DNA of 38,060 nucleotides from Bacteroidota bacterium (GTDB lineage: Bacteria > Bacteroidota > Bacteroidia > Bacteroidales > JABHKC01), in NCBI GenBank assembly GCA_018692315.1, contig JABHKC010000189.1:1-38060 (forward strand). The letters are read 5' to 3'. The notes below the pieces were generated by a model, which saw only the letters and a list, made by a program, of their open reading frames with translations, was not told the origin of the DNA and searched no databases. Positions 1 through 38,060 of the stretch are shown piece by piece. A program made the position numbers and the translations under genes. Positions within the stretch are counted from its first letter, which is position 1; each line of letters starts with the position of its first letter.

Positions 1-88
1 GATAGTAACTTATTGGAAAAAAATATACATGAACTCCATTTTTATTTAAAAAATTAATGTTTTTTATCAAAGCTTGCATTTGTCTGTA
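1..88 (-). other. Open frame running off the left edge, possible partial CDS
   Basis: Just past the stop of the adjacent SGNH-like gene, the same minus-strand frame stays open to the window edge (29 codons) and has an ATG at 79-77. The peptide contains NKNGVHVYFFP, which looks like a helix followed by a buried beta strand and not like a signal peptide. It could be the start of another gene. It could also be the remainder of the neighbouring protein after a nonsense mutation (TAA at 91-89). The stretch is too short to assign. Confidence 0.25.
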
Positions 89-886
89 TTACAGAATATT
101 AACATCATTTTGCTTGTTTTTGTGAATTATGCAGGCTAAAGTAACATCATGAGCCATTTGTTGTAAAAACAATGCAACATCGGCAGAAAGCGAGCTATGG
201 AAAGTGGCTCCTACTGGAGATTTTTGGAACAGTGTAGCATACATTACACAAGTAGTTAAATATGAACCTGGAAGCGCAGGATGACTAAAGTCTGCTGAAT
301 AAAGATTAATTAAGCTATCAGGATCATTATCCATAGCATGTTTCCACGCTAAACCAACTGGCGAAACAGTTGAACTATTTTGCTCACCCATTGTCATATA
401 TCCAGCCATTAACCTTTCTTGCATTCCCAAAAATGTACATACAGGAGTCCATCCATAATCAATACAATTTACTTGATCTCCATATTTTCGACCCCAAGTC
501 ATGAAAAATACCGGCTCAGTACAAGAATTGTTTGATTTAATAGAATCGACTAATATTTGAGCATAGGGGAAAACTTCTGTAGTCATTTGATCGGGATGCC
601 ATGATGGTTCTTGACTTTGTGCCTGTAAAATAACAAAATCCCAATTGTCTTGACTAATTTTTGATAATGTTGTTGTATTTGCTGCATGATTTAAAAACCT
701 TGATCCTCCTGGCGTACTTTGATCGTGCACTATTGTGTCCCCAAGCGATAGTGATAAATCACTTAGTAAATTAGGCAAATCGTTTACATATGTATAACTA
801 TTTCCAATAAAAAGAACTTTTGTTTGTTGTCCGTAAGATAAGGTTGTAATTGCAATGATTAATAATAGCAATAGAGTGTTTCTCAT
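89..886 (-). CDS. Secreted SGNH/GDSL-type hydrolase-like protein (DUF4886-like)
   Basis: Predicted exported esterase-like protein of 265 aa. An N-terminal signal peptide (hydrophobic run, ending near SYGQ) precedes the SGNH block I motif FIGNSYT, with candidate nucleophile Ser30. Block II-like TPGG and a DFVILQAQS segment follow. The C-terminal block V motif SADFSHP supplies Asp199 and His202. In characterised SGNH enzymes this triad removes acyl groups from glycans or lipids, so deacetylation of a polysaccharide is plausible but inferred. The paralogue at 1273-2796 continues into PKD and T9SS sorting domains. This one stops soon after the catalytic domain, so it is probably periplasmic or exported by another route, or has lost its tail. 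The start is the ATG giving a clean signal peptide. Substrate unknown. Confidence 0.75.
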   Translation of the reverse strand: MRNTLLLLLIIAITTLSYGQQTKVLFIGNSYTYVNDLPNLLSDLSLSLGDTIVHDQSTPGGSRFLNHAANTTTLSKISQDNWDFVILQAQSQEPSWHPDQMTTEVFPYAQILVDSIKSNNSCTEPVFFMTWGRKYGDQVNCIDYGWTPVCTFLGMQERLMAGYMTMGEQNSSTVSPVGLAWKHAMDNDPDSLINLYSADFSHPALPGSYLTTCVMYATLFQKSPVGATFHSSLSADVALFLQQMAHDVTLACIIHKNKQNDVNIL

Positions 887-1015
887 TATAAAAGTATTGG
901 TTGTTTAATTAAAAAATTATGACGAGAATCCTTTTGTATGGTTGCCGAAAAAACTTTGGTGTAATCTAAAAAAGGCTATTTTTTTGGTAGTTTCCTCTTG
1001 TGGAAATCATTAAAA

Positions 1016-1264
1016 CTAAACACTATTTTGAGATGCATCCTCTTGTAGGTCATCTAATTTCTCTTGCAAACTGTCTGCTCAAGTTTTATGATTATTTTCT
1101 AATATGTTAATTTGCAATTCTTTTTCTTCTTCATCATCTCAAATAACTTCACCTGAAATAAGCATTATTAAACCTTTTGATGATAAGAATGTGTTAACAC
1201 CCAGAATAGATAGTTTAGCTGAAAGTTTAAGAGTTTTGCGCTTAGTTTTATTTGCAAATGACTT
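1016..1264 (-). pseudogene. Decayed ORF with two in-frame TGA codons
   Basis: This covers most of the 386-bp gap between the two SGNH-like genes. One minus-strand frame reads as protein-like sequence except for TGA codons at 1141-1139 and 1081-1079, ending at TAG 1018-1016. The first part is Lys-rich and then hydrophobic (ILGVNTFLSSKGLIMLISGE). The second is acidic and coiled-coil-like (DDEEEKELQINILE, then DSLQEKLDDLQEDA). No start codon or family is recognised. A plus-strand ORF over part of the same stretch (1104-1286) has low-complexity, shadow-like sequence and was not called. It could be an old gene remnant or chance. Confidence 0.25.
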
Positions 1265-1272
1265 AAGTCAAA

Positions 1273-2796
1273 TCAAAAAACAATAAGTTTTTGAGCATGT
1301 GTGGACTGCTCTGAATCGTATCTTACAAAATACAAACCTGATTTCAGATTTGATAGATCTATCTGAAATTTTTTGGAAGGCAGAATAATCTCATTTCTGG
1401 AAATTATTAATTCTCCCTTCAAATCAAATATTTTTATACCGTAAATATTTTTGTTAGTAACATTTTTTAGATAAAACAGAGTTTTTGCAGGATTCGGAAA
1501 TAGCAATAATTTTTCAGGTTTATTTGACAACTCAATTGCATTTACCTCAAAATTAATTGTGTCAGTAAAATCTGCTCCACCATATTGATTCCAGGCTGTC
1601 AGAATTATCGAATACTGTCCTAATCCCGAGAATTCGTGTATGGGATTCTCTTCTGTGGAAGTTTGTCCATCGCCAAAATTCCAAACATAAACATCTGCAT
1701 TAGTGCTTTCATTAATAAATTCTACAATGGTATCGTTTACGGTATAAGAAAATTTAGCAGTAGGTCCTTCTTCGAGATATGTTTCAAAGGATTTCTGCTG
1801 ACAGCCATTCTGATCAGTAACAATTACTGAATAATTTCCCGAACCTTGAAACTCAAGACCTGGAATACTTGCTGATGAAATTGGGGCATTATCTTTCAAC
1901 CATAGATAAAAAGTATAAATGTCAGGCACTTGAACAATATTATTAAAAAAGCTTATTTGTGGCGAATACATTTCAATATTGTATTCAGCAAAATTATTAG
2001 TATCAATTACAACATCGTATCCACACTGCAAAAGATACTCTGCATCAGCAGCGGGTAAACCTCCGGTGAAACTCAAATTGCCGGGATTTGATTTGAAAAT
2101 GATTGAATATAATACCGATGCTGAAACTACACTGCCGGCTTGGGAGGGATGTACTGCATCTGCTGAATACAAATCGATGCCGGCTTGTTCAGTTAGAGAT
2201 TTAATCCAGGCTTCTCCAACCGGAGCTACAATTTCATTTACAAATGTGTTTTGATAAATCATGTTGTCAAGAATCCGACCAATGCATGAAATAGTATTAT
2301 CTCCAGGGAAGTAAGTTGGATAACCGCCTTCTCCACCCCATCCAGCAAACCATAATACCCGAGTGCAAGAATTGTATTCTTTTATAGAATCGTATAATTG
2401 TAAATTGGCATTTAAATATTCGCTGCTAATATATGGTGGCATATTTACATAAGCACCTTGGTTATCCTGAATCACAATATAATCCCAGGCTTGTTCCTGA
2501 AATTTTTCAAAGACAAAAGGATTTTGAATATGATGAGTAGAATATTGTCCACCTGGTGTATGTGAATCAATAATGTATGGAAAACCACCTAAATTTGCAA
2601 GGTCTTCAACAATTCCGGGCAAATTATTCGTCCCTAAAAAACTATTTCCAAGGAAAAATATTTTGACAGTGTCATTACTTATAGATTTAGTTTTTTTATA
2701 AGGATTGTTTTCCGTTTGTTTGTTTCCAAAGTTTTGTGCACAAAAACTGCCATTGTAAAGTAAAAGAGCGAGGATTAAAATTTTAATTAATTTCAT
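1273..2796 (-). CDS. SGNH/GDSL-type hydrolase-like protein with PKD domain and T9SS type A sorting domain
   Basis: Predicted cell-surface esterase-like protein of 507 aa. After a signal peptide (residues 1-20) comes an SGNH-like domain, roughly residues 43-270: block I FLGNSFLG with Ser52, block II TPGGQ, DYIVIQDNQ, and block V SADAVHPSQAG with Asp213 and His216. A short Ig-like segment is followed by a PKD domain around residues 345-420 (VWNFGDGQTSTEENP is the classic PKD core). The last ~75 residues form a type A T9SS sorting domain, starting LLLFPNPAKT and ending HAQKLIVF. The protein is therefore probably secreted through T9SS and anchored or released at the surface. It is a paralogue of the shorter protein at 89-886. 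Acetyl-esterase activity on the cluster's glycan is inferred only. Confidence 0.8.
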   Translation of the reverse strand: MKLIKILILALLLYNGSFCAQNFGNKQTENNPYKKTKSISNDTVKIFFLGNSFLGTNNLPGIVEDLANLGGFPYIIDSHTPGGQYSTHHIQNPFVFEKFQEQAWDYIVIQDNQGAYVNMPPYISSEYLNANLQLYDSIKEYNSCTRVLWFAGWGGEGGYPTYFPGDNTISCIGRILDNMIYQNTFVNEIVAPVGEAWIKSLTEQAGIDLYSADAVHPSQAGSVVSASVLYSIIFKSNPGNLSFTGGLPAADAEYLLQCGYDVVIDTNNFAEYNIEMYSPQISFFNNIVQVPDIYTFYLWLKDNAPISSASIPGLEFQGSGNYSVIVTDQNGCQQKSFETYLEEGPTAKFSYTVNDTIVEFINESTNADVYVWNFGDGQTSTEENPIHEFSGLGQYSIILTAWNQYGGADFTDTINFEVNAIELSNKPEKLLLFPNPAKTLFYLKNVTNKNIYGIKIFDLKGELIISRNEIILPSKKFQIDLSNLKSGLYFVRYDSEQSTHAQKLIVF

Positions 2797-2961
2797 GGGT
2801 TTTGGATTTTATTTAAGGTTAATTTTTATTATAATCTGATATTTATTAGAAAATTGAGCTTGAAAATGAATAACTGAACTAGTTTTATGTTTGGCATAAT
2901 AAATTATTTAGAAAAACTAAATTTCAAAGGTACAAAAAACAATCTGAAGCATTAAGTAATT

Positions 2962-4119
2962 CTATTTGAAATATCCGGAGGCATCAAAAGTCATTTTTTG
3001 TGTCGTCTGATTGTGTTTTTTCCATGCTTTTGCAAGTTCCGATAAACGATGATTGCTATAACTGAAAAATTGTTTATAAGCACTACAAAAATACTGTAGA
3101 TTTTTGGCATTTCGATATTTTGGACATCCTCCATAACACATTTCTAACCATGGACATTTTTTGCAATCATTATCTATTTCAGCTTTTAGTTCACCGAAAG
3201 TGTGCTGCTTTTTGCTATTCAGCATATCAATCAATCGATTTTGATGAATATTGCCTAATTTGTTTTTCTTGTTCACAAAAAAATCACAGCTATAAACATC
3301 GCCATTGTGCTCTACCACAAGGTATCCACCACAAGTTTTCTGAAAACTACATTCGGGAACCTGATGCCCTATATGCGCATGAAATGTATTTTCTATAAAT
3401 CGCACTATTGGAGCAGAACCGCCATCACGAATGAAATCGGCATACCACAAATCGAAAATTTTGCACATAAATCCACCCAATTCTTTGGCAGAAACAGAAA
3501 AGTCAAGTATCTGGTTATTTCTATCTTTCTCAAAAACAGGATTAAACTGCAGCCATTGAAATCCTCTTGATTTGTAAAACTGATATATTTTTTCGGCAGA
3601 ATTAACATTCGATTTTGTAATGCAACTTAAAATATTCACAGCTACGCCAGCATTCATTAGCTTCTGAGCATTTTCATTAACTTTTTTCCAACTGGTTTTT
3701 CCATTTTTGTTCAATCTGTATTTGTCATGGATTTCTTCAGTTCCGTCAATCGACAAACCAATCAGAAAATTGTATTTTTTCAGAAAACTAATCCATTCAT
3801 CGTTCAATAAAGTACCGTTTGTTTGCAGGCTATTACCTATTATTTTTCTTTCAGTCTTCCCGAAATGAAGCTGTAAATCTATCAACTTTCTGAAAAATTG
3901 GATTCCTGCCAAACTAGGCTCTCCACCTTGCCAGGTAATATTATATTGATTTCCGGTCTGGTTACTCATTTGACGAATCAACTCTTCGAGCGTGTCGTGG
4001 CTCATTACCGACAAAGACGGGTATAGATTTTCTTTTTCGAGATAGAAACAATAATCGCAATTTAAATTACATTTTGCTCCAACAGGCTTTACAATTATCG
4101 ATTCAAGCGGCTTTTTCAT
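2962..4119 (-). CDS. Anaerobic sulfatase-maturating enzyme (radical SAM, SPASM domain)
   Basis: Converts the active-site Ser or Cys of sulfatases to formylglycine using S-adenosylmethionine and Fe-S clusters, without oxygen, in the cytoplasm. The radical SAM motif CNLNCDYC (Cys17, Cys21, Cys24) binds the catalytic 4Fe-4S cluster. A SPASM-type C-terminus carries the auxiliary-cluster cysteines: CGGYL, YSCDFF, then CKKCPWLEMCYGGCPKYR and a final FCSAY. The start was set at 4119 (MKKPLESIIVKPVG), giving 385 aa. The longer frame to 4200 would overlap the sulfatase gene and adds a low-quality N-terminus. The gap to the upstream sulfatase stop is 11 nt, so the two are almost certainly co-transcribed and this is its dedicated maturase. 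Both sulfatases in the window have serine-type sites. The family assignment is firm. Confidence 0.92.
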   Translation of the reverse strand: MKKPLESIIVKPVGAKCNLNCDYCFYLEKENLYPSLSVMSHDTLEELIRQMSNQTGNQYNITWQGGEPSLAGIQFFRKLIDLQLHFGKTERKIIGNSLQTNGTLLNDEWISFLKKYNFLIGLSIDGTEEIHDKYRLNKNGKTSWKKVNENAQKLMNAGVAVNILSCITKSNVNSAEKIYQFYKSRGFQWLQFNPVFEKDRNNQILDFSVSAKELGGFMCKIFDLWYADFIRDGGSAPIVRFIENTFHAHIGHQVPECSFQKTCGGYLVVEHNGDVYSCDFFVNKKNKLGNIHQNRLIDMLNSKKQHTFGELKAEIDNDCKKCPWLEMCYGGCPKYRNAKNLQYFCSAYKQFFSYSNHRLSELAKAWKKHNQTTQKMTFDASGYFK

Positions 4120-4130
4120 TGATGGTTGAA

Positions 4131-6074
4131 TTATTTCACTATTATTTCGTCGAAAAACATCCAGGCCGGCTTTCCTTCTGCAATATGGCCTTTTGGGCAT
4201 TTGCCAATATTTATAGCTTCTACCTTTATTGACTTTGCCCGGGCAGGTTTAGAAATTTTAGCATGGTATTTCACATTTCCATTTACAGATTGGAATTTGT
4301 CTGATGTGATTTTTTCTAAAACCTCAAAATTTTCACCATCAGTGCTAAACGAAACCACTATTTCTTTTGGTAAAAATATCCATGAACCTTCGTTTTTCAA
4401 AGTGCTAACTATTACAGTGTCAAAACTTTGTTCTTTGTCGAAATGAATTATAGCCTCAAGATTATTTCCATAATACGCCTGCCACGAGCGGTCTTTAAAT
4501 GCAGGCCTGCCAATTTTTCCATCAGTCAATCCTTGAGCTCCTCGTCCGGAATATTTCTTGTTATATTGAGTAAACAACTGAACTTTTGCTCCTACTGCCA
4601 AATGAGAAATATTTGTTTCCATCTCGTAGTTATAATCTGGCTCTCGTAGCCCTTTTCCTTCTATTCCTGTTAAAAAATCTCCAAGTTCTTGCCTGTACTT
4701 TTCGGCTAATATTTGCAATTGTTTCCTTTCTTTAGGAAATTCGTCAATCACATTATTCAACTCGAAAGGATCGCTTTTTAAATTATAAAGTTCCAAACCT
4801 GATTCCAGGAAATTATATTTTCCGGGCAAACCGTTTTTCCCGGGCTCAACATTTGTGTATGACCTGTAAACATGCGGAAAACCCAATTTCCAATCTCCTT
4901 TTCGAACAGCTTGAAGCTCGTTTTCGTTGTAGTAATAACAAAATTCGTCTCGGATGTTTTTACTCGTATCGCCAAACAAGTATGGCAGTATGCTTTGGCC
5001 ATCAATAGTATGATTTGGCAATTTCCCATCGCTTATTTCTGCCAAAGTGGGTAAAATATCCAGCGTAGAAGCGAGATTATTAATTACTAAACCTTTTGGA
5101 ATTTTTCCATGCCAATTCATCACACAAGGAACTTTGTGCCCACCTTCCCAGCTTGTACCTTTGCCTTCGCGCAAACCGGCAGTGGTTCCACCATGATCTC
5201 CAAAATTTTTCCATGGGCCATTGTCGCTCGTAAATATTATCAGCGTATTATCAGCAATTCCGTTTTTTTTCAATGCTTCCACAAGTTGTTTCACCGACCA
5301 GTCGATTTCCATAATTACATCGCCATATTTGCCATATTTGCTTTTGTCGGCAAACTTTTCGGAAACTCCAAGCGGCACATGAGGCATTGGGTGCGGAAAA
5401 TACAAGAAAAAAGGTTCGGAGGCTTTTCTGTTTATAAAATCGACAGCTTTCCTTGTCAGAATTGTAGTGATACTATCTTGATCTTCAATCCTCTCAAAAA
5501 CTTTGGTTTTTTTGTTTCCTTCAATTAATCGAAGTTTTGGATATTTGCTATTAATTTTTGGTTTGTTGCCATAAGTTACAGGCCACATATCGTTAGAGTA
5601 CGGCCAACCCACATACTCGTCGAAGCCATGCTGAAGAGGCAGAAATTTTTCTTGATCGCCCAAATGCCATTTTCCGAAAATTCCGGTTGCGTAGCCTTGC
5701 TCTTTCAACATTTCTGCTAAAGTTAGTTCAGATGCCGCAATTCCTTTCTCGGAATTTGGGGTCAATGCTCCGGTTATGCCAATTCTGTTTGGATAACAGC
5801 CGGTTAGCAATGATGCTCTTGAAGCAGAACTTACAGCTTGAGAAACGTAAAAATTTGTAAATTTTACACCATTTTCGGCCAAGCTATCAATTGTTGGTGT
5901 CAGAATATTTTCTGAACCAAAACAGCCCAAATCGCCATAGCCCTGGTCGTCGGTAAAAACAAGTACAATGTTTGGTAATTCATTGGTTTGCCCAAAAGAT
6001 GTTCCGGCAATGCCTGCCGACAACAAGCCTGCTGCAATTTTTTTCGAGTTTGAAAATTTTAAATAGTTTTTCAT
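4131..6074 (-). CDS. Ser-type sulfatase (S1 family) with C-terminal F5/8-type-C-like domain
   Basis: Hydrolyses sulfate esters, probably on a polysaccharide in the periplasm. From the chosen start (6074) it is 647 aa with a signal peptide ending near SFGQ. The sulfatase domain opens with the metal-binding VFTDDQGYGD (Asp42, Asp43). The modification motif is SSASR at residues 82-86, a serine-type S-x-A-x-R in which Ser82 would become formylglycine, followed by ASLLTG. GKWHLG and FTSDNGPW are also typical. After about residue 495 a beta-sandwich-like domain begins at LTDGKIG and ends GKPAWMFFDEIIVK. It is shared with the sulfatase at 10637 and the DUF4838 protein at 29837. The frame opens at 6140, but the 22 extra residues spoil the signal peptide. 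The specific sulfate position and S1 subfamily cannot be set here. Confidence 0.9.
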   Translation of the reverse strand: MKNYLKFSNSKKIAAGLLSAGIAGTSFGQTNELPNIVLVFTDDQGYGDLGCFGSENILTPTIDSLAENGVKFTNFYVSQAVSSASRASLLTGCYPNRIGITGALTPNSEKGIAASELTLAEMLKEQGYATGIFGKWHLGDQEKFLPLQHGFDEYVGWPYSNDMWPVTYGNKPKINSKYPKLRLIEGNKKTKVFERIEDQDSITTILTRKAVDFINRKASEPFFLYFPHPMPHVPLGVSEKFADKSKYGKYGDVIMEIDWSVKQLVEALKKNGIADNTLIIFTSDNGPWKNFGDHGGTTAGLREGKGTSWEGGHKVPCVMNWHGKIPKGLVINNLASTLDILPTLAEISDGKLPNHTIDGQSILPYLFGDTSKNIRDEFCYYYNENELQAVRKGDWKLGFPHVYRSYTNVEPGKNGLPGKYNFLESGLELYNLKSDPFELNNVIDEFPKERKQLQILAEKYRQELGDFLTGIEGKGLREPDYNYEMETNISHLAVGAKVQLFTQYNKKYSGRGAQGLTDGKIGRPAFKDRSWQAYYGNNLEAIIHFDKEQSFDTVIVSTLKNEGSWIFLPKEIVVSFSTDGENFEVLEKITSDKFQSVNGNVKYHAKISKPARAKSIKVEAINIGKCPKGHIAEGKPAWMFFDEIIVK

Positions 6075-6104
6075 CCTTAAATAATTAATTCCAAAATCCG
6101 GTTT

Positions 6105-6112
6105 CAAAATTA
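6105..6112 (-). promoter_or_regulatory. Possible Bacteroidota -7 box for the sulfatase-maturase pair
   Basis: On the minus strand this reads TAATTTTG, matching the Bacteroidota -7 consensus TAnnTTTG, with 30 nt between it and the chosen ATG. A TTG lies about 25 nt further upstream, slightly longer than the usual spacing to the -33 TTTG. The sequence is AT-rich, so a chance match is possible. Confidence 0.35.
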
Positions 6113-6194
6113 GTTTTTTAAATTGATAAAAAAATGACAAGTTTCTATCGGTAGTTATTTAGATTGTCTGAATTGCCAAATCAAAACTCATTCT

Positions 6195-6282
6195 TGCACA
6201 AAGATTCCATCATTCCTGCACAAAGATTCCATCATTCCTGCACAAAGGTTCCATCATTCAGGCTCAACGGTTTCATCATTCC
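6195..6282. repeat. Tandem repeat, four 22-bp units
   Basis: Four consecutive 22-bp units: 6195-6216 and 6217-6238 are identical, 6239-6260 has two changes, and 6261-6282 is more diverged. All share the core TTCCATCATTC or TTTCATCATTC. The array lies between the sulfatase promoter region and a REPIN-like unit. ORF 6232-6441 on the minus strand runs through it and is not credible as a gene. Confidence 0.85.
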
Positions 6283-6345
6283 TACGAAAGCAGGAATCTC
6301 CTGGAATTGAGTAGTTTTTTGAATAGATTCCTGCCTATGCAGAAT
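6278..6345. repeat. REPIN-like unit: two inverted 20-bp palindromes
   Basis: The palindrome at 6278-6297 (ATTCCTACGAAAGCAGGAAT) is followed after ~30 bp by an inverted, degenerate partner at about 6327-6345. The spacer begins TCTCCTGG. The same architecture, with related spacers, occurs at 21592-21661 and 21851-21920. Single palindromes of the family are at 8290-8309, 10602-10621 and 29763-29782. All copies are intergenic or at gene ends. Confidence 0.7.
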
Positions 6346-6476
6346 TTTTATTGTTGCTAGAGGCACGGATTGCAATTCCGCGCTAGCCGGGGTATTGCCT
6401 CTACTTATAAACTTCTGCTGTCCTGTCATCACAGGAAGCAAATGTTTTTAATTTTGGGAATCTGTAAAAGGACTGT
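6333..6476. repeat. ~145-bp intergenic direct repeat, copy A, containing a REP palindrome
   Basis: Closely matches 8521-8670: both run from TGCAGAATTTTTATTG through a REP-like palindrome (here 6363-6392, core GCACGGATTGCAATTCCG) and CTTCTGCTGTCCTGTCATC to AAAAGGACT. The two copies flank the HEPN-like and HTH genes. The rest of the gap up to 6660 is AT-rich, without further recognisable features apart from a weak promoter match. Confidence 0.75.
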
Positions 6477-6583
6477 ATAATTATGAATTATAAATTATGA
6501 ATATGACGAAGAGGAAAAGATAGTCTGAATTACAAAAAGAAAGTATAAATATCATATTGTATTTAATATTTCATATATTTGTT

Positions 6584-6591
6584 TAGTTTTG
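6584..6591 (+). promoter_or_regulatory. Possible -7 box upstream of the HEPN-like two-gene unit
   Basis: TAGTTTTG matches TAnnTTTG and lies 69 nt upstream of the ATG at 6661. A TTG at 6557-6559 lies about 24 nt further upstream. Single-motif evidence in AT-rich DNA. Confidence 0.3.
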
Positions 6592-6660
6592 TATGCAAAA
6601 ATTGGATAGAAAAAGGTTATAAAAGATTATTATAAAGGCTGATTATAAACTATAAATCAA

Positions 6661-7182
6661 ATGGAAGAAGCAACTAAAATTAAGAGTGTTAAAGGATTTA
6701 ATGAATACTTGAAAGAACGTGAAGTCCAGGTAAGAAACGAAGCCACAGATGGATATTACCATGTAAACGTTGTTGCTGATGCATATATAAAAGGTATAGA
6801 AGATGGAAAAAAATTAGGAAAAGAAGAACTATTAAAAAATATGTCAGAAGCATTTGTTGAAACATTTGTTAAAAAGGCGAATAAAATATATCTATTGTCA
6901 AAAGATACAGTTAAATATTTAAAAAACGAAGGATATAAAGTTGAATCATTACATATAAATATATCTTCCACATCTCCAAAAGTTATTCTAACAATTTCAA
7001 ACAAAACATTAGTTGACGATAATTTTGTAAAGAAAGGATATAGAAAACTTGCAGAAAGCAAAAAAGAATATTTGAGCATTTATGACGAAATGTTAGACAT
7101 TGCCTTTGTAGGGAATAAGTATCTTGATAGAGAATTATTGAAGGAAGATGGTTTCGAATATTTTGAAATATATAATGGTTAA
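6661..7182 (+). CDS. Hypothetical protein, partner of the HEPN-like protein
   Basis: 173-aa soluble protein; no family recognised. It is Lys/Glu-rich and has no signal peptide or membrane segment, so it is predicted cytoplasmic. Two halves are visible. An N-terminal helical region (to about residue 80) ends in EAFVETFVKKANKIYLLSKD. A second half has alternating strand-like segments (VESLHINISSTSPKVILTIS) and a C-terminal Lys-rich helix. Its last codons overlap the start of the next gene by 8 nt (ATGGTTAA contains the start of one and the stop of the other), a sign of translational coupling and usually of joint function. By position it could be an antitoxin, a nucleotidyltransferase-like partner or a regulator of the HEPN-like protein. 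No nucleotidyltransferase GSxxxGxxxxxSDxD motif is seen. Confidence 0.7.
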   Translation: MEEATKIKSVKGFNEYLKEREVQVRNEATDGYYHVNVVADAYIKGIEDGKKLGKEELLKNMSEAFVETFVKKANKIYLLSKDTVKYLKNEGYKVESLHINISSTSPKVILTISNKTLVDDNFVKKGYRKLAESKKEYLSIYDEMLDIAFVGNKYLDRELLKEDGFEYFEIYNG

Positions 7183-7570
7183 TAGAAAAACTCACGGAGA
7201 GAGAAATAAAAAATTGTCGGAGGATTTATTGGAAGGTAAAGTATATTACGATTGGGTTATAACAACATCTTTTTATTCTGCAATACACTTTGTCGAAGAT
7301 TTTATATTCCCATGTAATATTAGACAAAAAGAATGTAAAAATATATCTCAAGCAAAAAAGGCATTAAAGATGCCAAGCAGACATGCAACACGTAAACGTT
7401 TAGTTCTTGAAAAAATGCCTCCCGGAACATCAGAGATGTATGATTGGTTAGATGATAGATCGAGAACTGCAAGATATACTACGTTTAAGCAAACGCCAGG
7501 AGAAGCAGCGAAATCAAAAGATTACTTAGCAAAAATACATAAAGAATGTTATAAAAATATAAACAGCTAA
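7175..7570 (+). CDS. HEPN-like protein, second gene of a coupled pair
   Basis: 131-aa all-helical protein. Features recall the HEPN superfamily, in which helical dimers often act as RNases or regulators in toxin-antitoxin and defence systems. YYDWVITTSFYSAIHFVEDF looks like the HEPN core helix, followed by SRHATRKRLV (a spaced His/Arg pair) and DWLDDRSRTARYTTFK, resembling the L..SR.ARY stretch in HEPN-like families. The start was chosen at 7175 (MVNRKTHGERNKK), overlapping the upstream stop by 8 nt. The frame opens earlier at 7148, but nine extra residues inside the upstream gene are unlikely. A strong terminator follows 3 nt after the stop, so the two genes form one transcript. The canonical R-x4-6-H catalytic motif is not clearly present, so RNase activity is uncertain. 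Confidence 0.7.
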   Translation: MVNRKTHGERNKKLSEDLLEGKVYYDWVITTSFYSAIHFVEDFIFPCNIRQKECKNISQAKKALKMPSRHATRKRLVLEKMPPGTSEMYDWLDDRSRTARYTTFKQTPGEAAKSKDYLAKIHKECYKNINS

Positions 7571-7573
7571 ACA

Positions 7574-7601
7574 AAAAAGCCTGCAAAAAAGCAGGCTTTT
7601 T
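7574..7601 (+). terminator. Rho-independent terminator after the HEPN-like pair
   Basis: Perfect 11-bp stem AAAAAGCCTGC / GCAGGCTTTTT with an A6 loop, ending in a T-run. It starts 3 nt after the HEPN-like stop codon. The A-run on the 5' side could make it bidirectional. Confidence 0.85.
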
Positions 7602-7676
7602 CATTCTGAAAAAACTCAAAAAAATAATGAACGAACAGAAATATTCATAAATAAAGTAGCCGAAAACTAAAAACTA

Positions 7677-7901
7677 ATGATAGAGGACAGAGGCTATACT
7701 ATAAAAGACATAATCGACACTGGCATGGTGCCAAAAGCCGAAATCGAAGCAGTTTTAAATATCGGCGAAACACAAAACTACTCAATTGATACTTTCGTAA
7801 AAGTACTGTCAATGCTAAACGTACATCTCGAATTTCACGACCTAAACGAAAAAAACAGATTCGATATGATGCCGGACAATATGAAGCCTCGTAAAAACTA
7901 A
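7677..7901 (+). CDS. Small HTH-like protein (XRE/antitoxin-like)
   Basis: 74-aa protein without signal or membrane segments. The order of elements, GYTIKDIIDTG, then MVPKAEIEAVLNIGE, then YSIDTFVKVLSMLNVHLEF, resembles the helix-turn-helix of XRE/HigA-like regulators, in which a final helix sets the length of the repression domain ('tl.kla.aLgv.le'). It would bind DNA or act as an orphan antitoxin. The ATG is the first after an in-frame TAA. It follows the HEPN-pair terminator, so it probably has its own promoter. The next ORF begins 4 nt after its stop. Family assignment rests on pattern only. Confidence 0.55.
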   Translation: MIEDRGYTIKDIIDTGMVPKAEIEAVLNIGETQNYSIDTFVKVLSMLNVHLEFHDLNEKNRFDMMPDNMKPRKN

Positions 7902-7905
7902 AAGA

Positions 7906-8289
7906 ATGAACGTATTAGATAGATATTTTGCCACAAGGAAAAGAATAATGATTATTTGTGGATTATTAATATTAGTTGGAATAGGAGCTAAATATGACAA
8001 TATAACAATCATAATCCCAACATTATAAGGGAAACTGGAAAATGAATTTATTATAAATTATGTTTTGTTAGTACTTTTTTTGTACTTTAATCACAGAATG
8101 TTATCAGAATTAAAAATGTATCCCACATATGCCCAAAAGAAAATACTTAAAAGTATAGACTATAAAATAACTGTTGTGATATCAACAATTAGCATAATGA
8201 TGTATAGTTTTATAAAGTACTTAACGATTCCTTATAGTGAAGTATTTTTAGCTTCTTGCTGGGAGATGGGTATCGGATTTTTTGAATAG
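7906..8289 (+). pseudogene. Membrane protein gene split by an in-frame TAA and ending in a repeat
   Basis: The first part (7906-8028) encodes 40 aa: MNVLDRYFATRKR, then a hydrophobic segment (IMIICGLLILVGIG). After TAA at 8026-8028 the same frame continues open to 8289 with two or more hydrophobic segments (FIINYVLLVLFLYF and KITVVISTISIMMYSFIKYL) around a Lys-rich loop. No good start codon exists just after the stop (only TTG at 8065), which suggests one gene broken by a nonsense mutation. Its 3' end runs into TTTTTTGAATAGATTCCT, shared with the repeat at 6315-6332, so the original C-terminus may also be lost. It lies 4 nt after the HTH-like gene. No family recognised. The first 40 codons could still be expressed as a small membrane protein. 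Confidence 0.5.
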
Positions 8290-8520
8290 ATTCCTACCTT
8301 CACAGGAATGAGTTGAAAGTTGTAATCCCATAGGGATGTTTTTTCGGTAGCCCTGAATGGAAATTCGGAGGAAATGAAAGTCGGGCATAATTGGAAATCC
8401 TGTAAGGATGACCTATTTGTTTTTGTAGGTCATTCCTATGGAATTTTTTAAAATGTGCTTCTTTCAACCACCGATTGCCAACGGTGGCCACCAATAGGCC
8501 ATCCTTGCAGGATTTCATTT
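8290..8520. repeat. ~230-bp repeat element inserted relative to copy A; contains a dispersed ~100-bp palindromic repeat
   Basis: Relative to 6315-6350, this block interrupts the shared sequence after GAATAGATTCCT. It begins with a 20-bp palindrome (8290-8309). Its right part (about 8418-8518) recurs inverted at about 21659-21760 with only scattered differences. The shared part includes a small stem (CCACCGATTGCC / GGTGG). An ORF on the minus strand over 8300-8518 is low-complexity repeat sequence and was not called. Confidence 0.7.
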
Positions 8521-8670
8521 CTGCCTTTGCAGAATTTTTATTGTTGTTAGACGCACAGATTGCAAATCCTCGCTAGCGGGGTTGCTATTGCCTCTATTTT
8601 TAAACTTCTGCTGTCCTGTCATCACAGGAAGCAAATGTTTGAAATGTTGGGATTGCTTAAAAGGACTTAA
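8521..8670. repeat. ~150-bp intergenic direct repeat, copy B, with REP palindrome
   Basis: Second copy of the repeat at 6333-6476. The REP-like palindrome is at 8553-8581 (core GCACAGATTGCAAATCC, then CGCTAGCGGG). The remaining bases to 8739 are AT-rich. A TAGCTTTG at 8688-8695 fits a -7 promoter box for the next gene, without a good -33 partner. Confidence 0.75.
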
Positions 8671-8739
8671 ATATATAATTTAATTATTAGCTTTGAATTG
8701 TAAAATTAAGGAATATAAATATTAAAATATCCTATCGAA

Positions 8740-9906
8740 ATGGAAAAGATGGTTGATGATAATTTCAAGCAAGACATATTAAACCAAGAGAAATATTCAA
8801 AAAATGAAGAAATAGAACTTTATACTCGAAATATCAAATTAGGAAATGTAATTGATTTCGATAATATAGAATTCACGAAAAATATCAAATTCATTGGGGA
8901 TCAACATGATTTTTATATAAAACTAAAAAATGGTAAATTCAAAAATAAAATAAGTTTTGAAGGTCATTTGACAATTAAAATTGAGGATTCAGAATTTCAT
9001 TCAATTAATAATATTGATAATCTTAATGGTAAAATTTCAATCGATAAATGTACTATTACGGAGGTAAGAGATAAAGAAAATATTTATTATAAGGAATGTA
9101 AAGCAACAAAGTTATTTTTTGAAGGAGGAATAATCAATGAAGGAATTAAAGAAATTGGTCAATTGATTTTTGAAGGAGGAAATTTCTTAAACAGAGAAGT
9201 CGATGTCGAAAATGTAAAAGAATTAAAATTTGAAAATATTACAATAAATTCAAAATCAATTGCAGGTAGTTTTATAATATCCAATTTCAATCCTTCAAAG
9301 GAATCACTACTGGATATTAAAAATTCCGATATGGAATTTATGACATTCTCTAACTCAGATATGTCTAATTCGATTTTAAAATTCGAAGCTAGCGACTTAA
9401 CAAAAATTACTATGGTTAATTCAAGGCTTCCTAAGTCTGCTGTGAATTTGGAGGATAAAAAAAATGCACGAGAGCCATATAGGCAACTTAAAATTGTATG
9501 TATAAAACATTATGATAAAATTGGTGAATTGTATTACAAAGCAAAAGAATACAACGAGCATTTCAAATCTCTGAAATGGAGTAGAGACTTTAATAGTAAA
9601 TTTGTTTTATGCCTAAATAAGTACTCAAATTGTTATTCAACACAGTGGTGGCCAGCTTTAATATGGATTTTTGTAATAGGTTTAATTTTTTATCCATTAT
9701 ATTTATTAAGCCTAGATCTTAAACCATGCAATATAGAATGTTGGAATAAATCTCTACTATTTTTAACACCAGCCAGATCTCTTAATCCCTTAGAATTGAA
9801 AACCGAACTAACATTTTTATCATACTTAGTTGATATATTTCACCGCATATTAAGTGGCTTTTTTATCTATCAATTTATTCAAGCATTTAGAAAGTATGGA
9901 AAGTGA
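8740..9906 (+). CDS. Beta-helix/pentapeptide-like membrane protein with C-terminal channel-like segment
   Basis: 388 aa, no signal peptide. Residues ~30-235 are short strand-rich repeats (ISFEGHLTIKIEDSEF, then LKFENITINS, then FMTFSNSDMSNSILKFEASD), suggesting a right-handed beta-helix of pentapeptide-like type. A helical stretch follows (REPYRQLKIVCIKHYDKIGELYYKAKEYNEHFKSLK, given as segments REPYRQLK, then YYKAKEYNEH). Two hydrophobic segments (WWPALIWIFVIGLIFYPLYL near residue 305 and the C-terminal RILSGFFIYQFIQAFRKYGK) end the protein. That tail resembles pentapeptide-repeat membrane proteins related to ion channels, some found in defence or stress islands; this last point is inference. 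It lies in the repeat-rich island after copy B of the direct repeat and is monocistronic. Function unknown. Confidence 0.7.
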   Translation: MEKMVDDNFKQDILNQEKYSKNEEIELYTRNIKLGNVIDFDNIEFTKNIKFIGDQHDFYIKLKNGKFKNKISFEGHLTIKIEDSEFHSINNIDNLNGKISIDKCTITEVRDKENIYYKECKATKLFFEGGIINEGIKEIGQLIFEGGNFLNREVDVENVKELKFENITINSKSIAGSFIISNFNPSKESLLDIKNSDMEFMTFSNSDMSNSILKFEASDLTKITMVNSRLPKSAVNLEDKKNAREPYRQLKIVCIKHYDKIGELYYKAKEYNEHFKSLKWSRDFNSKFVLCLNKYSNCYSTQWWPALIWIFVIGLIFYPLYLLSLDLKPCNIECWNKSLLFLTPARSLNPLELKTELTFLSYLVDIFHRILSGFFIYQFIQAFRKYGK

Positions 9907-10120
9907 AAACTACATAAAAGTAATACTATTCCGTACTTTCTTGAACTGTTCAAAAAGCCCATCTAAAAACAAGCCTCAATAATTTCATTTAGATAAACAT
10001 TTAGTTAGACTTTAGATGAAAAACTAAAAGAATATCCATCGCCAAAAATCAATTAGAGAAATTCTAATGCACTGCCTTATTTTGATTTGCAGGATATAAA
10101 GGAATTTAGGTTGAGTTAGT

Positions 10121-10154
10121 ACCCTGTTAGCACAGATTTGCAATCCGTGCGTCC
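10121..10154 (-). repeat. REP-like palindrome, inverted, downstream of the RAYT remnant
   Basis: On the minus strand this reads GGACGCACGGATTGCAAATC and onward, matching 8551-8581 and 6361-6392. It is oriented opposite to the copy at 10531-10561 on the other side of the RAYT remnant. The gap 9907-10120 shows no gene; it is plain AT-rich sequence. Confidence 0.75.
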
Positions 10155-10176
10155 AAAATAGACAGAATCCAAAGAT

Positions 10177-10476
10177 TTAAACATAAGTCTTCAGTTGAGG
10201 CGTTTCTACAATAATTCCTATCAAATTAGGCAATTCTGCATAATTTCGTGCAGAACTAAATAAATAATCCTGAGGTTCTTGTACTATCATTTTTTGCACC
10301 GGATTTTGATAAATGTAATTTAATTTCTCCAAACCTTTGTTTCGCTGACAATATTTTAGTGAATCTACAATTGCCATTTTATGGTTTTTATGAGTGAAAA
10401 CATCTAACCAGCCAACGGTTGTCATTGTGATAAAATATGCTTTATAAGGTTCATATATTTTATATTTGTCAGACAT
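10177..10476 (-). pseudogene. REP-associated tyrosine transposase (RAYT) remnant with internal deletion
   Basis: 99 aa, whereas intact RAYTs of this type are roughly 180 aa. The N-terminal part (YEPYKAYFITMTTVGWLDVF, then THKNHKMAIVDSLKYCQRNK) and C-terminal part (KLNYIYQNPV, then DYLFSSARNYA, then QLKTYV) are typical of RAYT/Y1-family transposases. The middle is missing: the expected MPSHLHM-type HUH motif and catalytic helix are absent, and NKGLE joins directly to KLNYIYQNP near base 10327. The reading frame is preserved across the deletion. Without the HUH metal site it cannot catalyse strand transfer. REP-like palindromes flank it in opposite orientations (10121-10154 and 10531-10561), the classic RAYT-REP association. 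It may be a dead copy, or an expressed DNA-binding derivative. Confidence 0.85.
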
Positions 10477-10530
10477 TTAACAAAGATAAAAATTATTTTT
10501 TACAATTTTGGTTAATTTATATTGATAGAT

Positions 10531-10561
10531 ACACGGATTGCAAATCTGCGCTAGTCGGGTA
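10531..10561 (+). repeat. REP-like palindrome upstream of the RAYT remnant
   Basis: The core CACGGATTGCAAATCTGCGC, followed by TAGTCGGGTA, matches the REP copies at 6363-6392 and 8553-8581 in the same orientation and that at 10121-10154 inverted. Confidence 0.75.
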
Positions 10562-10601
10562 CAATCTTCGCATAGATGGAAATTAGTAGTTGTTTGATGA
10601 G

Positions 10602-10621
10602 ATTCCTGCCTTCGCAGGAAT
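10602..10621. repeat. 20-bp palindrome of the REPIN-like family
   Basis: ATTCCTGCCTTCGCAGGAAT is a near-perfect inverted repeat with a 4-base loop. It sits 16 bp before the stop of the second sulfatase and may also act as a transcription end for that minus-strand operon. Confidence 0.75.
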
Positions 10622-10636
10622 GAAGAGTCAGCCAAT

Positions 10637-12673
10637 CTACCTTAAAATAATTTCATCAATAAACATCCATGCTTTTTGCCCTTCTCCTTTGTGCCCTTTA
10701 GGGCAAAGTCCAATATTTTCAGCATCAATTTTCAGGTAGTCAATTATTTCGCCTGGCAAAAACAAATACTCAGTTATTTCTCCTCCTATGATTCTGCTTG
10801 TCGTCTTAATTTTATGCAGGACTATTTCTTTATATTCTAAATTTGAGGCTTTTACGGCAAGTTGTATTTTTTTTGGTTTAAAAATCCAGGCGTTTGGAGC
10901 ATCCAAAAATCTGAGAATAATTGTATCAACAATTTGCTTTTGAGACAGTTCCCATTCCAAATTTAAATCATTGCCTTCAAACCCAAACCAGGAGTCATAA
11001 TTACCTGGATTTAGAGCAGTAATATTTTCAATTATTCCGTCGTGCAAAGTGTTTTCTCCGGTTCCTTTATATTTTTTGCCTGGAGGAAATTTCAAGCTCT
11101 CTAATCTAATATTTGCTAAATTCTTAATAGTTTTTGTTGCAAGAGGATATGATTTTATAGTGTCGCCATAATTATTCCTTTGAAATTCAAGCTCTTTCAA
11201 TAATTCAATTTTAATCTGAGCATAAGCTTCATCATCAAAAACAGAATTATTTTCTGAAGGATCTTTTTGCAAATCGTAAAGTTCCCATTCATCAATTGGA
11301 TGATAAAAATGTATTAGCTTAAATCTGTCGGTTCGTATTCCATAATGGCGGGCAACATTGTGAGGACCTGGATATTCAAAATAGTGATAATAAACACTTT
11401 GTCGTAGTTCTGTATCATTGTTTTCAAGAAGATTGCAGATAGATAATCCTTGCATTTGCTCCGGAATTTGCATACCTGCATATTCGAGAATTGTTGGTGC
11501 AAAATCAATATTCATTACCAATTGTTCGCGTTTTTGCCCTGCTTGTTTCAATTTTGGGTTTCTAATAATTAATGGCATACCAAAACTTTCTTCATACATA
11601 AATCTTTTGTCGAACCAGCCATGTTCGCCAAGAAAAAACCCTTGATCGGAAGTGTAAATAATTATCGTATTTTCGTATAGTCCTTTCTCTTTCAGATAAT
11701 TAATTATTTCTCCAACACTTTCGTCCACAGCATCGATGCAAGCCAAATAATCTTGCATATACCACTGAAATTTGTATTCTGCCAAACTTTGCTCATCTCC
11801 ATCAAGGCCTATATATTCATCATACCTTTGTCTGTAAAGTATCATCCATTTTTCCCTGTCTTTCTTGCTAAGTCTGGACAGCCCCACATATTTTGCAGCA
11901 ATGGTTTCGGCAGAATCCGGATGAATTATTTTTAAATCGTAAGCAAGCTCCATATCGTTCCCAATACTCAATTTTTGCATTTTCGCGGCATGCCTTTTTT
12001 CATAGTTGTCGTGGAAATTTTCAGGCAATGGGAATTTTGTGTCTCTGTAATTTTCAATCTTTTCAAGCTCTGGTAACCAATTCCTATGTGGTGCCTTATG
12101 ATTTAGCATTAAGAAAAATGCCTGGCTTGTGTCAGTTTTGCTTAGCCATGAAATTGCATCCTTGGTAATTATATCTGTTACATAACCATCAATTTGCTGC
12201 TTTTTGCCATTCGTAATAAAATCGGGATTATAATAATGACCCTGGCCGGGTAAAATATTCCAGTAGTCGAATCCTGAAGGTGCGGTTTTGAGATGCCATT
12301 TCCCAACTAAGGCAGTCTGGTAGCCTCCATGCCGAAGCACTTTCGGAAAACTATTTTGAGAAGTGTCGAAACCTACATAATTGTTATACAGTCCATTAAG
12401 GTGATTGAAAGTCCCAGTCAGAATACTGGCACGACTTGGTGCACTAATTGCATTTGTACAGAAACAATTTGTAAACTGCACACCTTCTTCAGCCAGTTTA
12501 TCAATATTTGGAGTTTTGTTTAATGTACTACCGTAGCATGAAATTGCTTTGCTACTATGGTCGTCGCTCATTATGAAAATTATGTTGGGTTTTTGCTGCT
12601 GGGCATTTTGACTGCAAGCGGCAAGCCCTATTCCTCCGAGAATGGTGATATTTTTTAAATTTGCTCTCATCAT
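10637..12673 (-). CDS. Lipoprotein Ser-type sulfatase (S1 family) with C-terminal F5/8-type-C-like domain
   Basis: 678-aa sulfatase. The N-terminus has a lipoprotein signal with lipobox LAAC (Cys20), so it is membrane-anchored. Metal-binding MSDDHSS (Asp37, Asp38) and the modification motif SAPSR (residues 77-81, Ser77) follow, making it serine-type and dependent on the anaerobic maturase encoded at 2962. GKWHLKT, YTSDQGFFLGEHGWFDKRFM and YEESFGMPLIIR are typical of the arylsulfatase/GlcNAc-6-sulfatase-like branch. Subfamily and regiospecificity cannot be fixed by eye. The last ~145 residues (from LHDGIIEN to AWMFIDEIILR) match the tail of the sulfatase at 4131 and the DUF4838 protein at 29837. 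It is the last gene of the minus-strand run that begins at 21394, with a 49-bp gap to the GH2 gene. Confidence 0.9.
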   Translation of the reverse strand: MMRANLKNITILGGIGLAACSQNAQQQKPNIIFIMSDDHSSKAISCYGSTLNKTPNIDKLAEEGVQFTNCFCTNAISAPSRASILTGTFNHLNGLYNNYVGFDTSQNSFPKVLRHGGYQTALVGKWHLKTAPSGFDYWNILPGQGHYYNPDFITNGKKQQIDGYVTDIITKDAISWLSKTDTSQAFFLMLNHKAPHRNWLPELEKIENYRDTKFPLPENFHDNYEKRHAAKMQKLSIGNDMELAYDLKIIHPDSAETIAAKYVGLSRLSKKDREKWMILYRQRYDEYIGLDGDEQSLAEYKFQWYMQDYLACIDAVDESVGEIINYLKEKGLYENTIIIYTSDQGFFLGEHGWFDKRFMYEESFGMPLIIRNPKLKQAGQKREQLVMNIDFAPTILEYAGMQIPEQMQGLSICNLLENNDTELRQSVYYHYFEYPGPHNVARHYGIRTDRFKLIHFYHPIDEWELYDLQKDPSENNSVFDDEAYAQIKIELLKELEFQRNNYGDTIKSYPLATKTIKNLANIRLESLKFPPGKKYKGTGENTLHDGIIENITALNPGNYDSWFGFEGNDLNLEWELSQKQIVDTIILRFLDAPNAWIFKPKKIQLAVKASNLEYKEIVLHKIKTTSRIIGGEITEYLFLPGEIIDYLKIDAENIGLCPKGHKGEGQKAWMFIDEIILR

Positions 12674-12722
12674 ATTTCTTTTTTTTTGCTTTTAGACCTT
12701 AGCTTTTAGCCAACAGCCAAAA

Positions 12723-14777
12723 TCATTCTACATAAATAATAAATTCCTCTATTACCATTTTGTTACCACTTCTCGCTTTCACAGAAATTTTATTCTCCCT
12801 TTTGGTTAATATAATTTCCTTACTCACAAATTGAACAGAGTTAATTCCACTTTGCATTTTACCCAAATTCTTTCCATTTATAATGAGTTCAGGAGCACCA
12901 AAATTGCAATATGCTTTTACAATATAATTCGAAGTGTTTATTGTATCGTTTCTTTTTCCAGCGATATGTAAAACTGGAGAATCTGCCCAATTTGCTTTGT
13001 ACCAGAAGAATGCGTCTTTTTTCATTTTTCGGTCGTATGTAATCAGCCCTTTATGATTTCTCCCCTTTATTCCGCCTCTATCCCATTCCGGTACCGAAAA
13101 ATCGAACATATTCCAAACATAGGAAGCCCAAATGTGAGGACATTCTTCAATGGCAGCCCAGCATATTTCATGGTAATATGTTTGATATCCTTCGGCGAAA
13201 AACTTACCTTTTGGTGAAGGTGGGCTTAAGTCTGAACTTTGATGATTAATGTTACCTCCTGCACCATATTCAGAAATGGAGGTTCTTATATCAGGCTTTT
13301 TTTTATGATAGTTTTTTATCCAGTTTTCGAGTCCTGATGGATTGCCTCCATACCAGCCGGTATATTGATTAAATCCTTGTAAATCTGTCAGTTCATGAAT
13401 TTCATGGTCATGCACCCACCAAATATTACTTACGGCCACTGTATATCGTTCGGGATCGAGGTTTTTCGCAAGATTATGCAATTTTTTTGTGAGCTCAACG
13501 GGTTCTTGAACTACAGCTCCTTTTACGACTTCGTTGTGAACTCCCCAAACAAAAATTGAAGGATGGTTGAAATTTTGTTTTATCAATTCGGTCATTTGTT
13601 GTAAAGCATTATCATCTGCACCTTCTTTATAGCCATTCACAAATGGAATTTCTGCCCAAATCAAAAAACCCATGGAATCGGCTAATTTGTAAATATACTC
13701 ATCTTGCTGATAATGAGCCAAACGAATAGATGTTGCTCCAATTTCATTAATTAATTCCATATCGGTTTTGTGATGCTCGGGAAGCAGGGCATTGCCAATA
13801 TTTTCCCATTCCTGATGACGACATACCCCATAAAGTTTGTAAGGTTCACCATTTAATATAAAACCTTTTTCTTCATCAATTTCGAAATAACGTATGCCAA
13901 CATCTTGAATAATCACATCGAACAATTCACCATTGTTAAATATTTCGGTTTTTAAAGTATAAAGAAATGGATCATTTTTGCCATGCCAAAGTCTGGGATT
14001 TTTTATTTTAAGCTTTGCATTAAAAACCTGCATCCCGACCGGCTTAAGCTCAATATTTTGGAGTTCGTTTGCCACAGGTTTATTGCCGTTTTTCAGCATT
14101 GTATTTTTAAGGATAATTTGCTTAATAGTTGAACTTTCATTTTTCAACTGGCATGAAATTCTAAGTTCAGCTTGTTTTTTATTAACTTTTTTCTGATACA
14201 CAAAAATCCCGTTTGAAGCATGATCTTCGAGGTTAAAATGCAAATTGTTAGTAACAATCAAATTTACACTACGATAGATTCCTCCATAGATTCCGAAAAG
14301 GAAATTGTCTTTTGGATATGAATTATTTAGCTCGTTATTTACTTTTACAAAAATTGTATTTTGAGTATTATTTTCAATAAAATCAGTTATTTCGAACACA
14401 AAAGCTGAATAGCCCCCCAAATGTTTTCCAATGAATTTTTTATTGACAAAAACTTCGGCATATTGCCCAACTCCATCGAAACGCAAAAAATAGTGCTTCC
14501 CTTCTGCTTTTTCAATTGTAAGGTTCTTTTTGTACCATGCTGTGCCAAAATTTACTTTTCCGCCGGATTGAATATCTTTATTGTTCCATGTGTGAGGGAT
14601 GTTTACATCAGTCCACGAATTTTCGTCAAGTGTGAGAAAATCAATTTCTTGCTTTGGCTGAAAAAATTTCCAGTCTTGATTTAAATTTACGATTTCACGA
14701 GGCTGAGAGAAACATGAAAAGCCGCATAAAATGATATAAAATGATATACTCAGTTTCAATAAAATTTTAGTTTTCAT
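12723..14777 (-). CDS. Glycoside hydrolase family 2 (beta-galactosidase-like)
   Basis: 684 aa, exported (signal peptide ending near CFSQ). The GH2 order is clear: a sugar-binding jelly roll (NLNQDWKF, then NIPHTWNNKD, FGTAWYKKN and LRFDGVGQYAEVFVNKKFIG), an Ig-like domain, then the TIM barrel with GVCRHQEWENIGNALLPEHH. The acid/base is Glu416 in VWGVHNEVV and the nucleophile is Glu503 in TSISEYGAGG. NMFDFSVPEWDRGGIKG is also typical. At this length it lacks the extra C-terminal domains of long LacZ proteins. Beta-galactosidase is most likely, but GH2 also includes beta-glucuronidase and beta-mannosidase. It sits between a fucosidase and a sulfatase on the same strand, fitting exo-acting trimming of a sulfated glycan. 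Confidence 0.9.
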   Translation of the reverse strand: MKTKILLKLSISFYIILCGFSCFSQPREIVNLNQDWKFFQPKQEIDFLTLDENSWTDVNIPHTWNNKDIQSGGKVNFGTAWYKKNLTIEKAEGKHYFLRFDGVGQYAEVFVNKKFIGKHLGGYSAFVFEITDFIENNTQNTIFVKVNNELNNSYPKDNFLFGIYGGIYRSVNLIVTNNLHFNLEDHASNGIFVYQKKVNKKQAELRISCQLKNESSTIKQIILKNTMLKNGNKPVANELQNIELKPVGMQVFNAKLKIKNPRLWHGKNDPFLYTLKTEIFNNGELFDVIIQDVGIRYFEIDEEKGFILNGEPYKLYGVCRHQEWENIGNALLPEHHKTDMELINEIGATSIRLAHYQQDEYIYKLADSMGFLIWAEIPFVNGYKEGADDNALQQMTELIKQNFNHPSIFVWGVHNEVVKGAVVQEPVELTKKLHNLAKNLDPERYTVAVSNIWWVHDHEIHELTDLQGFNQYTGWYGGNPSGLENWIKNYHKKKPDIRTSISEYGAGGNINHQSSDLSPPSPKGKFFAEGYQTYYHEICWAAIEECPHIWASYVWNMFDFSVPEWDRGGIKGRNHKGLITYDRKMKKDAFFWYKANWADSPVLHIAGKRNDTINTSNYIVKAYCNFGAPELIINGKNLGKMQSGINSVQFVSKEIILTKRENKISVKARSGNKMVIEEFIIYVE

Positions 14778-14832
14778 AATATTTTTTTTGCTGTTTGCTT
14801 TTAGCCTTTAGCCAAAAGCCAACAGCTATAAT

Positions 14833-16173
14833 TCAATTGCTTTCAATTGCTTTTGATTTTTTGTCGTATAACTTAATTTTTCCGTCTAGTTTAATAGCAA
14901 TAACGGTGTAATATTTATCAATCACATTTTCGGGGATATCAATATAAATAAGTCCCGGGTATTTGCTCCACCAAACATTACAAAACACTTCACGGTTCAG
15001 AATTGTCCCATTTCCAACAACATGAGCCCTATGAATTTTGTTTTCGATGCCTCGCAAAACAATTTTTCCATCTTTTGGAATATCTCTCAAATACAGGAAT
15101 AATTCAGTGCTATCTTTTGATAGAGCTGTTGGTCCGTAATAATATTCGTAAGGAATGCCTCGCTTGGTTTTATAAATGGCTTCTTTATGTTTTGAAACCC
15201 AAGTCCCTAATTCAGTGAGAATATTTTCTTGCTCGGCAGGAATTGTTCCATCGCTTTTTGGGCCAATATCTAACAAAAGATTGCCTCCTTTGCTGAGGCA
15301 CTCAACAAAAATATCGATAATTTGCTGCGGCGATTTATAGTGCTTGTCGTTCGACTGGTATCCCCATGAGTCGTTCATAGTCATGCAAAGTTCCCAGTAG
15401 TCGGCCTTTGGTGCATGAATGGGCATTCCAATTTCGGGAGTTGCATAATCGCCTTTTCCTCTCAATCTTGAATTGAAAATTACTTCAGGTTTATCCTTCG
15501 ACAAAAAATTCTTGATTTCAGTAACTTTCCATTCCTCGGCAGAGTGTTCCCAATCGCCATCGAACCACCAAACATCAGGGTCGAATTTCTTTTTTAATTC
15601 CTTCATCTGACCATGATAATATTTTTCAAATTTTGCCCAACGTTTGGGCTCATCCTCAATTTTATACCTGTTCACTTTTCGTGTAAAATGAGTATAATCG
15701 GCGTAAGACCAATCCGGTAGGGAATAATACAAGCCAACTTTTATATCATTGTTTCTCAGCGTCTTAACAAAAGGAGCTATCAAGTCTTCTTTTGCAGGAG
15801 AATTGTTCACACTATTGAAGTTGCCAAATTTGGTGTCCCAAAGTGCAAAACCATCGTGATGCTTTGTGGTGATTACCGAATATTTCGCACCACTTTTTTT
15901 AATTAGACTTGCCCAATATTCGGGGTCGTAGTTTTTTGCATCGAAATCTTCTGCTTGTTTCAGGTAGTCTTCATGCGAAATGTAGCCGTTAAAAAACGAC
16001 CAGGATTCCCCAATTCCTAAAACTGAATAAATACCCCAATGTATGAAAATTCCAAGTTTAGCCTCTTGAAACCATTCCATTTTTTTGTGGTAGTCGGCTT
16101 GAAGTTCCTGATTTTGTGCTTGCCCAAAAACCATGGAGAAAGCCAAGATTGTTAGTATTACAATTTTTCTCAT
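14833..16173 (-). CDS. Alpha-L-fucosidase (GH29), first copy
   Basis: 446 aa from the chosen ATG (MRKIVILTILAFSMVFGQAQ, a good signal peptide). The longer frame to 16251 adds 26 residues that break the signal. It releases alpha-linked L-fucose with retention. GH29 landmarks are GIFIHWGIYSVLGIGESW, TTKHHDGFALWDT, GLYYSLPDW, and the nucleophile region VWWFDGDWE with Asp205. LLLDIGPKSDGTIPAEQ follows, and the C-terminus is a short beta-sandwich. The acid/base in this family is variable and was not assigned. The second GH29 lies just upstream with a 213-bp gap that contains only short repeats (CGCAGATTT motifs). The two copies are strongly diverged and so probably have different linkage preferences. 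Confidence 0.92.
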   Translation of the reverse strand: MRKIVILTILAFSMVFGQAQNQELQADYHKKMEWFQEAKLGIFIHWGIYSVLGIGESWSFFNGYISHEDYLKQAEDFDAKNYDPEYWASLIKKSGAKYSVITTKHHDGFALWDTKFGNFNSVNNSPAKEDLIAPFVKTLRNNDIKVGLYYSLPDWSYADYTHFTRKVNRYKIEDEPKRWAKFEKYYHGQMKELKKKFDPDVWWFDGDWEHSAEEWKVTEIKNFLSKDKPEVIFNSRLRGKGDYATPEIGMPIHAPKADYWELCMTMNDSWGYQSNDKHYKSPQQIIDIFVECLSKGGNLLLDIGPKSDGTIPAEQENILTELGTWVSKHKEAIYKTKRGIPYEYYYGPTALSKDSTELFLYLRDIPKDGKIVLRGIENKIHRAHVVGNGTILNREVFCNVWWSKYPGLIYIDIPENVIDKYYTVIAIKLDGKIKLYDKKSKAIESN

Positions 16174-16386
16174 ACTTAAAACTTTTTTCAATTTATAATT
16201 TATAAAACAAAAAATATGTCCCGCAGATTTCGCAGATTTTCGCGGATTCATTCATAATTCATCACTCTTCCGAAAGCTTTCAAAATAATAATTCATAATT
16301 CATAATTTTCAATTTCCAAACACAATATATTTATACAATAAAAAAAGTGTCTCGCAGATTTTGCAGATAAATACATAACACATAAC

Positions 16387-17865
16387 TTATAACTCACAAT
16401 TTTCAATTTTAAAACACCAAATATATTTAGTGGGTGGGTTATTTCGTAGCTTTTCGGGTACAGTGATAATTATTCCTGTTCCATTTTCTTCCCAGCTTAA
16501 ATTTTCTTTACTCCCGATTAGACTTACGGAACTCCCTTTTTCAGGAACAAAAGAATCTATATTTATATATTTTGGGATAACTTTTTCAGACTCATCGTTC
16601 ATGTAAAAAGCATAGACCGTTTTAGTATCCTTTTTATTTGTATAACAAATTTTGCCTTCCTTGAATGGAGCAATAGCTCGTGTCGAATATATTGCCTCGC
16701 TATTTACGTCCATCCAGTCGCCAATTTCTTCTAACAATTTGTAGGCATCTTTATGCAAACTGCCATCGTGGGAAGGGGCGAAATTTAGCAATAAATTTCC
16801 TCCTTTGCTAACGATATCTACCAGCATCTTAATTGTACTGATTCCGGATTTATATTTTGCATTTTCGGTGTATGACCAGCCTCCGCCTGAAATTATGCAT
16901 GATTCCCAGGGATAGGGAAGCGATTTTTCAGGAACTTTGTTTTCGGGTGTCAAATAGTTTTGATTTTTCCCTTCTACAGCTCTGTCCACAACAATTAGTC
17001 CTGCCTGCTTTTTTCGTGCTTTTACAACCAAATCGTCCATCTTAATATCCTGATTTACAATTGTGCCGTTCATAAAGCCGGTTTTGCTCTTTGCTACTCT
17101 TTTATCATAAAATCCCTGAATAAGCTCTCTGGACTGCTTCATAACCCAACCCCCGTCTAACCAAAGAATATCTATGCTGCCGTAATCGGTAAGTAATTCC
17201 ATGATTTGATTGTGAGTAAAGTCGGCAAAATTTTGCCATTTTTCGGGATATTTTTCTGGGTCGTAATTCACATTTCTGTCCTTGTTAGGGAAGTAATGCC
17301 ACCAGTAATCTTCTGAATGCCAGTCGGGTTTCGAAAAATATGCCCCTACCCACAAGCCTTCATTTCTATACGAATTGAACAATTCTTTAGTAATATTTGC
17401 CTTTTTGTTTGTACTGAAAGGAGTTTTTGAGTCGGTGATTTTGTAATCGGTATATTTTGTGTCGAACATGCAAAATCCATCGTGATGTTTTGTTGTGAAA
17501 ACGAGATATTTCATACCTGCATTTTTAGCTGCTTCTGCCATTTTATCCGGATTGAATTTTATAGGATTGAATGTTTTTTGAAGATTTTCATAGGCTTCGA
17601 CATAAGCATTGTAGGTTTTGGGTGTTCCTGTTTTTTTTCGCTGACACCATCCATAATCTTCCGGGCATATTGACCAGGATTCAACTACTCCCCACTGCGA
17701 GTATGGTCCCCAGTGCATGAGCATTCCGAATTTTAGATCTTGCCAGTTTTCCAATTTTTCCAAAACTAAAGGATCGCTTTCAGGATAATATTTTTGCTTA
17801 TCGTGTTGCGAAATCAGGTTCAAACTTAGAATTAAGCTCAAAAAAATAGTTAGATGTTTTTTCAT
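16387..17865 (-). CDS. Alpha-L-fucosidase (GH29), second copy
   Basis: 492 aa with a signal peptide (MKKHLTIFLSLILSLNLISQ). The GH29 core is present: FGMLMHWGPYSQWGVVESWS, TTKHHDGFCMFDTKYTDYKI, AYFSKPDWHSEDYW, and nucleophile motif ILWLDGGWV with Asp237. PWESCIISGGGWSY and GGNLLLNFAPSHDG follow. A Cys-containing insertion after the first motif (ICPEDYGWCQRKKTG) distinguishes it from the copy at 14833. The product is free fucose, and location is periplasmic or secreted. It is 20 nt downstream of the DUF1016 nuclease gene and on the same strand. A TATATTTAGTGGG motif in its 3' part has no evident meaning. Confidence 0.92.
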   Translation of the reverse strand: MKKHLTIFLSLILSLNLISQHDKQKYYPESDPLVLEKLENWQDLKFGMLMHWGPYSQWGVVESWSICPEDYGWCQRKKTGTPKTYNAYVEAYENLQKTFNPIKFNPDKMAEAAKNAGMKYLVFTTKHHDGFCMFDTKYTDYKITDSKTPFSTNKKANITKELFNSYRNEGLWVGAYFSKPDWHSEDYWWHYFPNKDRNVNYDPEKYPEKWQNFADFTHNQIMELLTDYGSIDILWLDGGWVMKQSRELIQGFYDKRVAKSKTGFMNGTIVNQDIKMDDLVVKARKKQAGLIVVDRAVEGKNQNYLTPENKVPEKSLPYPWESCIISGGGWSYTENAKYKSGISTIKMLVDIVSKGGNLLLNFAPSHDGSLHKDAYKLLEEIGDWMDVNSEAIYSTRAIAPFKEGKICYTNKKDTKTVYAFYMNDESEKVIPKYINIDSFVPEKGSSVSLIGSKENLSWEENGTGIIITVPEKLRNNPPTKYIWCFKIENCEL

Positions 17866-17885
17866 AATTTAGTTATTTATTTAAT

Positions 17886-18893
17886 TCATTTGCTAAAAAT
17901 TCTTTTAAACTGCTCATCGCTGGGTAAACTTTGAGCAATATCTTTGGGTAACTCAGAGTAGCTGTATGTTGCTACACCCATAGGTTTATTTGCAATTTCC
18001 AGTGCGTATTCTACTGTAATATGGCTTTTTGTTATGCCTATGCTTAGATTGTCTTCGGGGTATTTTACAGTTTTATCGAGCAAGTGCAGATACCAATTTA
18101 ATTGCTGACTATATTCGGGTTTAAATTCATTAGTTTTTAGTTCTATAGCTATCATCGATTTCAATTTTCTGTGGTAAAACAGTAAATCAATAAAATACTC
18201 TTTATCATCAAGTTCTAAACGAAATTGTTGTCCCATAAATGCAAAATCAGCTCCAAATTGTCCGAGCATTTTGGTAATATTAGTTACGATTGCATTTTCG
18301 AGCTGCTTTTCGTTGTGATAGTCCGGCAAGTTTAAAAATGATAAATCGTAGTCATCTTTAAATTGCATAGTGTATTTCGCAAGTTCTTGTGTATTAATGG
18401 ATTTTCCGAAATTGTTCTGAAATTTGTTGTGCTGCGAAAAGAGGTCAATTTTAATTTTCTCTTCTAAAATACTTCTGCTCCAAGCCTCATTTTTTGCTTT
18501 TTGTAAATAAAATTCTCGTTGGGCTTTGTCTTTTATTTTGCTGAATATAAGCACTGTATGCCCCCAGTGTAATTTGGTAACAAGCTGTTGCCAAATTGTG
18601 TTGTCTTCAACTTCTTCAAAAACAAACCGCATTAAGCGAAGGTTTCGTTCCGAAAAACCTTTTACTCCAATAAATTCAGCCTGTAAATCTACTGAAAGCT
18701 GTTTTATGACCGATGTTCCCCAGCCGGTTTTTGTCTTTTCAGAGATTGTTTTGCCAATATCGAGATATGCTAAAATCATTTCAGAATTTACGGCACTGTA
18801 ACTTTTGTATTGTGCTTGTAATATTCTTTCTTTTAAGGAAATTAGCGTATTCAGATAGTCATTATTTTGTAGTTCATTATTCATAAAATGCAA
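17886..18893 (-). CDS. DUF1016 (YhcG-like) PDDEXK nuclease domain protein
   Basis: 335-aa cytoplasmic protein. The N-terminal helical DUF1016 domain (SAVNSEMILAYLDIGKTISE, GWGTSVIKQLSVDLQAEFIG, FSERNLRLMRFVFEE) precedes a PDDEXK nuclease fold with EYFIDLLFYHRKLK (Asp236) and MIAIELKTNEF (Glu251, Lys253), then YSQQLNWYLHLLD and the tail PSDEQFKRIF. Such proteins are often found with mobile elements or restriction loci; biochemical function is poorly known. Its place inside a glycan operon, 32 nt after the preceding gene and 20 nt before a fucosidase, is odd and suggests insertion of a cargo gene without disrupting transcription. MHFM offers two start choices 9 nt apart. Confidence 0.9.
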   Translation of the reverse strand: MHFMNNELQNNDYLNTLISLKERILQAQYKSYSAVNSEMILAYLDIGKTISEKTKTGWGTSVIKQLSVDLQAEFIGVKGFSERNLRLMRFVFEEVEDNTIWQQLVTKLHWGHTVLIFSKIKDKAQREFYLQKAKNEAWSRSILEEKIKIDLFSQHNKFQNNFGKSINTQELAKYTMQFKDDYDLSFLNLPDYHNEKQLENAIVTNITKMLGQFGADFAFMGQQFRLELDDKEYFIDLLFYHRKLKSMIAIELKTNEFKPEYSQQLNWYLHLLDKTVKYPEDNLSIGITKSHITVEYALEIANKPMGVATYSYSELPKDIAQSLPSDEQFKRIFSK

Positions 18894-18925
18894 TATCTAA
18901 TTTGCTTTGTTCAAAATTTTTTTCA

Positions 18926-21394
18926 TTATATTTTTTCAGTTCTATCATAAACTAAAAATTCAATTTTTGCAGCTGCATTTTCTTGTGGGTTTTTAAAACT
19001 GCAATCGAAATTAACGCTTTGTTGCCCGGTTGGAATAATTAACTTTTTCGTATCCAATTTTACTTCTGAAACTATATTCCAATTTTTATCATAGATTGTT
19101 GCAAGCCTATCTTCTGTGGTTTTAATTGTTTGTCCGGATTTCAAATCTATTGGTAATTCTACACTTTTTTGATTATTAATTTCAATTTTAATATTTGAAA
19201 TATCTGCATTTTCGGCAGTGATAATAAATTTCAGAGTTTGCTCGTAGCATTTATTTTCAAATTTGAATGTTGAGAACAACGGCTCGCCGGGCTGTTTAAT
19301 TTTTTTCCGGTGAGTATATTTGTGAGAGTATATTTCTTTTAAAATCAAATCTTTATCTTCTGATTTTTTAAGCCTGAATTCTGTAGAAATGTCTTTCATC
19401 TTATTCTTCAGATTTTCATCAAAAACATCGTTCAATCTGGCAGTTTCCCAAATATTTAAGATTGCAAATATTTGCTCGGTATTCCCATTTTTCCTGAGGG
19501 TTTCGAGATTTGTATAAAAAGCAAAACCTGCGTCGTAGCCGGCAGAACGAGCCATTAGCCATTCAATATCTTCAACGGTAGTTTCCGGTGTCATTTTGAA
19601 CCAGCCAAGCATACCGGGCATTAAATTTCTTTTAAAATATTTTTGATTCAACAATCTATATTCGGTCTGACTTTCGCGAAATCCTGCATACCAAGGCTCG
19701 CCCCAATTCATACGTGAGTAGATGTGCCAAAAATAATGTCCCGATCTGCTTGCTCCCAACAAAAAGTGGCTTTTTATGTTTTCGTCTAATTTGTCGAACC
19801 AATCTTGTGCAAAAAGTGCTTCAGCATAATTTCCCATTCCGCTTGAGTGGGTTCCTTCCAATCCATCGAAATCGAGCATACGCACTCCGGTTTGGTTCAT
19901 GAAATCTGCCACAATTTCAGCCATTTCCTTGTTTAAGGAAGCATCGCCAAGGAAAACTTTGTAGCCATGGTCGGCAAGTTTACTAATTTTGGTTTTTGTA
20001 TCGTGAGATACCGGATTTGTGCCAAACGCTCCACGAGTGCAATTTTTCAGTATCCAGAGTGGATTTTCTGAAATCGAACCATAAGTAATAATTTCATCTT
20101 CAATAACTACTGCTCGCAAATGATTGTTTCTGAACTGATTAAAAAAGTCCGGATTTTCAATTTCAATTTCTGTTTGTTTTTCATCTATCTTGGCAACTAC
20201 AAAACTACTGCCAACTTTTGCCAAACGTTTGTCGGGTACGGGAGTAACAAAATTGTCGTTCGTACTTATGAAATTTGTGAGCGTGTGTGTGCCAATATAA
20301 ATTCCCTGCGATTCTGCTTTGCGTACACATTCCTTCATGCCGGCAATTCCGTTAGGAAACATTTCTTTGCTTAGCGGAATGTGCCCCCAGCTCGAAAACG
20401 GATGACCATGATATAAATAATTGAAACCTGATTTTTTCGTGTATTCAATACATTCATCAATGTTTTGTTCAGAGAAATTCATGATGAGGTATGAGGAATT
20501 TATTGTTTTTGAAGTTTTTGTCCATTCCCCATTTATGCTTGGGTGGGGCAATCCTTCAGCAATCTCAATTTGGCCTATTGTTGAAAGGCAGGAATCTGTT
20601 TCGCAAGCAAATAGTGCAATTTTTGAACCAACAATACCGCCATCATCATATGCTGGAGCTAAATATTTGTCGTGGTTCAGGTTTTTAATGATTCTATCGT
20701 TTATTCTGTTTCGGGTATATGCTTGAAGGCTACTGCCATACTTTGTAGGTTTTGCTGCTTCAACCGAGTATAAAACGCCACGTTTTCCTTTTTCTACATC
20801 AGAAAAATCGTCTTGTTCGAAAATGTCTAATTGTGGCAAATGGTCGTTATCTTTCCATGGATAGCCTCCCAAAGTTTTAGGATTCAGAGCTTGTAGTCCG
20901 AAAGTGAAACTTTTGTTTTGTGCAATTCCTATGGTTTCGCCAATGCTCCCTTTGATTGTGCTGGCATAAGGTCCCCAAATTATTGCATCAACTTTCAAAT
21001 CGGAGCTTACTGAAACGCATTCAAAAGTTATATACTTGTCGAGAGAAATTGCCTTAATTCCTATTTGAACTCCATTTTCGAAAGAGCATTGAATTTCCTG
21101 ATTTCCATTTTTAAAAACAATTTTGGCTGGAAAAACAATGGTGCTGTCTATTTTTAAAGAAACCAGAGGAGATTTCAAATTTTCCGGGCAATAGTTTTGA
21201 TTGGTTTTTTTATCAATAATTCCGATAATTTGCCCTTTTTGGTCGATTTCTATTTTTAGATCCTGCATTTCGTATTTCACATATTCTGTTTCAGAACATG
21301 AAAAAACAATAAGATAAATTAGGAAAATCGTTGTAAACAAAGATAATAGCCTTGTTTGTGCAAATAAATGCTTGATACTACATCTCAACTTCAT
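18926..21394 (-). CDS. Lipoprotein of unknown family, candidate glycoside hydrolase
   Basis: 822 aa from the ATG at 21394, where a Lys/Arg-rich start leads into a hydrophobic segment and lipobox-like VFSC. Residues ~45-290 look like a beta-sandwich (mutarotase-like: IIDKKTNQNYCPENLKSP, then IWGPYAST, IGIAQNKSFTFGLQALNP). Residues ~300-650 look like a (beta/alpha)8 barrel: FNYLYHGHPFSSWGH, GIYIGTHTLTN, HGYKVFLGDAS, RMLDFDGLEGTHSSG (Asp508 and Asp510 as candidate catalytic or substrate-binding acids), LLGASRSGHYFWHIYSRMNW. A beta-rich tail closes the protein. I cannot assign a CAZy family. The context (fucosidases, sulfatases, GH2) and the DFDG strand support a hydrolase. It leads the minus-strand run of genes. 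The 27 upstream bases to 21421 could add nine residues. Confidence 0.7.
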   Translation of the reverse strand: MKLRCSIKHLFAQTRLLSLFTTIFLIYLIVFSCSETEYVKYEMQDLKIEIDQKGQIIGIIDKKTNQNYCPENLKSPLVSLKIDSTIVFPAKIVFKNGNQEIQCSFENGVQIGIKAISLDKYITFECVSVSSDLKVDAIIWGPYASTIKGSIGETIGIAQNKSFTFGLQALNPKTLGGYPWKDNDHLPQLDIFEQDDFSDVEKGKRGVLYSVEAAKPTKYGSSLQAYTRNRINDRIIKNLNHDKYLAPAYDDGGIVGSKIALFACETDSCLSTIGQIEIAEGLPHPSINGEWTKTSKTINSSYLIMNFSEQNIDECIEYTKKSGFNYLYHGHPFSSWGHIPLSKEMFPNGIAGMKECVRKAESQGIYIGTHTLTNFISTNDNFVTPVPDKRLAKVGSSFVVAKIDEKQTEIEIENPDFFNQFRNNHLRAVVIEDEIITYGSISENPLWILKNCTRGAFGTNPVSHDTKTKISKLADHGYKVFLGDASLNKEMAEIVADFMNQTGVRMLDFDGLEGTHSSGMGNYAEALFAQDWFDKLDENIKSHFLLGASRSGHYFWHIYSRMNWGEPWYAGFRESQTEYRLLNQKYFKRNLMPGMLGWFKMTPETTVEDIEWLMARSAGYDAGFAFYTNLETLRKNGNTEQIFAILNIWETARLNDVFDENLKNKMKDISTEFRLKKSEDKDLILKEIYSHKYTHRKKIKQPGEPLFSTFKFENKCYEQTLKFIITAENADISNIKIEINNQKSVELPIDLKSGQTIKTTEDRLATIYDKNWNIVSEVKLDTKKLIIPTGQQSVNFDCSFKNPQENAAAKIEFLVYDRTEKI

Positions 21395-21591
21395 AAGAAT
21401 TTTTGTTTCGTTATTCATCAAAAATCAAAAAAAATCGAAATTAGAAATAATAGAGGAATTAAAAAAATACATAGGAAGATATTTGTTTGAAAATTTAAGC
21501 CTGATAGCCAAAGACGCTGCTTGATGAAGGGGCTTGAAAATCAGAATAATGAAAGTGCATTTTCTGCACCAAGCTATCAAAAACGCTCCTC

Positions 21592-21661
21592 ATTCCTGCG
21601 AAAGCAGGAATCTCATGGAGCTTAGCTAATATTTTGCAGGGATTCCCGCCTTCGCATGAAT
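21592..21661. repeat. REPIN-like unit, copy 2
   Basis: The palindrome ATTCCTGCGAAAGCAGGAAT (21592-21611) is separated by ~30 bp from its inverted, slightly degenerate partner at 21642-21661. The spacer (TCTCATGGAGCTTAGC and onward) is related to that of copy 3. Confidence 0.8.
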
Positions 21662-21785
21662 GAAATCCTGTAGGGACGACCTATTGGTAGCCACCGATGG
21701 CAATCGGTGGTTGATAGAAGCACATTTTTCAAAAATTCCGTAGGAATGGCCCCACAAAAAGATAGAACATCCCGCTGGGATTGGA
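21659..21785 (-). repeat. Dispersed ~100-bp repeat, inverted relative to the 8418-8518 copy
   Basis: Reverse-complementary to about 8418-8518: both contain AGGATTTCAT, CCACCGATTGCC, GGTGG, AATGTGCTTCT and a CATTCCTA stretch, differing by scattered substitutions. It abuts REPIN-like copy 2, as the 8290 copy also abuts a palindrome. Confidence 0.75.
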
Positions 21786-21850
21786 AAATTTGAATTATAA
21801 TTTATGAATTGGAAATTCAAACTTACAAACATTTAACTTCACATACTTTC

Positions 21851-21920
21851 ATTCCTGCGAAGGCAGGAATCTCTTGGGGCTTAGGTAAGATTTTGCTGGG
21901 ATTCCTGCATTCGCAGGAAT
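21851..21920. repeat. REPIN-like unit, copy 3
   Basis: ATTCCTGCGAAGGCAGGAAT (21851-21870) and the inverted partner ATTCCTGCATTCGCAGGAAT (21901-21920) enclose a 30-bp spacer closely related to that of copy 2. This is the best preserved of the three. Confidence 0.85.
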
Positions 21921-22022
21921 GAAGAACAGGGCAACACAGAAAAGTGAATTGTTAGAAATTATTGCAGAATGTGACATTGTATTGAAATCAAAAAAATTGT
22001 GAGTTGAAAACCAATTTATTAT

Positions 22023-22313
22023 GCAACCTTTTTCAAAACCCACCGTATTAAGCGTTATTATTTTATAGAAAACGAAAGAAAATAGAAAAACAAAAATGAG
22101 ATATGAAAATAAAATAAGATACGAATTAATGGGTTGGCGTACAGCTTGTTACGCCCCCCCCAATTTTATAGGAACACTAAAAAAGACCATTTTTGAGCTT
22201 GGCAAAAACAAATTCCTTTAAATAAACCTCTCTGTTTTTTAAGATTTCAGAGAGGAAAATTTAATCAAAAAATTTAAAATTCACCCATTTTTAAATTAAA
22301 TTTTTACAAACTT
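22023..22313 (+). promoter_or_regulatory. Conserved ~290-bp leader of the first cassette
   Basis: Nearly identical to 25881-26169 and in the same position, ending at the start codon of the small secreted protein. It contains a possible GGCGTA/TACGCC stem, a C8 run after it (22154-22161), and a perfect 8-bp stem CCTCTCTG / CAGAGAGG at 22227-22234 and 22248-22255 that ends 58 nt before the ATG. Conservation of non-coding sequence in both copies suggests a promoter plus structured 5' leader. A 30-codon frame through it is not conserved in the second copy. Confidence 0.6.
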
Positions 22314-22748
22314 ATGAAAAATATAAATAAAGTTTTAGGAATTGTTTTGGTATTGTTGTTATGTGCAAGTGTTGGATTTGGACAGACAGAATTGAAAGTT
22401 CAGGTAATTAATTCTACAACTGAAGATTATGAGTGTTCTGCACAGTTTACAGAAGCTTGCATTCCGACTAATGTACCTGTATATTTTGAAGTTCCTGCTG
22501 AAAATATGGTGGAGATTACTTTTATTTTTGATGAGGATGATATAAGTTTAGAAAAGCTAAAATGCTATTACCCACCTAATACTCCAAATCCTAACCCTGT
22601 TATTATTATTAATACATATTCAGGCCCAATGAATGTTGCTCCATACTTGGGAATTTACCCCAATCAATATTTTAATCAATTTAGTTATCAAGGCTCTGGT
22701 AATATTGGAGGTATTGATATTTACTATTTTAGAATAGATCCAAATTAA
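22314..22748 (+). CDS. Small secreted protein of unknown function, cassette copy 1
   Basis: 144 aa; signal peptide (MKNINKVLGIVLVLLLCASV, cleaved near GFGQ) and a ~120-aa mature domain. It is predicted beta-rich (ELKVQVINSTTEDYECSAQF, then VYFEVPAENMVEITFIFDED) with a Pro-rich middle (PPNTPNPNP) and a C-terminal strand YYFRIDPN. Three Cys are visible in the mature part. No known family recognised and no T9SS tail. Its paralogue at 26170 shares the signal peptide almost exactly and the start of the mature part (T-L-V-V-NST-DY), but the rest is diverged. It sits 147 bp before the FG-GAP protein, as in the other copy, so the two probably act together at the cell surface. Confidence 0.75.
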   Translation: MKNINKVLGIVLVLLLCASVGFGQTELKVQVINSTTEDYECSAQFTEACIPTNVPVYFEVPAENMVEITFIFDEDDISLEKLKCYYPPNTPNPNPVIIINTYSGPMNVAPYLGIYPNQYFNQFSYQGSGNIGGIDIYYFRIDPN

Positions 22749-22806
22749 TGAATTATAAATTATTATTAAGTCGAAATGCACTAATATTAATAGTTTTATA
22801 ATTTTT

Positions 22807-22850
22807 CCTGAAATCTGCACACTTTTATATATTTGCTTGCAGGTTTCAGG
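22807..22850 (+). terminator. Stem-loop between the small secreted gene and the FG-GAP gene
   Basis: CCTGAAATCTGCA pairs with TGCAGGTTTCAGG (13 bp with one G-T wobble) around an 18-nt loop. No clear T-run follows, so it may be an attenuator or mRNA-processing/stability hairpin rather than a full terminator. The second cassette has a different hairpin at the same place. Confidence 0.5.
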
Positions 22851-22895
22851 GCATTAAAAACATTTATTAAAAGAAATTTAGTTTAAAACAATAAT

Positions 22896-25847
22896 ATGAA
22901 AAAGACCTCAATATTTATCTTGCTTTTTTTATTATACAAATCTGTGTTTCTCCAAATTACATTTACACCACAGAATCTAACAATTGGCACTAGACCATAT
23001 AATGTTTATGCTGTAGATATTGATGGTGATGGAGATAAGGATATTATTAATGCCTACACAGATGATAATATCATAGTCTGGCACAGAAACTCAGGTAATG
23101 GATATTTTGATACCGTTCAAATTATTAGCGATTTAGTAGAAACTCCATTTGGAGTTTATGCGGCAGATTTAGATGGAGATGGAGATAATGATGTAATTTC
23201 AGCATCTGTCGATGATGATAAAATTGCATGGTACGAAAATGATGGAAATGGGAATTTCTATCCACAACAAATAATCTCAATATTAGCTGATTATGCAAAT
23301 AATGTTTTTGCAATTGATTTGGATGGCGATGGAGACAATGACGTTCTTTCTACCTCCACATTAGATAACAAAGTTGCCTGGTATGAAAATGACGGAAATG
23401 GGAATTTTGGCGTTCAACAGGTTATTACTATAAGTGCAAATAGTGTTGTTTGGGTTTATGCAATTGATTTAGATGGCGATTCTGATAATGACGTTCTTTC
23501 GGCTTCAGTTGATGATGATAAAATTGCTTGGTACGAAAATGATGGAAACGGAAATTTTGGTTCTCAACAAATCATTACTACTAATGTTGATGTTGCTTGT
23601 TCAGTTTATGCAATAGACATAGATGGTGATGGTGATAATGATGTTTTATCAGCAAATGCCTCTGGTTTGAATGATAAAATTGCCTGGTACGAAAACGATG
23701 GAAATGGAAATTTTAGTGCTCAACAAATAATATCAAATATAGTTTCTATTGCAAGATCAGTTTTCGCTACTGATTTGGATGGAGATGGAGACAATGACGT
23801 TTTATCAGCCTCTTGGTACGATAATAAGATTGCTTGGTACGAAAATGATGGGAGTGGTAATTTTGGCATACAGCAAATAATTACAGATATTTTGGAAGGA
23901 GCAATATCGGTTTTTTCAATTGATTTTGATGGGGATGGTGACAATGATATAGTATCATCTTCAGATAGTGGATCCAAAATTGAATATTACGAAAACGATG
24001 GATTTGGAAATTTCACAATAGAGCAAACAATTGCTTATGCTGCAGATGAGGCTAATTCAGTTTTTGCAATTGATATTGATAACGATGGCGACAATGACGT
24101 GCTTTCGGCTTCAATAGCCGATGATAAGATTGCAAGCTATGAAAACTTTGGAAATGGAAACTTTGGTTTGCAAAAGGTCATTTCAATTTCTGCCGATGGT
24201 GCGAAATATGTACTTGCTTCCGACTTAGATGGAGATAATGACCATGATGTAGTTTCAGCCTCATTTTTGGACGATAAAATTGCCTGGCATAAAAACTCAG
24301 GAGGTGGAAATTTTGGCACAGAACAAATAGTCTCAAGTTTTGCTGATGGTGCCAACACAGTTATATCGACTGATATTGATGGAGATAACGATTATGATTT
24401 AATTTCAGCGACTACAAGTTATATTTTAAAGCATGAAAATCTTGGTAACGGAAATTTTGGCATTCAGCAATTAATTGCTTCTGCCGGCGATGTAAAATCA
24501 ATTTGTTCATCAGATCTTGATGGCGATGGTGATAATGACATTGTTTTTGCAAACACATACATTGGTACTATTTCCTGGTGTGAGAACGATGGCACAGGCA
24601 ATTTTACATCTCCACAAATTATTCATTCAAATAACGGTGGAAACTCAGTTTTTGCTATCGATCTTGATGGAGATAACGATGAAGATGTTTTATATTGTGC
24701 CTATATTTTTTCATCAGGCTCTAATATTATTGCATGGTTTGAAAACGATGCAACAGGAAATTTTGGAAGCCAACAAATAATATCAACTTTTGTAAATGAT
24801 GTGAAGTCAGTTTATTCAATTGATATTGATAATGATGGCGATAATGATGTTTTGTCGGCATCAATGTCTGATGATAAAATTGCCTGGTACGAAAACGATG
24901 GAAGTGGTAATTTTGGAATACAGCAAATTGTTAGTACATATCCCGACGGACCAAGATTTGTTTACGCAAAAGACTTGGACAACGATGGCGATAATGATGT
25001 TTTATCTGCATCTTATCAAGACGACAAAATTGCCTGGTACGAAAACACTCTATTGAATTTCTTAGATTCGTTCACGATTTGTGGAAATGATAGTGTACAA
25101 TTCCAAAACTATTGGGTAAATGCAGCAGGCTACCATTACGATAGTTCGCAAAACTACCTTGGCGGCGATAGTATAAATTTTATTTATGTTGATGCTTTTT
25201 TAGTTTTCTACGACATTTTTACTGCTGAAATATGCGAAAACGAAACCTACGAATTTTTCGGGCAGCTTTTAGATTCATCAGGAATATATTTTGAAAACCT
25301 GCAAACCACGAATGGCTGCGATAGCATTTTCGAATTGCAGCTAACTGTAAACCCACTGCCCGAAATCGTGTTTGAGCCGGGCTTTCCCGATTCTATAGCA
25401 TTTTATGCAACCCCAATAAATCTTCCAAACGTAACACCTACAGGTGGCACTTTTTCAGGAACAGGAGTTTCAGGCAACTTTTTCGACCCGACAATTGTTA
25501 ACCTTGGAACTTACTGGATTTCGTATTTTTATACAGACCAAAACAGTGGCTGCTCAAATTCCGACTCAGTGCAAATTACAGTTTTTGATGGTACAGGAAT
25601 TGAAAATCCTGAAAATCCTGAAATTGAAATTTTCCCCAACCCAAGCTACGGAAAATTTACAATCAAGGGTGAAAATTTACAATCTGTCGAAATAAGAAAC
25701 ATCACCGGAAAAGTCATTTATTCATCGGATGACTTTAAGTCATCCGATGAATTCCATTTCGATTTAAAAGCCGAAGCAAAAGGAATTTATTTTGTGAAAG
25801 TTGTTGGGAAAGATTTTGTGGAGTATCGGAAATTGATTTTGATTTGA
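22896..25847 (+). CDS. FG-GAP/VCBS repeat surface protein with T9SS sorting domain, copy 1
   Basis: 983 aa. After a signal peptide come 14 FG-GAP-type repeats of about 50 residues (to about residue 725), each with a calcium-binding DxDGDxDxD loop (DLDGDGDNDVLSAS) and the close KIAWYENDGNGNFGxQQII. FG-GAP repeats build seven-bladed propellers, so 14 repeats fit two propellers. A Cys-containing linker (FTICGNDSVQF, AEICENETYEFFGQ), a strand-rich domain (PTGGTFSGTGVSG, GTYWISYFYTDQNSGCSNSD) and a type A T9SS sorting domain (IENPENPEIEIFPNPSYGKF, then GIYFVKVVG) follow. It is probably a surface adhesin or ligand-binding protein; ligand unknown. The paralogue is at 26787. Regions of the C-terminus are almost identical to it at DNA level. 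Confidence 0.85.
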   Translation: MKKTSIFILLFLLYKSVFLQITFTPQNLTIGTRPYNVYAVDIDGDGDKDIINAYTDDNIIVWHRNSGNGYFDTVQIISDLVETPFGVYAADLDGDGDNDVISASVDDDKIAWYENDGNGNFYPQQIISILADYANNVFAIDLDGDGDNDVLSTSTLDNKVAWYENDGNGNFGVQQVITISANSVVWVYAIDLDGDSDNDVLSASVDDDKIAWYENDGNGNFGSQQIITTNVDVACSVYAIDIDGDGDNDVLSANASGLNDKIAWYENDGNGNFSAQQIISNIVSIARSVFATDLDGDGDNDVLSASWYDNKIAWYENDGSGNFGIQQIITDILEGAISVFSIDFDGDGDNDIVSSSDSGSKIEYYENDGFGNFTIEQTIAYAADEANSVFAIDIDNDGDNDVLSASIADDKIASYENFGNGNFGLQKVISISADGAKYVLASDLDGDNDHDVVSASFLDDKIAWHKNSGGGNFGTEQIVSSFADGANTVISTDIDGDNDYDLISATTSYILKHENLGNGNFGIQQLIASAGDVKSICSSDLDGDGDNDIVFANTYIGTISWCENDGTGNFTSPQIIHSNNGGNSVFAIDLDGDNDEDVLYCAYIFSSGSNIIAWFENDATGNFGSQQIISTFVNDVKSVYSIDIDNDGDNDVLSASMSDDKIAWYENDGSGNFGIQQIVSTYPDGPRFVYAKDLDNDGDNDVLSASYQDDKIAWYENTLLNFLDSFTICGNDSVQFQNYWVNAAGYHYDSSQNYLGGDSINFIYVDAFLVFYDIFTAEICENETYEFFGQLLDSSGIYFENLQTTNGCDSIFELQLTVNPLPEIVFEPGFPDSIAFYATPINLPNVTPTGGTFSGTGVSGNFFDPTIVNLGTYWISYFYTDQNSGCSNSDSVQITVFDGTGIENPENPEIEIFPNPSYGKFTIKGENLQSVEIRNITGKVIYSSDDFKSSDEFHFDLKAEAKGIYFVKVVGKDFVEYRKLILI

Positions 25848-25880
25848 TGATTGAAAACCATTAGAAATGTTAAAATAATT

Positions 25881-26169
25881 ACAACCATTTTCAAAAACCT
25901 CCGTACTAAGCGTTATTATTTTATAGGAAACGAAAGAAAATAGAAAAACAGAAAATGAGATATGAAAATAAAATAAGATACGAATTAATGGGTTGGCATA
26001 CAGCCTGTTACGCCCCCCCCGTTTTCAATCATACTAAAAAAGACCATTTTTGAGCTTGGCAAAAACAAATTCCTTTAAATAAACCTCTCTGTTTTTTAAG
26101 ATTTCAGAGAGGAAAATTTAATCAAAAAATTTAAGTTCACCAAATTTCTAATTAAAAATTTTTACAAAG
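25881..26169 (+). promoter_or_regulatory. Conserved ~290-bp leader of the second cassette
   Basis: Second copy of the leader at 22023-22313, with the same order of elements: a C8 run after TACG (26013-26020), the perfect stem CCTCTCTG / CAGAGAGG at 26084-26091 and 26105-26112, 57 nt before the ATG. It follows directly after the stop of the first FG-GAP gene, so the cassettes are head-to-tail. Confidence 0.6.
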
Positions 26170-26586
26170 ATGAAAAATATAAATAAATTATTCGGAATTA
26201 TTTTAGTTTTGATGCTATGTGCAAGTATTGGATTTTCACAAACCACACTTACAGTTTATGTTCTAAACAGTACGACTTCAGATTATCATTTCCAATGCAA
26301 ATTTAAAGCTGATGGTGATTATGTTTACCCAACCTCGGGAAGTACTATGATGGATGTAGATGGTGAGGATGAAGGTGAAGAAGAGTTAGTGTTTTCTGAA
26401 ACCGGTGTTACTTTATATAGTATTAACGCCTTATTAGAACCAAGTCACGATCCACCTGCGCCAACTTTATTTGCACCCAATTTTAATGGGAATGGAGATG
26501 TTGCACCATGTAATATGTTTTGTAATGAATTTTATGTTACTTCTATTAGTTCAAGTCTTTATACATTTCGTGTAGATGAAAATTAA
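26170..26586 (+). CDS. Small secreted protein of unknown function, cassette copy 2
   Basis: 138-aa paralogue of the protein at 22314. The signal peptide (MKNINKLFGIILVLMLCASI, cleaved near GFSQ) and first mature strand (TLTVYVLNSTTSDYHFQCKF) resemble copy 1. Most of the mature part is different, with an acidic stretch (DVDGEDEGEEELVF) and cysteines in PCNMFCNEFYV. The final strand (YTFRVDEN) again matches the copy 1 ending. This pattern, conserved ends with a diverged middle, fits a fast-evolving surface or effector-like protein. A hairpin terminator follows at 26678-26709. Confidence 0.75.
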   Translation: MKNINKLFGIILVLMLCASIGFSQTTLTVYVLNSTTSDYHFQCKFKADGDYVYPTSGSTMMDVDGEDEGEEELVFSETGVTLYSINALLEPSHDPPAPTLFAPNFNGNGDVAPCNMFCNEFYVTSISSSLYTFRVDEN

Positions 26587-26677
26587 GGAAATAATATTAT
26601 TCACTGTTAATAAGTATGATTATATTATAATCTAATAGATATTTTGAGAATATAATTATTTCAAATATGCAAAAAAA

Positions 26678-26709
26678 AATTGCTCCAGTCTATAATGACT
26701 GGGGTAATT
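26678..26709 (+). terminator. Terminator-like hairpin after the second small secreted gene
   Basis: AATTGCTCCAGTC pairs with GACTGGGGTAATT (13 bp including two G-T wobbles) around TATAAT, preceded by an A-run and followed by TTTG. It could end the small-protein transcript or attenuate read-through into the FG-GAP gene. Confidence 0.65.
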
Positions 26710-26786
26710 TTGTACTTTATTATAGTTAATAACTATTCTTTATTTATTTTGATAAATTTAATTCATTTTTAATTGACTATACTATC

Positions 26787-29747
26787 ATGAAAAAATTAAT
26801 AAAATTAATTATTTGTTTGTTGTTAGTAGATATCGGATTTTCTCAACCAACTTTTCAAATGCACACTTTAACTTCATCAAAACCTCGTTCAGTTTTTGCC
26901 ATTGACATAGATAATGATGGTGACATTGACGTTCTCTCTGCATATGAAGGCGATATGATTGTTTGGTTCGAAAACTTTGGGAATGGAAATTTTAGCATTC
27001 AGAAAGTTATTTCTAATAAAGTTGATTGGGCAGCTTCGGTTTTTGCGATAGACATTGATGGAGATAGTGATAATGATGTCCTTTCAGCTTCTTACAGAGA
27101 TAACAAAATCGCTTGGTATGAAAACGAGGGTAACGGAAATTTTGGAAATCAACAAATTATAACTAGCATAGCTTATAACGCATGTTCAGTTTTTGCTATT
27201 GATCTAGACAATGATTTGGACAATGATGTATTATCAGCTTCTTTTCAGGATGATAAAATTGCCTGGTATGAAAATGATGGGAGTGGAAATCTTGGTAACC
27301 AACAAGTAATTTCAAACAATGCAGATGGTGCAAGTTCGGTATTTGCAACAGATTTGGATGGAGATGGAGATATTGATGTAATTTCTACTTCACAAAATGA
27401 TAATAAAGTTGCATGGTATGAAAATGATGGGAGTGGGAACTTTGGTTTAGAGCAGATTATTAGCAATATTGCTGACGAAGCATATTCAATTTTTGCAATA
27501 GATTTAGATGGTGATAGCGATATTGATGTAGTAAATGCAGATTTTTCTGGCCTAAATAGTAAAATTGTTTGGTATGAAAACGATGGATTTGGAAATTTTG
27601 TTAATCAACAAATATTAATATCAGGATTATCTGCAAGACCTTCTTCAGTTTTTGCGATAGATATGGACAATGATAGCGATAACGACATCCTTTCTGCGCT
27701 TTATCTTGATGATAAAATTGTTTGGTACGAAAACGATGGATTTGGAAATTTTAGTGGCCAGCAAGTAATTTCTGAACTTGCAGATGGTGCAAGTTCAGTG
27801 TTTGCAATTGATATGGATAGTGATGGTGATAATGATATTTTCTCTGCATCAGCAAATGATTCCAAAATTGCCTACTATGAAAATGATGGAAATGCTAATT
27901 TTGGAACACAAGAAGTTATTTCTTTCACAGCAGATGGTGCCTATTCAGTTTTTGCAACAGATATTGATAATGATGTAGAAAAAGACATTCTCTCAGCATC
28001 ATATTTTGATGATAAAATAGCATGGTATAAAAATGCCGGAAATTCTTGTTTTCAAAATCAGCACATCATTTCTACAATAACAGATGGTGCTTCTTCCATA
28101 TTAGCAATTGATTTAAATGGGAGCGGTCATAAAGATGTATTATATGCTTCATCTGAAGATAGTACACTTGCATGGTACGAAAATGGAGGATATGCAAATT
28201 TTGGAGCGCTAACAATTATTAGCAATCTGTTATATAATCCTAAGTCCGTTTTTTCAATAGATATAGATGGAGATGGAGATAATGATGTTATTTCTGCTTC
28301 TTTTTGGGATCATAGAGTTTGCTGGTTCGAGAATGATGGTTTTGGAAATTTTAGTATGGAGCTTATAATTAATGATTCGAGCTTAAACCCAAATTCTGTT
28401 TTTGCAACTGATTTGGATGGCGATGGCGACAATGATGTTATTACTAGTTTTAGCAGCGACAAAATAATTTGGCATGAAAATGATGGTACAGGCAATTTTA
28501 TTAATTCTACAAGCATTGACAATTCACTATATTTGTCTGATCCTAGTTCTGTTTTTGCAGTAGATATAGACAATGATGGAGATTATGATATTCTATCTGC
28601 CTTAAGAATAAATAATAGAACTGTTTGGTATGAAAACGATGGTTTTGGAAATTTTGAACCACAACAAATAGTAGCTTTTTCTGTGGATATAGCAGAATCG
28701 GTATTTGCAATAGATATAGATAACGATGGTGATAATGATGTGATATCTTCATTTTGGGATAATGATAAAATTGTTTGGTCAGAAAATGATGGTTTTGGAA
28801 ATTTCAGTCTTCCTATAATAATTACAAATTCTGCTGATTTAGTTCATTCTTTATATGGTAAAGATTTAGATGGTGATGGAGATAATGATATACTCTCCGC
28901 TTCCTCTAATGATGATAAAATTGCTTGGTATGAAAACACTTTGATTAATTTCACTGATACTGTTTTTATATGCGATAAGGATAGTATTTTAATAAATGGA
29001 ATTTGGATTTCCACAGTAGGCAATTATTCTGAAACCTTACAAAACATTAATGGGACAGATAGCACAAATGTTTTTTATGTGGACATTCATCCAACCTTCC
29101 ACGACTTTTGCACTGCCGAAATTTGTGAAAACGAAACATACGAATTTTATGGACAAGTTTTAGATACTGCCGGAACTTATTCAGAAAATTTCCAAACAAT
29201 AAATGGTTGTGATAGTATCGAAGAATTGATTTTGATAGTAAATCCACTTCCAACAATTTCAATAGATCCATTCAATCCAGATTCTGTAGGCTTAAATTCA
29301 GGCTTGGTAAATCTACCAAACGTAACGCCTGCAGGTGGCACTTTTTCAGGAACAGGAGTTTCAGGCAACTTTTTCGACCCGACAATTGTTAACCTTGGTA
29401 CTTACTGGATTTCGTATTTTTATACAGACCAAAACACCGGCTGCTCAAATTCCGATTCTATTCAAATCACAGTTTTTGATGATACAGGAATTGAAAATCC
29501 TGAAAATCCTGAAGTTGAAATTTTCCCAATTCCAAGCACCGGAATTATTTCGGTAGAATTAAGCCAAAGTTTTGAAAATGTGAAAGTTTACGATGCTTTG
29601 GGGAATCAAATTATTAAGCGAAAACTTACATCCGGCGAAAAACAATTTGAGATAGATTTATCGAAATTTCCCGCAGGTATTTATTTTATTGAACTTGAAA
29701 ACAACGAAGCAAAAATTTCTAGGAAAATTGTTATTTTGGAAAAATGA
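26787..29747 (+). CDS. FG-GAP/VCBS repeat surface protein with T9SS sorting domain, copy 2
   Basis: 986 aa; same architecture as the protein at 22896: signal peptide, 14 FG-GAP repeats (DIDNDGDIDVLSA, DLDGDGDNDVITS, each closing WYENDGxGNF), linker with CDKDS and AEICENETYEFYGQ, strand-rich domain and a T9SS sorting domain that starts GIENPENPEVEIFP and ends ISRKIVILEK. Some repeats have weakened Ca loops (NDVEKD, NGSGHKD), suggesting incomplete calcium binding there. It is probably surface-anchored through T9SS. It is the last gene of the second cassette and converges on the DUF4838 gene, with a palindrome and a strong hairpin between them. Confidence 0.85.
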   Translation: MKKLIKLIICLLLVDIGFSQPTFQMHTLTSSKPRSVFAIDIDNDGDIDVLSAYEGDMIVWFENFGNGNFSIQKVISNKVDWAASVFAIDIDGDSDNDVLSASYRDNKIAWYENEGNGNFGNQQIITSIAYNACSVFAIDLDNDLDNDVLSASFQDDKIAWYENDGSGNLGNQQVISNNADGASSVFATDLDGDGDIDVISTSQNDNKVAWYENDGSGNFGLEQIISNIADEAYSIFAIDLDGDSDIDVVNADFSGLNSKIVWYENDGFGNFVNQQILISGLSARPSSVFAIDMDNDSDNDILSALYLDDKIVWYENDGFGNFSGQQVISELADGASSVFAIDMDSDGDNDIFSASANDSKIAYYENDGNANFGTQEVISFTADGAYSVFATDIDNDVEKDILSASYFDDKIAWYKNAGNSCFQNQHIISTITDGASSILAIDLNGSGHKDVLYASSEDSTLAWYENGGYANFGALTIISNLLYNPKSVFSIDIDGDGDNDVISASFWDHRVCWFENDGFGNFSMELIINDSSLNPNSVFATDLDGDGDNDVITSFSSDKIIWHENDGTGNFINSTSIDNSLYLSDPSSVFAVDIDNDGDYDILSALRINNRTVWYENDGFGNFEPQQIVAFSVDIAESVFAIDIDNDGDNDVISSFWDNDKIVWSENDGFGNFSLPIIITNSADLVHSLYGKDLDGDGDNDILSASSNDDKIAWYENTLINFTDTVFICDKDSILINGIWISTVGNYSETLQNINGTDSTNVFYVDIHPTFHDFCTAEICENETYEFYGQVLDTAGTYSENFQTINGCDSIEELILIVNPLPTISIDPFNPDSVGLNSGLVNLPNVTPAGGTFSGTGVSGNFFDPTIVNLGTYWISYFYTDQNTGCSNSDSIQITVFDDTGIENPENPEVEIFPIPSTGIISVELSQSFENVKVYDALGNQIIKRKLTSGEKQFEIDLSKFPAGIYFIELENNEAKISRKIVILEK

Positions 29748-29762
29748 CACGAATATGAAGAG

Positions 29763-29782
29763 ATTCCTACCTTCGCAGGAAT
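29763..29782. repeat. 20-bp palindrome of the REPIN-like family
   Basis: ATTCCTACCTTCGCAGGAAT lies 15 bp after the FG-GAP stop codon; single copy of the element found paired at 21592 and 21851. Confidence 0.7.
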
Positions 29783-29792
29783 GACTACACTA

Positions 29793-29824
29793 ACTGAGGG
29801 TGTGTCTTTGAGACACGCCTCAGT
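29793..29824. terminator. Bidirectional terminator-like hairpin between convergent genes
   Basis: ACTGAGGGTGTGTCT pairs with AGACACGCCTCAGT around a short loop (one bulged base). It lies between the convergent FG-GAP gene (ends 29747) and DUF4838 gene (ends 29837) and probably ends transcription from both sides; no long T-run. Confidence 0.7.
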
Positions 29825-29836
29825 AAATGCACATTT

Positions 29837-32083
29837 CTACTCCACCAAAACTTCATCCAAAAAAATCCAGGAGGGTTTGCCAAAACCTCTGTGCCATTCG
29901 GGGCATTGTTTCAATGAAATTGCTGTTATTCGCAGATATTGTGCTTCAACAGCTTCGAAATCGAAATTGAAGGGAACAGATTTTACAAGATAATTTCTAT
30001 CATCAATATCGCCTTTAATGCTGCCAACTTTTTTATAATCAGTTCCATTTTTGGAAATCTCAACGGATACTTCAATTGGGAGAAAAACCCATGAATTCAC
30101 TGCTTTGAGGAAATTCATGCTAACTTGAGATATTATTTCGGACTTTTGCAAATCAATTTCTACAATCATATCGCTGCCTTCGAAACCTAACCAATTGTTA
30201 TGAAAATCGAGGTCTCCAAACAGACCGTCAGTAAGCGATTTTTCTTTGCCTACCGGATATTTTTCGCTGGCTTTTGTGAGCAAATTTATAGTTTTCCCTT
30301 TTGCCTTGTTTGGTTTTATCATCATATTGAGTTTTCTACGGGTATATTCGTAATAATCTGCAACAAGAAAATTTCTCTCATTGATTCGATTAACTCCGGT
30401 AATTTCCGTCAACTCTACAAATCTGTCGAGATAATTCATCATTTCTTCGCGAAGTGTAATTTCACCACCACTTTTTTCAAAATACGACAGCTCCCCAATG
30501 TTTTTATTTAAAGAAATATCAAGATAGGCAAAATCTACTGGCAATCTGGCTCTAAAAACTCTCATTAAATACACTGAATCGTTTTGAACCGATTTTTCCG
30601 CTTCATCCATAAGGTTTTTATATTTTTTCAGCAAATCGGGGCTAAGGTATGAATCGTAGTAGTTTAAAGGGAAACCATAAATATTCAAAAATTCATTTTC
30701 CTGATTTTCGATCAATGCTTCGTGATAAAGGTCGAAATACGATTTTATGTAGCTGTTTGCCTCGCCGTAATATTTCCCCAAAAAATCGTTGATTATAGAA
30801 TCGGCATCAATGTACGGGTCCCACAAAAGTTTTGAGATTAGGTATTGTTTCAGTTCAACCAAATCTGACCAGTTTCGGCTGCTACCTTGCTGAAACATCA
30901 AATCGACATTGTGCTTGTCGAAAAACTGAATGTTGGACTGCAAAACATGAAAATTTGGGAAGGGTGTCAGATAGTTTTTAAACTGAACAACATAATCCCA
31001 CAGAAAAATATTGTTGGTAAGTTTTGCCCAATCTGCCATATCTTTCACAAAACCGGAGCTCCTTTTGTCGTCAGCTAAGGGCATGCTTCGGTTGCATTCA
31101 ATAGAGCAAAACATAATATTAACATTTTCAAGAGGTTTGATATTTGTTGGTGCCGAGCGTGTGAACTGATAGGCAAGGGTTGAAATTTGTTTATCGGGAA
31201 ATTCTTTTGCAATTTCGTTTGCCATAAAAACATATGCTCCCGAAATCCCTCCATAATTGTCGTACATTTTTTCGCAATCTGTGCATGTGCAATAATTGTA
31301 GCAATCGTTTTGCGAAACCGACCAATATTTCATTTCAGGTTTTTTTTCAATTTTTTTTCGCAGATTTTCTTTCAAAAGATTCATAAGCTCACGATTGCTC
31401 AAACAAAGCTGCCCATCGCTTATCCGATGATTTCCAACCAAAGAAAAATATTCAGGATGCTCATCAAAATATTTTTCCGGAGGTACAAGTTTTTGGAATG
31501 TATGCACAAAACTCCCCCAATTGTAGAGTTGCTCAATTTTGTGCCAGTATCGAAATTTTTCATCGCGAATGCCGGGGAAAAGTGTCCTTCTGAAAGAAAA
31601 AGCCGGCTTGTAGATTTTAAATTTTTCAGGAAGGATAATTTCAGAAAATTTTGGGATATATTCCTCATTTACATAAAGCAGCCTGCATCCCAGAAATTCT
31701 TCGACGAAAGTATAGGTAGCATAAATATTAGATTTTGCATTATTCCCGGAAATCAAAATGTTTTCGTCTATTTTTTTAATGAAAAAAGCATCCTCTTCTA
31801 AAGAATTTAACTCAATTATTGTTTTTGAATCTGTTATCAATTCATTGCCAATCAATATGTATTTTCCATTTTCATTGATATTGGTTTTAGTTTCTAAACG
31901 AACACCTGAGATTTTGAAAATGTAGTTTGAAATTTCCTGAGCGGCAAATTTTGTCAGACTGTCAGCTTTTTCTGAAACAACAATTGTATAGTCGGATTTT
32001 TTGTTTTCTATAAGTTTAATTTTATTGTTGCAACTTATACAAAAAAGTGCAATGAAGGAAACAGCAAGGAGGTAGTTTTTCAT
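29837..32083 (-). CDS. DUF4838 lipoprotein, GH20-like architecture, with F5/8-type-C-like C-terminus
   Basis: 748-aa lipoprotein: the signal MKNYLLAVSFIALFCISC ends in a lipobox Cys. Residues ~25-125 look like the alpha/beta N-domain seen before GH20/GH67 catalytic domains (TKFAAQEISNYIFKISGV, then KYILIGNE). The DUF4838 barrel follows (FVHTFQKLVPPEKYFDEHPE, WSVSQNDCYNYCTCTDCEKM, NIMFCSIECNRSMPLADDKR, FLWDYVVQFKNYLTPFPNF, LMFQQGSSRNWSDLVELKQY, LLWDPYIDADSIINDFLGKY). The C-terminal ~135 residues (SLTDGLFGDL to GKPSWIFLDEVLVE) match the tails of both sulfatases. DUF4838 proteins are common in PULs, with presumed but usually unproven glycosidase activity. It belongs functionally with the sulfatase cluster although 8.4 kb of opposite-strand genes separate them. 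Confidence 0.85.
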   Translation of the reverse strand: MKNYLLAVSFIALFCISCNNKIKLIENKKSDYTIVVSEKADSLTKFAAQEISNYIFKISGVRLETKTNINENGKYILIGNELITDSKTIIELNSLEEDAFFIKKIDENILISGNNAKSNIYATYTFVEEFLGCRLLYVNEEYIPKFSEIILPEKFKIYKPAFSFRRTLFPGIRDEKFRYWHKIEQLYNWGSFVHTFQKLVPPEKYFDEHPEYFSLVGNHRISDGQLCLSNRELMNLLKENLRKKIEKKPEMKYWSVSQNDCYNYCTCTDCEKMYDNYGGISGAYVFMANEIAKEFPDKQISTLAYQFTRSAPTNIKPLENVNIMFCSIECNRSMPLADDKRSSGFVKDMADWAKLTNNIFLWDYVVQFKNYLTPFPNFHVLQSNIQFFDKHNVDLMFQQGSSRNWSDLVELKQYLISKLLWDPYIDADSIINDFLGKYYGEANSYIKSYFDLYHEALIENQENEFLNIYGFPLNYYDSYLSPDLLKKYKNLMDEAEKSVQNDSVYLMRVFRARLPVDFAYLDISLNKNIGELSYFEKSGGEITLREEMMNYLDRFVELTEITGVNRINERNFLVADYYEYTRRKLNMMIKPNKAKGKTINLLTKASEKYPVGKEKSLTDGLFGDLDFHNNWLGFEGSDMIVEIDLQKSEIISQVSMNFLKAVNSWVFLPIEVSVEISKNGTDYKKVGSIKGDIDDRNYLVKSVPFNFDFEAVEAQYLRITAISLKQCPEWHRGFGKPSWIFLDEVLVE

Positions 32084-32122
32084 TTTATTAAATTCTATTC
32101 ATATTTTTATAATTATACAGTT

Positions 32123-32130
32123 CAAAAATA
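32123..32130 (-). promoter_or_regulatory. Possible -7 box of the DUF4838 gene
   Basis: The minus strand reads TATTTTTG, matching TAnnTTTG, 39 nt upstream of the ATG at 32083. No convincing -33 element, in AT-rich DNA. Confidence 0.3.
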
Positions 32131-32169
32131 TTGTATTTATTTAATAAAATAGCTTGAATAATGAAATAT

Positions 32170-35100
32170 TTATTTCAAAATACACATTCGTTTTATTAGT
32201 ATTTCTTTGTTCGCTTCCAATTTGTAAAGGTATGTGCCTGATGGAAGATTTTTAGTTTTAAAAGTTGAAGTATGATTTCCAGCAGGTTTTGTTGTTGATT
32301 CCAAAACCTTCAATTTTTCACCAAGTATATTATAAACAGACAGCTCTATTTCAGTTTCAAATGGCATATAATATTTAATACTTGTTTCTTCTTTAAATGG
32401 ATTTGGGATGTTTTGGAAAAGCATTACAGTTGATAATTGAGAGTTGACAATTGAAAGTTTTTCAACAATTGAAATTTTATTTGTTTTATAAAATTCATTG
32501 CCTTCAAACCAATTTTTTACTTCAATAACTTCTTCAATTCCATTATTCCAAATTTTGGCAATAAACATCTCATTTTCAATCATTCCATCAATTTCTACTG
32601 TCAGTTCATCATTTCCCCAAATAGAAATTGCTAGATTTTCTTCTTCAAAAACCGAACAGCCGACAAGTTTTCCGTTTTCGCTGAAAATTCCAATTTCTGA
32701 ACCATAGGGAGGTTCATTTTCCCAGGCTGTTTTTGGAATACCGAGGGTCATATTTGAGCCTGTGTTTGGTGTTCCCTTGAAGTGATTAGTCTGAGGAGTT
32801 TGAATATTTGATTTTGAGAAATTTGAGGTATTTGCTGGATATGATAGAGTTGCTGAATTGTTCATTTTTATTTGATAGCCTTCGCCAGGATCCATATTCC
32901 CAATCATATTAATATTATATAATGGCCAATAAACATCTCCCAGATAGTTTTTTACCATTACAATATCGCTTACTATAGTGCTTAACATATCAATAATTGA
33001 AGCTGAGGTTTTTCGAAGATATGGAATATATGACCAGCCTGAGTCTATACTACAATTTGTATTTTCAGGCAGAACTGATAAACCTTCAATCATTAGTGTA
33101 TCCGCATTATTCATTTTTATTTGATAAGCCTCACAAATAGTGATATCTCCAATAGTATTTATTCCATATATGGGCCAATAAATATGTCCTAAATCATCTT
33201 TTGCAATATCCACATTAGAAACAATATCCACAAAAATTGAATCCATCAATACTTCAAATGAAATTATATAAGTTGAAAAATAGCTCCAATTTAAACGAAG
33301 TGAAATAGCCTGGTATTCACTTGTAGTTAATGATGACAAGCCACTCTGTCCATTTTCAGCAAAATACTCTAGATGAGTAATCTGCATAGGAGGTGAAACA
33401 CCCATATAAGTAGCAAAAGCAATATATTCAATATTTTCTGAATTATCCCATATTTTCCATTTAAATTCTTCTCCAACCACAAATCCATCATTACCAAATT
33501 CTTCACCCCAAGCAGCAATTGTTGTACTTGTGCTTTCCCAAATTTGATAGCCGGCACAAACCAGAGTTCCCAAAGAATCATAAAACACCCCAATATAATC
33601 ATTGGAATCAATTTGAATACCATTTATGGTAATTGGGATTGTCTCTTGAATTAAGATTATATGATTTATAGCTGTTATAGTATATGGCCATGGTGGCAAG
33701 ACAATACCAACTTCGAAAGAATCAATAGCAATACATCCATTATCATCAGTAACTGATAATCTATAAATTCCTGTTGATAACCCATCTATTGAATCTAATG
33801 TTTCGCCATTATCCCACGAATATAAATACGGAGAAATTCCTCCTGAAACTGTAATATAAATTGAACCATCGGTAGTACCAGCATTTGAAGCATCTGTTAT
33901 GAAGCCAGTAATGTCAATCTCGCTTGGTTCGATAATTTCTATACTATCCATTCCGGTACAGCCTGATGAATCAGTAACAGATACAAAATACCATCCTGCT
34001 GACAAATTGGAAATTGTATCGCCAAAAACAATATTTGCCCAGTATTCTTCAACATAGAAATTTGAACCACCTGTAGGAACAACTATTGCCATACCATCAT
34101 TACTACCATAGCATGATACATCAGTTGTTATAAATGATAGACTTATTGGAGGTGGTTCAGTTATAGAAAATGCTTCCATTATGCTGTCATTTGTAACATC
34201 AATAATTGTAACAAAATAAGTCCCGGCAATCAGTCCTGAAATGTCTTCAATTGTAGCACCATTTGACCAAACATAAGTATATGGAGTCATTCCTCCAAGA
34301 ATAGATAAGTCAATCGTTCCATCTAAATATCCATAGCAACTTACATCTATCTTAAGATAATTAATACTGAGAGCAGTTAAATTTGATGTATCCTTGATGC
34401 AACGAACGGAATAACCGCTTGACTTAGAATATGCTGAGCGGTTAGATGCTGAATTTATGTAGTACAGATATCGGAACCAAGCCGACCCATTATTATTTTC
34501 GGTTGAACTCCACCAAAAGCCATCTATACCTGTATTATGAAATGAACCATCCATTTCGTGTCGATATCCGCCGGGAAGGGCAGTGAAACCACTTTCGTTA
34601 GTGGCTCCAGTATTTGGACTAATCCAATGAGTAATCCCATTTTCTTTTAGTTTACCACCTTCATTTGTTCCTCTCCATCCTGAAGAATCAACTGAGATTT
34701 GGTTCATTCCCATATAAATTTCAAGCTCTTTCCATTCATTATCGCTAGGTACATGCCAACCTGAAGGACATATGCCTTGTACATAACTTGGGCTGGAATT
34801 AGTGCTATTTGCACCGTTCATAGCTGCTGCCCAAGTATATAATGCCCCATATTCACTATTGAGATTATTGTTGTAGTAGCAAAAGGCTTTGTCGGTATTA
34901 TTATCACCCAAATTAGCCCAAGTATTATTACTTGTTACTATCTGTATAGCTGTACCGTCAGCATAATGTTCAGTTCTCAAATTTTCCTTCATCCAACATT
35001 GATTGCCAATAAGTACCGTGTTGTATTGGTTTGAATCATAATCGTAAATTTGGCTACCGCAATTGAATTCACTTGTATCAATAGTAGTAAATTGCACTTC

Positions 35101-38060
35101 ATCCCCATAAGCAGTACCTACACTATTTGTAGCATAAGCTCTTACATAGTATATTGAATTTGGAGTTAATCCAGTTAAATTGCTAATAAAAATTCCAATA
35201 CCTGAACTTTCTGTAGTAAAAGAATTAGCTATACTTGGATTCCCAGTTGTATTCCAGCATAAACCTCTTACAATAATTTCAGCTCCTCCATTACTGGTAA
35301 CTTCACCTACTCCAGTAGCTGAGGTTAGGGAAATGTTGGTTATGGTATCAGTAATAACTGATGGTATGCTAGCTTGTAATGTATCTGTATTCATGACACA
35401 ACGAACGGAAAAACCATTTGATTTATAATTGTCAATATGGCGTCCAATTTGGGCACTGCTGCTGTAAAGTCTTCTAAACCAGGAGGCTATAATGTTGATA
35501 TCAGTAGCACTCCACCAGTGTCCGTAATTACCTATTTCAAGGAATGAGCCATCACTATACACGCGATAACCTCCAGGCAGTGCTGTAAAACCACTATAAT
35601 TTGTAGCTCCAATATTTGGATTATTCCAATGAGCAGTTCCTATTTCTTTTAATTTGCCACCTTCATTAGTTCCTCTCCAACCGGAAGAATCAACTGAAAT
35701 TTGGTTCATTCCCAAATTTATCTCAAGTTCTTTCCATTCATTATCACTTGGCAAATGCCATCCTGATGGACAAACTCCTTGTACACCACTTGGGTTTGTT
35801 GTACTGCTATTTGCCCCGTTCATTGCTGCTGCCCATGTATATAAAGCTCCATACTCGGTGCTTTGATTATTATTGTAATAACAAAAGGCTTTGTCAGTAT
35901 TATTATCAATTAGCGCTCCCCATTCGGTATTACTAGTTACAAGTGGTATAGAAGTTCCATCAGAATAATGTTCAGTTCGCAGATTTTCCTTCATCCAGCA
36001 TTGACAACCAATTTGAACTATGTTATATAAGTTCCCATCAATATCACTTATTGTATCTCCACAAATTATATCACAAAGGGTTTTAAACTGCACTTCATTT
36101 CCATATGCTGTACCTACACTATTAATTGCATAAGCTCTTACAAAATAAGTTGAGTTAGGTGTTAGTCCTGTCAAATTGCTAACAAATGTTCCTACACCTG
36201 AACCATCTGAGGTAATAGAATCGACAATACTTGGGTTTCCGGTTGTATTCCAACATACACCTCTTACAATTACTGTGGAGCCACCATCATTGGTAACTTC
36301 ACCTCCACCAGTAGCTGTAGTTTGGGTAATGTTAGTAATAGTGTCAGAAAAAACTGTAGGTATTGAAGCATTCTTGATACAACGAACTGAGAACCCTAAT
36401 GCCTTGATGTTGTTGTTCGAGTACAGTTCTCCCATGCTTTCGTGCATGCCCCGATGCCAAGCGTAGGTGGATGAGTACTGAGTAGATGACCACCAGTTGC
36501 CGTTTCTGCCCTGGAAGCTGAAAGAGCCACTGTTGTAGTAGCCTCCGGGCAGGGCTGCAAAGCCAAAATCGTTGGTGCCATGGTGAGTACTGTTTGCGTC
36601 CCATCTGGGATGTGTTGAAGTACTGCAATCGCCACCCAACGGAGAACTTACTTGCCGGCACGATTTTAACTTGTTGCCCACATTTGATGAATTTATGTCA
36701 ACATAAGTATTGATTAAATAATCAGACAAATTTGTCCATTCTGCATCGTTAGGTACATGCCAGCCGGTAGGACAAATGCCTTGAACTCCACTGGGGTTTG
36801 TAGTTGAACTTGTATCCCCTGCCATTACAGTATTCCAATCGTATATGCCTCCGTAAGTATCGCAATTGCTTGTATTATTGTCGTAACAATAACGAGTAAT
36901 ACTGTTGCCGGAAGAGTTACTTATGGATTTTAGATTCTCTTTCATCCAGCACTGATTACCAATTAGTATTGTGTTGTATAGATTTGAATCATAATCAATA
37001 ATTGTAGATGTGCCACAAGTGAATGGTAGCGAAATGATTTCAGATATTTCATAATAATTGGAATATGAACAAGAATTACTATCAGTAATTGTTACATAAT
37101 AACTCCCGGTTGATAGATTGAAAATATTCTCTGTGGTTTCAGAATTGCTCCACATAATTGTATATGGTGGTATCCCACCTGAAATTGACAGGTCAATTGC
37201 TCCATCAAAACTTCCGGATACAGAAACATTTATTATTTGTTCATTAATAGTGATTTCAGAACTTTTATTAATATAAATCAGGCTATCCAGAATACGCCAA
37301 CAACCGGAAGAAGTATCTGTAGCTTTTATTCTATAATAATTGTTTATTGAATCTGTCTGAAATGTCCAAATTATTGTATCGTTGTAAATTCCGTATTGAG
37401 ATCCGATTGTATCAAGAGTAACTGTATCGAATAAAGTATATTTTATTCCAACTTCCGGATTGATCAAAATAATATTAATATTATCGAAATTACATATAGT
37501 ATCTTGATAAAATAATAGCATTGATGGTACTGTTTTGACACATCGAACACTAAGTCCCATAGCATTATTATAATGACTAAATGTTGCGTAAATTGCAGAA
37601 TAAGTTATCTTATGATATTGCGCAGTATCAGGTAAACTTAAAGAAGATGTCCACCATATTCCACCCCAATTAATATTCATAAATGAATCTGTAACAAAAC
37701 TACATAAACCTCCTGGCAGGCCTGTAAACCCACTACTATTGGTGGCACCGATGTTTGGACTTGCCCAATGTGAAGTGCCTGTTTCTTTCATTTTGCCTCC
37801 TGCAATTAGATAACCACCGAGATAATTGTCAAGAATATTCCATTCTATAGAATTTGGTACATGCCAACCAGAAGGACAAGCTCCTTGAACGCCACTGGGA
37901 ACACTTTGACTGCTTGCTACGCCATTTGTTGCAGCCATCCAGTTATACAAGACTCCATAAGTTTGATAATTATATGTTGCTTTTGCATCAGGAACATTTG
38001 TCCCAGAGTAGTCATAAACATAATAATGAGGTAATGTTAATGAGCCAGAATCAGGAGGAC
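32170..38060 (-). CDS. Giant FISUMP/FN3-like/SprB-like surface protein with T9SS sorting domain (5' end outside window)
   Basis: At least 1962 aa; the frame is open to the right edge, and the upstream residues (LTLPHYYVYDYSGTNVPDAK) are FISUMP sequence, so the start is missing. In translation order: a partial FISUMP (Fib_succ_major) module to ~37530, an SprB-like repeat, then FISUMP modules at about 36370-37020, 35395-36075 and 34390-35070, separated by FN3-like linkers (CWNTTGNPSI, LTGLTPNSTYFVRAYA). Each module has QCWMKENL, CPSGWHVPSDNEW, FTALPGGY, a WWS motif and SVRC. SprB-like repeats (GGISPYLYSWDNGET) and two related domains (IWDNSENIEYIAF; WPIYGINTIG) precede the sorting domain (LFQNIPNPFKEETSIKYYMP). 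T9SS exports and anchors it; adhesion or glycan binding is likely but unproven. The annotated-looking TTG at 37950 is not a start. Confidence 0.85.
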   Translation of the reverse strand, partial: PPDSGSLTLPHYYVYDYSGTNVPDAKATYNYQTYGVLYNWMAATNGVASSQSVPSGVQGACPSGWHVPNSIEWNILDNYLGGYLIAGGKMKETGTSHWASPNIGATNSSGFTGLPGGLCSFVTDSFMNINWGGIWWTSSLSLPDTAQYHKITYSAIYATFSHYNNAMGLSVRCVKTVPSMLLFYQDTICNFDNINIILINPEVGIKYTLFDTVTLDTIGSQYGIYNDTIIWTFQTDSINNYYRIKATDTSSGCWRILDSLIYINKSSEITINEQIINVSVSGSFDGAIDLSISGGIPPYTIMWSNSETTENIFNLSTGSYYVTITDSNSCSYSNYYEISEIISLPFTCGTSTIIDYDSNLYNTILIGNQCWMKENLKSISNSSGNSITRYCYDNNTSNCDTYGGIYDWNTVMAGDTSSTTNPSGVQGICPTGWHVPNDAEWTNLSDYLINTYVDINSSNVGNKLKSCRQVSSPLGGDCSTSTHPRWDANSTHHGTNDFGFAALPGGYYNSGSFSFQGRNGNWWSSTQYSSTYAWHRGMHESMGELYSNNNIKALGFSVRCIKNASIPTVFSDTITNITQTTATGGGEVTNDGGSTVIVRGVCWNTTGNPSIVDSITSDGSGVGTFVSNLTGLTPNSTYFVRAYAINSVGTAYGNEVQFKTLCDIICGDTISDIDGNLYNIVQIGCQCWMKENLRTEHYSDGTSIPLVTSNTEWGALIDNNTDKAFCYYNNNQSTEYGALYTWAAAMNGANSSTTNPSGVQGVCPSGWHLPSDNEWKELEINLGMNQISVDSSGWRGTNEGGKLKEIGTAHWNNPNIGATNYSGFTALPGGYRVYSDGSFLEIGNYGHWWSATDINIIASWFRRLYSSSAQIGRHIDNYKSNGFSVRCVMNTDTLQASIPSVITDTITNISLTSATGVGEVTSNGGAEIIVRGLCWNTTGNPSIANSFTTESSGIGIFISNLTGLTPNSIYYVRAYATNSVGTAYGDEVQFTTIDTSEFNCGSQIYDYDSNQYNTVLIGNQCWMKENLRTEHYADGTAIQIVTSNNTWANLGDNNTDKAFCYYNNNLNSEYGALYTWAAAMNGANSTNSSPSYVQGICPSGWHVPSDNEWKELEIYMGMNQISVDSSGWRGTNEGGKLKENGITHWISPNTGATNESGFTALPGGYRHEMDGSFHNTGIDGFWWSSTENNNGSAWFRYLYYINSASNRSAYSKSSGYSVRCIKDTSNLTALSINYLKIDVSCYGYLDGTIDLSILGGMTPYTYVWSNGATIEDISGLIAGTYFVTIIDVTNDSIMEAFSITEPPPISLSFITTDVSCYGSNDGMAIVVPTGGSNFYVEEYWANIVFGDTISNLSAGWYFVSVTDSSGCTGMDSIEIIEPSEIDITGFITDASNAGTTDGSIYITVSGGISPYLYSWDNGETLDSIDGLSTGIYRLSVTDDNGCIAIDSFEVGIVLPPWPYTITAINHIILIQETIPITINGIQIDSNDYIGVFYDSLGTLVCAGYQIWESTSTTIAAWGEEFGNDGFVVGEEFKWKIWDNSENIEYIAFATYMGVSPPMQITHLEYFAENGQSGLSSLTTSEYQAISLRLNWSYFSTYIISFEVLMDSIFVDIVSNVDIAKDDLGHIYWPIYGINTIGDITICEAYQIKMNNADTLMIEGLSVLPENTNCSIDSGWSYIPYLRKTSASIIDMLSTIVSDIVMVKNYLGDVYWPLYNINMIGNMDPGEGYQIKMNNSATLSYPANTSNFSKSNIQTPQTNHFKGTPNTGSNMTLGIPKTAWENEPPYGSEIGIFSENGKLVGCSVFEEENLAISIWGNDELTVEIDGMIENEMFIAKIWNNGIEEVIEVKNWFEGNEFYKTNKISIVEKLSIVNSQLSTVMLFQNIPNPFKEETSIKYYMPFETEIELSVYNILGEKLKVLESTTKPAGNHTSTFKTKNLPSGTYLYKLEANKEILIKRMCILK

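Follow-up and report, generated by a model that had tools for sequence, protein, structure and literature searches.

A likely lipoprotein from a Bacteroidota GH29 and sulfatase gene run is probably an α-glycosidase of a family without a Pfam or NCBIfam model

The minus-strand gene described here lies in a 38,060-nucleotide stretch of a Bacteroidota contig (the window, by which the whole stretch is meant) and probably encodes a secreted lipoprotein that acts as a retaining, probably exo-acting α-glycosidase. Its family, for which Pfam and NCBIfam hold no model, is a distant cousin of the α-galactosidases and α-fucosidases. The proposal draws on a sequence without assignment, on the predicted fold, on the position of Asp510, which falls on the nucleophile of three known families, and on a neighbourhood of fucose genes that is non-random in part of the family. 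The features of the protein and of the window are collected in Table 1.

Table 1. Features of the target gene and its neighbours (window positions)
Feature	Position	Strand	Basis
CDS, probable secreted lipoprotein of a glycoside hydrolase family without a name	18926..21394	-	ORF and homologues
Signal peptide with lipobox-like VFSC (residues 1-33)	21296..21394	-	by eye
N-terminal β-sandwich, ~residues 39-264	20603..21280	-	DSSP of model; inside GH36/GH31 structural match range
(β/α)8 barrel, ~residues 283-690	19325..20548	-	model; GH27/GH36/GH29 profile matches
Inserted small β-domain with RGAFGT motif, residues 378-482, between β3 and β4	19949..20263	-	stretch folded alone
Asp508 codon, half of the β4/β5 carboxylate swap	19871..19873	-	conservation
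Asp510 codon, predicted nucleophile, end of β4	19865..19867	-	conservation and local alignments
Gly547 codon, other half of the swap, on β5	19754..19756	-	conservation
Glu566 codon, predicted acid/base, just after β6	19697..19699	-	conservation and model position
C-terminal β-sandwich, ~residues 697-821	18932..19306	-	model
DUF1016/YhcG-type PDDEXK nuclease gene, part of the run	17886..18893	-	domain search
GH29 α-L-fucosidase	16387..17865	-	domain search
GH29 α-L-fucosidase	14833..16251	-	domain search
GH2	12723..14777	-	domain search
Sulfatase	10637..12673	-	domain search
Second sulfatase, borderline F5/8-type C domain	4131..6140	-	domain search
Radical SAM/SPASM protein, probable anaerobic sulfatase maturase	2962..4200	-	domain search
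DUF4838/GH67N protein	29837..32083	-	domain search

The gene is a single open frame of 822 codons with an ATG start, and an alternative upstream TTG start would give a product of 831 amino acids. A hydrophobic signal opens the N-terminus; VFSC (Cys33) and the acidic stretch SETE come next. A first-pass annotation of the DNA had called the protein a lipoprotein, and this is kept here as likely, because VFSC resembles a lipobox by eye but misses a stricter pattern, which is matched within the first 60 amino acids by 45 of 89 homologues. Searches of Pfam and NCBIfam copies dating from 2025-26 yielded a single match each, Ribosomal_L5_C (E 0.092) and FadD3 ligase (E 0.16), both rejected as chance matches, and PDB sequences gave none up to E 10. 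Pfam Melibiase and Melibiase_2 failed to match the target up to E 10 or 12 homologues up to E 1; Alpha_L_fucos (PF01120), GH97 and GH31 matched neither the target nor these homologues, among whose matches no GH101 or GH129 model appeared either. Sub-cut-off Pfam matches among the homologues (Ovate, AP_endonuc_2, CBM_11 and LPAM_1) were set aside. The family profile reached three PDB chains at positions 287-335 with E 1.5 each, one an α-galactosidase and two A-antigen galactosaminidases, which may be taken as a hint only. The 822-residue frame is therefore as free of family matches in Pfam, NCBIfam and the PDB sequences as the annotation had stated, and it is real and conserved; the further claim of a new family holds with respect to Pfam and NCBIfam, the two libraries of family models that the comparison covered.

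As judged from its sequence relatives, the family is large and widespread in bacteria. A pattern scan of a species-level genome collection confirmed at least 447 stretches encoding relatives, 80 of which are distributed among Bacteroidota, Gemmatimonadota, a Planctomycetota MAG, an Aminicenantes MAG and others, and a member is present in 13 of the 395 genomes sampled in the phylum. A plasmid search for an annotated homologue retrieved two Embleya records with 26-27% identity, both lacking annotation, and no description of the family appeared in the titles and abstract openings of the open-access papers listed. The homologue set comprises 93 loci, which amount to 92 distinct ones since L017 and L108 carry one identical sequence; at L019 no target frame is labelled, probably because the ORF picker took antisense frames. 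Alignment A1 leaves out L007, L010 and L015, and alignment A2 covers 78 of 80 loci, L042 and L050 being excluded for an in-frame stop.

The AlphaFold2 model (pLDDT 92.1, pTM 0.87) has an N-terminal β-sandwich, a (β/α)8 barrel with an inserted β-domain, and a C-terminal sandwich, so that the mutarotase-type sandwich and TIM-like barrel suggested earlier agree with both the model and the fold search. Foldseek, proposed in the annotation as a check, has glycoside hydrolases as its best matches, namely an α-galactosidase (8k1a, E 4e-17), GH31 (5oht, E 1.6e-15), GH101 (5a59, E 1.8e-15) and a 3,6-anhydro-galactosidase of GH129 (5opq, E 2e-14), with low TM-scores in the leading rows (0.3-0.4 of the query, rmsd 14-21). 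VIA-align points to the galactosaminidase 8x1b (Z 20.5, rmsd 5.8 over 466), presumably of GH36, and to the Thermotoga α-galactosidase 1zy9 (Z 19.9, rmsd 5.2 over 409). GH13 and GH31 chains also appear at Z 17-18, and together with the low Foldseek TM-scores this means that the fold alone picks out no one family. No solved GH29 structure was recognised among the best 50 VIA-align matches listed. The likeness to GH101 endo-α-GalNAcase and GH129, which are α-specific sandwich-plus-barrel enzymes, is one of fold and not of sequence. Most of these solved fold relatives, namely those of GH36, GH31 and GH129, are exo-enzymes, and GH101 is endo-acting; the endo-acting or debranching role put forward in the annotation is conjectural for the target, and exo action is the likelier. 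The domain inserted between β3 and β4, a feature that sets the target apart from GH27 and GH36, appears phage-tail-like in the model: when residues 378-482 were folded alone, the best structural matches were phage chains (Z 8.5-9.3), and five of the 12 homologues give a sub-threshold match to Pfam Rcc01698_C, with E 0.0024 at best, in all five inside the insertion.

Profile-profile comparison was carried out with four query versions of the family, and reversed profiles reached at most 1.8%. GH27 scored a probability of 76-93% (best E 4.4e-7), matching over β2-β4, and preceded GH29 (28-58%) in every comparison; GH36 obtained 13-36%, a range that also contains the 21% of a sulfatase control profile against the full-length query. 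GH97 reached 2.3-5.6%, and GH31, in spite of its good fold matches, only 1.1-2.5%; the GH2 and GFO/IDH/MocA controls stayed at or below 0.2%. For GH129, PF11308 matched 0 of 148 genomes, but it matched no control genome either, so its absence is unproven, and no profile was built. Taken at the level of sequence profiles, the barrel belongs to the α-galactosidase-like superfamily that includes GH27 and GH36, and GH29 is the other family that it resembles. The GH29 profile aligned with the barrel alone over 243-245 columns, setting the target's YHGHPF opposite the KHHDGF stretch and FDG opposite the W(F/L)DG nucleophile motif of this clan GH-R family. The target differs from GH29 in its missing PF01120 match and in its large N-terminal sandwich and insertion.

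The acidic strand motif picked out by the annotation (DFDGLEG) is indeed located at the end of β4, and its Asp510 is invariant in 89/89 homologues (β4 spans 506-510, β5 545-548 and β6 561-562 in the model, the strand numbering being our own). Local alignments of the barrel alone set Asp510 on the Asp that we take to be the nucleophile in the GH27, GH36 and GH29 profiles, but when the A1 barrel was forced into a global alignment with GH36, Asp510 did not fall on the nucleophile; Asp510 is given here as the predicted nucleophile. It aligns with the Asp of the GH29 WxDG motif, the position of whose W is Asp in the target (DFDG) and Ser in most homologues. Glu566 is the likeliest acid/base, because it is present in 87 of the 89 homologues (the divergent L012 and L013 are without it) and because it lies just after β6, like the proton donor of GH27/GH31; in these families, according to excerpts of PMC1249566, the nucleophile is at the end of β4 and the donor at the end of β6. 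The target would thereby share with clan GH-D (GH27/GH36) an Asp at the end of β4 and an acid after β6, in roles that are predicted for the target, and with GH36 also the combination of sandwich and barrel.

The catalytic pair Asp508/Asp510 of the first-pass annotation is rejected, since position 508 is not conserved (of the 89 homologues, 71 have Ser there, 17 have Asp and one has Tyr). Exactly one acid is found at 508 or 547 in 89/89 homologues, the pairs being S/D (71), D/G (16), D/T (1) and Y/E (1); the target has Asp508 and Gly547, position 547 being Asp in 71/89. These states divide by clade, with a minimum of two changes on a quick tree. The exchange could reflect a mechanistic split, one clade retaining and the other inverting, by analogy with GH97, in which a carboxylate likewise lies on β4 or β5 by subfamily (PMC1249566, in part) and which contains both retaining and inverting enzymes (PMC2670981, in part). 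The former source also describes a distant link between GH97 and GH27 that spans ~100-150 residues in the first half of the barrel. Such a split is nevertheless very improbable in the target family: GH97 exchanges the β4 nucleophile itself, whereas Asp510 is constant, the GH97 inverting base is assigned in the latter source to yet another Glu, and the pattern amounts to essentially one or two events. Under the preferred reading of a retaining α-glycosidase, Asp510 would attack the anomeric carbon, Glu566 would protonate the leaving group and then activate water, and a further carboxylate, Asp508 on β4 or Asp547 on β5 depending on the clade, would shape the -1 subsite.

The nature of the released sugar is the point at which two readings diverge. 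The enzyme may act on mucin-type glycans or on galactans that are fucosylated or sulfated, and strip from them a D-galacto cap (α-Gal, α-GalNAc, or a galactose in sulfated or anhydro form), in the manner of GH36, GH101 and GH129. GH27 as the best profile argues for this, as do the leading folds, which include α-galactosidases, an A-antigen galactosaminidase, an endo-α-GalNAcase and a 3,6-anhydro-galactosidase, the GH2, GH29 and sulfatase genes of the window's run, and the GH109-like genes that adjoin homologues at L061 (Pfam) and at L090, L094 and L103 (BLAST; a "Metallophos" label at L103 comes from BLAST only, with no Pfam family). The residues that we take to bind galactose in GH27 are, however, absent from the family: the Asp-Asp after β2 stands opposite a gap, the Lys two positions before the nucleophile is replaced by Ser, Asp or Tyr, and positions 328-329 are Tyr-His in most homologues (85/89 and 84/89). 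The second reading, in which the target itself cuts α-L-fucosyl (or α-L-galactosyl) bonds as a new fucosidase or fucanase with a barrel between GH27/36 and GH29, gains from this absence and from the GH29 alignment, against which stand the precedence of GH27 over GH29 and the leading fold matches, which among those listed act on D-sugars.

The genomic context bears on the same choice. The target is the first gene of a tight minus-strand run and is followed after 32 bp by the YhcG-type nuclease gene, after 20 bp by GH29, after 135 bp by the second GH29, after 55 bp by GH2 and after 49 bp by the sulfatase. This gene order agrees with the run of two GH29, a GH2 and a sulfatase outlined in the annotation, which had passed over the nuclease gene. 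The maturase role of the radical SAM/SPASM protein is inferred because it adjoins a sulfatase. DUF4838 proteins, one of which is encoded in the window, recur near some homologues.

The flanks of 42 loci of at least 20 kb contain fucP, the L-fucose permease gene, in 7 cases, GH95 in 6 and GH29 in 7, as against 0.17, 0.38 and 0.99 expected from genome density; counted by lineage these become 3, 4 and 5 (Poisson p 8e-4, 6e-4 and 3e-3). The associations stem from few genera, and the test addressed fucose genes only, sugar-cluster genes co-travelling in general. Of the 13 genomes that have a family member, 8 also have fucP, compared with 99 of the 382 that have none (Fisher p 0.008, or 0.02 once the window's own genome, where fucP is on a different contig, is removed). 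Across all loci, GH29, GH95 or fucP is near only 17/93, and the link to fucose may thus be confined to some of the family's members; the fucose half of the fucose/sulfate cluster named in the annotation is borne out to that extent, by flanking genes above expectation in several lineages. GH29 genes adjoin the family in 10/93 loci (L038, L056, L061, L062, L063, L064, L070, L091, L092 and L100, with labels partly from BLAST) and also in the window itself. A GH29 label at L054, a locus outside the 42-locus test, was rejected, as the BLAST reference is a fused protein and Pfam gives GH43.

In Roseivirga and Algoriphagus the homologue forms one run with fucP and L-fucose dehydrogenase, the tested genes (one and two, respectively) scoring above NCBIfam cut-offs. 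The two Algoriphagus genomes searched (G407 and G409) have no GH95, and in each the GH29 model matches a single protein, over its cut-off but far more weakly than it matches typical fucosidases (E 3e-38 and 2e-37). This speaks for the release of fucose by the target, and a D-galacto activity alone would leave the linkage in GH95-less Algoriphagus unexplained; the count, on the other hand, covers GH29 and GH95 among the fucose-releasing families, which also include GH107, GH139, GH141, GH151 and GH168, and GH29 or GH95 adjoins the gene in other loci. α-L-Fucose is on balance slightly favoured, as a tentative assignment, over a D-galacto sugar, which is possible though on the unlikely side. The remaining 76/93 loci, many of them short stretches, show none of GH29, GH95 or fucP, and together with the in-frame stop in four homologues they would suit a lipoprotein that binds glycans or has a structural role, its barrel having decayed, or a fucose-unrelated enzyme carried in sugar clusters; the strong conservation of the carboxylates and aromatics around the barrel makes this improbable.

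The present work describes a family with at least 447 relatives in species-level genomes, yet no Pfam or NCBIfam model of 2025-26 matches the target. In the cell, sulfated glycans that contain fucose would be the shared target of the α-glycosidase, the sulfatases and the fucosidases of GH29 and GH95, and the enzyme probably helps to dismantle them. A rather doubtful extension would make its family a bridge between clans GH-D and GH-R: the enzyme would release α-L-fucose by means of a GH36-like framework that carries a phage-tail-type domain beside the active site, and an active-site carboxylate would have moved from one strand to its neighbour in the course of evolution. If this were true, one barrel would tie the α-galactosidase and α-fucosidase clans together, a link that is testable, and if the target acts on fucose-containing sulfated glycans, an enzyme has been overlooked wherever the breakdown of fucoidan and mucin was annotated.

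The target, an 822-codon frame on the minus strand, heads a run in which it is followed by a YhcG-type nuclease gene, two GH29 genes, a GH2 gene and a sulfatase gene, with gaps of 20-135 bp. The nuclease gene is perhaps of a mobile type, inserted recently or tolerated in the run. The protein begins with a hydrophobic signal and a lipobox-like VFSC; a stricter lipobox pattern does not match it, and matches 45 of its 89 homologues. At a greater distance from the target, the window also encodes another sulfatase, a radical SAM/SPASM protein and a protein with DUF4838. Of two twin repeat proteins, the first has FG-GAP repeats as well as a sorting tail of the secretion-system type according to Pfam, and the second is similar by eye. 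The second of two SGNH-like proteins appears by eye to have a sorting tail too, along with a PKD-like stretch.

Features of the window, with the basis of assignment where noted
Feature	Position	Strand	Remarks
Target protein gene	18926-21394	minus	822 codons
Inserted beta-domain, phage tail/baseplate-like	19949-20263		inside glycosidase barrel
DUF1016/YhcG-type PDDEXK nuclease gene	17886-18893		within sugar run, 20-32 bp to neighbours
Twin repeat protein, 983 aa	22896-25847
Twin repeat protein, 986 aa	26787-29747
Repetitive protein, 1926 aa	32170-37950	minus	repeated blocks, apparent C-terminal sorting tail (by eye)
First of two adjoining proteins	89-886		GNSY/GNSF-type start, SGNH-type hydrolase-like (by eye)
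Second of two adjoining proteins	1273-2796		similar start, SGNH-type hydrolase-like (by eye)

Comparison of the target with Pfam, NCBIfam and PDB sequences returned nothing above chance, and 12 diverse family members gave no GH-family match in Pfam up to E 1; their commonest weak match was Rcc01698_C (5 of 12, best E 0.0024, all below cut-off). The family, with one copy in the window's own genome, occurs in 13 of 395 phylum-sampled genomes (own genome counted, E <= 0.001) and in 10 of 171 genera. A pattern scan of a species-level genome collection gave at least 447 confirmed stretches among at least 593 matches listed, and the 80 kept for analysis derive from Bacteroidota, Gemmatimonadota, one Planctomycetota MAG, one Aminicenantes MAG and unplaced MAGs. 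Relatives at 26-27% occur on two Embleya plasmids (Actinomycetota). Four homologue loci (L007, L010, L042 and L050) have one in-frame stop each in an otherwise open frame, being either decayed copies or sequence errors, and one contig (L105) has three frames of the family adjoining GFO/IDH/MocA-type genes. The family was not found described in the titles and abstract openings of the open-access papers listed in literature searches; it is apparently an unnamed family within a known superfamily, with neither a Pfam nor an NCBIfam model, though CAZy could include it.

In the structure predicted from 79 aligned sequences (pLDDT 92.1, pTM 0.87), a barrel lies between an N-terminal and a C-terminal sandwich and is interrupted by an insertion that separates beta3 from beta4; the barrel strands, as read off the DSSP line, are 302-304, 326-329, 366-372, 506-510, 545-548, 561-562, 594-600 and 622-627. 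Foldseek is led by alpha-galactosidase, GH31, GH101 and GH129 enzymes (E 4e-17 to 2e-14), with TM-scores of just 0.3-0.4 across the whole model. In VIA-align the highest scores belong to GH36-type enzymes (8x1b with Z 20.5 and an rmsd of 5.8 across 466 residues). Chains which we take to be GH27 reach Z 17.3-18.5, with an rmsd of 3.2-3.7 across 252-289 residues of the barrel; Z 17-18 is also attained by chains of GH13 and GH31, so the barrel match alone points to no single family. The likeness to GH36, GH101 and GH129 folds leans towards an enzyme which frees a galacto-configured cap.

Family profiles, built from 89 distinct sequences or from 12, at full length or as the barrel without its insertion, were compared with those of GH27 (11 sequences), GH36 (3), GH31 (15), GH97 (15), GH29 (21) and six further neighbouring families. 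Probabilities were 76-93% for GH27, 28-58% for GH29, 13-36% for GH36 and at most 5.6% for GH31 and GH97; apart from one sulfatase comparison at 21%, none of the six others exceeded 3.3%. The sulfatase value is taken as noise, and it shows that the GH36 values would be insufficient by themselves. Reversed-profile controls were all at or below 1.8%. The GH27 and GH36 matches to the barrel span beta2 to beta4, and that to GH29 covers 243-245 columns of the insertion-free barrel and 63-64 columns at full length. Local barrel alignments with GH27, GH36 and GH29 all set the target's FDG opposite what we take to be the nucleophile motif, whereas a forced global alignment of the 12-sequence barrel with GH36 did not. 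The resemblance to GH29, together with the absence of the GH27 galactose signature from the family, leans towards release of fucose itself. According to passages of PMC1249566, the tie between GH97 and alpha-galactosidases likewise rested on 100-150 residues in the first half of the barrel, a restricted likeness such as that of the target family.

The acidic pair Asp508/Asp510 proposed in the first-pass annotation holds for Asp510, invariant in all 89 homologues, but Asp508 varies. Positions 508/547 are S/D in 71 sequences, D/G in 16, D/T in one and Y/E in one, so that one acid is always provided, by beta4 or by beta5; a quick tree from which both columns were left out requires two changes of state, and the exchange thus reflects one or two events rather than many. 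GH97 may serve as a loose precedent by analogy: the parts consulted of PMC1249566 and PMC2670981 describe, respectively, a carboxylate on beta4 or beta5 according to subfamily, and both retaining and inverting enzymes. The inverting GH97 branch has lost the nucleophile itself, whereas Asp510, the predicted nucleophile here, is never lost. Glu566, just after beta6, is kept in 87 of 89 homologues (in L013 an Asp stands one residue before it, and L012 has neither); in GH27 and GH31, passages of PMC1249566 place the proton donor on beta6. Five more acids that are invariant or nearly so, E434, E513, E574, E611 and E650, remain alternative candidates. From fold, remote homology and invariant residues, the protein is most likely a retaining alpha-glycosidase; exo action is assumed by analogy with most fold relatives.

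The insertion, modelled alone (pLDDT 81.5), finds its best structural matches among phage proteins (JBD30 baseplate, Z 9.3; VP1, 9.1; GP4, 8.5), followed by another phage tail tube (7.2) and by a capsule lyase and the phage Chi tail tip (6.7); ATP synthase barrels lie below 6. Best Z values of 7-8 are frequent without kinship, and the best Foldseek E is 0.013. All five sub-cut-off Rcc01698_C matches fall inside this stretch, and the two weak signals thus agree. The insertion may line the rim of the active site.

Among 93 homologue loci (92 distinct), GH29 occurs in 10, GH95 in 6, the L-fucose permease gene fucP in 9 and L-fucose dehydrogenase in 6. The one fucP and both dehydrogenases tested exceed their curated cut-offs; the fuconolactonase-like gene falls under its own. 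Densities in 0.834 Mb of flank, taken from the 42 loci that measure 20 kb or more, were compared with those of whole genomes (234 GH29, 95 GH95 and 43 fucP matches in 213 Mb), and loci observed against expected were 7 vs 0.99 for GH29, 6 vs 0.38 for GH95 and 7 vs 0.17 for fucP. Related genera recur among these loci; counted once per lineage, the p values are 3e-3, 6e-4 and 8e-4. In the phylum-wide sample, 8 of the 13 genomes that carry the family have fucP (at E <= 1e-80), against 99 of the 382 that lack it (p 0.008; 0.02 with the own genome excluded). In an Algoriphagus locus (L048), genes for GFO/IDH/MocA, SDR, FAA hydrolase, fuconolactonase-like, L-fucose dehydrogenase, fucP, esterase-like and HAD proteins, the target homologue and a sulfatase follow one another in this sequence; searches of two Algoriphagus genomes found no GH95 and, in each, a single and weaker match to the GH29 model.

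GH29, GH95 or fucP accompanies 17 of the 93 loci and none of the three the other 76, so the fucose link applies to part of the family. In Balneolaceae (L018 and L017, the latter identical to L108), SusD and a calcineurin-like phosphoesterase precede the homologue and a type I phosphodiesterase follows; a calcineurin-like gene is also near the homologue in L090. This hints at a phosphorylated glycan in some lineages. Judged by its neighbourhood, which in the window itself includes two GH29 genes, the predicted enzyme would most likely act on glycans containing fucose, often sulfated.
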